From contig NC_054538.1 in NCBI RefSeq assembly GCF_017654505.1, positions 56,245,684 to 56,309,683 on the forward strand: 64,000 bases of DNA. Direction: 5' to 3'. The stretch comes from Polyodon spathula. Its lineage: Eukaryota; Chordata; Actinopteri; Acipenseriformes; Polyodontidae. Positions 1 through 64,000 of this stretch are shown here, in pieces. Position 1 is the stretch's first letter; every line of letters starts with the position of its first letter. The notes beneath the pieces are model-generated. The model was not told the DNA's origin. It saw only the letters and a list, made by a program, of their open reading frames with translations, and made no database searches. A program made the translations under genes and the position numbers.

Positions 1-1290
1 GACGGAGATTATAATAATAACAGTTAATAGTTAGAACTGTCTTGACTCGCCGTGTTTGTTTGTGTGTTAGTCCACTGTTTAGTGTTTCATCTCTTTGTTT
101 GGCTACCAGTGCCATGTCCTTTGTTTTGTTTGTTGTGTCCTTTTATTTTCTGTTTATTGATTAAACTGCGCAAGAGCGCAATTCACATTTCACCTGGCAG
201 TACTGAGTGTTTGTTCCAGGTCTGACGTCACCATACACGCCATCCTGTTACATATGTTGTCAGAACAGGACAACAGCGCCTCCAAGCGTCAGACCAGGGA
301 TACTGCGAGTAAAAAATTCATTTGGGGGGGGGGGGATGGGATGGGAGGAAGAAAGGCAGCCGTGGCGTAATCGCCAGGAGGAGTTGAAGGAAGGTGGGGC
401 TCCATGGTGTGCCTCCTGCATGGAGTATGGGCACTTCCGTGATGTATGCCCCTATGAAGACCCTCTCCATTTGAAGGCCCTCGATCGGGGAGAGGTGGAG
501 GATGCGGAGGAGTGGCTGCGCCTGAAGGCCCCGAGACCAGGCCCCGAATGCCTGCTGGGTCACTGTCCACCAGCAGAGGATGAATGCTTCCTGGTATCAC
601 TTCCCCCACCATCCAGAAGGACCAGGACTAAATGCTGGCGGCCCTCAGCAGCCCTTGCATAGGCTACTGAGGGAAGCACAGGGAAGAACCGCCCGGCCGC
701 AGTGGCCGAGAAGAGGGCCAAAACCACACCCCAGCTTGTTCTGACTCCCTTCACGTCTTCGCCCAAGGATGCCTGCCGCTCCATCACCCGGGGTTGCCTG
801 CCGCTCTGCATCGCCAGGGGCTGCCTCTGTCTCCGCTTTGCCTGTGGAGCCACCAGTGGCAGGATACGAGGGAGAAGCAGAGCTCCTGCCGCCGCCTCTA
901 TAGCCAGGGGCACCCCTCCCGAGTTCTTCTCCCGAGGGTCCGCTGCTGCCTTCACCTGGGGCTGCCGGCTCTGCTTTGCTTGGGGTCATCGGAACTGCTT
1001 TGCCAGGGGGCACCGTCAGCTTTGCTTGGCTGCAGGGGTCAATGTGGCCGGAGCCCCACCAGAGGGAGCTGCTGACTATAAAGAAGGGGGGAGAGGTCAG
1101 GAGACCACCTTCCTCAGCAGCCTTTCCGCTGCCAGGACAGCCCCGGCTAAATGAGTCAGCCGGGAAGCTGTCAGCAGGTCTGCTGACAGCATTGCCACTG
1201 GCAGTTTTTCCACTGCCAGGGGTGCAACAGGACAGAGCAGCTTTTCCGCTGTGGGAGTGGGCTACCATGCTGTTACAGGCACACAAAATA
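1..1290 (+). mobile_element. Partial LTR retrotransposon: LTR 3' part and gag-like remnant with CCHC zinc knuckle
   Basis: The window opens inside what looks like an LTR: a TGATTAAACTGCG polyadenylation-type region, then an end near 250 (CCTGTTACA) followed by TGTTGTCAGAACAGG, resembling the primer-binding region of fish Gypsy elements. The next frame (about 325-660) encodes WCASCMEYGHFRDVCP, a C-x2-C-x4-H-x4-C zinc knuckle of gag type. From about 740 to 1,260 the sequence is made of degenerate GCTTTGCC/CCAGGGG units. No intact pol was seen. Confidence 0.5.
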
Positions 1291-2419
1291 AAAATACAAT
1301 TTTGCTCAAATGTATTGTTGAATATCTACCCATCTTCTTTTTTTCCTTCCTTTCTTACATAACGCTTGTGCAGTTCAATACTTTTGCATCAACAAAATTA
1401 TAATGGGCAACTTTTTTTTCCAACTTAAATGATTGTTAACTGCCTGGTAGCATCTTTCTCAGAATGTGATACTTGCCTGTTTATGGTAGTGGGATGGTCT
1501 GGCTGACGTTTCTAGATGTATGGCCCTCTGCACATTGCATGCTGTTTTGAAACACTGTTTTAATATATTTTCACATTTGAAAATGCAGTCTTGCCTACCT
1601 TGGTTCCCCTGCATCCTGACAAAACATGGATTTTTATTTAAACATTGTCAGACTTAAGCCAGGGAAAATCTTTTAGCCACCACTGGATGAGCTTTTGCTA
1701 CTTACAACTCTGAAGACGCTGTAACTGACATAGCCCTTTCTCGAAGTTCCCAGTACGCTTTCACCTTCTGACATACCTTCATTGCTCATTTCTTGTAAAG
1801 ACGCCGATATATATGAATTTTATTCATCATGGTTTTCTTTTGAAACCTTTCCAATCACATGAAAATAATTGTTATTTTATTGATCTTGGTTTGATAAGTT
1901 TTCAAACTCTGGAAACGAATAGCCATCACACTGATAAATCAGTGAAATTGGTGAGGTATGGGATTTGTAGTTTTTAATGTGTGATTAACAGCGGGCAGTG
2001 GACACCAATAAACTACATTCCCAGAGTATGAGCTATAAGAGTTTAGATCCAAACTGATTTTTTTGTTTTGTTTTATACTTTCAGCTGAAAAAAAAAAGAA
2101 TCATGTTTGTCACCTTTAGGAATTTCTGGTCGCACCCGGGCACCTAAATTAAAATGTACTTTCGTACAAGCCTTTTTTTAGTCTCATGCAAAAACTGTCG
2201 ATCTTTTCATCAGTGCTACTGGACAACACAGAAGGCTCTCCCATCAGCCATAACAAAAACTGCTGTATGCTTATATGTTAGTGCTTGATTTGGTTTGTCC
2301 CGAGATCCACCAAAAATCTTTGCTATCCACCCGTGGATTGTGATCCACATATTGGCCACCACTGGTCTATGGCAATAGTGAAAGGTTATTCCTCTCCCAC
2401 AATGTATACACTCACACAC

Positions 2420-2453
<34 letters not shown>

Positions 2454-2473
2454 CCATCACCCCTGAGATTGTA
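1291..2473. other. Non-coding stretch with paired Staf-like motifs and a poly-C tract
   Basis: No gene seen. Two oppositely oriented TGTAGT / ACTACATTCCCAG motifs lie at about 1,967 and 2,013-2,026, and a run of 31 C at 2421-2451. Confidence 0.5.
2421..2451. repeat. Poly-C tract (31 C)
   Basis: Uninterrupted C homopolymer directly after a CA microsatellite and adjoining the Tc1-type relic. The length is likely uncertain in any assembly. Confidence 0.9.
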
Positions 2474-3167
2474 TACAGAGCATCAAAAGAAAACTTATCA
2501 CTTATATTTGAGCATCAAAAGAAACTTGCCACTTATATTTTGATAAAATTCACTAGATGTGATCTAAAAATGACAAACGGTGTTTTAGAGCAGGTGCACT
2601 GACTTTTTATTTTGCTGATTTTAACAATTGACATCACGAAGATGTTGCAATGTGATCTGTCGATCTTGGCCAGATGTTGTGACGCTTGGTCTCCCAGTTC
2701 ATGGCCTGTCATTCACGGTGTGTGTCTGGTTACACCGTCTTGCCAAGTTTAAAATTGCTGGCTGTGAGCACCCAAGACGGTGAGCTACAGTACGTTGAGA
2801 GCTAGTCCAGCCTCCGACATGCCGATTGCACAAGGCACTGCTTGCTGTCTTGACAGACGTGGCATATTGGTTTTTTTTTTGGTTTTTTTTCCTGTGAATT
2901 TCTTTATTGCTTTTATTCAAGCTTGCAATTCAACAGCTGAAATCACTCCATATCCAGTGTCCAATAAACTGTCTCACTAATTAGGTGATTAAGTGCATAT
3001 GCTTCAGTCATAGTCACTCAAACGTGTCATGGTCAAGGATGAATGATTGAATGATTAAAAAGAAACCAAAAACATTTTGTCAATGTCCATCATTTATATA
3101 CCTTTTTTTTTTTTTTTTTTTTCAAAAATAAATGTTGTAATAGTGAAGTTTCTTTTGATGCTAGGTA
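2474..3167 (-). mobile_element. Deleted Tc1/mariner-type transposon with terminal inverted repeats
   Basis: The left end reads GAGCATCAAAAGAAA and the right end is its complement (TTTCTTTTGATGCT). The minus strand at about 2,700-2,830 encodes a degraded helix-turn-helix of Tc1 transposase (RTVAHRLGCSQPAILNLARR and NQTHTVNDRP). The catalytic domain is missing. The first ~33 bp of the left inverted repeat is duplicated in tandem. Confidence 0.65.
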
Positions 3168-6100
3168 TATAGAAATTAGAGGGTGAATTTAAATACAGCT
3201 AAAGTTAGCATGTAGCCAACTCAGTTAGGCAGAACATAGTGTATGTTTGCTATTCATGTACCTTTTTATACATATTACAATAGCAAGAATACTGATATTT
3301 CCTAGCATTATTTTGTTAAGTTTAAAGAACATGTTGCTGTCAAAATAAGTCCAGTAAATCTTAGTAGGTCAGACATTTTCCTTTTATGTAAAATGCACAT
3401 ATGATAAAGGTGATTTTAGATTTTTAATGGTCATTTATTTCATATGTCAGTCATAGGAAAGGTTTTCTATAAAAACTCATGGCAAAACCTATTGGATAAC
3501 ATTTCCTGGGAATTTATTTTTTTAGCTATGTTTACTTTAAATTCCCTTCCCTGCATTTGAACCCAATTTCTTTCTCCATCATGACAGAGCTTCAATGGCA
3601 AACAATCGCTTCAGTAGAGGGTTGTAACTTGTGCACCATTTCCACAGCCTAGCGTTCCCGGCTATGCTTCCCACAGCAACAAAACAGTGTGTTTCACTGG
3701 TTGCCCAGGCGGCTGAGCTTGGCTACTTCTTATTTAAAAATCTTTTGAAAGTCATTCGTGCACCAGAAGTTTAACGTGACGAGGTGCTTACCACAAAGGA
3801 ATAGATCATTAAGTATGATTGTCTGATACAGCTGGTTATGGTATCCACTTGTCCCCAGTAACAGAAACTGGTATCGCAGCACACTTCTGTAGTTCCTTTA
3901 AATTTTGAACAGTGAGGTAAGGTGAAGGGCTTGGTATCCCATTAAAACCAATCTTTATTTTATATCCATTTTGTTTTAAAAAGCATAAACCAAAACATTT
4001 TGCCACATCAGTGTCTTCGTCAAGTTACAAAATCTGTAAATGCTGTAATCCTACTCTGTACCCAAACTGGCTACAAAGGAAGTGCTTTATCACGTAGATA
4101 GGAGTAGTTTAAACTCTTTGTTTATAGCCATGTAGTGCCACAATGAAAATTAGCATTGAACGCTGTTTGTTTCAGCTTCCGTTGTTGGGACTGCTTTGTG
4201 CTAAACGCAGCTTTACCATGTAAGAATACAGTGAATTTGAATAATCGTTTTAGGTGTTTCCATTTGTAAGTGCCACTTAAACTAGATTGAAAGCATCTTA
4301 TTTTCACACCCATAAACCAGATTATTTATACAAATTGTCTGTTTTCAATTTTGATATATTATTTCTATGTATACACCAATTTAATTATTTTTTTAAATCC
4401 CAATATGTTGTATATATTTCTTAGGCTGTGACCCTATAGCATTTCTTGTGACGTTGAATTTGGTCTTTAAAATAAAATGCCTTACATGACTGGCTCCCCC
4501 CCCCCCCCCCCCCCCCCGTTTTTGTTAATTTTTATAACAGCCCCTCTTCTGCACAGAAATGTTCATTTTGAAGGAATATACTGTCACACTGACGTCTTGT
4601 TTAATTTTGATTTAGTATAACTTTTCATCCAATGCCAATCATGACATGAGCCAAATGCATAATGATATATTTAGCATGCAGAGAGGGGTTTGCTAAGTTT
4701 TGTATATTAATAGAACATACAACATGCAGTGTTAATTATGAAACAGTTTGCTTGATTGAATAAAAATAAATCAAAAGTTTTCATTACATGTCTCAGAGGC
4801 CTGTATGATTATTTTTTGACTCTCACTGTTAATGTCAAGTAAAAAACAAACAAACATTACTAATCCTGAGCATCAAGAATGGGGTATTGCATTTTATTCT
4901 GAAAATATACCCTATGGTAGTTCCAATAAAGATGAAACTTTGATATTCAATTCCCATTTTTTAGACCCTGTGTAAAAGGGTCTAATCACGTGTTGCTGCT
5001 TACTCAATATGTCTCTCGTTAACTTATTGTAAAAGTTCAGATCTTTTCTGGGGTTTATGAAGTGGCTGAACATTTTGTTAATGTGACTGTAAATACAGTA
5101 ACATCTAATCTTCAGCCTAATTGATCATTTTAATATGAACCACTTATCATACTGTGGGTAGAAGATGCAGCTGCAGAAACCATACTTAAATATCATACTT
5201 GTGTGTGTGTGTAGACCATTTACAGCTGACTGTAAATACTGTTGGGTGAAATACATACAACAAAAAATTGTCAAAGCATTTTTAGTATGATACAGATTCC
5301 ATACTCCAAACAAATCAGTACTGAGGGTCTGGTCCCAAATTATTTTGAGTCAACTCTACAGCTTGTTTTGGGTACAATTTTAGGCATTCATCAGCCAAAC
5401 ACCATACTGACCTTGTGATGCTTACAGTATTCCTGCCTTTGTTACCTCTTGTGTAGATTACTACCTTTTTGCTGTCCTACCTGACCATTACTACAGTTAA
5501 AATTCTGCCGACCTAGCAATGGTACTCCTCAAAACCACACCACTCTCCACAGGATTGAGGGCAGGGGTTCACATAACATTTCTCATTAAGTTCTCGCGTG
5601 AGTACCAACAGAAATGGTTTGGTACACATCAAAAATTAGGGGTTAGCATCCAAGTCGCTGTCTAGCTCCACCTGGCAGTGTCAGAGACCACAACAACAGT
5701 TTCTGAATGTTAAAAATTACAATTTTTAAGAAATCAGCATTCTCCATTTATTTCAGTATCCTCCCACCATATTCCCAGCCCTGGGGATTCAAAAACAAAA
5801 ACCCAAACTCACATTGTATAGTAGTGTTGAACAGGTTAGCTTGACGGCACAACAGTATTTATATAAGGATATGTTATTTTAAGTAAAAAGGTAAAGTAAC
5901 TGTATTTTTTTTTTAAACTCACATTTAAATGTAACCACTTTCAGCATAGACACCTCCTCTCATCCACGGTCAGTTTGTAACTGCATCCCTCTTCTCTGAA
6001 TGGATGGCTTAATAGAGATCCCTGCTATCATTGGTTGTTTCTACCTGTCACACTTTTTTTTTTTTTTTTTTTTTTTTTATAAAAACTTGAAGCAGCCAAA

Positions 6101-6553
6101 GATAACGCTAGCAGGGAGAGATTAGTTAAATTGGAGCCCTCCAGTCTTAAGTGAAATATGGGGACTGGTATTTAATTATGATCAGCTCGGTGCTTAAATA
6201 CTGTAAGTACATGAATACAAACTAATTTTATTTACACATTTATCAATAACGTTATTAATGACATTTTGTTCCGCCAGAGAAAAGCGGCGGATATTAAATT
6301 ATATACCTATAGGGTCAGTCCATGTCAGATCAATCACCCTTGAAACTGAAGGTTCATAGATTTTGATATGCATTTATAAGTGAGCTTCCCAAAGTTGTAT
6401 TATTTTACTGGGACTTCCACTTCTGTGTATCTGTTATTGTTTCTCATTTTAGTTTAGTCAGCAAGACAGGTTAATATTTTTTATTTATTTTTTTTAAATA
6501 ATAATAATAATAAACAAAAATATTTCAAATTACTATTTCTTGTATTTTTAATA
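3168..6553. other. Non-coding AT-rich stretch
   Basis: No coding exon or recognisable element. Contains a C run at 4496-4517 and T runs at about 6,053-6,078. Confidence 0.5.
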
Positions 6554-6716
6554 ATTAGTAATTATTAAATGAAATGTAATACAAGAAAGAATGGCAACCT
6601 GAAACAAAAGATTATAAAAATAATTGTAATTATTAACTACTAACAATTAGTTATACAATATTTTGTTTCAGGTTGCCATTCTTTCTTGTATTATGTTATA
6701 TTTAATTAGTTACTAA
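6554..6716. repeat. Foldback element, ~56-bp inverted arms
   Basis: The left arm (6554-6609) is the complement of the right arm (6661-6716) with a few mismatches in the outer half. The inner 30 bp, including ACAAGAAAGAATGGCAACCT, are exact. The loop is about 51 bp. It resembles a palindromic MITE and could form a long RNA hairpin. Confidence 0.8.
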
Positions 6717-7587
6717 ACTTCCAGCCATGTATTATTATTTTCTGTTATGCAGGATTATCAACCCTAGAGAGTTTGGCATTCAAAAGAGCTAAAGAGAAGA
6801 TTTCAGGCAGTTGAGAGCAAGAGAGTGCTTTGTCAGATTGTATGTGCTTTTCTTCTTTATTTAAAAATGTTTTTTGTGAAGTGGTATTGTTTATATACTG
6901 GTTAGTATACTGCTGCTTTAGTAGTGACTTCACTATATGCATAATATAGGTAAATTTGTAAATAAATGTAAATGTTTTGTAAATAAGTTTAGAATTGTTT
7001 TATTTTTTGCATGTTTTTTTTTCTTTCTATTAATATAATAAAGGTCAAGGATGAGAAATTTGGTAGAATGTTGTGTTTTTGAGTTAAGTATACTGTACCC
7101 ACAGTTTATGTCCATTTGCTTTAAATCGTCAAGAGTTCAGGCACAAACTTTCTCATTTCTGACGCACAACTGCAGATCTTCATGAACATTTCTATCTGCC
7201 CACAGAGAAATAGAGCCTGCACTTCCTCAGTGTCCCAAGGCTGTTCTTTTCTCTCATCACACTCCATGTCTGTCATGTTGGTTGTTTTTCTTTGTGGAGC
7301 ATACTGACTGATGCAACGTAATCACAACAATCCTTAACCCCGCCCCTGGTTTGGCTCTGCTCGCAGACGGATTCAGATGACTTATGAGGCCAGAGGTTCA
7401 CAGTTTGGTTCTCGCTCAGCTCAACAAATAGCCAGTGGAGAACCACCCATACCCTACCGAGCCCTCATGTGTCGGATGTGCCAGTGGAGAAGGGGTATTT
7501 GTCTTGGTCGGATGTGCCAGTGGAGAAGGGGTATTTGTCTGTCTAGTTTGTTTGTCTTGTCCTATGTATTGTTCTTGTTACATGTAT
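6717..7587. other. Non-coding stretch, with a ~35-bp tandem duplication
   Basis: The segment 6,880-6,935 is similar to 39,515-39,570, marking a dispersed repeat. At about 7,468-7,538 a unit containing GGATGTGCCAGTGGAGAAGG occurs twice head to tail. Confidence 0.5.
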
Positions 7588-8159
7588 TGTGAGGGAACAG
7601 GTCACGCCGTTAGAGTAGGGAAGGAGAGATGGTGTGTCTGTGTGTGCTTGCTTGGAGGGGAGGCCTCGTCTGCTGCTGAAGGATTCATCAGCCAGTCATT
7701 CCTCTCCACTCTTCAGAATTGGCGAGAGCCAGAGGGTTGCAGAGAAGGACTGGACGGTATGCAAGACCCCACTGACGCTAAATATGTGGGGCAATCCCCT
7801 GCAGTGGGAGATTGTGCCAAGACTTGGACTTGAGGGGATGCTGAGTGACCGTGAGGGACAGGGAGACAGGGTGAAAAAGGGGCTGGTACTGTGAAGTGGT
7901 TGTGGGAATCCTAAAGCGAGTCTGGAGAGTGGAAATGAGAGCATGACAATTGAAGATAAAGTAAAGAAGGGTGTGGAGAGAGAGTGAGATCGATAGACGT
8001 TCCTTCGAGTTGATCTTTTGTTTTATTTTGGCGTGAACTCCAACCCGAACAGGGATTCGTTGTTTTCTATCGGTTTTAAACAAACAAATAAACTGTTACT
8101 ATTTACAATCCCACCTTGTCTCCTGAGCTCTGCTTCACTCGACCCTGACGTATACTACA
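7588..8159 (+). mobile_element. Possible solo LTR
   Basis: Begins TGTGAGGGAACAGG, ends CGTATACTACA, contains AATAAA at about 8,088 and GC-rich body sequence, as in fish Gypsy LTRs. No clear target duplication was found, so the ends are uncertain. Confidence 0.4.
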
Positions 8160-11100
8160 ATAGAATGGCTTGATAACATTTTGAAAACAAATATCCGAAC
8201 GAATATCTAAATCTTGAATGAATATAAATTCCATGTTTGTCCCAACACTAAAAAATATTGCAAAATATAAATAAATATAGATCAATTTTTTATTTAGCAT
8301 TAACCAAAAGATAAAGACAAAGAATAAGTGACTGCTGCTGCTGCTGCTCCTCATACCAGGGACCTTTGCTTGAACCATCACATCAGCATCTGGAGCAAAT
8401 GACTGAGCTGGGGATAGCTTGAGAATCAAGTTAAGTTGAGAATAACATTTTGGTTTGTTGGTATTCATGCCGGCGAAAGCTTGCTGCTTCTCAGGACACA
8501 CTATTTCAGCAGCATTTCTTTAAAAACTCTCAGTCGGAAAATGGTTTTGTATGTAATCACAGCTCGTCATAACAGCAGCATCATTAATGTTACAAGCATT
8601 AGTAAATAGCTGCTTTTCCAGTGACTATGCTAATTCAGAGTATTTATCTTCACTGAACTTTCCTGTATATGTATCATGTTTATTAAACTGATTTGCTTCA
8701 TAGTGTCTTTTAATGTATTATTTCACAACAAACTTGTTGCTTTCAAATTAAGCACATTGGCTTTCCATTCATGCCCTCACGGCACTCTTGTTCCACCTTT
8801 CTCTTCATGGATAAAGACATGATGACACTTGTCACTACAGAACTTGCAAATCAGAACTGAAACCCTTGTTCTGGTATCACTGGTGTTATAACTCGACTGA
8901 TTTTCAATATTGTATTTATTAATCAAAATGCTCTACATGACTGTGTTAAGCATTACTGGCTTCAAGATTGTCTTTGTCTTTTTTGCAAATATTTCCAGTA
9001 TAAATCTGTAGTTTGTTTGGAACACAATTTTTTTTGGGCATGGCAATATCTAGCGGTTAAGTACTGTAATTGTTTTAATAAGTATAAAAAATTATTAATC
9101 TGAATTGTAGCACAATAAGTGTCCAACTATCCCCATAGAATAAGACATGGTGTCATTGTTTCTGTGTGGACAACTGTAATTTTAGCACACACAACATTCA
9201 TCACTAGTCCTTATTATGTTCTATAAGAATTTGAAAATAATTTCAAACTCTATGATTGAGCACATAGCATTAACAACTGATGTACCTTGATTTAAATAAA
9301 CATGGTTTGGCTTGGAAATATATAAAATAATATATACAAAACAGTTCATATTGCATTTTAAAAAGACAGATAAAAGCAGAGTGCTCAACCATTTTATGTT
9401 AAATGTTACAAATCTTTTACACCAGTTATTCTTGCTTTACACCACCCTGTGGCACACTAAGAGCAGACTAAAGTTCAGTCTGTACCGGCTGTAATCAAGA
9501 GATGCAACATTATGGGGTGCATCGATGGGACTTAATTTTGGAGGTGCACTCAAAGATTTTGCTGGACGAGAATGAAGATTAAAGATGTAACCTCCAGGAT
9601 GGCAGCCCTGATGAAAACACTGCTGCTAACAGGTGTTGTTCTAAGTTACGTAGACGCGATAGTAGCTCTTCAATAGTGCAATTGTGATCTGACTGTTTGG
9701 TCACTTTATTTTGCTGAGACCTTTTTTTTTCTATGAAATCATCAAGCTACCAGTGTAAGTCATTCTACAGTTGCTCACCACAATCCTGGAAATGTCATGT
9801 CACGGGTGACTTGATCAGGATCAAAACACCCTGACTTAATTCAGAAGTTGCGGACATAAAACACAAACACAAACCTCCACCTCTATCGCCAACATTGCAT
9901 CTCCACTAATGCCACGCTAACACCCATGATCACCCTTTTATACACCTTTGGCTGGAGCCTAATTAATAATTTATTCCATTTTTTCATTAGAGAAGCACTT
10001 ATTCATTTGTGAAGAAACTTGGTTTGGGCATTCTTTGGCATAATTATCGAAAGTATGAAAATGTGAGGGTATATAGAGGCATCTGTCTGCGTGTCTTCAT
10101 GTGAAACTAACGTTCTTTATGTAGGGGACATGGTGAATCACTTTTTCATTAGATACTTTTGAATTTACAGCTATGGCAGTGGATAAATGTCACTGACATG
10201 CTTAACTATTCACACACACAATCAATTATATTTAACCAAGTCAAGTAGGCTACTGTTCTTATATTGGTATTTTACCTCAGCATTTATGATTACTTTTTAG
10301 AGGGATTTTGAAATCAGCATTGGAATGCATAGTGCACTTAAAATGTGGAAAGCAGTAGTGCTCTTTAAAAGCACATTAGTTTTAGCAAAAAATCTTTGGC
10401 TGCAATAAAAACACCCCAGCCCATACAAAACCACCTAACATGTTGTACATATTACAATAATGTGAGCAATTTGGACATGATATATAGTTGTTTCATTGCC
10501 AACTGGTCTAAAATGAAGTGACACCATAATCTGACACCAAAAATATCCCCTAGCCTAGATAATTACACAACATAAATAACTGATTGTTCTAAACATCAGG
10601 GAGATTCCTAAATCACGCACCATAGGAAAAAAACATTACAGAATTTTCCGTTTCGTTTCAGAATGACAGGAATACATACAATACTGTCGACTTGGTATTT
10701 ATGCATGTAAGTCATGCTGTAGAGGCCCTCTATGAAAAGTATCAAGACAGGCTAAAGTCAAGTCTCACAACAATGTTCTGTGTAGCTGCTCAATCCAAAG
10801 GTATTCTGTAATGGTTTATTTCATATGGAGGCATGTTTATGAATCACACTTATTATGAATGTTTGTCTGCCGATATTAGTGCTGTCTGTGGTGTGCAAAA
10901 GGAAGTTATCAAATTCAATGACAAAAGTTTTGACTTTAGGTCAATACTGAAGACATTGCGAATGGCGCGTTTGTCTTTTTCAGAAGGCTACATTTTCAAA
11001 AGGCTTTACTCCAAATCATCATTTTGTTTTGTTTTTTTTTTTCAAAAAGGAACTCGGGAGTTTAATTTAGGAGCTTGGAAATAGTCTTAAGTTGTATCCT

Positions 11101-11879
11101 TACTAAAAGAAATTGCGCTAATGACAATCTGCAGGAAAAATCTTTGTGATTCTCTTTAGTAGCACCTGGTATTTGGAATGCACAAAGTTGAAAAATAGAA
11201 AAGGGGAAGTTGCAGCCAAACATATGGGACATGATCGCTTGGTGGATGCAGACCACTCACAGCTCTCACAGGTGTCAACAGCTGCCTTCATTTCTTTTTG
11301 TCCAAAGTCCAAACCTTAGAACTTTCATCCACCAATCAGGAAGGTCTAGCGCAGGGCACTACCAAAATTGAAGAAATGCATTTAAAAGTTAAATAAACCC
11401 ACAAATTAGAGAATTAAAACTTTGATTTTATAATAATAAAACTACTGTTCAGCAGTTTCTAATCTCAATACAAGTCTGATTATCAGGCATTTCCTTGGTA
11501 CAGTAGTTGACCTACGTTAGTGTTGCGGTAATAAGGGTTCTATTGCTTAATCATAGTTCTATGCTTAGAAGTGCCAGTTAAATAACATTTCAGGTCTTTG
11601 AGTAATTAGGTTTTAACTAAATAAAAGCAATTAAGCCTATAATTAACCAGTAATTTTACCAAGAATGTCATCAGCGAAGTGCAAACCATCCAGCTGGCTA
11701 AGTAGTGTCCAGTGTATACTGAGATTTTGTCCTTCACATAGTCTATCACTAAGAAAAATAACATCAGTTTCCACAAGGCATTTAAGTCTACTCTAACAAG
11801 TCACATGATCAACACATGATTTGTCTTTTTGAAAACCAGACTGCTCGTCTCTTAGCCATTTTGTCGTTCTGTCTTTCAA
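8160..11879. other. Non-coding stretch
   Basis: No coding exon, RNA gene or clear element recognised; a short (CTG)n at about 8,331-8,348. Confidence 0.45.
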
Positions 11880-12225
11880 GTTAATTCTGTTAAGACTTTC
11901 CCTGGTATTGACAACAATGTTTCTGTTTCCTATATCTTCTCAAAGTTTGAACAGCATTACAGTGGATGTTTCTAAAATCTCCTTTGATGTCTTCCAGTGG
12001 AATACCATCAGGGTCTGGGGCTTTCTTGTGTACAGTTTCCTTATGGCTTCTTTTGTTTCTTCTCTATTAAGTTTGTGTTTCCCTGCAAAGAAGTTTCTGC
12101 AGGTGGTATGTCTGGGGGCTCAGCTGGAGTATGTAGATTTAGCCGTTCCTTGAAATGTTCTGCCCATCTTTTGAGATTATCATAGTTTTCTACGAGTACT
12201 GTTCTGTTTTTGTTCTTCACTGGCT
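11880..12225 (-). mobile_element. LINE (non-LTR retrotransposon) relic
   Basis: The minus strand encodes KNRTVLVENYDNLKRWAEHF, the typical fish LINE linker between endonuclease and reverse transcriptase, followed by several stops. A T run (12,233-12,257 on the plus strand) bounds it. Too degraded to assign a clade. Confidence 0.5.
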
Positions 12226-12232
12226 TTTCTAC

Positions 12233-12259
<27 letters not shown>

Positions 12260-12263
<4 letters not shown>

Positions 12264-13823
12264 ACCTGCAAGCATTCTTGTAAGATTATTGCATAATACA
12301 ACTTTGCAATAAAATAAACAATGTAAAGCAATTCTATAGCAAAGTCTATATCTATACAGTTAGTATGACTCTTCACAGATAAACCTTCAACCACCTTCAT
12401 AATAGGATCAGTTTAACTGCAGTAGCTGCAACATCCTAAAATAGTTCAAATACTGTGCTATTGTCCTGACAAATATACCAATTCTTAATTAACACAACTG
12501 TAAAAGTGTGAAGAGCTCGTATCTATCACATTTTTGCAGCCAGGTCATCTATTACAAAACACTGAGCTATGGCATGTGAAGTCTTTCGCCATCTTGTGGC
12601 AATAGAAATATTTCCAGGTCTGAAAATGTTACATCACAGAATCCCTAGAAGTAATTCTCTTTTCGCTTTAATCTATTCTCCCTATTTAAATATCAATTTG
12701 TTTTAAATTTCCTTCCTCCAATCAAAGTGAATGATATTTTCCAGGTGGCATGGCCTATTTATATCTATCTATGGTTCTATACAAAAAGAATTGCAGTACA
12801 GTTAAGAGCAAGATACAAAATACAATGACTTCAGTCCTAAAGAGCAAATAAAAAACACAATATGATTTGATATCGGGCAGTTCAAGAGCAGATAAGTGTT
12901 AGTTACATCAGGGTAGATACAAGTGCAAGTGAAATACTACAGATTAGGTTGAGTGCAGGATTAAATACAGTAAAGTAGGGAGCAGATAAGTGCAAGTTAA
13001 TGCATTTAAAGGTAGAGTGCTTTATTGTCCAGAAGGGAAGAGTTGTTGTTGAGTTCTACAGGTGTTGTCTGAAGAGGTGTGTCTTGAGGAGGTGCCGGAA
13101 GGTGGTCAGGGACTGGGCAGTCCTGACATCCATAGAAAGATCATTCCACCACTGTATAAAACAGGCAACTCTTTATTGCATAACCAATTTGTGTGTCCGC
13201 CATTAATGAGATCAAAAATACAATTTGAACCATATGTACAAAATGATATACAAGCTGCTGATTTTACATTTAAGTAATGAATGTAATCAAAAACCTGTAA
13301 ACTAGGCTGAAGACAAACTCATAAAATTTATGTATCATGACAGTCATTTTAACAAAGTTGATTTGTATTATTTTATCATTATATATAGCAAAAGCCGGCT
13401 CACTCTGGTTCTTTTCCCTTAAAACACCACTCCACACATAGGATTCAAAAGAAACCGCGCTGTTGGACACACACTTTAAATACAAAAATAAATTAAAATA
13501 AAACAAACAGCTCGCGCCTTTGGAGCTCTTACTATACACTTGAGGCAGGTCCCTGACTAGCTTGCAGGACGGCCAAGTCATTTACCAGCTAAATAAACAA
13601 AATAACCACTTACCTTTTAGGACTGCTCGGGAACAGAGCATGCCTTCTGCTCCCTTCTACTTACAAGTCCTGTGCAGAGGGACCTCAAGTCTTAAATACC
13701 CTGCACCCAGTTCTAATTTACAATGATCCCCCAGTGCGTGGGATAATTAGCAATGAAATAATTAAAGAAAAACGTGCATTCACACATGTTTTTGGCAGGG
13801 AGGATTTTAACCCCCTCCCTGCC

Positions 13824-13826
<3 letters not shown>
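12260..13826. other. Non-coding stretch with possible repeat fragments
   Basis: The segment about 13,060-13,160 (GGAGGTGCCGGAAGGTGGTC) is GC-rich compared with its surroundings and reads like a transposon fragment. The segment 13,390-13,820 resembles a minus-strand LTR, with no clear ends. Confidence 0.3.

Positions 13827-13896
<70 letters not shown>
13827..13896. repeat. (AT)n microsatellite
   Basis: About 70 bp of pure AT dinucleotides directly before the LTR at 13903. Confidence 0.9.
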
Positions 13897-13900
<4 letters not shown>

Positions 13901-13902
13901 TT

Positions 13903-15237
13903 TGTAAGGTCGCGGGGAGAGGGTTGGATTTTCCCTGATTAAAAAAAAATTTGTATATGCACGTTTTGTTTAAATTAATTCTATTGTTTAATTGCACTTA
14001 TTGTTTGTTTATTTTTGAATTATCACCCGCACCTGGTCATTATTGCAAATTAGTGCCAGGTGCGGTGTTTTAAAAGGGGTGGCTACAGAGTGAAGAGTCC
14101 AGTTGTATGTACAATCATAAAAGAAGGTAGTGTCAAACCTTGTGTGTTGATTTGTGTTTTGTTCTCGGATGGGAAAGCAGCTTAGCTGCACCATGTTAGT
14201 TAGGGCAAGTCTTTTGTTTAGTTAGTGCTCCAAGGGAGCTAGGTGTTTTGTTTTTGCTTCTGTTTATTTATTTTAGTTTTATTTAAAAAACATAGCACAA
14301 CCACGTTACAAAAAATCATGTCATTGTGTCCTGGGTCTGTTTTTAGAGGGCAGTCTGTTTTACATTTGGTGGCAGTGTGTGTGGGCCCCCATAAAGACCC
14401 AGAGAGAGAGAATGGACAGTTTAAAAGAATTGATCGCTCAGATCAATAAGAACACTGCTGCTCAGAAGGTGGAGAATGAGAGGCAAAAACGGGAGCTGGG
14501 GTTGCCCCCATTGGAAATAAAGGAGCGGGAGCCGACAGAGCTGGAGCTGCTGCTCCAGAGGTGAGAGCAGGCAGGAGCAGCCCCGACCCCCCTGCATGCC
14601 AGTCCGGCGTTGCCGAGGGAGGTCCCTTGTCCCGGTAGCGTGGACACCGGGCCGAAATGCCCAGACCTCCCTCTGCTTGACCTGGCTCCCAGGTCGCAGC
14701 ACAGCCAGGCACCTTGCTCCACTCCCCCTTGAATGCCAGATGCCTCTGTGCAAGAGGCAGACATCACTAGCATTCCCCCTGGTGATTGCTCCACTCCCCT
14801 TGCCTAGTGCTACTCTCCACCTGGGATCCCAGGTGAAGTCGCTGTGCAGGTCCACAGTTGCACGCCTCTGCCTGCCAGTCCTGGCTCCCAGTCACCGGCC
14901 TGCGTTGTGGTCGCCCTGGACAAGCCGTCCGTGTCCCTCCTCACTGGTCCTAGGTCCCTCCTTGGAAACATCGGAGGGACCAACCCACCCTTAAGCCTGC
15001 CCGTGGAAGAGGGCAAAAATTGACATTTGTGAACTTGAGAGTGGGTGGTTGTGTTTTAGGGGTGGAGTGGCCGTTGAATGGCCAGTGTCTTGTAAAGTGG
15101 GAGGGTGTGTAAGGTCGCAGGGAGAGGGTCGGATTTTCCATGCTTAAAAGAAACATCTGCATATGCAAGTTTTGTTTAATTTAATTCTATTATTTAATTG
15201 TATTATTTATCACCCGCACCTGATAAGTATTGCAAAC
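13903..15237 (+). mobile_element. Short non-autonomous LTR retrotransposon with two LTR copies
   Basis: Direct repeats start TGTAAGGTCGC at 13903 and 15108. The 5' copy ends near 14364 (TTTTACA) and is followed by TTTGGTGGCAG, a primer-binding-type start. The 3' copy is preceded by a polypurine tract (AAAGTGGGAGGG) and is truncated after about 130 bp. The internal ~740 bp encodes only a charged gag-like segment (about 14,412-14,564: MDSLKELIAQINKNTAAQKV and on) and a proline-rich remainder with stops. No pol. Confidence 0.65.
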
Positions 15238-15839
15238 CTAGGTAGTAAAGAGAGACCTGGGTAACATCCAGGGGTGACAAGAGGGGAGGGGGCAGCTGAT
15301 GCCATCCCAAAGTTTACCTTAGTCCCCCCTGTAGCCCCACCACCATAAAATTAAAAGGGTTATCTCAAATTTCTGAATTATCGATGTGACTTAGTTTTGC
15401 AAGACTTTTCAGAGACTCTGTGTGGGTTTCAACAATTTAAAACCATTCCAGGTATGGTCTTCAACAAGGCGACTTTAATCGGGGACCAACAATACAGGAC
15501 AGACATTCATCATAAACTCAGGACTGGATACTTGCTGTGTGAGCACCAATAAGAAGCTACTTGCTTCCGGGCTGAAGGGGGGCTGTGTTGCTACTAAACA
15601 TTCCCTCCAGGAAATGCTAACCCACAAACACTTGTGTTGATTCCATTTCAGTACGTTCAAAACTTCTTACTAGTTTCTATTTAAATCAATGTTATTTTAA
15701 AGTTTCTAATTATTTCAACTTGTACCCCTTGCTTAAACATTTAAATATAACCTATTATTATAAATGTTACAGTTGTTTGTCCACTTTGTGACTGCTTATT
15801 TTATACAGTGTGTGAACAGGATGTGAGTGATGTGGTAAA
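15238..15839. other. Non-coding stretch
   Basis: No gene seen. Contains CTGGGTAACATCCAGG-type sequence and a segment rich in T-ending trinucleotides; probably further LTR debris. Confidence 0.35.
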
Positions 15840-17470
15840 ACAATGCAATGTCCAGACAGCATTCTCCCAAAAGTTCCGTGTTTATTTTAAATCAGCAAAT
15901 AATAATAATAATAATCCACCCCTTTACCAGCAATGGTATCTGGGGGAACACAGCAGGTTACAGTCCTGTTCTAAACAAAAAGAAAACACTTCTAAACCAC
16001 AGTCCTCCATCCACAAAAATGTGTACATTTCCTTTGGGAATAACGATGACTGCTGGTGCTGTGCTGTGAGGGACATGCTCCGGGTTTGGTGCTGGCCCTG
16101 TGGCTGCAGCTCCTGCCTCTTAATTCTCCTCTACAAAACACAACAATAACAAAACACAAGCTCTGGCTGTATTAAGCTTTCAGAGCAAGGACGAGTACTG
16201 ACGTAGCTGCTTTCCCCTTTGTACCCCAAAACTTCTCCCCGCAATCAACCCGTCGCCATGGTTTCTCCAACAGAGGGCCGCCCTGCAGCAGATTGCAATG
16301 GAGTCCTTCCAGGTATGTGCAACTACCCCGCTCCCCCTAATATGGTCACCTTCCGGTTTCAGCCTACTGTCAAGGCTGCCCACCTAGGAGGAAGCATACC
16401 ACCAACCTTACACAGCGCCCTTTCTGGTAAGGAGGGAGATTTACAGTTTGAATTCTTCCTCTCTCTCTCACACATCTCACCCCTCAGAGTGATGCCGAAG
16501 GAACACTCGGCCAACTGTAAGTTCCCCAATGGATACCCCCTCCCTTGAAAAAAAAACAGCACAATGTTTCTCAGTGTAGTGTGAAGGGTTGCAGTGCCAG
16601 ATACCACCAAGTTATCCTGGCATTATTGTCCTTCATTGTGTGTAACCACCTTAAAGGAGCATGATCCATGACAAGAGTAAAAGAATGCCCCAGCAAGTAA
16701 TAGCGAAGGGCAGAGTGGCCCATTTGATGGCCAAACACTCAATGAGAAGTTAATCTCCCCTGGAGCCATTTTCTTGCTCATATAAATAATTTGTATTCTA
16801 CCCCATCCTCTTCTTGGGACAGGACCGCCCCCAGACCAACCTAGGAGGCATCGGTCTGGGGGATGAACTCCTTACTGAAATCTGGTAAAATAAGCACTGG
16901 GGCTTGGCAGTCTCCTTTTAATCGTATCAAAGGCCTCCTGACACTCTACTGTCCATTTAACTATTTTTGCAGCTGTCTTTTTGGTGAGCTCTACAAAGGG
17001 GTTAACTATGGTGGTATGCTCGGGGATTAAGCGGTGATAGTAGCCTGCTAACCCCAATAGCAATCTCACAAGCAGCTTGGTTCTCGGGATCGACATCTCC
17101 ATCTGGACTTCAGAGGTGATCAGCTTGACCCGGCCATTACCCATAATGAAGCCAAGATATTGGGTTTCCTGTTTGCCAAATACAAACTTGCCCAGATTAG
17201 CTGTCAGCCCCGCTTCCTCAATGACGGCTGAAAGTCTAATAATATGCCCTCTCCAGGTAGATCTGACTGCTGATGGAGTGTTAGGACCAGCTCGCAGTTT
17301 TCTCTTGTGAATACTCTGGGTAGTTGGAATTTGCCAGTATCTATTCGTCAGATCCAAAGTCCAAATTAACTGCGCTCCTCCCAGTCGGTCGAGGAGCTCA
17401 TCCATCCGAGGCATGGGATATGCATCAAATTTGGAGATGGCATTAACCTTTCTGAAATCCCGCCTCAATA
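15840..17470 (-). mobile_element. Minus-strand Ty3/Gypsy relic: reverse transcriptase with internal deletion, RNase H remnant, LTR-like 3' part
   Basis: The frame at 17468-16872 (198 codons) begins RRDFRKVNAISKFDAYPMPR and ends KIVKWTVECQEAFDTIKRRL, clear Gypsy reverse transcriptase and connection. The region expected to hold the catalytic Tyr-x-Asp-Asp is absent: the frame passes from QIPTTQSIHKRKL straight into RLSAVIEEAGLTANLGKFVF. Stop-interrupted RNase H-like pieces follow to about 16,560, and 15,840-16,550 looks like a minus-strand LTR. Not functional. Confidence 0.75.
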
Positions 17471-17605
17471 AAACTTTCGTGGAACCACCAGTCCACTCAC
17501 AAACGAAACTTTACGTGATGGTACCCATTAATAATATATATATATATATTATATATATAGAGTATATATTATAGAAATATATATATATATATATATATTA
17601 TCGAA

Positions 17606-17760
17606 GTATTATTTCTTTCCATATAATAGTATGTGCTGTTAAAATGTTTTGCTTATTTGCAATTTATTCATATAATTATCAATGAATTAATTTATTTAAT
17701 TTTTATTAGAATTGATTCAAAATGGGTTCTGATGCCACCTTCAATGTGCAAATCAATCTT
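17606..17760 (+). repeat. Direct repeat, copy 1 (partner at 20192-20395)
   Basis: Shares TGTTTTGCTTATTTGC, TTATTCATATAATTATCAAT and AAAATGGGTTCTGATGCCAC with the later copy, which carries about 50 bp extra in the middle. Confidence 0.75.
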
Positions 17761-19525
17761 TCTTTTCTACTTTCACCTGAAGAAGAGACCTTTGAGGTCT
17801 TGAAAGCTTGTGATTAATTATTGTTCAGTTAGTCCAATAAAAGATATCACCACTCTTTTTCTTTGTCTAATAATGTAGTTTGAAACACCCAACTCTTATT
17901 ATTTTAGTAGACCAGAATAATAAAGTTGTATTAATTTTTGTGCAAACAAAAACATTAATGGGGGAGCCGACTTGCTTCTTCATCTTCTTTAGATATTCAT
18001 TTGATGCTTGTCAACAGCTCTTTTCTCTTTTACTTGAAACTTGATGGGTCAACCCGGGTCTGAGGGAGAGGCTGAAAAACTTTGAGCTGAGCTTTGAAGA
18101 TGTCCTCCATGAGCAACCCAAGTTGTGTTTGTTTTTTGTTTTTTGTTTTTTTGTTTTTGATCATGTTGTAACGTCGTACACTTTGATGCTCAATGACCTG
18201 TGTTATCAATTTACATAAATATTTAGAGTTTCCCCAGAAATTCACTTCAGCCAGCTGTTATTTTGCTTGTTTTTATCCCTTTAATGTGTGTTGCTGAATA
18301 TTAACTTTTCTCTCCACTTTTGTGATCTATTTACTGTAAATACAATTTGTTTCGGGAAACAGGAATTAACTGTTCTTTAGGTTTTTGGAGATTGTGGACA
18401 GTTTGACTATGTTTTGCCTGTTTAGTGTATATCATTTTAGATTAGTTTACCACTCACGTGCTGACCTTAAAGATCTTACTTTGACAGTGAGAACCTTTTT
18501 CAGAAGCCAACTTTGTTTAGACACTCACTGTGTGACTGCTTGAGAGAGACAGATTTTTTTTTGTACATCATACTTCCTATGATTTTATTCCAAGTAATTG
18601 GGGAAAGTCTTTCCTTTTCCCAAAGAATCTTCCTTTGTGAAGCACACCCTCAAATAAAAAGGACTTCCTGTACTCCATGACTACTTCCTGAAGCTCAACT
18701 CTGACCCCAGCTGTGGCCTGATCTCATATGCCACACGAAAATGGCATTTCATTCATCAAGCCAGGGCTTGGCCAATATGATATGAGTAGTGCCCCTAACA
18801 AGCCAGGGAGGGCATAGTGGTTAGGATTATTGTACTGATTAATTTAAGGTTTAATTGAAATAACTAGATTATTTGGTTAGTTGCCAATTAATAGGTTTAA
18901 ACATGTGTACCAATTTAGAACAATTACACTTCAAATAATTCAATACAGGTGATGTTGTGATCAAGGAGTAGGTAAACTAAGTGGAGGAAATAAGACAATA
19001 GAAACAAAATATTTTAACAAAATAAACATAGCTAAAATAATCAAAACAAATACATGGTCAAACAGGGGTCCTAACAATGAAGTTTTGGGTATGCATCAGA
19101 GATTAATGGATAAATATCTGAAGAGTCAGAAGTACAGCTTGAAGAAACTAGCAGGCCATACTTTTAATCACAATTAGAGGTAGTGTAGCCATGATTATAA
19201 ATACAAAATCGATATGTTAATTGGAAGCATCACTTAGGCTACCTACACACACAGGCTAAATACGTTTGTGAGTTCACCAATTGCTCTTAATATGGTTTGT
19301 ATACACACACACTTCGGTTACAAAGGACAGCGACAACCGCGCTAGTTAATCCTTTTCAGAGCAAGTATCGAGTGCGGTTATTAATTTAGTTCGGTTAGTT
19401 AATGCGCACTAATTGTGTGTGTGAGTATTACAGCCGCACTAACAACAATTTGGTGCTCAGTGGATTTCTGCGCAACTAATGATGTCATTGTTTATCAGAC
19501 ATTTCCGTGTGATAAACATGGCTAA

Positions 19526-19603
<78 letters not shown>

Positions 19604-19930
19604 TGCCTGATGAGCCAAGTTAATTTTGTAATACTGATGAATAGGAAATTCATAACAATTGTAAATAGCGAATACATATAATACACTTTTTTTTTTTTTT
19701 TTACTTAATCAAAGTACAGTTGTATAATATTGTTGTAAGAAAAGAACATTGTATTTTTGGTTTTACAACTTAAATAAAACTATACGTGACCATTTGTATC
19801 CTTAAATGCCACGCAACCTCTGTGTGTTTTGGCACTCCGGGAAATGTCTCAGTAAAGCCGGCATAAATGACAAAGACTCATATACAACTCCTTCCCACCA
19901 GCCTTCTGGTTGGAAGATCACCCAAATTGC
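17761..19930. other. Non-coding stretch with retroelement tail and AT microsatellite
   Basis: The segment 17,777-17,850 (CTGAAGAAGAGACCTTTGAG, then CCAATAAAAGATATCACC) resembles the 3' end of a retroelement common in fish. A TAGTGGTTAGG fragment at about 18,815 may be SINE debris. (AT)n occupies 19,529-19,602. Confidence 0.35.
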
Positions 19931-20180
19931 TGCCAAAGGTGCTTCCACCAAGTATTAACTCAGGGGAGTGGAGACTTATCCAATTATGATCTTTCCGGTT
20001 TGTATTTTTAATATATAGTTGTTGTTTTTTTTTTTCTCAATAAAAACGTTTTTTTCCCCTTAACAGTGCTGAGTATGTGTGTAGATAAGTGGGGGAAAAA
20101 AATCCTCATTTAAATGCATGAAACTCTAAAGCACTGACACAACAAAATGTGAATAAAGTTCAAGGGGGTGTAGACTATAT
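19931..20180 (+). mobile_element. 3' end of a Tc1-type transposon, same family as 37037-38752
   Basis: GGTGCTTCCACCAAGTATTAACTCAGGGG followed by the GTGGAGAC and AAAACGTTTTTTTCCCCTTAA segments matches, with differences, the transposase C-terminus and 3' flank of the Tc1 element in ERO1B intron 5. Confidence 0.7.
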
Positions 20181-20191
20181 TATTAATAGTA

Positions 20192-20395
20192 TTTATTTCC
20201 ATATATTAGTATGTGCGGTAGAATGTTTTGCTTATTTGCATTTTATTCATATAATTATCAATTAATGAATATATCTATTTTTGTTAATGTCATTGTTTTT
20301 TGTGTGGCCACACATCCTGTTTTCTTTCCTTCCGGTATTAGAAATGTAGTGATTGAAAATGGGTTCTGATGCCACCTTTGAGTGTACAAATGCAG
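20192..20395 (+). repeat. Direct repeat, copy 2 (partner at 17606-17760)
   Basis: As for copy 1. This copy lies about 0.5 kb upstream of exon 1a and so could be part of its 5' region. Confidence 0.75.
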
Positions 20396-20909
20396 TGGAA
20401 CCGCAACTCGTTTTTCCACCGATACCGAATGTCTCGTCTGTGTTTTGGCAGTCCAGGAAAGAAGGGCCGTCCCGACATTTACACATAGAAAAAAAAAAAA
20501 AAATTCTGCACAGTTTCCAAATGTTGGCAAGTATGTTACTGTACTTTATAAAACGTATTTCAAAAAAACTATTCTTCCTTTCACCTCCAGGGGCAGTAGT
20601 ACTGTTTATTCTTCAACACTGGCTGATCACTCTACTCTCGGGGTTACAGCACATCACTCTGCTGTGAGCTGATTAAACAATATATCACGTTTGATTATTC
20701 TTTGTTAGGAAAATTAGTAGCAGGGTGGTAGTATTTCTAACGTTATTTCTGATTGAAACTCGACGTGTTGTCTAAGTATTCTTTTAATTATTAATGGTTT
20801 CGTATCATTTCTGCTCGCTGTAGTTTCCAGTGGCTCTACGTTTGTTTATGGTTTCGATTGTGAATGCTACGAGAAAGCCTTCTGTTGTTGTTTTACTTTC
20901 TGATCCGTG

Positions 20910-21068
20910 ATGATAAATATTACATTACGGTGTAGAGGGCTGGCTCTTGTTGTGTTCTTGCTGGGTAGTGATTTTGTTTTGGGATGGTTGAACAACATTA
21001 AATCCGGCAGCACACAGCAAAGCCAACGGTCTATAACCTCCAGTTCAGATCAGAGTTGCTTCTGTCAC
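20910..21068 (+). CDS. ERO1B: ERO1B alternative (distal) first coding exon 1a with CFC motif
   Basis: An ATG at 20910 opens 53 codons ending ...QSCFCH, followed at once by a consensus donor (CAC|GTAAGTAT) in phase 0, the same phase as exon 1b. The N-terminus is a plausible signal peptide: basic MINITLRCRG, then a hydrophobic core LALVVFLLGSDFVLG. Human ERO1A ends its first exon region with a Cys-x-Cys just before its LDDCTC motif, and those cysteines pair with the two of the next segment. This exon has the same arrangement (C50, C52), and exon 2 supplies C61 and C63 in this isoform. Joined to exon 2 it would give a 486-residue protein. No in-frame stop intervenes. A GTG just upstream at 20907 is not a likely start. 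There is no transcript evidence, so use as an exon is inferred from coding potential, splice signal, phase and motif together. Confidence 0.72.
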
Positions 21069-21733
21069 GTAAGTATATTTATGCCATTTCCTTTTAAACA
21101 CAAGTTTGACATTTATTTGTTACAGTGTTATTGTAATTGAGCATTCAACTTTTCCCAATAATTCCTTGTTATAATGTAAATAATACTGAGTATTTAACTC
21201 TTCTAGCAATTTCCTCTGGCACATTATGTTGACGTCATCAATGCATCTCCTTAAAGTGACAGTGTCTGTTTTTGCTGCTATAGCAAGGCTTTCCGCAAAA
21301 CAGTTTTTTTTAAATTTGAATCTTTAGTTTTTTCTTACAAAATAAGAATATTTTACACAGTGTTAGTTAATGTTTGTTGAACACATATTATTTTTTTATA
21401 AAGACGTAAAAACGGTAAGCCATTTTAAATATAAAAATATTCATGTGGTATGGCTCACCCAAAATGTGGTTGTCGGTAAAAATAGTAAAGTACATGCATT
21501 AAATAAAATCGGAATTTTTTGCATTATATATATATATATATTAATGTCAGTCTACACACTGTGTCCTATATTATTTGCACAAAAAGCTGACTTGCTGTTC
21601 TGGCACTGCACTAAACAGATTCTTGTACTGTAAATCTTTACTGCTGCTATATCCTCACGTTCATTCCCTGGCATATATTATACAATGCCCTGCCATATTC
21701 AAATGAGCAGTGTTGAAACAGAGCTGACATTTA

Positions 21734-22790
21734 TTACACCGAACTGTGACGCAACATAACCACAAAGCTGAGCAAAAACAAATCTGGTAACTTGGCATTT
21801 TGGGCCTGAACCCATGCAAGCATGGAATCGGTGAGATTCTCTATACACTGGTCCAGATTTTGCCACAGTTCGATAAGTTTTGACCGCAGTTCTTTCACGT
21901 TGGCAGGTAGTGGTTTTTCATAATTGTTTATCAAGCTGTTCCCAGACATGTTCAGCAGGGTTCATGTTGGGACTGAGGAGTCCAGGAATGAAGTTGCAGC
22001 CCATGTTGTCTCTTTCAGGTAGTGGTGATTCTGGACATTCAGTATGTGGTGCTGTCTTCCTGCAGCTGGTGCAATGTAAACTGCAAAACCCCTTTTCTGC
22101 GGTACAATGGAATGAGATGGTTCTGAAGGGTAGCAATATAACGTGACGAATTGAGACATCTTTGCACTGAACCAAATCGCACTCCAGACCATGACATTGC
22201 AGCTACAGTGTTTTACTGTTGCTTTTAAGCAATCGTTCTGCAAATTAATCTCCAGGCCTCCTCTATACCCAAATGCGCCTATTTGAATGGAGTTGTTGGA
22301 ACTGGAATCCATCTGAGATCAGAACAGTCCTCCAAAACTGTAGAGGTCTGTCTGACATCTACCAGGCCCAGTGCTTTCTGTGCTGTACGTTGGCATGAGT
22401 GAGCATGGGTTTCTGTCAGGCCACTCGCCCGCTGCCCATGCTATCAGTCCCCATTATGCTTTATGTTGGTCATGGAGCTAGCAATGTTCACAAGGCTTTA
22501 TCAGAATGGACCTGGCAAACAAGTGCCCGTTGTGCACAGTTTGTGCCGGTCGATGGGCAGCGGTCACAATCTCCTGACGATACGTCACAATAATGTTATG
22601 CAAACGCCCATTTGACAGTCCAAGGTCTTTGGCAATCTGCCTCGCCTTTTACCAACAGTCAGAATGCCCAGTTACATGACCTTGTGAAAAAGGTGCCGTG
22701 TCACATGCACCTACTCTCTCAGGCATATTGTATACTCCTTCAGAGCGCCACAGTGCAGACGGCTGATATTTATACCACAGGTGTGGGTAT
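21734..22790 (-). mobile_element. Degraded Tc1-type transposase relic
   Basis: The minus strand carries, in shifting frames, SCNVMVWSAIWFSAKM, then LLSPNMNPAEHVWEQLDKQL, matching the catalytic core and the acidic third-residue motif of Tc1 transposase. Many frameshifts and stops. Confidence 0.7.
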
Positions 22791-24777
22791 TTCAGATGAT
22801 GCCACTATTTTTGGGAGTGCTGATTTTAATATTACAGGGCACTGGATGATAAAAACATATACTGTATAATTTCAGACAGCTGTTTTTTTGTCAATACATA
22901 TTTAGATTTGTGTCTTAGATACAAGTATGCAAACCGTTGAGGCATTAATTTGCAAATCACACTAAACTGGGGGAGTTACGTTAAGATATACTTGCTACAT
23001 GTATTTGGCTTTATATATATATATTCACACACAAGTACAAATTGAATGGACCTCATGTCCATTTATGGTATGTGGACAGGTTAAAACGTAAATGTCTTTA
23101 GCATAGAATGAAACACAGGTACTGCAAGTATTTTACAGACGATGTACAGATAGTAGAATGACGTGGAAGCTGAGTAAGAGTAGTTAGTGCATGGAACAGT
23201 TAAGTGGTAGCCATCAAAATCCAATCATCATATTCAATTCGATTGGGCTGCAAGGGACAACCTTCAGTGGAATAGACATATAACTTATGAATGCGTAATT
23301 GTGTACAAAAATGAAGCCACAGTGCTGATGGCTGAATTATCGTTCCTTTGTGCACAATGCTGTTACTGCTCTCCAAGGCCACTGAGGAATAGCATGTTCT
23401 TAATGTACGAATGCACAACATGAAGAAGGTATTGTAAGGAACCTGACATTTGAGGGCAAGTTTAAGTCTCTGTTACATATACACAGTATTCAACAATCAT
23501 TTATTCTGTCAATTCAAGTAAATTGTTATTTGCAGCATATTGTCATTATTAACATGTTTTGCAGCTTTAGTCAGATTTTTGTAGGGTATGTATTTTTATT
23601 GGAGCTTCCTGAAGCAATGATTTTTTTTGTTAGTTTTCGGCAATATTACATTGATGATAATAATGATACTAACAAAATGGCATATTTTTTCTATCAATTA
23701 ATAACCTCATTTTATCCAAAGATAGACACAAACCCCTGCTCAGTTGTGCGTAAGATCAGCCTTGCACAGAGCAATTCAGAGACATGTTTCAATTAACCTT
23801 AAAGCTTGAGGATTGCACTGAGGGAAATACATTCATGCCATTAATGAAATAAATTTGGAACACTGCTTTTTTTATTTTTTTTTATTTTAACACATAATAT
23901 ACATAATCAAACATATTCTGATCTAACCCTGTGGATTGTACACTTTATTATAACCTAGCTGCATTATAAAACAAAACAAAAATTAAACAGTGGGATTTGG
24001 GTGTTATTTTTTTCACTGAACATTGAACTACTGAAACTTGTACAGAACAACAATAGTGTTTCGGTATAAAAGATCGAGTCTTCATACTTAGTCTTCAGCT
24101 GCGTATCTATACAACACATTGCCAGATGTGACTGATCTTCTTGCATTGCATTTTTGTATAATTCTGACAAACTGTTTCAAATACAAATTGTTAACCTACA
24201 CATTAATGTGGTCTGGGCTTATGAGGGCCCTCCTACGTGTGTACAGTGGTTTTCTGTTATTAGGCGGAGATGGGATTGTGTTTACTAATGTACTGAAATG
24301 AATTAATAGTTTAGAGATGAGTTCCATAATAGAGTAATTACTTTTTTTTTTTTTTTTTTTTTTAAAGGATCTTAATCATACGTGGTGGTTTTGAGTTGTT
24401 TAAAACAACGGTTTTCTTTTTTGTTATTGAATTAAACGGTAATAAAATGTGTGTAATTGTGTTTGTTTTAGATATATTTTGTTATATTTCTAACCAGGGC
24501 TCTGTTTTTTCCAGGCCTCTCTGTAAGTAGATTCCTTGTAATGTTAAGTAATTTCGGTAGTGATTACGATGTCATTGTTTATTTACAACAATATCACTGT
24601 TCTTTAGTTAGGTTTTAGCTGCCTCTTTTGGTCATAGTACCGTGTCAAATTTGCGACTTTTTTGGGGGAAGGGGCTATATTTATTGTTTTTTCAATGAAA
24701 TACAAAACGATTTTGGTCTCCAACTTTAACTGTTCATGTTGAAAGTTTGGGCACAGACCACTTGTGATTTTAGACCG

Positions 24778-24796
24778 CGTGGTTTACTCTGATTGG
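24778..24796 (-). promoter_or_regulatory. Perfect ER stress response element (ERSE-I) upstream of ERO1B exon 1b
   Basis: The minus strand reads CCAATCAGAGTAAACCACG, that is CCAAT, exactly nine bases, then CCACG. This is the consensus ERSE bound by NF-Y plus ATF6 or XBP1. It lies about 370 bp upstream of the proximal ATG. ERO1B is a known unfolded-protein-response target, so position and identity agree. No such element was seen just upstream of exon 1a. Confidence 0.85.
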
Positions 24797-24825
24797 GTCC
24801 CTCGAGAGCCTCTATACAGTAGCCT

Positions 24826-24842
24826 CTGGAATTTGTAGTCCC
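24826..24842 (-). promoter_or_regulatory. Weak ZNF143/Staf-like site in the exon 1b promoter
   Basis: The minus strand carries ACTACAAATTCC, a partial match to the Staf/ZNF143 site (ACTACAATTCCCAG type), 30 bp downstream of the ERSE. The 3' half of the motif is degenerate, so this is only a candidate. Confidence 0.3.
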
Positions 24843-24946
24843 GCTCTGCACGGTTGTTGGGTTCTTTAACTGGATTTTGAGCGGAAAAAAACTACAAGTA
24901 TAAGACAGCAGGTGCTGGCCAGTTTGCTTCCATACAACTTTTATTT

Positions 24947-24956
24947 GGGGGCGGGG
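24947..24956 (+). promoter_or_regulatory. GC box (Sp1-type) near the presumed exon 1b start site
   Basis: GGGGGCGGGG in an otherwise AT-rich region, about 210 bp before the ATG and 150 bp after the ERSE. No TATA box was recognised nearby, so a GC-box promoter starting around 24,960-25,150 is inferred. Confidence 0.45.
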
Positions 24957-25167
24957 TCGTTGGAAAATAAGTGGGCTGGAAGTGACAGCTAAGCTGGAGT
25001 TGCTGCAGCAACACTGGAAGCTAATTGACTGGTTAGCTGTCACCGTGAATCACAGTAATCTTTGGCAGAAGGATAGCAAGGTGTGTGTTCGTACTGGAAT
25101 TATAAGTTTAGAAACTGACATCGGGAACATAAACGTGTCCCGTCTCCCAGAAACAGCAATTTACAGC

Positions 25168-25248
25168 ATGAGCAGACAGCACTGTGTAGTTCTAGGACTG
25201 CTGTCATCGCTATTTTTACGCATATTTCCCTGGGATACCAGAACTGAG
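25168..25248 (+). CDS. ERO1B: ERO1B exon 1b (proximal first exon, signal peptide)
   Basis: Encodes 27 residues, [20 protein letters not shown] followed by PWDTRTE, a short signal peptide like that of mammalian ERO1B, without the Cys-x-Cys of ERO1A. The ATG has A at -3. The frame is open upstream to a GTG at 24982 with no upstream ATG, so this ATG is preferred. The donor is GAG|GTCAGT, phase 0, weaker than the exon 1a donor because C replaces the purine at +3. Confidence 0.82.
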
Positions 25249-25282
25249 GTCAGTGTTGATATCACCCACTTAATGTGTATTT

Positions 25283-25372
<90 letters not shown>

Positions 25373-28300
25373 ATATATATATACCTGTGTAGACTGGTAA
25401 CAGTATTTTTTTGCACTCATACAGCCTAACAAAATGGAAAAGTGGAACTCGTGTTATCAAACTTTTGAATTCTGTAGGTACAGTACGTGTCTGTGTGCTG
25501 TATCTAGTGCTCTTTTTTCTGTCACTAATTACGGTGCCATTGACAGCATTTTAAAGGGTATGAAACTGGCGTGCTTTCAAGTTGTGTTTTTAATGTTAGG
25601 TTAATGGAACAAATAACTGTACAAATACAGTTAATGACAAATACTGTGAACTTATAGTAGTTTCAATTAACACTTTATAATGTACAATTCCTTTATATGT
25701 TAAAGTAGTATTAATTTATGTTTATTAAACATTACTGTCTGTAGAGTAAAAGCAAGCTGTGTTATTCTTTAACAGATGGTGCAAAAAAAAAAAAAAGAAA
25801 CAATATGGAACAAAATATCCCTCAGTTATATATTTTTAAAGGACAATAATAACTGTATCAGCTGCAACTAACCAAATTGATTAGCTCATGCTTTCACTTA
25901 TTAATGTGTGAGACAAAGCTCCACATTCAATTAAGACTGAATGCAAGGTCCTACAGTAGCTCCTTGTGTTGAGCAATCATTAGTCATGTATTTGTGTATG
26001 TATAACTGTTCTGTGGCATATGTCACTATTACAATTAGTTTAGCGTGGGTGGCCTCTTCTGGTCTGGCTCATGTTATTTTTCTGTTCTTTTACTATAATC
26101 CTTTTCAATTCCACCCTAAAATACAATCCCAATTCATTGGTGCCTGTCGTAGGTCATTCATTTTTTTAATTATTTTGTATTGACAGTAGTGCAGTTTTAC
26201 ATTATTGAAATTTAAACGTCACCCACATTGAAATGATGTCATTCGCCGACTAGAAATGGTATTAATCTTCAAGATTAATGTTTAAGAAGCAAAGCATAAA
26301 TGTAAAAAAAGTATTGCGTTTTCTCCTGCTGTATTTTTTATTACACATATCATTTTACTAGCAAGACCTGATTTTTTCTTGAAGGGCTTTAACTATGTAC
26401 TGTAACTATGTAAAAACTAAAATTATACAGCTTGGGGCATCGCATTTTTAGAATTCAACTATGGTGAAGAGCAGTGACAGCAAACTTATACCACAGTTAT
26501 TAAACCATATGCAAATATAATACAAGTAATAACTACCCCACATTTGCAAATCATATGCATACAGTATTTAGTATGTGTGTCTTAAACTAATTGTATTGTT
26601 CTCAGAGCCAAACAGCAGCTGTTTGTATGAGTAGTATTTTAGTGTTCCAGCAGTTTAAAATACCAAACCAATTTGAATTAATCGATGCGCAATCTGTGCC
26701 CTACATTTTGTAAAGCATGTAAGGTTTATATACATAGGAATACGTTCCGTGTAATGCTTATCATTCAGTGTTTTCTGACATCGAAAATATGTTTATATGG
26801 ATATTTTGGTGAAAATCACTAGCTTGGTTTTTGTTGTTTTGGGAAGAAAAAAAACAGACCTATTTACATTTTTTCAATTTCAGGAAATGCTCTAGAAATT
26901 GAATTGATAAGCGTTACATGGACCGAAGAACCATGGTGATGTTTCCTGTAACAGAAACAGAATTCTTCTCTGAGGTTTAGTAAGCATTCATGTAGTAAGG
27001 ACGTGTTTACAGTAACTTGCACTAACAGAAATGACTCTTGCACGTCCATCAAATGTGTTCTGAATGCCTCTAGTGTAGATAAGTCATTTACAATACCTTT
27101 TTTGTAACCCACAATTATTCTTCAGTCAAGTTCTTTTTTTCTTGTTTTTTTTTTTTTTTTTTTTTTGCATTGAGATAAAATGTTCATGTGCAATGCTTAA
27201 TATTTTGTTCAGCATACATTTTTTTAAATGTTTTATTTTACAGAGATGATGTATGTATTCTTTTCAAGTAGTGAAAATATAACTGAATTGTACGACCCAA
27301 GTCCATTTCAGCAAACCAAAGTGGTTGCTTTTAATCATGCATGCCTTGGTAGCGGTAAATGCTAATTAAGACCTTGTGTTTTATAGTTGACAGGTGTCTT
27401 AGATGACTGTTTCTGTGACATAGAAAGCATTGATGTCTTCAACAACTTCAAGATCTATCCCAAAATTCAGAAACTAATAGAGAGAGACTTCTTCAGATAC
27501 TATAAAGTAAGTTCCATAACACCTGGATCTTAAATAAATACATACTGAACCATTCCTGGCACAGTTTTACAAAGCCTGTACAAGTTCATGTAATTGTTAA
27601 TAATTGCCATTAATTCCTAAATAAGAAAATTCTGATCATAGAATAAAGGAGTAGCATATTGGTTTGTTTGCCATCAACATGCTAAATTGTATGTCAGTTT
27701 ACAGAAAACTGTTTTTTAGGGTAAGAAGATTATAGGGAGTATCCGTCTATTATAATCGCAAATATTCCCTCATACATCAGGAATTACCAGACTACAGACT
27801 GGATTACAGTACAAGTATAAACAGGGGTGGTGTACACAAATATATTCTGGATATCAAACCCATCTAAACTACTGTGATCTCCCTTACTTTAATCCTTACA
27901 TTTTCTATGGGGTGACAAAAATAGTTGTAATGCTGTGATGCTGTCTTAACATCATTCACACAATTATTAGTTAGTTTCATTTAGAAATTTGCACAGTAAT
28001 GCTCCATGAGAAATACCTAATGGCAACTGATTCAGGAGCTCTGTACATAAAAAGGAAATGTCAATTAAAAGCTAGAGATTCTCCTGAACCTCTAGTAAAA
28101 TTCATTAACTTCAAATATTGACTAAAAGTAAATTGGACTATCACCATTTCTATATCTGTAAAGCAGAGAACCAGAATGAAAACAAGCAATGCTAGCAGAC
28201 CCATCTTTGTAAGATCAAGAAATGGTGAACAGCAGAAGCAAACCCACGCAGTCTATTCACTACATTGTCCAAGCAGTAGAATTTATTCATATGCTTGTTA

Positions 28301-31300
28301 ATCCATCTTCATAGTCAATAATTTATACATGTTAGGATCAAACAAGAACAAACAATCAGTTTATTGCACATCATGAAAAGTGTCCCCTGCCAAGAATGTG
28401 GTTTTTATATTTTATTTTTTAAACCAAAATTTATTTGGAATGTATGTTTGTGATATTTTTGTATTTTAAAGCCTCTACATAAATTAAAAATGACAGAAAT
28501 ATGTGTCTTTAGCTATTACTTAGTTCAAATCTGTTACCAAAATAATAAGTAAATAGACTCCATCTTGTGTACTAATGTGGCTGTATAATATCTGCATATG
28601 GTTACCATATATTACTCCATTGCTTTTAATTGCCAGTAAATCATCAAATTACAATATGGAAATCATTTTTATTATACTGTAAATCTACAACAGAATGATC
28701 CTTTACATCCCTGACTGACAAGACTGTACTAATTCTGTCTGTGCAGGGGGAACTTTCATCAAATAATAAAAAACTCATAGTCTTTTCAATTTATTTCATT
28801 AACTGCTGCAGCTAGTGGTAGACATTAATTAATTCAGAAATATTAGTCAACACACAAGAGTAAGACTTGGAAAGTGCTGGGACTAAAACAGGAGTTGCCG
28901 GTCTGGACCTTACTGGGGTTTGTCGTTGGCCACGCTGTCAGGGTTAAAGAACAGGACCGAACTACTGTAATCTGACTGACTTTTGATGTAGAGCTAGTGA
29001 AAGACTCCAGAATGCTTCCTTGGGAGATGTGTTACAGCTGCCCTCTAGGGAATGGAAATAGAAAATAAAAAAAATACCAACTGTGCAGCCAGGCTTCTAT
29101 CTGCAGTAGTTGAGTTTCATGGGTTTGAAATTTTTAATTGGAGAAAGTGCTATGTGTCCTTCACACAGCTTTTAGTCTGACAGCTGAGTCCAGGTGGTTT
29201 GCAAGATTTGCGGCCACATATATCCATGAAACTTCAAAAAAGGTAAGCTAATGAGCACTGGTACACCGTTTTTTTTTTTTTTTTTTTTTTCTCTCCATAA
29301 AAATGAGAGTGGCCATTACCATTTTTCATTTGCAGATTTTTGCTTTGTCATATATACTGCAGTTCTGAAAGTAAAACACATAGGGGTATATTTTAATATA
29401 GTGAACTGCAGCAGAGCTACATGCTCTTTTAAAACTGTATTAGTGCTGTTCCTATGGTGCATTGCCCCAGTAAAGATTTTTCATGTCGGATAATGATGCT
29501 GCATTTTTTATTTTTTTGCAGGTAAACCTGAAGAGACCATGTCCCTTCTGGCCAGATGATGGACATTGCTCCATCAAGGACTGTCAAGTGGAACCTTGCC
29601 CAGAGGTATGGACATGGCTTCCTTTGTATCGCTTTACTCTGTAGCTGTCAGTGAGACGAGGAATTTTCCAGATACTTCAGTCTGAAATTCAAATTACGTT
29701 CCAGCTTGTTATGTCCAGATCAAAGACAATCATGTCTGCTTCTGCTGAATAAAAAAAAAAAAAAATCAGCTCGCGAAGGAACTATCAAAATCAAGTATAA
29801 ATTCGCATTCCGCTGTACCCACCTACTGTACTTTGGACAATTTAGTTGTCCTTTGAGCATGCTTTTATTGGCATGGTCTGGGACTACTTATTCCTTTGAA
29901 TCTAAAGTCCTTGCGCATACACATCTGTGCATTATAAGTGATCATGGGTGTCCTGAAATTGCTTTTACCAGGATGGACGATGAGGTGTATTTCAAAATGC
30001 AACTACTTGCATCACAGTGACAAAGTTATTTTGTGAGTATTTAAATGAACTAGCACATATCCCATGGCCCGTACATGAGGAATCAAATGAACTGTCAAAG
30101 TAAATCAATGCCCAAGAGAGCCACCATCCCTGGCACAATAAACGATTAAATAGGCTGTAGTTCCCTAAACACTCTTGATTTGTGTTTTACTTGCTTGCAA
30201 GCTTATTCAGTTATGTAAATGTGCTTTTAACATTGCACCATAGGTCCAGACACCAGTCAGTGAAGAACTGTTGACTTTGATGAACGTTTACACTGGTAAA
30301 AGCAATGTAGTTCCACATTCAAAATGTAGAAGACACTTTTGGTTTCTAAACAAACAAAATCCCTAACTGTAACGGCAGACTAAGTCTTTTTAAGCAAGGT
30401 ACGGTTTTAGTATGTTCAGCATGCACTTAAGAAAAGTGTTTTTTGCAACTTGTTGTCCAAGTTTGGCAAAGCAGTTTGTGCATGTAAGTGGTGTATGTTT
30501 GGGCCTTGTTTTACCCATTGAAACTCAAGTTATAGCTCACTGCAGATGAAAGTTTTATTGTTGCCTGCTGTTAGCCTGCGGTTAGCTGCTAACCTGATTT
30601 ACTTTGGAAAGTAGCTATTTAATTTTAATTTTGCTGTCCGCTGAGAGGGCATTGGAAGCTAACCTGAGAAATGAAAGCGTATCAAGAGTGGAGCAGTGCT
30701 TCTCAGATGCATTTATAGTTAATCCTGCCACATTTACTTTTTTATATGAAATAAACCATTACCTAACATTGGAAATAACATCCACATAAATTAACAGGGC
30801 AGAATTAAAAATGAACGACTTCAGAACTCCGAGGAAGTGCAGGAGATATGCAGGTGTTATTCCCTTGATATTTAGCTGGATTTCATTATGAATTTGCAGC
30901 CATTCTTTGAAAGTGTTACCTTCCACCTCTTTTGTTTACAGAGTAAAGTTCCAATGGGGATTAAAGCTGGCAACTACAATAAAGTAAGTGTTTGGTTTTA
31001 CTTTGAACAGCTGTTACTGCTTTTCTGTTAAAAGACTTGAATCGTAAGCATCTACGTCTAATGTATTCTTATTCAGATTAATTAACTTGCAGTGTTTAAG
31101 GAAACAGTGTGGCCCAGTGGTCAGAGTCCAGGGCTTGTAACCAGAAGGTTACAAAGCAGTTGTAAAAAGGAGGTGTAACCTTTATTGTTTCATTAACTAA
31201 ATTTAAGACACCTATTAGGAGGGTAAAAAAAAGGACATTTAAAGTACTACTGATATAATCCACATCCGCTCATGTCTTTCTTTGCTTCACAAGCTCTTAA

Positions 31301-31417
31301 ATAACTGTAGTGCAAGCCAAGTAAACAATTTTATCAGTGTGTGATGAAAAGGCAAGAACTGTATGTTAACAAGTTTCACTTTACTATCAATTTCTTTTAC
31401 TGGTCTATACTGGGCTC

Positions 31418-31453
<36 letters not shown>

Positions 31454-34400
31454 CAACTCTGCCAGCCCCCTAAAGTTCTCGTTTAGTATGCTGGTTTATT
31501 ATAGACTGTTACTCGGTTCGTCCATCATAAGTTGATGTCGATGAAGACCATAACACATTTTCATTAAGATGCCTCAGGAGTACGGTGAGTGTGCAGATGG
31601 CTGATGAGGCCAATCTGAGCCCGGAACACACTATGGCACACTTGACAGGATATGTTGGAGTGCTCCCAGAGGAAGTGTTGTAGGTTTTTGCCTTGCGCTG
31701 CTGTCTCATGGCATTGCTGACCCTTTTGCATTCTGCAATGGTTACACCATCCCTTATGAGGTTAGGCCAGGTGAGATGCTCTAGAGCAAGACCTTCCTAA
31801 GACTTCAGCTCTGTCTTGAAGCTCTGAGGGACATCTTCAGGGTGTCCTTGAAGCGTTTTTTTTGCCCACCTTGCGATCACTTCCCATCCTTCAGTTCACT
31901 GAAGAAGATTTGCTTTGGGAGGCGAGAGAGTCGGGCATCCTGGTAACATGGCCAGCCCATCTGAGTTGTGCTTTCATAAGTAATGAGCGAATGCTCAGCA
32001 TATCAGCACGTTTAAGGACTACTGTGTCAGGGATTTTGTCCTGCCACGGGATCCTCAGAAGCTTTCTCAGACAGTTCAGATGGTAGTGGTTTAGTTTTCT
32101 GGCATGGCGTTGGTACACTGTCCAGGTTTCACAGCCATCAGTGAGGGTTGGTAGAATGATTGCCTTGTAAACCTTGAGTTTAGTTTCCAATTAGAAGCCT
32201 CTCCTATCCCACACTGTATCACGTAGACGGCCAAAGGTTGCACTTGCCTTGGCAATCCTGTTGTTGACTGTCAGACTGGCAAGACTGTTACTGTAATACA
32301 TGTGACTCTATGGTAAGGTCTTTACTCTTGAATTCAGTCAATATACCGATTTTAGAATGCAGCAAGAAAGTAATCAGACAAACAAAACTAATTTCAATTC
32401 ATGCCCAGTAAATGAAGCTATCGTAACAAACATCAACTGACCTGCTCACAGGCGCATCTAATTTTAAGGCAGCTTCCAGATATTTTCCCTCAGTATCCAT
32501 TTAGCTCATTTTGCAGCTTCACCCAGTTTATTGCTTGTTTCACTGTGGTTTTGGATCTCAACTGACATTTTATGTTCTTTCAATACTTTTGAATTAGGCT
32601 GTTTTAGTTAGTCTAGCATTACTATTTAATTTAATAGCTCCTCAGAGTAATTTTACATTTAACAGATGAAACAGACTCGAACTTTTTTTTTCATCAACTA
32701 ACCTAAAAAGAAAACAGCCGTAGTCATATGAACACCCAGACTATGAAACTGCTACTGAGGACTGTCACCGTTTTTTACACAGTCGTTTATTTATGTTACC
32801 TTATTAAAGTTATTAAGGGATGTTAAATTGAACTGTTTATGTGCAGCAAAGTGTGCAATGAGCTCCTGAAAATAGCTTAAGGCTGCTACACACCAGGTGC
32901 AATGTGATTTTTCAACAGGCAAAAAGATACTTTCACAGCGACTTGATTTGAAAACTGCCAGATATATAAAACTATTAAACATTGCTATTGACAAAACTAT
33001 GATCAAGAATGGTACATATTTGTCCAGTCCAAAAGGATAGGAAACCAGAAGCCTGATACTGCCCCCAAAGGAGAGACGGACACAGAAGAGCCTGGGCACC
33101 ACAACACCCATTGTGCTAGTAGCTTTAATGAGCTTTAATTTCATTTGATAAAGATCATGCATACACAAGGTTCAGAGAATCATTTTTACATGTGCCCTCT
33201 TCCTGTTAAAATCATAAATTATTTGAATAATTATGTTTCGACCTCTAAAAAGGCTTAGTTTGCACAACAATTATTTCAGATTAATAGAAAGTCAACATTT
33301 TATATTGGATACATGTGATCTCGTTGGGTTAGCAGATTTGTATTTGTTCCTAGACAGTTGAATTAATATACATTGCCATTTTGCAATTTAAATACATTGC
33401 GTTGTTATTTAGTATATAAAAATAAAGATTATATTATTATTATGACCTGTATAAGTGAAAGAAAAAACAGGACAGGCTAGATCCAAGCATAGTATCTAAA
33501 GCACTAAAGGAGTCTAAATGTTCATTTATATATTTTTTGCAGTTATTATTTTGTCTATGTCCATTTAGATTTTTTTTAATGTATAATATAAGATTTGAAT
33601 GTATGCAATAGAAAAAAAAGTTAAAATGCTATAATGAATTATCTGCAAAAACCTCTATTACTGCAAATGATAGCCTTTGTTTGCCTTATTCAGACTTTTA
33701 ATAATAACAAAATCAGTGCATATTCATAGCCTCCTGCAGTTTAGTGCAGTTGAAGCTTCTTTCGCAATGTTATCTTCTTTCTCCATACTTTACAATTGTA
33801 TGTACTCTACAATATCACGAACACCTATTTGACAATCCAGTTAACAATCCTGTTAACATCCCCAACAATATTCTCCCTGCATTGAAACCTGCTTTCCATG
33901 TGACGTTACCACATTGCCATGCTCCTTTTTCTGCCCACAGTAGAAGCAGGGTATATTATGCATATTAAAAACAGTAGTTTGGTTTATAGAGATAACAATT
34001 TGTAGGAAACACCTTTTTTAGAACTACAGTATGCAAATATTTTGAACATTTGATAGTTAAACCCTCATGGCATTTTGAATGGTTTATTATTGGAACTTCA
34101 CCAGTTTACACGGTCTGAGTCAGATCGGAGTCACAGCTTGAGTCCAACATCTTTATAAAGAGTGTCAGAATCTGGCAATTTTTTCTATCCATATGTTCAA
34201 TGTCATTTCTACATGTATCTAAAGAAATGATGTTGAGGGATGTTAAAAACATTCATTAACACAAGGTATTGAGAGTTTGGGAATATGTGGATGTACATAT
34301 ATCCCTGTTCATGTGCTCAGCCAGCGACATATACATCTTCTTGAGGATGTGTGGATTATGGTGTCACTGGTCCTTTAAATGTTGTTTCATAACAGTATGT

Positions 34401-37400
34401 TTATTTTGTACATTAACTTAACACCTTAAAGCCTGAATGTCATTCAAACTTCCATATTTTGCAGTATTCACAGGATACAAATACTGTAAAACAAACTGAG
34501 GATTGTGTGCAGGCTAATCAACTTGGAGCTATAAATAGCACTTTAAGGTAAGAATTCAGTTTCAGAAACTCATCACGTTGAAATATGTACTGCATATAGC
34601 GTTTTATTGTAATAAAAGTGGTCTCTTAAATGTGTTTTATTCATTTTATAAGGGTTATACATACTTTGTCGTTTTCTTAAGCAGATTGCGGAAAAAAAAC
34701 ATTCCTATATACTTTTATCTATTATGGTTTTTAGTAGCTTACATAGTGTTGACCTATGTTTTTACGCTGAAACTCATATTTCAGCAGAAGGCTGGGTTTT
34801 CTTATGTTAAGTATGGTACTGACTGGCCTTTGAAGATCACCTTACGCTTGTATCTAGCTTAATTATACTATGCCATAACTTTAATTAGTGATATTTTGTA
34901 CCAGATGTTCTGTAAATTGATCTCCCAAAGTAAAATCAGGTGACATTCAACCAAAGTTGTAAATTGTTACAACTTATACACATCCATTATTTGGTAGTAC
35001 AAAATACACTACAGAATATATAAGCAGAAATACACGAGAAGGTGTGGGTTTTACCACTGCAACCCATGTTTCAGTGGGACTATACATTTCTTTTTCTCAG
35101 TCTGGTAAACTGGATTTGTTTTCAGAGTTCTTGTTTAATTTGTTATGTTTGATTTAGGTTCTACATACAGCCGTTGTGGCACTAATGAACAGCTATGTCA
35201 ATATTTGAACTGCAAATTTTCAGTACTTACTTTGACAGACTGTGGAGAAGAGCCAACATTTACTTTTATTTTACGAGTACACTATGCATAGATAATGACT
35301 ATGCGTGCCCCTGGAAAGTACAGCCATGTGTTTCTTCAGTTATTTGAGGTGGAAGGGACAGGTTCTGAATTATTTGGTTGGCATTTATCTTCACAAGATT
35401 ATGAGTACAAATAGTAAATTACAGAACTTTTCCTGCAGGTTAGGTTTTTTTTTTGTTTTGTTTTTTAAGGAAGTATTGAAAACAATTAATTTTATAAACA
35501 GCATCTTATGAAATTAGTCATTTAGAGCAGGGGTTTTCAACCAGGGGTGCGCATACCCCTGGGGGTCGTGGGTATGCAGGATGATGAAATGCAAAAATGA
35601 AAGTGAAAGAAAATAATGATATTGAATAAAAATTAACAGTATTATATATTATCTCTAAACCACTGTGCATAAATATTTAAGTTTTCTTTAGCAAAGGTTA
35701 GTATAATATAATTTCAAAATGATCATCCACCTGTACACACATGTGATTTCCACTCCGAAATATTACTAGGTTGAGTGAAGCAGGCGTCTGGCTTCTGCTA
35801 TGGTGAGCTCTGCTCACAGCACTCTGCATTGCTCATGAACTTTGCACTTTTCAACTCGCTGTGTAATGGAATACTATTCGGTGAAGTCCAATCTTTCTGC
35901 AGTTTTTAGAAGTAAAAATTACAGTTTGATGGTTTTTGTTTTATTTATTAGTCGCGGCTGCGTTTTAGTAGCACCAATAGCATTTGGTTGAATGTGTTTT
36001 CGATGAGTACATCCAGATTATCCTGTGTATCGCTCCTCAAGGGGATACATTTCTTAATTACAAAAGAAAAATAAGCAGAAAGTGCAAAGCGACAAAGTTA
36101 TACTGAGTCCCTTTGGATCATTTTTATGTTGGCTTTAAAGTTTATCATTGTTAGTTATTATAGTTTTATCTTGAGGTTAATGTTTTTGATGTTGTAAACA
36201 TTTTAAATGGCACCCATAGAAAGCGAAGACGAATAATCTGAAGAGATTCCTAAATGGTGTCTTTTGATTCTGTGCATCTATAGACTTATATAAAAGTTTT
36301 AAGAGTAACTGTTAGGTATTCTGTCCTAAACCAGCGGTTTGTCAGTCCCAGACTTGTTGTGACATAAAGTAAACTTTGCTTTTTTAGTGTCTTTTATTTT
36401 ATTCGAGGACAGCAGCAACTGGGCTAAATTGCTTGGCCCCTTATTCTCCATTTATGCCATAAAATGTGTTAATCAGATTATTCTACCTTTTACTGCAACT
36501 GTGGTACCATTCAGTACAGCAAAAATTGTAAAGTGGTACTTGCGGTGAAACCTCCAGACCCAGAAGGGGTACAGTTTTAAGAAAAGGTTGGAACCCACTG
36601 ATTTAGAGGACAAGAAATTAACAACAGTTGTAAACATTTAGAAAACTTCAGTTACTGATGTACAGGGTGTCCACAAAGTCCTGTTACCCCCATGTTTTAT
36701 TTTCTACAGTGGTCTGACCCACAACTGAAACATGTGGAAGCATGATGATAACTGTATTTAGAAGTACTTTATTGTATTCAGTACAAGTATTTCACTGTAT
36801 TTAGATGCCCGGAGGATCAGTGTGAGAGCCATTTTCATGACAGGTAGTGATCTGTTGTAATGTTTCGTGAGACAGCTTCTGCAACATGGGTGGAGTGACG
36901 AGGCAAAATGTATCTCTGACAGCTTGTTTCAGTCAGACCAGCATTGTATTGCAAAATTCATCATAGGAAAGAAACATGGGGATAATAGGACTTTGTGGTC
37001 ACCCTATATATAGATATACACACACACACACACACACAGTGTCTATAAAAAGTCTACACTCCCTTTCAAAATCTTCACCTTTGTTGCTTTATAGCGTGGA
37101 ATTAAAATGCATTTAATTTTTTTTTTTTTTTCATTTAGCTACACATCCTATCACACAGCACAACTTCCAAGTGAAAAAAATATTCTAGAAATCTGTAGAA
37201 AATTAATTAAAAATAAAAACTGAAATCGCTTGGTTGGATTAGTATCCACCCACTTTGTAAATAGCAATCTCTAAATTAGCTCAGGTGTAACCAATCGCCT
37301 TCAAAATCACACACCAAGTGGCCGCCAACTGTGTTAAATTGTAGTGATTCACATGATTTCAGGATAAATACAGCAGTTCATGTAGGTTTCCTCTGCTGCG

Positions 37401-38843
37401 TAGTGCACTCCAAAGCAAAGACTCAACCATGAGCACCAAGGCACCTTCAAAAGAACTCCTGGACAAAGTTGTTGAAAGGCACAGATCAGGGGATGGGTAT
37501 AAAAAAATATCAAAGGCCTTGAATATCCCTTGGAGCATAATCAGCACTATTCTTAAGAAGTGGAAAGTGTATGGCACCACCAAGACCCTGCCTAGATCAG
37601 GCCGTCCCTCCAAACTGGATGACTGAGCAAGGAGACGACTGATCAGAGAGGTTAACAAGAGGCCAATGGCAACTTTACAAGAGCTGCAGGCTTTTATGGC
37701 CAAGTCTGGTCAAAGTGTGCATGTGACAACAATATCCCAAGCATTCCACAAATCTGGCCTGTATGGTAGGGTGGCAAGAAGGAAGCCATTACTCAAGAAA
37801 GCCCACCTTGAATCCCGTTTGAAGTATGCAAAAAAACATTCAGGAGATTCTGTAGTCATGTGGCAAAAAGTTTTTTAGTCTGATGAAACTAAAATGGAAC
37901 TTTTTGGCCTAAATGCAAATCATTATGTTTGGCACAAACCCAACACACTGCATCACCCAAAGAACACTATCCCTACTGTGAGGCATGGTGGTGGCAGCAT
38001 CATGTTATGGGGATGTTTCTCATCAGCAGGGACTGGGGCACTTGTCAGTATAGAAGGAAAAATGAATGGAGCAAAGTACAGAGAAGTCCTTGAGGAAAAC
38101 CTGCTGCCCTCTGCAAGAAAGCTGAAACTGGGATGGAAGTTCACCTTTCAGCATGACAACGACCCAAAGCACACAGCCAAAGCTACACTGGAGTGGCTAA
38201 GGAACAAAAAGGTAAATGTCCTTGAGTGGCCCAGTCAAAGCCCCGACCTAAATCCAATTGAAAATTTGTGGCATGACTTGAAGATTGCTGTCCATCAGCG
38301 CTCCCCAAGGAGCTTGACAGAGCTTGAAGAGTTTTGTAAAGAAGAATGGTCAAATAGTGCCAAATCTAGGTGTGCAAACTTGGTAGAGACTTATCCCAAC
38401 AGACTCACAGCTGTAATTGCTGCCAGAGGTGCTTCCACCAAGTATTAACTCAGGGGGGTGGAGACGGTTATCCCGAACTCTACCTCACAGCTGTATTGTC
38501 GGCCATATGAAGGTGAGTTGGTTCCATCCAGCGCGTAAACGAAGCTTGGGAGACTTGAAGAGTTTTTTAATCATATACATGGTTTGTTTTCTGCAATTAA
38601 AAGTCTTTTTTCCCCTTAAACTGTGGAGTATTTTTTGTATGGAGACAAAAATGTTTTTTTGATATTGCATGAACTCTGAGGCACTGACACACAACAAATG
38701 GTTGAAAAACGGGTTACAAAGGGGATGTGAAACTTTGCTCTAGGGCAAACTGTATATATAGGGTAATGGGTGATATTAGACTTCCTATATAGGTATATGT
38801 ATATTATATAGATATATAGTATGGTCGATATATATATTATGTA

Positions 38844-38883
<40 letters not shown>

Positions 38884-41694
38884 TATATATTTGTGTAATA
38901 GTAGTTATATATATTGGTATCATATTAAGATAGTGTGTGTGTGTGGTATGTGTATATAGATCTATAATCATATATATATATATAGTTTATATATTATATA
39001 AAGTGATGAGCATTAATCGAACGATATGGTTATTTTCCAATAATTAAAATATAATATACGTGATCTCGTTAAAAACGAAAAATATGGTTAATTTCCAATT
39101 ATTAAACACCGAAACCGACTTCAAACGATTAATAAACTGCACAATTTCAATCGATCTGTTACACTATAAAACTTCACGTTTTCTTTTTGGTCACTCATCA
39201 TCAATGTTTCTAAAATACTTGTTTTGTTTCATTTTAGCAATATGCACCTATATTAATATGAAGCATAACTCAATATTTTAAAATAAAACACAGTGCATGA
39301 TGGGATAGTATTGTATTAATTTCTGCTGTTCATTGCTCTGCTAGAAACTGTAACCAAACTAACTATTCTTGTGTAGACGCATTAAGCCTGACTAAACATG
39401 AAACAGTACTTCAGTGTGGACGCTTTGAGCTGGATTAATTAGAACCGTTTTGAGTACGGTTCTCTAGATTGGTTATGTAGTGTGGACAGGGCGTTTATTT
39501 AAAAATGGTTTCTGTAGTCGTATTGTTTGTATATTGGTAATGCTGCTTTAGAAGTGACTTCAGTCTATTTTTTGTAGGTTTGAAAGTGCTGTTGAAAAAA
39601 GTTGTTGATGTTCCAAAGAAAAACATTTAATCAGGAACCTTTTTGTGACTTTTTTTCCCCTAGGATATTATTAGAATAATCGTAATCAGGATTATTTACA
39701 AATGTGGAATCGATAATCTAATCTTGTAAAAGTGATAATCGCTCATCACTAATATACAGTATATGATTATATAAATAATTAGGGCTGTCACTCGATTTAC
39801 AATTTTTGATCGGTTAATTTATGGGCATTAGTTGATTAATCGGTAGATTCTTCCTTGCACAAGTAACAATCTTGAGGTGGCTATCCTGCTTAGTATTTCA
39901 TACACAAATCAGTTGAATCTAAAATAAATTTTAAAAGCAAAATATAATGCACATGGATGAGAATGGATTTTTTGTTTTGTTTTTCATGCACACATATATA
40001 ACCCTTTTTTTTTTTTTTAACATTATATTTAGGACTTCCAGGTTTTCAGCATAAAAAAAATTATAATCCTTATTTCTGGAACATGAATAATATAAACTAA
40101 TAAAAATTGGTATACATAAACAACTTGAACAGTAATGTAATATTAACAGTACTAACATTAATAAAACAAAATGTTGTAGTCGCAACTTGTGACATTTGTA
40201 TTTTTCCAAGCTGCAGCCGACATTGAGGATCACAGTACTTGAAATTTTAGAATAGACAAGCTCCTATTATTGCATGCGGCTCTATATTAATGACTTGCAG
40301 TTTGTTTTACATCTTGTTCTTTTAGCAACCAAAGTAAAGAAGCTTTTGTAGACTGGGCAAGGCATGATGATGCAAAGGACCATTTTTGCGAACTCGATGG
40401 TAAGTGTTTTGATTGTTTTTTCTTATCCATTATATTTAGATATTTCTTGTTGGAATTAACCAATTTTAGCCATGCTAAAATACACAGCTCCTTATTAAAA
40501 CATGAATAATTGTAATGTCCACAGTGCCCCTATTGCTTGGAGTGTGGGGTGTGTGATGTGATTAGGAGCTTGCTGGCTGCGCCACAATGACCCTTGCTGG
40601 TTAGGCCCCAGAGGAGACAAGGTGATCAGCCAGACGAGGCATCCCATTTCCTCCAGGGTTCAGTAGCTTGGCAACATCTGCTGCTTAGGTTTGTTTGGTG
40701 AACAGAAAGATTATACATTGCAATAACTCTTCCTCAGATGAGACATCACCTGATGCAGAATATGTGGACCTGCTTTTTAACCCAGAGCGCTACACTGGAT
40801 ACAAAGGACCTTCAGCATGGAGAGTGTGGAACAGCATCTACGAAGAAAACTGCTTCAAGTAAAATAAACTAATGAATTGGATCTTTTTAATTAATGAATT
40901 GGCCACAGGAAACATTGATACACATAAAGAATTCAAAGTAAAGGGCAGTTGGCCAAATGTATTCAATTTGCGTAATTTTTTGTGACTAGAAATTAAAAAT
41001 GTTCATGTTGGTAACATTACAAATAAAATAGGCACAGTTTCAAGTCTTAAATTACCATTATGAGTCGCATGTTAATTGTTTTGGGAGTTTAATAGCCCGT
41101 GACTAGTAAGGGGGTTAGAATCTGTTAGCTGGCAACATTTGAATTCATTTGCATTGCAGTTTGGTATACGGTGATCCAAACCTGGTTAGCAGTACAGCCC
41201 TACAACTGCCCTACAGCCACAAGTATTGAGAGCATTACATACCTATGGTATCAAACTATAGATTATACTATATAATAATATACTTTTCCAGTACTGGGTG
41301 TATGGTATGTTAATTAAATCCCAACCCATATTTACTATACGTACAGCATGCATTTCTCATAATGTATTTTTTAATCCTAAAAATTAATTGGGCTGTAAAT
41401 TGGCTAGTGTGTTATAGTTTAATAATGGGCTTTGTCTTGTTTCAGACCCAGATCTGTTTACCGCCCCTTAAATCCACTGGCACCAAGCAGAGGTAAATAT
41501 CTAGATTATTGGCTGTATGTGTATGTCTTGGCTCCAGCTGTGGTAAGGTACAGTGTTGCATTGGTAATTGCTTTTGAATGTTGCGCCCAGAGCTGGCAGA
41601 CAGTTGTGTCCCTCCTTTTCTTGCCAAATGATGTTTGTAAAGTCATAGCAATTCTGTTCATTACAGGCAATGTTTAAAAATATACAGCTTCAGG

Positions 41695-41737
<43 letters not shown>

Positions 41738-44700
41738 AAGCCCCTCTCTTGTTTAAGGAAAAATACATGGTACTGTATGCAGGAGTTGATTTTAAAGAAT
41801 TTTCTGAAACTCTGTGTGTGTGTGTGTGTGTGTGTGTATGAAACAAATAGCAAGGTTAGAAACTCCTGCTCGCCCAAGGCGAATTAAATCTGATGAGGAC
41901 TAGTTGATATCTGTGTCTCAGTAGTCCTTTGGGCAAGTACTTAAAACAAACGTACACATATACTCTCACATTCAGTCTTGCGTTACAAAAATGCAGGGAA
42001 GTCAATTTTCTAACTGGGTGTAGCAATGGTGAATGCGCATTTACAAGTAATGCTTAGAAACAGTTACTCGGAAACGAAACCTCCCTTCAATTCCCCCGCA
42101 ATGCCAACCCCACTTAAAGGTGTTTTACGTTTGTGTTCTCCCTCTGCGCAGGATGCGAAGTTTACCATTTTGAATTTACTGAAACACGTTGCATCTTTTG
42201 AAGTAAGTGTAAAGTCATTTTACAGAAATGTGGAGATTTATACTGGGTTACAACCCTGACTGAAGATGTCATTATCAAAGGGGGCCAGTTGTACTAACGA
42301 GGTCAAACGATAGGCCATGTTTTACTAAACGTTTAGTTTTAAAACTAATAAACAAACAATTACCATAATGAGCATTATCGTAGTACGTTGCTTAAAACAT
42401 AATAACACAGTATATTCATAATAAAGTTGAGTTCTTATCTATAAACAATAACATGTTTAAAGCTTGGGACTCGCTGTCTGTAGCTTAGTGTTTAGCTAAA
42501 ATTTATTTTTTAAAACACACTTTTCTTATACCAGTACAGTACTGGTGAGCGGTACTCACCAGGCTTTAGTCACTGATAATAGGTGAACAGGCGGTGATTC
42601 TGTAAGCACTCTGGGGCTAAAGCACCAACGGGGGAAAATAAGGTCCCGCATAGTGCAAATAAATCACCTGTTCTGTCAGTATATAGTGTGGTGCTTAACA
42701 AGCAGAACTGTTATTGCAGTGATTAAAAATATACAATCCATTTATACAAAGTCTCCCAGCTTTCTTGTAAAATCTGCATTTCCCTCGTTTTTCTTTGGTA
42801 TTTGTTATCCTCTCATTAGTATCTATACGTCCGTCAGTTCTGGCAGATTCCGCTGTACTTGCTGAAGCAGTTTTCTCCCACTGATGATTAAAAAAAAAAA
42901 AAAAAAAAAAAAAAAGCCACCTAACAATTTCATCACGAGGGCCACAGTGAAACTTTTAATTGGGAGTTTAGTGAAGACCACTTGTGTACAGGAGTACATT
43001 AATTATTGTAGATAGTGATTCATAGCCAGCCTTATTGTAAATAGCAACACATGTAATGAATAATAAAATAAACATTTTACTTGTGTCATTGGTGTCAATT
43101 TCAGACGGAGCTTCATGGTCGGCAAGGTGACATAGCTGAAAGAATTTTTTCCTCTGTCATCCCGTCCGGTGCTGTCAGTGTCATTTTCTCAGCACACAGT
43201 ACAGTTAGTCGTTCAGTAACGAGGTGCAAACAGGTTATTGATCGATCTGTACGAGCATTTTCGAAGGTGCTTTGTTTAAAAAAATAATAATCTAAATTTA
43301 TAACAGTGTTTGTTTATTAACTAAATAAAATCTAAGGCTATTTTTAGGGACCCCATCTGTTGTTGATTCCAACTTTGGTACTTCACGTAAGTACTAGTAA
43401 GTTTACATCAGGACCAGCAAGTTTCAGAGGTACTAGTCCTTTGGACTAGTAGCACAAATATTGTTAGTTTCTAACTTTACTTAATCAGTGTATTCACTTT
43501 TAGTCTTTTTAGGGTTGATGGTACGTTCACAAATCATTATAAAATGTTTTACTTTTCCTTGTGTGCTTTGGGCCCAACAAGATACTGTAACTCAAATAAA
43601 ATATTTATGGGCGGTAGAATGTTGATGATAGATTGTTCTATATAGTCTGAAGACAGTTATAAAACCCACTGTCCTAGTTAAACTGCATTGAACAGATGGC
43701 ATTCAATATTTAATTTCACAAAGTAGAAAGTAAATATTGTAGTCCTTGTTTGTTGTGCTTTTTCTGTTACTTTTTTTTATTTGATGGAGGGGGGGGGGGG
43801 GGGGGGGGGTTGGGGGGGGGGGGGGTTGGGGGGGGTTCTTTTTGCATTTCCAATTATTTCCCTGGTTGCTGTTTTGCAAACAGACTAGCTAATAAAATGA
43901 GTCCTAAAGTGAAATGTGTTTCAGTTATAAGGTCAATCTCATTATGTTTATACATACAGTCAATTCTTGTTAATATGAATTTCAAGGGATTAGCCTTTTT
44001 TTTTTTTTTTATCAGTAATTCATATTATCAGGAGTCTAAGCAAAATGCACCCTGTCCATTATTAAACTTACAGTAACACTGAAGTCATATTTCAATTACA
44101 GAACAATTAAAAATTTTAAAGTAATGTGCATTTTGTTGAAAATACAGTTGTAAGTGAACTTTTAAAAATGTATACATTGTAAATGAACTGCACTTGAAAC
44201 CTGCATGTCCCATTCTGATCACGGGCATTTTCAATCCACAAAAGCAGGGCATGCTCAGCATCAGCCTGTATTATTGTAGCATTTTTTTCCAGAATGGTTG
44301 AGAAAGTAGTGTTGAACTCTGCAGTAACATCTTTCCTTTTTTGTATGGTGGTGCATTATCTGCTGTTTTCAACCCCTCCACTGCTTTGTCTGCAGGCACA
44401 TTATGCATGAGCATTATTGTAACTCAAAGTGCATTAGAGGATCTGTAGTCCCAAAACAGCACTAAAATACACTACAGGGGCACTAATCTGGATTCAAGTT
44501 AATACATTTCCCAATATCTTTTACATTCAGCTGTTCAAACTACAGCTATGGCAAAAGGTTTTGCACCACCCTGTAGAATTTTACTTCCTAAAGTGGAATG
44601 AATCCTGCTGAATAATGATGCGTTAATGTATTGAATTGCATACAGCTTTGTAGTTTTCCATGTACTTAATAAAAAAATGTGACATTTTGAAATCTAAAGT

Positions 44701-45800
44701 ACTGTACTATTATTATGTCTTCCAGTAGACTGTTTAAAATCTAAAATTCTAGGTGATGCAAAACTTTTGGCCATAGATGCAGACCGATTAGTTTTATTTA
44801 CAGGTGTCTTCCCTGGGAGGGATCCAACATAATTTGCACTAATAGGAAATTGGTGTCAATTGAATATCATTATCATTTTTAAATATCCAGCCATGATCTC
44901 CACAATTACAGTTTTTGCTCAGCCTTAGATAATTGTGGAATAAGGTTAACTTTGTAAATAAAGTCTATACAAACTTTGAAAATGTATGGTTTTAACTTGT
45001 ATTTGTATTTTTAGTTATAGCGTTAGGGATTCATTGTTTAATTGAGGTAGTGATTCGGTTAAAAACTGGTGGTAGATAAGTGTGACAGGGTGGCTTGTGT
45101 GGATACGTCAGGCCAGGAAGAGAAACACACAGTGGTGAATGAATTACGCTGTTGCACCTGTTTATTGAAAATAAACGGTTTAAACAGAAAACAGAAAACA
45201 GAACCCTGAACAAACAAAACAAACTGTGGACGAACACTAAGCAAACAAGTATCGTGCAAGGCAATGTCAGCACAAGTAGCAATTGTTATTTGAGTTTACA
45301 GATTTTACTTTGCTCTCTCTTCCATTCTTCCTGAACACCCAACCCAGAGTGAGTGATTTTTGCCTCTAAATATACAGCTGTGCTGGGATTCAGTTACTAA
45401 TTAATCATTCACTTGAATCCCAGCACGTGAACTAATTTGTGCAATCCCCGTGCACACATACTAATACACACTTTATCTGCATGTAAAGTGATTGTGCAAT
45501 CCCTGTGCCTAAATACAACTGTTTATTTTAAATCACCCGTGATAACCCATAGAATACAAACATATGCTCGGGGTGGGGCATCCTGCCACAATAAGTCATA
45601 AGTTAATTTATGTTTTGTTATATTTTATTGTAATTCTTTTTTTTTTTTAAATTCCTTTAGGAGACGATGATGGTAAGTAAATCACTTTTTTTCACATTCT
45701 AAGAACATTTAAAGAAAAGCCTCAGTACAGTAGAACCCTCTTTATTTAACTGTCCCCCAAAATGTAAAGTACAGTACCATTTGGATAAGCAACTATCCAA

Positions 45801-45840
<40 letters not shown>

Positions 45841-48800
45841 TCTAACTTAAAATTAACCATTGGTTCCAACACAGGAAACGTAAACTTGTGTTAGCAATAC
45901 AGAGAATTTCTGACCCTCCATGGTAGCTTGAGTAGAGCTATTTTGTTGGTGAGTGAGTAAGAGTGATTTCCCCTGAAGGTACAGTACTGTGAAAAAGTTT
46001 GCCCCGTCTGATTTTCTGCATTTTTGCATATTTTTGACACTGAATGTGATCAGATCTTCAACCAAAATCTAATGTTAGATAAGAGAGACCCTGAGTGAAC
46101 AAATAACACACAATTTTGATACTTATTTCATTTGTTTATTAAAGAAAGTTATACAACACCCAATGCCCCCGTGTGAAAAAGTAATTGCCCCTTAGACTCA
46201 ATAACTCGTTACGCCACCTTTAGCAGCGATAACTGTAACCAAACGCTTCCTGTTGATTTTGATCCTCTCACAGCGCTGTGGAGGAATTTTGGCCCACTCC
46301 TTCATGCAGAACTGCTTCAACTCACTGACATTTGTGGGTTTTTGAGAATAAACTGCTCGTTTCAGGTCCTGCCACAACATCTCAATGGGGTTTAGGTCAG
46401 GACTTTGACTAGGCCATTCCAAAACTTTAAATTTCTTGTTCTTCAACCATTCTGATGTAGACTTGCTTGTGTGTTTTGGATCACTGTCTTGCTGCATGAC
46501 CCAGCTATGCTTTAGCTTCAGCTTACGGACGGATGGCCTGACATTCTCCTGTAGAATTTTCTGATACAGAGCAGAATTCATGGTTCCTTCAATGATGGCA
46601 GGTCGTCCAGATCCTGATGCAGCAAAGCATCCCCAAATCATGACTCTACCACCACCATGCTTGACCGTTGGTATGAGGTTCTTACTGTGGACTGCAGTGT
46701 TTGGTTTTTGCCAGACGTAACGGGGCCCATGTTGGCCAAAAAGTTCCACTTTTGACTCATCTGTCCATAGAACATTGTTCCAGAACTCTTGAGGATCATT
46801 CAGGTGCTTTTTGGTAAACTTGAGACTAGCATTCATGTTCTTCTTAGTGAGCAGTGGTTTCCGTCTTGCTACTCTGCCATGAATCCCATTTTTGCCCAGT
46901 GTCTTTCTGATGGTGGAGTCATGAACACTGACCTTAGCCACAGCGAGAGAGGCCTGCAGATCCCTGGATGTTGTTCTAGGGTTCTTTGTGACTTCCTGGA
47001 CAATTTTACGCCTTGCTCTTGGAGAGATTTTGACAGGATGACCACTCCTGGCCTCAAACTTTCTCCATTTGGACAATATGGCTCTGACTGTGGTTTGGTG
47101 GACTTCCAGAGCCTTAGAAATGGCTTTGTAATCCTTTCCAGACTGATAGACGTCAACAACTTTATTTTTTTTTTTTCAACTTCACTCTGATGGAAGGGCT
47201 AAAGTTAGTCAAATTTTTATTGGGCAGGACTGGCCCAAATCAGGCCTGATTGTTAACCAAAGTATTCAAACAGCTGACCCTAATTATCCCTTTAATTGGG
47301 TTGAGTTAACTAGGGGGGGGGCAATAACTTTTTCACACCTGAAGATTGCATGTTTGATTACCTTGCACACCAAACAAATGAAAGAAGCACCAAACTCTGG
47401 TGTCATTTCTTCTCTCAGACTCCTTCTATATACTACTACAGCCCACAAAAGAATCTGACCAAATTCAATGTGAAAAATGTGCAGAAATGCAGAAAATCAG
47501 ACAGGGGGCAAATACCTTGTCACGGTACTGTACATTGTAACACAAGTTGCAGGAGATGAAGATCCTCGGTTCATCAACCCATTATTCAGCAAAGCCTGCA
47601 CCTTTCACTACCCCACTCCCACTGCATCACACCTCCCATTGTGTAGCCTGCTACACACTGGCTAATAAATAAACGCTTTAAACACCAACTTATTAACCTG
47701 TTATTTATTTCCATTGTATAGGAATTGTCATTCAAACGAGAAGTGAAATACTATTGCTAATATATTTTTATTTACACAGGGGAGGGCTTCTACAACTGGC
47801 TAGAAGGTAATTTAATTCTGTAGACACCTAGTTGGCTAGAGTTTAACTCTAAGCATGTGTCATGATTTTGACTAACATGTGCTTTTTGTAAAGATGTATG
47901 TATTTTTCTTTTTAATTGATTCTTTTATCTGAACTGTATTAAATAGAAGAAACATTGAAATAAAAACTCCATATTATTAACTGCTGAACTAATTTTGCAA
48001 AATGTTACAATGTTTGGAATTCATTACAACATCTAAAAGCCCAACTGGAGCAGGCAAAATTAATATTTCAAAAGAGTCTCACTTTTACTGAGACACTTAA
48101 CACACTGCTAGCCTTGCCCTGTGGTTCTATTACACTTGCATTTAGGAAACATATTTCAATCAACACATATAAAGTGTGGAGGCATTCAATAATTAGGAAG
48201 AGTTGAAGACTTGTTCATTTGCTTTTATAGTGTATTAGGCAATATTTAAAATGCCATTGACATCAAATAATAATTTTAGTTTGACAATAATGATGTAAAC
48301 TGTTATTTAAAAAATAATTACTCTGTCCATATTTTGGGATACACAGAAATTATTTTTATAAAATCTAGAATGATAAGGTTGCTTTTAAGTGGCAGAAAAT
48401 TGCAAAATAGGGTCATTAGTGCTGAAGAATGTAGTAATATAATATTTTAAACCTACAGTAGGCCTATACTTCCACTCCATAGTGAACGTATTATGTGGCC
48501 ACATTGGTAAATTAAGATTTTTACTTCCAAAGATTTTTTTAACTTTATATGCTTTAGAACTACTATCTGTCAAAGATGTAACCCTGATACTAGCTTCAGG
48601 CAGAACATTTACAGTAATAGCTCTGTCCATTGTGTGAAGGATCTAAAGGTTACAGTAACTTCCAATTACTAATGGGTCCATGACATTAAAAATGTAAAGC
48701 CTATTAACTTAGTTAGAACCGTTAACTAAATACATATTGTTCTGAAGCAAACTTAAACATTAACTCAAACGAAACAGTGGTATTGCAGCTTTTTAAAACG

Positions 48801-51800
48801 GCAGGTATTTGGATAAGTAGCTGACTTCACAAGTTTTTAATTTTATTTTTGTACACAGGTCTGTGTCTTGAGAAAAGAGTGTTTTACAGACTGATTTCTG
48901 GGCTCCACACAAGTATCAACATACATCTCTGTGCCAAATATCTGATACAAGGTAAGTAAAGAATAACCTTTGTCTTATCTTTTTTTATTCTCATGATTTT
49001 CATAGACATGTATACTCAACATTACATAATTTTGTCTTTCTTTTTTAAATGCAGAGAGCTGGGGAAAAACTACATGGGGAACAAATATGAAGGAGTTCAG
49101 ACATCGTTTTGATCCTGTTGAAACTAAGGGAGAAGGGACCAGAAGACTTAAAAACCTGTACTTCTTATACTTGATAGAGTTGCGTGCTTTATCCAAAGTA
49201 GCACCATACTTTGAACGGACCATTGTGGATTTGTATACCGGCAATGCAGAGGAAGATGCAGCTACAAAGGAATTACTTTTGCAAGTTCTTAATGAGACAA
49301 AGTAAGGAGACAAATACTGCTTAATTTATTTATTATTCATGTAAAACAAATACAGATATTCTACAGAAATTCAAGGAAAAAGTAGCAGCTAAGATTCACA
49401 ACTATTACAGCATCACCTTTTTATGTAGTGCACTAGCATAGATATTAGGGATGAAAATAAGACCCCTATTGCATAGCAGCTTCACCCATATCAGGTTTTA
49501 GTATGGGCTTGATTAGCCACAGTGTATAGGTAACAAGCTCAGATGTGTCTTTGTGTCTTAAAACCAGGACTGGATCAAACGTTATGCAATGGAAGTCTAA
49601 TTTCCATTTCCATGTTCACACGTTACTGTTAAAATTATAAAAATCTAGCTGTCACAACAAACCAGCATTATTTTAGAGGGATCCTAGTTTGTGAACTATA
49701 ATTACAAAAGATTACAAAACTAACTTGATCGAACTTGTAATAACAATAATTAAAAGCAGAGTCCTTCCTTGTTTGTTTATTTATTCATTTGAATTAATCC
49801 CTTTCAAATAAATAAATAAACTAAATCTTATAAGTGACGCAGTGACCAATTTCAAAATACATCTTTACACTATCAGAACAGGTGGTTACATTGGAGGAGA
49901 CAGAAAAATGAGGAGAACTCTCGTAATGGACACTGAAAAGGTTAAATGTTCTATAAAGGATATTGGGTTCACATAACAAGGAGTATGTTACATTCTATAC
50001 TGTAGTTCTAATGAAGGTTAAATCTGCTTCTTTCAATAGAGCATTCCCTATGCATTTTGATGAAAAGTCCATGTTTGCTGGAGGCAAAACAGAAGCAAAG
50101 ATATTAATGGTAAATGCACTCATTTCAATTGGGTATAATTATTTAATTATTGCACTTTGTGTTTGCCTTTTAAAATATAAAAACCTAAAAAACACATAAT
50201 ATTTAAAGAATACTGCAACCGTAATCCACTTTTGCTTTCTTAGGAAGAGTTCAGGCTCCATTTTAAAAATATATCCCGTATAATGGACTGTGTTGGCTGT
50301 AGTAAGTGTCGGTTATGGGGTAAGCTTCAGGTATGTTATCTCTCTTACACCTTTTTATTTATATATATTTATAATCTATGATAAGTGCATGCAGCTTCAC
50401 TAAAAATACATGCTTTCATGTGGAATTTTAGGAGAAATGTCTTGTATTCCAAACTGTATTTCATCCTGGTCAAATCCAAATCATGGCAAGACTATTTTAG
50501 ACAATAAAACAAATTAATGACTATATGGTAATTCGTTAGCTCATTCTAACAAACAGGCTTCCCTCAGTCTTGTGTGAGTGGTTTGCCATTGGCTTGTACA
50601 GGTGGACATCCCTGTACATTGCTACCCTTGGTAACGGTGAACCGGTGGACCAGTACCTCATGGTTCAGAGGTCGTCGACCTGGGACAAGGTTACCATACC
50701 ATACCGACCCGGTGGTAAAGTCACCGAACCAACCTAGGCAAGCTTGGCAGATGTTTTTCCTGCCTGGGGCCAGAGTATGCCACAAAGGAACTGGTGGGGC
50801 TACAAGCGCAGATTGGCAACAGGAGGACAAACTGTCCAACCCCACCTCTGATGAGGTGGGTGAAGAGGAGCTGGCAGAGCTTCTACCACTGATCAAGAGG
50901 GCCACTACAGTCTTGCAAGTGCCCTGGCATATAAATGTGCACAGGAAGTACCTGCAGTTCGCTTTTCAGGGAACAGCGTATGGGTTCCGTGTCTTGCCAA
51001 TGGACCTCTCTCTAGCTCCCCGTGCCTCGAAGTGCATGAAACTTATCCTTGCCCTATTGAGACTCATAAAGGCATCAGATTACTCAGCTATCTGGACGAC
51101 TGGCTCATTTGTGCCCAGTCTTCAGCACAGGCAGAGGCCCGTATGGAACTTTTCACTGGCCACCTTCAACGGTTGGGCCTTACAGTGCATCATGGAAAGA
51201 GCCAGCTCACGCGTTCTCAGACAGCCTCCTATCTAGGAGTGTGCTTGGACTCCAGGTCCATGCTGTCCACTCTGTCGGACAGGAGAGTGCAGAGAATAGC
51301 CGCATGTTTGGAGCTTTATCAGCTCAACAGTGCTCACAGTAGTGACATTCCATTGACTTCTGGGCCTGATGGCAGCAGCTTCCCAGACCTTTCCTTTGGG
51401 TCTCCTGCACATGCGCTCTCTGCAGGCCTGGTTCAACAGCAGGGTTTTTCAGCCCACGTTGAACCGCTACTGTCTATTGACAGTGTCTTGTCACTGTCTT
51501 AGGAGAGAGTCCTCAGCGCCTCAGAGTGGAGTCTTCACCCCAAGATGGTGAGCCTCATTTGGGAGAGCAGAGATAGATCACTTTGCCTTCCAGGAATCAA
51601 CCCACTGTACCCTCTAGTTCTTCATGATAGGAGGCGGAGACCTGCTGGCAGTAGGTGACTTGGCACACCAGTGGCCGAGGCAACTACTATATGCCTTCCC
51701 ACTGCTTGCCCTTCTCTCACTGTGTCTGGAGAAAATCAGTCAGGACCAGGCCATTGTGCTCTTAGTAGCCCCTCATTGGCCCATTCAACCCTGATGCAGC

Positions 51801-54166
51801 TCCTGAGCGGCCAGCCATCGAGCGACCTACTCAGTCAGGCACGTAGGCCCTTGTAACATCCCTACCCATCGAGCCTGCAGCTCTGGGTCTGGCCACTGAA
51901 CGGCTGCATTTGAGCCACCTGGGGCTTTTTAATAGGGTCATTGAAACCCTGCGGAATGCCAGAGCAGCGTCCATGTGGGGTGTTTTTCAGACGTGGTGTC
52001 TGCCTTGTTGGTTTGGTGCCACGACCTGCCTCGTGGTAGTTATACTCCAAGTTTTACATGACCTTTTTGATGAGGGAAAATCCCCCTCCTACAGTAAAGG
52101 TCTATCTGGCAGCTATTTCAGCTTGCCATGTCAAAATTGTCTCGGTCTCACCAGGAACTCACTTCACCTCCGCAAAGCAGGTGAGTGAGATGCAGACATT
52201 CTCCTTTGCAAAAACCTGACTAATTTTTACAGAGGCCAGGACAAAGGTTACGCTCTGTCAATCTTGCTTTTTTTACCAAAGACGATTTCACCACATTTCA
52301 TGTTAATCAGTCTGTGGAATTGCATGCTTTCCATCCGCCTCCTTTCCAGTCTGACTGGGAGCAACAGCTCCATGTGCTTTGCCCAGTGCCAGCTCTGACA
52401 TACGACGTTGATGGGACGAAAGGTTGGAGGCAGTCCAAACAGTTTTTTGTCTGCTCTGTGACCAAGTCCCATGGTCAAGCCCTGTCTAAGCAGAGGCTGT
52501 CCAAATGGATAGCAGACACAGTCAGGACTGCCTATGAGCTGGCCAACTTGCCCCCTCCAGAAAAGCTCACTGCCCATTCTACCAGGGGCATGGCAACTTT
52601 GTGGGCTTTATTCCAGAGTGCATCTGTCAAAGACATTTGCAACACAGCAGTGTGGGCTACTCCCCATACATTTTACTAGGTTTTATAGACTTAATGTCAT
52701 GGATTCAAAACTGGCTTGTCAGTCAATTTATCCCTCGTTTTTTAGCCCTAGCTACTTGTTACTGGGGTTCTGTATGGTAACACATGAGGCAGCCTCTCTT
52801 CTTAACCTTATAGGATTTGGATCGTTCTGCAATGTTGCCCTTGCGACAGCTTTAGTATGCTTACCCATGCAGTAATGGTTACATTTCTTGAAAGGGAACG
52901 TTAGGTTATTATCATAACCCTGGTTCACTGAAAGGCTGCTGCGTCCATGATTGCAGCAGGCTTGAAGGAAAAATTACGTTGAGGTCTGTATGTCCTCGGG
53001 GGAAGGCCATAACCGCGTCACTGGCTCGTTGCACAGCTTTGATAAATCTTATTCAGGTTTCAGGTCTTTAAGAAGTAAATACCCAAATGGTAATGGTTAC
53101 ATTTCTATTTCGTGGAACCAGGTTTATGATAATAACCTAACGTTTCCCAGCTTTCAACAACTTTTGTCACTCTTCAGACTGGTTTAATGTTTAGCTTGCA
53201 AGATTAGCTTATTTTTTTTATTTTTCGAGGGTGATGTAAAATTAATAAAATCCACCAGATTTATATATAGTAGAATGTAATGCTAATTTTAATGAAAGTA
53301 ACTTTTATTATGTGAGCTGTTCCATTTATAACTGGAAACCATTATTACGTAAGATGAGAGTAGAAAGAGTCATTGTACTTATCCAGAACTGAAATCCTGT
53401 TGCAATGCATGAATTTGTTTTCCTCCCAGACCCAGGGGTTAGGGACAGCACTGAAGATTTTGTTTTCGGAAAAACAAATTAAGAATCTTTCAGAGAACAG
53501 CCCTTCTAAAGGTTTTCAGCTCACGCGTCAGGAAATTGTTGCTCTTCTGAATGCTTTTGGAAGGTATGAATAATTTACAATACTATTTTAAAAGCGTGTT
53601 GTACAGTTTACTGTAACATTTCCTTTATATTAGATTTTGTATCGTAATAGATGTCTTATGAGACATAAACTCTACATAGCCACTTTTTGTTCCTTAGTTA
53701 TTTTTAAATTTGTATGTTTAGTATAAATACATACTACCTGTGTCTTATTAACATTTTTCCTCTATTGTTGGATGCAGTGTTCAATATTGTATAGTCCACT
53801 ACCTTTGCACAAAACATTATAATTTCTCCTATGAAGGTTTTGTTGTAAAATGGAACACTGTAACATCTGCTCAGCAAAAGCATAACATGAGCTACCACAG
53901 AAACAGACGTTTGCTATTATCACAAAACCTCATCGATGAAAACTGATATTAATCCTATTAAGTCACCCACATTAAACATTTAACACACCATGTTTGCTCC
54001 AGCACACATCTTGAAATGTAGGCCCAGATTTGCAGTATGTTGTGCACTGCTCCAGTAAATTTACTTTTTAATAACCTAATCCACATACTATGCCTTTTTT
54101 TATAGGCTTTCTACAAGTATAATGGAGCTTCAGAATTTCAGAACTCTTCTGCAGGACAACAGGTAA
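25168..54166 (+). CDS. ERO1B: ERO1B, endoplasmic reticulum thiol oxidase, 16 coding exons, complete
   Basis: ERO1-family flavoprotein oxidase of the ER lumen. It re-oxidises protein disulfide isomerase and passes electrons through FAD to oxygen. Joining the exons at 25168-25248, 27387-27506, 29522-29605, 30942-30983, 34465-34547, 40326-40399, 40738-40858, 41446-41492, 45661-45672, 47780-47806, 48859-48951, 49055-49301, 50040-50109, 50244-50330, 53430-53563 and 54106-54166 gives 1383 nt, or 460 residues and TAA, against about 467 in human ERO1B. All introns are GT-AG and all phases agree. Seen: outer active-site pair in CSIKDC (C83, C88), regulatory-type C93 and C123, inner CVGCSKC (C383, C386, C389), and the FAD-region block [19 protein letters not shown]. 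Sequons stand at N133, N138, N376 and in NET before exon 13. Wording such as LNPLAPSRG and [21 protein letters not shown] fits ERO1B better than ERO1A, and the neighbour GPR137B agrees. A distal alternative first exon lies at 20910. Confidence 0.93.
25249..27386 (+). other. ERO1B intron 1b
   Basis: Starts GTCAGT, ends TTTTATAG. A ~97-bp AT microsatellite begins 38 bp inside the intron (25,286-25,382). No other element recognised. Confidence 0.8.
25286..25382. repeat. (AT)n microsatellite just inside intron 1b
   Basis: Nearly pure AT dinucleotides close to the weak exon 1b donor. Confidence 0.9.
27387..27506 (+). CDS. ERO1B: ERO1B exon 2 (residues 28-67)
   Basis: 40 codons, phase 0 to phase 0, acceptor TTTTATAG, donor AAA|GTAAGT. 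Begins [11 protein letters not shown] and ends ERDFFRYYK. The two cysteines of DDCFC (C35, C37) correspond to the pair that in ERO1A bonds with the upstream CFC motif. In the exon 1b isoform they have no such partners. Confidence 0.93.
27507..29521 (+). other. ERO1B intron 2
   Basis: AT-rich; nothing recognised apart from a T run at about 29,271-29,290. Confidence 0.75.
29522..29605 (+). CDS. ERO1B: ERO1B exon 3 (residues 68-95), outer active-site cysteines
   Basis: 28 codons, phase 0 to phase 0, acceptor TTTTTTTGCAG. Encodes [10 protein letters not shown] and then [12 protein letters not shown]83 and C88 are the shuttle disulfide that takes electrons from PDI. C93 is the regulatory-type cysteine and C74 the structural one, by family comparison. 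Confidence 0.94.
30942..30983 (+). CDS. ERO1B: ERO1B exon 4 (residues 96-109)
   Basis: Short 42-nt exon encoding [14 protein letters not shown], phase 0 to phase 0, acceptor TTTGTTTACAG, donor AAA|GTAAGT. Confidence 0.9.
31105..31153 (+). mobile_element. tRNA-derived SINE head fragment
   Basis: TGGCCCAGTGG matches an RNA polymerase III A box, followed by CAGGGCTTGTAACCAGAAGG as in fish tRNA-SINEs. The B box is missing. Confidence 0.45.
31509..32290 (-). mobile_element. LINE 3' relic (reverse transcriptase C-terminus)
   Basis: The minus frame 32190-31891 encodes [20 protein letters not shown] and then [20 protein letters not shown] and [12 protein letters not shown], hallmark C-terminal blocks of fish non-LTR reverse transcriptases. 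A further frame at 31709-31509 continues the zinc-binding tail region. Interrupted by stops. Confidence 0.8.
34465..34547 (+). CDS. ERO1B: ERO1B exon 5 (residues 110-137, last codon split)
   Basis: 83 nt from acceptor TTTTGCAG to donor AAG|GTAAGA. Encodes [20 protein letters not shown] and on to an NSTL sequon (N133). C123 matches the family's second regulatory cysteine. Confidence 0.92.
35528..36600. mobile_element. Non-autonomous hAT element with perfect 8-bp target duplication
   Basis: Begins CAGGGGTTTTCAACCAGGGG; its right end complements this as CAGTGGGTTCCAACC. It is flanked on both sides by ATTTAGAG (35520-35527 and 36601-36608), the 8-bp duplication expected for hAT. No transposase frame remains. 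Confidence 0.88.
36663..37006. mobile_element. Mariner/Tc-type MITE
   Basis: Inverted ends CAGGGTGTCCACAAAGTCCT and, on the other strand, TAGGGTGACCACAAAGTCCT, flanked by TA. The interior (minus strand) seems to hold a short piece of transposase C-terminus ([20 protein letters not shown]). Confidence 0.75.
37037..38752 (+). mobile_element. Tc1-like transposon with stop-interrupted transposase
   Basis: Ends CAGTGTCTATAAAAAG and (complement) CAGTTTGCCCTAGAG, imperfectly inverted, with TA on the right. It encloses a 339-codon transposase frame carrying two stops. It sits 30 bp after the neighbouring MITE, separated by a CA repeat. Confidence 0.85.
37429..38448 (+). pseudogene. Tc1 transposase pseudogene, two in-frame stops
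   Basis: Full-length frame from ATG at 37429 to TAA at 38448, 339 codons, normal for Tc1. The N-terminal helix-turn-helix ([20 protein letters not shown]) and RPSK linker are clear. The catalytic Asp, Asp and Glu are present in [21 protein letters not shown] and [14 protein letters not shown] at 37624 and TAG at 37876 interrupt it, with no frameshift, so it decayed by point mutation only. Confidence 0.9.
38760..39001. repeat. TA/GT-rich microsatellite block
   Basis: Mixed TATA, GTAT and GT repeats between the Tc1 element and the following hAT-like MITE. Confidence 0.8.
39002..39751. mobile_element. hAT-like MITE
   Basis: The left end AGTGATGAGCATTAATC and the complement of the right end AGTGATGAGCGATTATC form an inverted repeat. 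Target duplication not clear. Part of the interior (39,515-39,570) recurs at 6,880-6,935. A second GGGCTGTCACTCGATT segment begins at about 39,782. Confidence 0.5.
40326..40399 (+). CDS. ERO1B: ERO1B exon 6 (residues 137-161)
   Basis: 74 nt from acceptor TTCTTTTAG to donor GATG|GTAAGT. Encodes [20 protein letters not shown] and CELD. The split serine completes S-N-Q-S with a sequon at N138. Confidence 0.94.
40400..41445 (+). other. ERO1B introns 6 and 7 around exon 7
   Basis: Excluding exon 7 (40738-40858). Intron 6 has a GC-richer unassigned patch at about 40,525-40,690; intron 7 holds nothing recognisable. Confidence 0.6.
40738..40858 (+). CDS. ERO1B: ERO1B exon 7 (residues 162-201)
   Basis: 121 nt, acceptor TCTTCCTCAG, donor TTCAA|GTAAAA. 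Encodes [20 protein letters not shown] and on through [13 protein letters not shown], a highly conserved ERO1 segment with the tryptophans that line the FAD pocket region. Confidence 0.95.
41446..41492 (+). CDS. ERO1B: ERO1B exon 8 (residues 202-217)
   Basis: 47 nt, acceptor TTGTTTCAG, donor AGAG|GTAAAT. Encodes [15 protein letters not shown] after the split lysine. LAPSRG rather than LASGQ points to the B paralogue. Confidence 0.93.
43788..43835 (+). repeat. G-rich tract, potential G-quadruplex
   Basis: About 44 G interrupted only by two TT pairs on the coding strand of ERO1B intron 8, so it would also be present in the pre-mRNA. Confidence 0.9.
44543..44779. mobile_element. Tc1-type MITE, copy 1
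   Basis: Left end CAGCTATGGCAAAAGGTTTT and right end complement CATCTATGGCCAAAAGTTTT, with TA on the left. Same family as 54543-54887. Confidence 0.8.
45081..45590 (-). mobile_element. Solo LTR with 5-bp target duplication
   Basis: A 510-bp unit starting TGTGACAGGGTGG and ending CATCCTGCCACA, flanked on both sides by ATAAG (45076-45080 and 45591-45595). On the minus strand it reads TGTGGCAGGATG...CCTGTCACA with AATAAA near its end, so it is inserted antisense to ERO1B. No internal retroviral sequence. Confidence 0.88.
45661..45672 (+). CDS. ERO1B: ERO1B exon 9, 12-nt microexon (residues 218-221)
   Basis: Only 12 nt (GAGACGATGATG) between acceptor TTCCTTTAG and donor GTAAGT, preceded by a long T tract. 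It supplies the Asp run of SRG-DDD-G, where human ERO1B has EDD. Skipping it would keep the frame and remove four residues. Confidence 0.85.
45803..45838. repeat. (GT)n microsatellite in intron 9
   Basis: About 18 GT units, 130 bp after the microexon. Confidence 0.9.
45982..47530 (-). mobile_element. Near-intact Tc1-like transposon in ERO1B intron 9
   Basis: Flanked by TA on both sides. The terminal repeats are long and inverted: CAGTACTGTGAAAAAGTTTG at one end and, on the other strand, CAGTACCGTGACAAGGTATT, with similarity extending some 100 bp inward. The element occupies about three quarters of the intron between the two microexons and lies antisense to the gene. Confidence 0.9.
46198..47159 (-). 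pseudogene. Tc1-like transposase, catalytic domain open, start region disrupted
   Basis: The frame is open from about 47,173 down to a stop just before 46198. It covers [20 protein letters not shown] (helix-turn-helix), the ARSGHP linker, and the catalytic Asp, Asp, Glu in [22 protein letters not shown] and [11 protein letters not shown]. About 320 residues are open against a usual 340. Upstream, a 12-A run puts a TGA in frame and no ATG is available, so a length change in the A run probably removed the start. A current source of transposase is unlikely but the relic is young. Confidence 0.8.
47780..47806 (+). CDS. ERO1B: ERO1B exon 10, 27-nt microexon (residues 222-230)
   Basis: 27 nt between acceptor TTTACACAG and donor GTAATT. 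Encodes EGFYNWLE plus split glycines, matching the FYxWLEG segment of the family. Frame-neutral if skipped. Confidence 0.88.
47807..48858 (+). other. ERO1B intron 10
   Basis: AT-rich; no element recognised. Confidence 0.7.
48859..48951 (+). CDS. ERO1B: ERO1B exon 11 (residues 231-261)
   Basis: 93 nt, acceptor TTGTACACAG, donor CAAG|GTAAGT. Encodes [20 protein letters not shown] and on to HLCAKYLIQ, containing the conserved LISGLH helix of the FAD-binding core. Confidence 0.95.
49055..49301 (+). CDS. ERO1B: ERO1B exon 12 (residues 262-343)
   Basis: Largest coding exon, 247 nt, after a 103-bp intron. Encodes [20 protein letters not shown], then [20 protein letters not shown], a signature ERO1 block contributing to FAD binding, then the NAEEDA loop and a final NETK. 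Donor ACAAA|GTAAGG. Confidence 0.96.
49302..50039 (+). other. ERO1B intron 12
   Basis: AT-rich; nothing recognised. Confidence 0.7.
50040..50109 (+). CDS. ERO1B: ERO1B exon 13 (residues 344-367)
   Basis: 70 nt, acceptor TTTCAATAG, donor ATG|GTAAAT. Encodes [20 protein letters not shown] and then ILM. The first part is nearly invariant in the family; the end is more variable. Confidence 0.93.
50244..50330 (+). CDS. ERO1B: ERO1B exon 14 (residues 368-396), inner active site CxxCxxC
   Basis: 87 nt, phase 0 to phase 0, after a 134-bp intron. Encodes [20 protein letters not shown] then [10 protein letters not shown]383 to C389 form the CVGCSKC motif next to the flavin isoalloxazine, and N376 sits in a conserved NIS sequon. 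Confidence 0.96.
52314..52720 (+). pseudogene. DIRS tyrosine recombinase remnant
   Basis: The His-x-x-Arg (HSTRG) motif is in one frame, which ends at TAG 52677; RFYRLNV with the nucleophilic-type tyrosine lies in another frame just after it. A recombinase rather than an integrase distinguishes DIRS from LTR elements. Confidence 0.8.
52895..53147. repeat. DIRS terminal inverted repeat pair with flanking direct repeat
   Basis: Arms 52895-52926 and 53115-53147 are complementary over about 32 bp (core GTTAGGTTATTATCATAA) with one mismatch and one extra base, spacer about 190 bp. TAATGGTTACATTTCT occurs in direct orientation at 52873 and 53091. Confidence 0.88.
53430..53563 (+). CDS. ERO1B: ERO1B exon 15 (residues 397-440)
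   Basis: 134 nt, acceptor TTTCCTCCCAG, donor GGAAG|GTATGA. Encodes [20 protein letters not shown] and then the [21 protein letters not shown] block. Separated from exon 14 by an intron that carries the DIRS relic. Confidence 0.95.
54106..54166 (+). CDS. ERO1B: ERO1B exon 16, C-terminus and stop
   Basis: 61 nt from acceptor TTTTTATAG to TAA at 54164-54166. Encodes [19 protein letters not shown], colinear with the ERO1B C-terminus. The protein has no KDEL. ERO1 proteins are retained in the ER through partners such as PDI and ERp44. Confidence 0.93.
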
Positions 54167-54542
54167 CAAGCATTACCAGCCACAGAGTGGTGACAGCCCC
54201 TGGGCACTGCAATAATCGCTTGATTCTGGCATTTCCTCCAGAATGAGACCACTTCTTCAGGAAACATTTCATCTACCGTACTTTACATCTGGAAATTCTG
54301 TGAATCCTAACAACGGGTTACACACAAATAGAAACAGTGCATTTTGTAGCATCTTTGTAGTATCTAGGTATACTTGAAGTACTATGTTTTACCATGTACC
54401 ACGCAGCTAGTTATATAAATTTTACTTTTGCTTCTGTTTATGACCCCCTTCTTTTATCACGAGATGCTCTTTAAGTTTACAAAGATGTTTATTTTAAGGA
54501 ATTTGTTACAGAAATTGTGGTGTATCGACTTCAGAGAGACTA

Positions 54543-54887
54543 CAGCTGTGGCCAAAAGATTTGCATCACCTAGAATTTTAGGATTGAGGCAAAAATATAA
54601 ACTATTTGAACATAATTTAGATATTTTATTTAACATCATGTAATTAAAGAAACTACAAAATGATATCACAAAAGTCTACCAGAAACCATAATAGTAGTAT
54701 AGTATTTCATGTTAGATTTTGAAAGGTTAAATTATTCCTTTTCTTTCAGTTTTTCATTGTCTAGGGAATACTACAAATCGGTATGTAATTCAATATGTTA
54801 ACATAGCATTGTTCAGAAAGTTTCATTTGACTTTGACTCAAAATTAGTTAATTCTATAGGGTGATGCAAAACTTTTGACCTTAGCTG
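54543..54887. mobile_element. Tc1-type MITE, copy 2, in the ERO1B 3' region
   Basis: Left end CAGCTGTGGCCAAAAGATTT with TA before it, and right end complement CAGCTAAGGTCAAAAGTTTT. About 345 bp. It starts 377 bp after the ERO1B stop, so it would lie in the 3' UTR if the long UTR is right. Confidence 0.8.
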
Positions 54888-55791
54888 TTCAGTGAAAACT
54901 CAAGATTAGAACTGTATAACACCACAATGTTGTTGACCTGATGCAACTGATACAAGCATAAGATTCACCATAAATATTAGATTTCTTTTGTATGTGTTTT
55001 TGGTGCATTGTTAGTTGTTTCAAATTTTAGTTCTGCTCCCCACCCTTTATTGTCTACTGCTAAAAGACTGGAAATGTACATTTCAGTTCCTGTGCATAAT
55101 GGAAGGTTCTAAAATACTTAAACATTGACCATTCAAGCTTGCTTCATGTAGCATACACTATACAGCTACTGGTTCTGATGGTGAATTCAGTCCCCATTTG
55201 AGTTTGTTAGCTAAATCCCATTTTGAAAGTTAGCAGCCATTCAGGCTTTTGGTGTATTTATTTTGATGAGTAACCCAGACCCACGATTCACTTTTAATTG
55301 GCACTTGCATGCTTTTCCAGTTAATGTGTAATTGAGAACCATACAGAAAACCAAAGGGACAGTGTATTCTTTTTAAACCATCTGCTGTTATCTACAGAAT
55401 GATTGCAAAGACTGTCAAACAAATATGAACATAGAATTGTAAGAAGCCACTGCAAACTCTTTTCAACTATATTAATGTTTGTAGGACCATAAAAGCCACT
55501 TTATTTAACCTTTAAAAGACATTTATGAATCATGTTATAGCTAATATTGTTTGAACAGTTTCTTGAATGGGGGGGGGGTGGCTCCTTCAACAATATTCCT
55601 GCTTTGTGTTAAGAAACCACAGGCACCAAAGAAGGATTCATGACAGCAGCTTGACATTTAAAAAAGTCTCCACGAGGAAGGAAAGTCTGACAAAACCTAC
55701 CTTATGAGGACACAGGCCAAGTCGATGTAGTGTTTAAACAGATATTAAACAGTCGTTATTGTTTTTTAAAACAAACTAAAAGTGCCCAAAT

Positions 55792-55797
55792 ATTATT

Positions 55798-55828
<31 letters not shown>

Positions 55829-55829
55829 A
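55792..55829. repeat. (ATT/GTT)n trinucleotide repeat
   Basis: ATT units running into about ten GTT units. Confidence 0.9.
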
Positions 55830-55937
55830 CTTTCACCCTTTGTGGAGTTTTGTTTGACTGGAGTTATGAATAGTAAATAAAAATGTAGTGAGAGTCAATG
55901 CAGAGCCCTCATAAACATTATAAAAAGTGTGTGTGTG

Positions 55938-56032
55938 TATGTATGTATGTATATATGTGTATGTATATATATATATATATATATATAATACATAATATAT
56001 ATATATATATAGATATATATATATATATGTAT
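55938..56032. repeat. GT/TATG/AT microsatellite
   Basis: Compound repeat immediately before a GA repeat (56,036-56,056) and the GC-rich block. Confidence 0.9.
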
Positions 56033-56056
56033 GTTAGAGAGAGAGAGAGAAAGAGA

Positions 56057-56440
56057 AGCAGCACGGCTGGTAGGTGATGTAATCACATACAAAGACATAA
56101 GCCTGATATATGCTCCTTGCAAAGGAGCCGGCTCTTTTCTACAGCGCGTAACGTGCCCGCCACATCCGCTTGAATACGATTGCCTCACGTTCTCCTGTGT
56201 GTGCCCAAGCACTGCGGGAGGCCGACACATGTCTAAACGGAAGTTTCCAAAGTTGACGCGGACCTGACCCCCTTGTCAGAAGTTGACAGAAGTCACAGTC
56301 TTCAACTGTCTTTCATGGGGCCGTGCGTGAGTAGTGAGGCAAGTCCGGGGACACTCGGGCAGGGGAGAGCCTAACTCCTACCGGGGCCCCTCTCACATCG
56401 AACCCCCTCTCTTTTGTCCGTCGTCCCTTGGTTCAAACGA
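56057..56440. other. GC-rich block of unknown origin between AT microsatellites
   Basis: About 380 bp distinctly richer in GC than its surroundings, bounded by microsatellites on both sides (AT again at 56,443-56,464). No significant frame, tRNA box pair or known small RNA was recognised. It contains a short hairpin GCAAAGGAGCCGGCTCTTTT and CCGGGGCCCC. Confidence 0.5.
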
Positions 56441-57166
56441 TTATATATATATATATATATATATAAACTTCATATAACATAGACACACATATACATATAC
56501 AGGCAAACTTCACTATAACAAACTCCCCCCCCAGGACATGGAGAAATTTTAGTTATAGCAGGATGTTCCCTAGGGTTTGGCGTTTTTCTGTATCAGAATA
56601 ATGACGAAACGGCAAATTTGAATTGAATGTCAATATATAGTAGTTTTATGAAGAGTCCTTCGCGTTGATCAACATTTAAACGGTATTGTGACAAGGTACT
56701 CATGTCACATGTCTGGGTAACCACATTGCAAAACAGAGGAGTTGGAGTTGAAACGCTGGCACAGGATTTATTAAAGACAAAACAGAAGTAAATAAACGAG
56801 CATGACTACAGTGTTTCAAATGGCTTTGTATATTTGGCATTTCTGTGTTTTTGTTTTGTGTTTTTTTTTAATTCTGTACATTCCATGTTATTTACACTAG
56901 AGCATCAAAGTGCATAGCTATTTGTTTTACGTTAGAAATAAACAAAAAATATTTTGGAATTTATTCTGGCTTTTATGGTTACATGGGTGAGTGTTTTCAG
57001 TTTTTGCAATACTAATTTAGTGTAAATAATCGTTTTAGGTCTGTTTGAAATGTTTCACCACTGTAGCTGCTCTGGCACACAGTCTCTCAGCTTAAGTGTA
57101 CACATAGGTTTTAAATTTTATTACGCTTGTGAGAAGCTTGAAATGTTAGCTACAAACAGCCGTTCG

Positions 57167-57190
57167 GTGTGCATTCTGGGAGCTGTAGTT
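57167..57190 (-). promoter_or_regulatory. ZNF143/Staf-type site
   Basis: The minus strand reads ACTACAGCTCCCAGAATGC, a close match to the extended ZNF143 (Staf) motif ACTACAatTCCCAGcATGC. It lies in the presumed ERO1B 3' flank, not at a known promoter. Confidence 0.5.
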
Positions 57191-57555
57191 CAAACTGGTG
57201 AGTGTTCCTAATTGATATTGATACAATTGGTATTGTTACAGGTCCACTCAGAACTACACAAAAGCATTCATCAAGTACTTTTTTATATTGAAATACACGT
57301 TTTTAAACCTCCCCACCCACAAAAGGCACTAAAGACTTAGATGCAGTAGCTTGCCAAATGGGAGTATTAGCTGTTCAGCAATGTTTTACCTACAGGTGAA
57401 TAATAAAAAACGTTCTCCCTACACCAAACTTAAACGAAAAACTTTTTAAAAAGTGCTGTAGTTCAAAAATTACCGGACAGAATAATACAGAACTTGTGGA
57501 AAAAATTCAGCCTGCCAGTCAGACCTGAAATAAATACAGAACACTGCAACCTTTG

Positions 57556-57598
<43 letters not shown>

Positions 57599-58887
57599 TA
57601 TATATACACACACATCCCTTCCCTTTTGAAGATAATTTTAAACCACATTTTTTTCTTTTGTGAGTTACCCTTTTTTTTGCCGACCACTCAACATGAAGCT
57701 GGCAAATGTTGCCTAAGTAACTTTGGATGCTTTACATAAGGTGGTGATTGGAACCAAATTTGTCTGTGGCAACAAAAAATGCATTTTGTCCCTGGATCAG
57801 ATGTTTCACATGTTTACCAAGGTTTATTTTTTGTATGATATTGACTTTATTTGTTTTATTTGGTAAGTAATTGTCAGATTGGGTGTACATTTTAATTATG
57901 ACATTGCTGTCCTTGTACCAAATTAAGAAAAGGAAAAGGATAGCTTGTTGTGTGATGCAATATTTTGCTCATGGTCATGCCCTTCTAAAATCTGATTGAG
58001 AAGGAGCTGTCTGTGGAATAATGAGCCTCACCAACACTGGATCTTCTTAAATGTATTTTATCAAGTGAGTAGAATCACCAGTAAACCTAAATATCTGGGT
58101 TGGTAAGATTTAAAGGAGTATGTGTTAGAATTACTATAGAAATAATTCTGGACAGCTGTACTTTCAGATCAAAGTCGTGGTTGGGAGTGAATTTAGAAAG
58201 TGGAATGAAATTAAATAGATTTGCATTTGGTGGCTATTGCAGCAAGGATTGCACCTTTTAAAAAATAATAAGAAACTCACCATGTACACCTGAGTCCATA
58301 CACAATTTATTGTTTATGTTGTAGGCTTAAAATATGCATATACAGAGACGTGTTTGAAGTATATTGGCAATATACTGAGCCTTTCCAGTTTGTCACATTT
58401 CCATTCCCTAAAATAACATGCTGCCTATGAAATTGTTGTGCCACGTCTGTTGCACAATAGTTTTTTGTTGTTGTTGTTGTGTTTTTTTTTTTTTCTGTTT
58501 AAACTTTTGATGCTTTCCTTTTGCTAAGCAAAGGTGAAGGAAATTGTGGGTTGCTCAGAACGGAAAAGCCTGCAAGTTGTGGTACTGTACTGTGTTCTCT
58601 TCTCATGTGTGAAATGCATGATATTTAGCACAAGATTATCTGTGCAATCCACTGTCTGCCTTAAGATAAAAAAAAAGTGCTTGCTCACAGTGACAAAACT
58701 GATTGTAGGAGTTTGTCTTTAAACTTTATCTATATGTAGGATAATCTCTTTGCTTTTTTTCTGTGAACTATCCTAATCTTTTACTGTTTTGTAAAAGAGT
58801 AAATTCAAACTGTTGCAGGAACCGAAACATGTTGAATTGCACCTAATTGTTGTGTCTACTTGTCAATGATATTTATTTGAAGAGAGA

Positions 58888-58893
58888 AATAAA
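58888..58893 (+). terminator. Candidate ERO1B polyadenylation signal
   Basis: AATAAA followed by TATTTCTGGTTCTAAC and GT-rich sequence. The choice is inferred from context and from the tail-to-tail neighbour. An earlier AATAAA at 55876 could also serve. Confidence 0.35.
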
Positions 58894-59199
58894 TATTTCT
58901 GGTTCTAACATTTGAAATGTGCCTGTCATTAATTTCTTGTTTGTGAACTATGTAACAATGAACCAGTGGTTTTATTTGTAAAACAGTGTAACAGTTTCAG
59001 TGCAGGTCAAATATAGAAGCAGAAGGAAACTCAGGGACCCCCAAACACTGAAAGGGTTTTGTCTTAGAATATGTCATTGATTTAATGTAGTGTGGTTGTA
59101 AAATGCTTAGAAAAAATTGCAGTTTTTACAGTGGCACAATACACCTCCATGGCATGCTTCATAACAACATCAGTCTCACACTATACAGCAATAAAAAAG

Positions 59200-59331
59200 A
59201 ACAATAAAAACATTTATTCTAGAAAGTGCTTTATTCATAGTAAGGTGAACTGATTCAATGTGTACATGATAAACAGATCTTACATAAAATAACAAATACC
59301 CAGAAGACAAGATATGAAAAACAAAAATTCT

Positions 59332-59368
<37 letters not shown>

Positions 59369-61095
59369 CCATATTCTTTATAAGTAGTATACTGTGTTGC
59401 ACCATAAAGTAAGATGAAATGCAAGTAAAAGGCTGGTGCAAAACCAGGTATGTACATGACACATCTATGCTTATATATGACACAAAAGCAGGCTACTTTT
59501 TTGTAGAAAACACTGTTAGGTAAGTATTGCACGCTAGAGAAAGACTTTCAGGTGAGCAGGAGCTTCAGCTCTGGGTAAGTTTTATAGATGATAAATTTGT
59601 CTTTGAACCTTGAGTTTGTGTCGTGTATTTTGTAAAAAAAATAAAATAAAAATGAGTGCCCTACATACTTGGTAAGTAGATAAATAGCCATGTGTTCTTA
59701 GATATGCACTTTTAGATAATGGTTATGTTAGTTTCACTTACAGCAAGTACACTGGAATATTTCAAGAACAGAGCTGCCATTTTAATAGTATTTTACTACC
59801 CCTCCCTAACCTTGTTATGATGTTTAAAATATTTTGTATTGTTTGAGGTTTTTCCCTTTTTTATTTTGAACATTAACCTTAACTTCCCTCAGTTATATTT
59901 TTGCTCATCTTCCTAATTCCATATAGCGTACACACATGGGGGAAAAAAAAACAACATCCATAACTTTTCTAGAAACTGTTAGCACTAGAATTTTGCTTAA
60001 TGTTCCCAAAAACTAGCATGTACATATAATAATGCAGTCCACACTAGCTGGTCATGTATACTTTTAACATCATATTGATGCTGATATTGCTTCATATTTT
60101 CAACACCCATTTATGAAATCAGTTTTCACTGCTTTTTGAGCAAATTACTCTATTCTAAGGTAAAATTTATTAGTAATTGCACTATGTACAATGTGAAAGA
60201 TGGGAGATATAGGAACTTGTTGGAATATGTATTTTCCAATATTGTCAGAAATGCCAACAAAATGGATTTGGATTAAATATTACACATGGTCCTAATACTG
60301 TAGTGTAACACAATGGTACAGATAAGGCACTGCAATGAATTACTCATTTGCGTTGGTTCATATTATTGAGATACCTATAAGTACCTCTGTGGTACCATTC
60401 TACCAGTGGTTCATAAGCCATTGTGCTACCATTTTCCATTAGAGCGAGATTGTTGGATTACCATTGGTTAACTCCATTCCACTGAATATGATTTAAGTCT
60501 ATGGCATAGTCCATGAAATAAACAGCGTAGCACCTTTATCCTTTGGTGCTGTGCTTGTTTATTCTGCAGCAAGGAATTATTGTCCCACTGCCCAAGGAAG
60601 TATTAAAGGCAGGCAGCTCCTAGCTAATGGACTTCACAATACCTCATCAAAAGCTGAAAGGAACATTATCCCACATCTGTGGAACTGACCTAACTTTGTT
60701 CTCTTTTGCAAGGGTATAATCAGTATAATGTATCTGTACTGTATGTGGGACTTAAAATGAATGCATGCAGCATGAGTCCAAGCTTTTCAAAGAAAATAAA
60801 AACATAGTTGGGTATCATTTTAAAACTCAAAATTAACAACCCAGATTGTTCATTAAGTGTTATGATCATTTCAGTGGATGCATTTTTTCACCCATATTAC
60901 ATCTCACTTTTCTGTCATTTTTGTACAGTATTTTACTTTACCTTCTTCCCCTGAAAATATGAATTGCTATTTACAGTGAAGATTTGAATGCAAAAGGGTA
61001 CAGCTCACAAACGTGCGATCTAGCACACTCTGAAGGACTAGACGCTTACGTTTAAGTCGACAGATGTGCAAATGTACACAGCAGAAGACTCCCCT
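59200..61095 (-). other. Presumed 3' UTR of GPR137B
   Basis: AT-rich sequence with no coding potential. On the minus strand two AATAAA signals occur at 59235-59230 and 59218-59213, giving a 3' UTR of about 1.9 kb. An AT microsatellite at about 59,335-59,368 would lie within it. Confidence 0.4.
59213..59235 (-). terminator. Candidate GPR137B polyadenylation signals (two)
   Basis: Two AATAAA hexamers on the minus strand, 17 bp apart, about 1.9 kb after the GPR137B stop and about 300 bp from the candidate ERO1B signal on the other strand. Confidence 0.4.
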
Positions 61096-61207
61096 TCAGC
61101 AAGGGTTAAGTTCCTCTGGGACTGTTGTGGAGTGTGGGTCCTCTGATCCTATGTACGCCACAAAGCTGTTGTTACGACCCCCCCAGTCGTACCACTCTGC
61201 CGTCAAA
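61096..61207 (-). CDS. GPR137B: GPR137B last coding exon and stop
   Basis: 112 nt, acceptor CTCTTTTCAG. Encodes [20 protein letters not shown], then [16 protein letters not shown] and TGA. The YDWG motif and spacing match GPR137B; the extreme C-terminus is divergent. Confidence 0.82.
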
Positions 61208-63775
61208 CTGAAAAGAGAGTGCAGAAACACCAGGCACACATTAGTCACAGCACTGTCAAAGAAGAAGAGGCTGGGCCTTTTTTTCTCAAAATAATAAAAT
61301 AAAAAATTATTACAAAAGTACAGTAAAACTAAAGAATTAAAAATAATAATTTTACTCCACCCATCTGCAACATGCATTTGTTGGAACAAACTCTTGTGCT
61401 TGTTTCAGAACCGGGACCAACATTTTAGCAGGCAAATCATTTTTGCTAAATTTATAGTCTTAAGAATGCACGCACACGCTCGTATGTATTGCAAATTGCC
61501 ACAGGTACAAATACAAAAATGGCATGGCAAATGTTTACCTACAACTGTGTAAAAAGAGTCTGTATGACTGAATCATGCACAGCTGCCTCATAATAATCGT
61601 GACGTTGATTGGCTGGATTTTAAATTAGTAAATTACTAGCTTTCTATCGATGAAGAGCTCATCTGAATGAGTAAGTTTATGTTATGATTGACTTTTATCC
61701 CAGAGCATATCTGGCTTCTAACTTGAATGGTTTTTTTGGGGTTTTTTTTTTTTTTTGTGGAAATCCATACAATACATACATAATACTTAATATAATATTA
61801 TGAACAACATCTTGTTAACCTGATGTAATTTAATGGCTGCATGGTAACTACACACTTATTTCACCTGTAGTTACCAGAGAAGAACAGGAAACGTTAGTTA
61901 TCCAGTTACTGCCATGTTCTTACATAGTTAAAGTGCTACCGATTCTTTGAGCATGTGACCCATGGGTCATATTTTATTATGACTATATAATGTTAATATT
62001 AATGTTTTTAAGTGTTTTTTTTTAATAAATACTTCACAAATAAGTATGCCGTTCTTTGAGCAGGTTCACGTGTCTCATCAATATTATGCCTGAATGTAGC
62101 AAGTTCTTTACCTGGCCTGTGAGTTTTGGGGTATTATATTCCACGCCAAGTCGTCATCACTGTCATAGCGTTGCGGGTTGTCAAAGAAATAGGCTCTGGA
62201 CGAAAACACATGGCTTGGAATTCTAGATCCTGTCTACAAATAATAATAATCACATTGAAATACAGATGTAAAAATGGCCATTCATGTTTCATAATCTCAC
62301 GTATTATTACTCTCTATTAAAAACAAATGACATTTTCCAAGACTGGATTTTCCCTAGAAACACTATCAAAATTGTAAACTTGAAGTGAGTGGGTTGAGTA
62401 CTAATTTGGGTTACCTGAAGCAGCTGTTTCTTCTATTGGTTCCATTGGATTGGTGAATGAACTCACCTTGACCCTCACCTTCGTATCATCACCTGTTTAC
62501 TATGGAGAGCTCAATCCAAATAATAGAATCATCAGTTCGTAACAGCGCCAGTACTGTATCAATTTATTATTGCTCTTGTAGTGTTTAAGTATATGGGGTA
62601 CTAGGATAACTAAACTCGATTCCAGGACAACTTCATCCAAATGTCTACTTTGATATAAGTAATATATAGAAAGAGGCGATCTGGTCCAGAACAAAATGAA
62701 CTTGCACCTTTCTGATTTATTTGCGTTGGTGGATGCTGTGCTTGAGCATATGCTTATCTTACATTTTATTATGTTATTTCAATCAAGAAAGACTTTCTCA
62801 CCTTGTTTTTTAGGAGCATCCAGGGAAATTATTGAACCAGCTTCTGTTAAAAAGTTTACTTAAAATGAATCTTAATGCAGTAAATATTGACTGCAGGTTT
62901 ACTTGGATTATTCCTTAGTGCTTCAGCTTGTTTGAAGTGAACGGACAGAGATTAATTGAACCTCAATGTGCTTGGTTAGTTTTTTTTTTTTTCTTTGATG
63001 GGATAGGTACAATATTTAACTAGTTGTATAATTGCTTTCTTAGGAGGCTAATGGTGCACGGGGATTGTAGTACTAACCTGGTTTTGAATATGTTTCAGCG
63101 GACAGTATAATCTCCTGTATTTTACTTTCCCTCTGTTCTACTTATGGGGCATAAAATACAGGCCACTCTAATGGAAAACCTTCAGCAACAGTAAGAAAAT
63201 TATAGAATTCCCTTCAAAGCTGAAATTCCAACTGAGTCGTTATTGTTACACCATGTTACTAAATAGAAACAGTCCGTCTATAGTTCTAGTAAATTTAATC
63301 ATTTATAGGTATGGACTCTGTCACAATCTAGAGCGTATATGAAGGGTGTCTATCTTTCTGATCAATCGTCTGTATGTCACAATTCACATACATCCAATTA
63401 TAATAAAATTATTTAATAAGAGTTTAAGAATCAGGAGGGAGGGGTATGGAGGCATCAGTTCAGTCTGTCTGTCCCAGCATCCATATGTCACACAAAACAT
63501 ATTGGATACATCTAAAGAAGAGCTTGTGTAACTGTGATAAAACTTGGTCTTGACATACTTCAGCACAAGCTTTTCAGAGAATCTGAATCATTTTACCATG
63601 GTGGCATGTCTATTGTGCATGGTAAATGGTAAAGTCCAATGTAGCTTACCCCATCTTGGGCTGGTCTTCGGACCCGGAAGAAGAACACCACTAGAGTAGT
63701 AGGGAGGAGCTCCCACACAAAGAGGATCACCCCGAACACAACGTACCCCTCGTCCCCAAGAGACTTCAGGTCTGC
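61096..63775 (-). CDS. GPR137B: GPR137B, C-terminal three exons (gene continues past the window end)
   Basis: Lysosomal seven-pass integral membrane protein of the GPR137 family, reported to act in Rag/mTORC1 regulation at lysosomes. Minus-strand exons 63775-63650, 62233-62112 and 61207-61096 join in frame (phase 0, then phase 2) to encode about 119 residues ending in TGA. Seen: the last membrane segment [20 protein letters not shown], then [11 protein letters not shown], then the cytosolic tail with [20 protein letters not shown], and a final exon with EWYDWG. The DDDLAW and YDWG tail favours GPR137B over GPR137C, whose tail differs. The upstream membrane segments lie beyond base 64,000. The order ERO1B then GPR137B, tail to tail, is the human arrangement. 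Confidence 0.85.
62112..62233 (-). CDS. GPR137B: GPR137B penultimate exon (cytosolic tail, [17 protein letters not shown])
   Basis: 122 nt, acceptor TTTGTAG before ACAGGATCT, donor GCCAG|GTAAAG. Encodes [20 protein letters not shown] and then [20 protein letters not shown]. The acidic DSDDD stretch is a family signature. Confidence 0.9.
62234..63649 (-). other. GPR137B intron between the last TM exon and the penultimate exon
   Basis: 1.4 kb, AT-rich, nothing recognised. The next intron (61,208-62,111) is similar. Confidence 0.8.
63650..63775 (-). CDS. GPR137B: GPR137B exon with last transmembrane helix
   Basis: 42 codons, phase 0 to phase 0. Acceptor GGACAG before GCAGACCTG; donor GATGGG|GTAAGC. 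Encodes [20 protein letters not shown] and on to the basic FFRVRRP stop-transfer sequence. Confidence 0.9.
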
Positions 63776-64000
63776 CTGTCCGGAGAATGGAACAAAACAC
63801 AGGGACAACTGTGCTCAGTAACCTTGTTGTAACCTTGAACTAAATACCTTTTGAATTTAAATTGTCTGTGGAGTAGGCCAGATGTATCTATTTTACCTCC
63901 GAAGAGTTTTGTTTTTATGAACAATTATTGTGTGTTAAAACTAACCTAAAATTTGTAATCAGTTTGGAGCAAATGAGTTATCTAAAACATGTTTGTTTCA
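63776..64000 (-). other. Part of a GPR137B intron, open to the window end
   Basis: No exon seen in the last 225 bases; the remaining GPR137B exons lie outside. Confidence 0.7.

Follow-up and report, generated by a model that had tools for sequence, protein, structure and literature searches.

Two alternative first coding exons in the ERO1B gene of Polyodon spathula, one with and one without an ERO1A-type cysteine pair

Results

The ERO1B gene and its two first exons

A complete ERO1B gene lies inside the window, the 64-kb stretch of Polyodon spathula (paddlefish) DNA analysed here. Its coding parts are listed below, exons 3 to 15 as in the gene model.

20910..21068, + strand: exon 1a, alternative first coding exon; signal-peptide-like core, linker and SCFCH; identical in P0001
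25168..25248, + strand: exon 1b, alternative first coding exon; signal-peptide-like, without C-x-C; resembles reedfish P0024
27387..27506, + strand: exon 2, with the second C-x-C, numbered Cys61 and Cys63 in the 1a form
29522..29605, + strand: exon 3
30942..30983, + strand: exon 4
34465..34547, + strand: exon 5
40326..40399, + strand: exon 6
40738..40858, + strand: exon 7
41446..41492, + strand: exon 8
45661..45672, + strand: 12-base microexon, four extra residues, required for the match to P0001
47780..47806, + strand: exon 9, 27 bases
48859..48951, + strand: exon 10
49055..49301, + strand: exon 11
50040..50109, + strand: exon 12
50244..50330, + strand: exon 13, encoding CVGCSKC, which we take to be the inner active site
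53430..53563, + strand: exon 14
54106..54166, + strand: exon 15, coding part including the stop

The form that starts at exon 1a and includes the 12-base microexon is identical at every residue to "ERO1-like protein beta isoform X1 [Polyodon spathula]" (P0001), in which the Pfam ERO1 domain (PF04137) covers residues 75-474 (E 4.4e-125). An earlier note on this DNA had named the gene ERO1B, and this is borne out by the names of the matches listed from the protein searches (none ERO1-alpha, most beta, some without an informative name) and by the exons matched by both human proteins, for which the E-value was better with ERO1B than with ERO1A.

Exon 1a consists of an ATG and 53 codons in all, ends in SCFCH and has the phase-0 donor CAC/GTAAGT. 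Exon 1b, of 27 codons including its ATG, contains no C-x-C; it has an A at position -3 of the ATG and the phase-0 donor GAG/GTCAGT, with a C at +3. Both are open in frame into exon 2, which begins at 27387 (TTTTATAG/TTG), and the coordinates, signal-peptide-like cores and donors described in the earlier note are exact. With a vertebrate donor matrix, the two donors score 8.3 bits (1a) and 7.6 bits (1b), and the remaining 14 donors of the gene 3.8 to 12.5 bits. Use of exon 1b as a cassette after exon 1a was ruled out, because exon 1a joined to 25167 onward runs into a stop; the two are alternative first exons, each continuing in frame into exon 2 and neither chainable to the other.

Candidate first exons, defined as an ATG to a phase-0 donor with a donor score of at least 7.5 bits and a hydrophobic core of at least 2.6, were counted over the whole 64 kb. 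The + strand contains exactly two, exons 1a and 1b, and the - strand two others; looser thresholds yield 3 to 8 and 3 to 6, respectively. In 300 Markov sequences, the strict thresholds gave a chance expectation of 0.09 candidates for the 6.3 kb intron. These counts are suggestive only, because the thresholds were chosen after the exons had been seen, and it is conservation that carries the weight for both exons.

Exon 1a and the ERO1A-type hairpin

The cysteines of SCFCH are Cys50 and Cys52 of the 486-residue isoform, so that the 1a form contains C-x-C, eight residues and again C-x-C, aligned to CFC-QVSGYLDD-CTC of 3ahq. The spacing is exactly that of the human ERO1A hairpin (Cys35, Cys37, Cys46, Cys48), in agreement with the earlier claim that exon 1a provides two cysteines ahead of the exon-2 pair. 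The two disulfides claimed for the equivalent ERO1A cysteines are likewise on record: one report assigns Cys35-Cys48 and Cys37-Cys46 to the N-terminal β-hairpin (PMC10241878). Structures predicted for the 1a form (P0001 plus 34 further sequences) and for the reedfish 1b form (P0024 plus 29) reached mean pLDDT values of 42 and 47, too low to support any conclusion. The border between exons 1 and 2 of ERO1A falls just after the first C-x-C, as it does in the 1a form of paddlefish ERO1B. To our knowledge, however, the hairpin-type exon is the sole first exon of ERO1A, whereas in paddlefish ERO1B it is one of two and its disulfides are predicted.

Distribution of the two N-termini

Other species were compared at the level of proteins rather than DNA, and their exon borders are placed by analogy with the paddlefish gene. 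In a census of 127 ERO1B protein clusters (database clustered at 90% identity), a C-x-C immediately ahead of the exon-2 sequence was scored in four of five non-teleost ray-finned entries (two of the four from one sturgeon), 38 of 74 teleost, seven of ten amphibian and two of three chondrichthyan entries, in coelacanth P0021, and in four of six contig entries of no stated taxon. Sturgeon, gar, teleosts, coelacanth, sharks and frogs are among the holders. Coelacanth P0095 was not counted, its C-x-C match coming via an apparent intron read-through. Between paddlefish exon 1a and Acipenser ruthenus there are four substitutions and one gap over 53 residues. Four "lgn" contigs (2070 to 2601 bases) encode complete intronless 1a forms (P0010, P0013, P0015 and P0059) and are most simply explained as spliced RNA. 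Going by these protein sequences, the C-x-C N-terminus is the old type, shared by sharks, coelacanth and frogs with ray-finned fish; exon 1a is not open in the paddlefish only, the case that the earlier note had named as refuting its reading.

None of the 27 amniote entries has the C-x-C, and amniote ERO1B joins a short N-terminus to exon 2, like paddlefish exon 1b; this bears out the earlier statement that human ERO1B and exon 1b lack these cysteines. All 25 anchored amniote entries have C-L-C as the exon-2 motif, in contrast to the paddlefish, which has C-F-C and both starts.

N-termini that start with Met and lack C-x-C were found in reedfish P0024 (isoform X3), elephant shark P0064 (X2), the frogs P0061 and P0067 (X2), and the teleosts P0042, P0066, P0068, P0077, P0078, P0096, P0104 and P0107. 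Leptobrachium leishanense has gene models of both kinds, P0037 (CGCH) and P0061. Such teleost N-termini number 14 in all, four of which (P0056, P0075, P0116 and P0117) look like gene-model artefacts; a further 19 C-x-C-free teleost entries are fragments or short.

The peptide of paddlefish exon 1b resembles that of the reedfish Erpetoichthys calabaricus, of the bichir family, with a score of 42 against a shuffled mean of 17.9 and none of 2000 shuffles as high, the start of the reedfish peptide having been set by eye 23 residues past the annotated one, at an internal Met. Against Callorhinchus, Leptobrachium, Cyprinus, Coilia, Takifugu, turtle and ostrich it scored at the level of shuffles (P 0.14 to 0.75), and against Spea (P 0.04) and Denticeps (P 0.07) the likeness is weak. 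The teleost 1b N-termini are alike among themselves (Denticeps against Coilia and against Cyprinus, 0 of 2000 shuffles), their likeness to the paddlefish being unclear. A search with the carp 1b N-terminus returned four proteins of 15 candidates, three of them cyprinid including the query and the fourth Denticeps (E 1.7e-4), with no match outside teleosts. Past the reedfish, the case for homology of exon 1b lies in the position at which the protein changes, not in its sequence, and a match to amniote ERO1B N-termini is not demonstrable at the sequence level. A transposon origin of exon 1b was dropped in view of the reedfish N-terminus. Polyodon protein matches comprise the 1a form only, with no paddlefish or sturgeon 1b, which the 90% identity clustering could hide. 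The earlier note had seen in the two exons an ancestral one persisting beside a derived one; the first part stands, the 1a type being old, but the supposedly derived exon 1b may itself be as old as jawed vertebrates, given the C-x-C-free isoform of the elephant shark.

Candidate promoters and a stress element

Two features lie upstream of the first exons.

20401..20900, + strand: putative exon-1a promoter region; CpG peak with 18 CpG, observed/expected 0.99 (window median 0.34)
24778..24796, - strand: perfect ER stress response element (ERSE), CCAAT-N9-CCACG, some 370 bases ahead of the ATG of exon 1b

Exon 1b shows moderate CpG enrichment (observed/expected 0.55 to 0.63); peaks elsewhere in the window are at 19201-19700 (1.18) and 39001-39500 (1.19). 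The ERSE, which follows the consensus as given in PMC8301375, is the only perfect one in the whole 64 kb, with 0.043 expected; being a single match, in reverse orientation, to one of ten motif patterns scanned, it is a candidate element. Its presence near exon 1b of paddlefish ERO1B is new here. The first intron also contains one UPRE-like site (position 23159) and a palindromic CRE (position 21230), and commoner motifs (33 HRE, 23 ATF4-type and 52 ARE matches in the window) are uninformative. Human Ero1β is described as induced by XBP1s and ATF6α and as loosely regulated (PMC3971451).

Discussion

We propose that, in jawed vertebrates other than amniotes, ERO1B starts from either of two promoters, each serving a first coding exon of its own that excludes the other. 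The product of exon 1a would be an ERO1A-type N-terminus, whose C-x-C pairs with that of exon 2 to form a β-hairpin clamped by two disulfides, which links two oxidase helices. Exon 1b would give a short N-terminus without the clamp, leaving the exon-2 C-x-C unpaired or otherwise paired, and the nearby ERSE would make this form stress-inducible. Amniotes would have lost exon 1a, as opposed to its merely escaping annotation, and kept the unclamped form alone, which is the ERO1B studied in man. Paired exons with separate promoters, a stress-inducible form without CFC and loss of exon 1a in amniotes are together the account we think probable, with some reserve. The two paddlefish exons with their reading frames, the broad spread of 1a-type N-termini, the likeness of exon 1b to the reedfish and the stress element are observed; we infer the separate promoters, the use of exon 1b in the paddlefish, the exon borders of other species, the loss of exon 1a in amniotes, the disulfides and any effect on activity.

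Starts of the 1b type might instead have been gained repeatedly, with no single ancient exon pair and with loss of exon 1a in amniotes besides, since any promoter in a long first intron would yield a form free of C-x-C once its transcript splices to the phase-0 exon 2. This is a real possibility, if short of an even chance: the sequence likeness of paddlefish exon 1b is clear with the reedfish only, teleost 1b N-termini resemble one another and not clearly the paddlefish, and signal-peptide exons hold little information, but parsimony argues against it and reedfish, elephant shark, frog and amniote proteins all diverge at one shared residue, in most cases just after Q or E. It seems unlikely that in the paddlefish exon 1b is a relic or a start seldom used, with the CFC form alone being made. 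Exon 1a does provide the sole Polyodon form among the protein search matches, and GTCAGT falls below the best donor consensus; yet the frame of exon 1b is open, with an A at -3 of its ATG, a perfect ERSE lies nearby, and the reedfish match is conserved across the paddlefish-reedfish split, the deepest in ray-finned fish.

It is also conceivable, though we rather doubt it, that the two starts differ in the control of transcription only and that the N-terminal hairpin was lost without effect on the enzyme. Human ERO1B is functional without the hairpin, and the regulatory disulfides mapped in Ero1α lie elsewhere (Cys94-Cys131 and Cys99-Cys104; PMC3971451). Against this, C-x-C before exon 2 is conserved from sharks to frogs, and C-F-C became C-L-C, perhaps in one event, throughout the anchored entries of the group without exon 1a. 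A bolder form of the proposal, which we regard as improbable, is that ER stress switches ERO1B from a clamped, tightly controlled oxidase (1a) to an unclamped, loose one made from the ERSE-driven exon 1b, that this switch is of jawed-vertebrate age, and that amniotes became fixed in the stress position on losing exon 1a. If true, it would explain the loose regulation of mammalian Ero1β; why human Ero1β is less tightly controlled than Ero1α is an unsettled question (Hansen et al.).

Genes with alternative promoters and first exons as a class share this layout, in which the first exons exclude each other and match one second exon in phase. The exchange predicted from the paddlefish sequence differs from that general class in that a redox enzyme would gain or lose two disulfides with it. 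The earlier note knew of no description of alternative ERO1B first exons; none was found among the papers listed by our searches either, but automatic annotation already numbers isoforms.

In mammals, the cysteine pair of the exon-1a type is kept in the sister gene ERO1A only. Several non-amniote vertebrate lineages encode this first hairpin pair in ERO1B, in the paddlefish as an optional exon, and ERO1B function inferred from mammals overlooks a form recorded from sharks to frogs. The two starts may equip ERO1B with different built-in controls, and the paddlefish exon pair is a natural matched experiment, the same enzyme with and without the hairpin.

The ERO1B gene and its two first exons

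The window contains a complete ERO1B gene on the + strand, from 20910 to 54166, built of 15 coding exons (the alternative first exons being counted once) and a 12-base microexon, with all introns of the GT-AG type. Splicing from exon 1a with the microexon included yields a 486-residue protein that agrees at every position with P0001 (ERO1-like protein beta isoform X1, Polyodon spathula), whose residues 75-474 match the Pfam ERO1 family (E 4.4e-125).

20910-21068, + strand: exon 1a, with ATG, hydrophobic core and phase-0 donor, open into exon 2
25168-25248, + strand: exon 1b, with ATG, hydrophobic core and phase-0 donor, open into exon 2
45661-45672, + strand: microexon (GAGACGATGATG) between exons 8 and 9, required for the exact P0001 match
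24778-24796, - strand: consensus ER stress response element (ERSE; CCAAT-N9-CCACG), ~370 bases upstream of the exon-1b ATG

Both first exons lie exactly where the earlier note had placed them, and the features it read in each, up to the in-frame join to exon 2, were all recovered. Their donors score 8.3 bits (exon 1a) and 7.6 bits (exon 1b), the remaining 14 ERO1B donors ranging from 3.8 to 12.5. At thresholds of 7.5 bits for the donor and 2.6 for hydrophobicity, they are the only first-exon candidates on the + strand in all 64 kb, with two unrelated candidates on the - strand; a Markov model predicts 0.09 candidates by chance in the intron at this setting, and looser thresholds gave 3 to 8 candidates on + and 3 to 6 on -. 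As these thresholds were picked with the exons already in view, the scan is insufficient by itself to settle exon 1b. Splicing exon 1a to exon 1b through the AG at 25165-25166 leads to a stop codon, so the two are mutually exclusive as first exons. The paired alternative first exons of the paddlefish gene are real, and the choice between them includes or omits an ERO1A-type cysteine pair.

Distribution of the two N-termini

The census was built on proteins, the exon borders being seen in the paddlefish DNA alone. It comprised 127 clusters (the best 120 of 3533 and the best 120 of 3593, mostly shared, plus 4 from a third search), and an N-terminus was taken as 1a-type when C-x-C occupied residues -4 to -2 relative to the exon-2 sequence. 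Among the matches listed, this motif is present in four of the five non-teleost ray-fin entries (paddlefish, gar and two of one sturgeon; absent in reedfish), 38 of the 74 teleost, 7 of 10 amphibian and 2 of 3 chondrichthyan entries, and in 4/6 entries from unnamed contigs. The other teleost entries listed are fragments or short (19), lack the exon-2 anchor (3) or start with Met and have no C-x-C (14). Coelacanth P0021 carries the motif; coelacanth P0095 fits the rule only through an apparent intron read-through. None of the 27 amniote entries listed has it (2 without anchor, 4 short, some with odd, probably mis-modelled starts). The motifs in the listed matches are CFCH (38), CLCH (8), CGCH (7, frogs), CFCQ (3) and CFCL (1, P0095). 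Judged from these proteins, the 1a-type N-terminus is old and conserved and the CFC first exon widely so, in agreement with the ancestral exon proposed in the earlier note. Four complete 1a-type proteins are encoded on contigs of 2070 to 2601 bases from the source 'lgn', which we take to be assembled public reads; since the paddlefish ERO1B introns sum to >30 kb, these contigs are most simply spliced RNA in which the 1a-to-2 junction is used.

The exon-2 motif is C-L-C in 25 of the 25 anchored amniote entries listed, among which no 1a-type N-terminus was seen, and may reflect a single change; the other 95 anchored entries listed have C-F-C (94) or C-Y-C (1), two contig entries with C-L-C and mammal-like N-termini being counted apart. 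The cysteine pair itself is found in 122/122 anchored entries listed, as the anchor demands, with 5 entries lacking the anchor.

Met-starting N-termini free of C-x-C carry an isoform number in reedfish (P0024, X3), elephant shark (P0064, X2), Spea (P0067, X2) and four teleosts (P0042, P0066, P0068, P0077), and occur without one in further teleosts; Leptobrachium has both kinds (P0037 with C-x-C, P0061 without). Four of the 14 Met-starting teleost entries (P0056, P0075, P0116, P0117) look like artefacts. The alignment of exon 1b with the peptide from reedfish, trimmed at an internal Met, had a score of 42 (shuffled mean 17.9), reached by 0 of 2000 shuffles; nine other peptides gave no outstanding score (P 0.04 for Spea, 0.07 for Denticeps, 0.14 to 0.75 for the other seven). 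Exon 1b is therefore conserved between paddlefish and reedfish. That it corresponds to amniote exon 1 is a putative assignment, based on the site of the protein change and on the Q or E that usually ends the N-terminal piece. Clustering of the database at 90% could conceal a 1b isoform of paddlefish or sturgeon.

The earlier note knew of no description of such a pair, and a literature search for alternative ERO1B starts, with subscription papers mostly outside its coverage, found none among the matches listed (12 of 157, judged by title). Isoforms are already present in automatic annotation, so that, as far as we found, the exons are unremarked rather than unseen.

Control regions and surrounding sequence

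The 500 bases upstream of exon 1a contain 18 CpG, with an observed/expected ratio of 0.99 (window median 0.34, 95th percentile 0.74; higher values occur at 19201-19700, 1.18, and 39001-39500, 1.19). Upstream of exon 1b there are 13 to 15 CpG (0.55 to 0.63). The ERSE, one among ten motif patterns scanned, has a single occurrence when both strands of the window are counted together, with 0.043 expected per window from 300 Markov sequences. This element is bound by XBP1s and ATF6 (PMC8301375); XBP1s and ATF6alpha induce human Ero1beta, and the PERK branch induces Ero1alpha (PMC3971451). The placement of this one motif in one species fits exon 1b as a stress-inducible start and counterpart of the amniote ERO1B promoter; the two starts may form a regulatory switch.

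A full palindromic CRE (TGACGTCA) lies at 21230-21237, ~160 bases past the exon-1a donor; the window has two such sites, against 0.32 expected. Between the first exons, a GC-richer block (21700-22850) gave no Pfam match in the two frames searched; our impression is of a decayed DNA transposon. A long TA repeat (25288-25375) begins ~40 bases past the exon-1b donor; its length may differ between animals and could alter exon-1b splicing. Intron 13 holds a retroelement remnant (50550-52676), GC-rich relative to its surroundings, in which the frame at 50864-51499 has a reverse-transcriptase match (PF00078, E 2.9e-7) and two adjoining frames that were searched have none. Upstream of the gene, 16875-17510 (- strand) has a weak match to the same family (E 1e-5), under the curated cut-off.

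A proposed N-terminal hairpin

In inactive human ERO1A, the disulfides Cys35-Cys48 and Cys37-Cys46 stabilise a β-hairpin joining two helices (PMC10241878). The paddlefish 1a form has the same cysteine spacing (C-x-C, 8 residues, C-x-C) and should therefore build an ERO1A-type hairpin, via Cys50-Cys63 and Cys52-Cys61. Hansen et al. (PMC3971451) describe the cysteines as conserved across the vertebrate branch except for Cys35, Cys37 and Cys46 of Ero1alpha; in non-amniote ERO1B, equivalents of the first two are supplied by the 1a-type N-terminus. In the 1b form the hairpin would be impossible, leaving the exon-2 C-x-C without these partners. Its loss might loosen redox control, or free the spare cysteines for mixed disulfides or dimers. 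For human Ero1beta, disulfide-linked dimers are reported, as are mixed disulfides with PDI and ERp44 (PMC3971451). The paddlefish exon pair is a good and cheap test case for the role of the hairpin.
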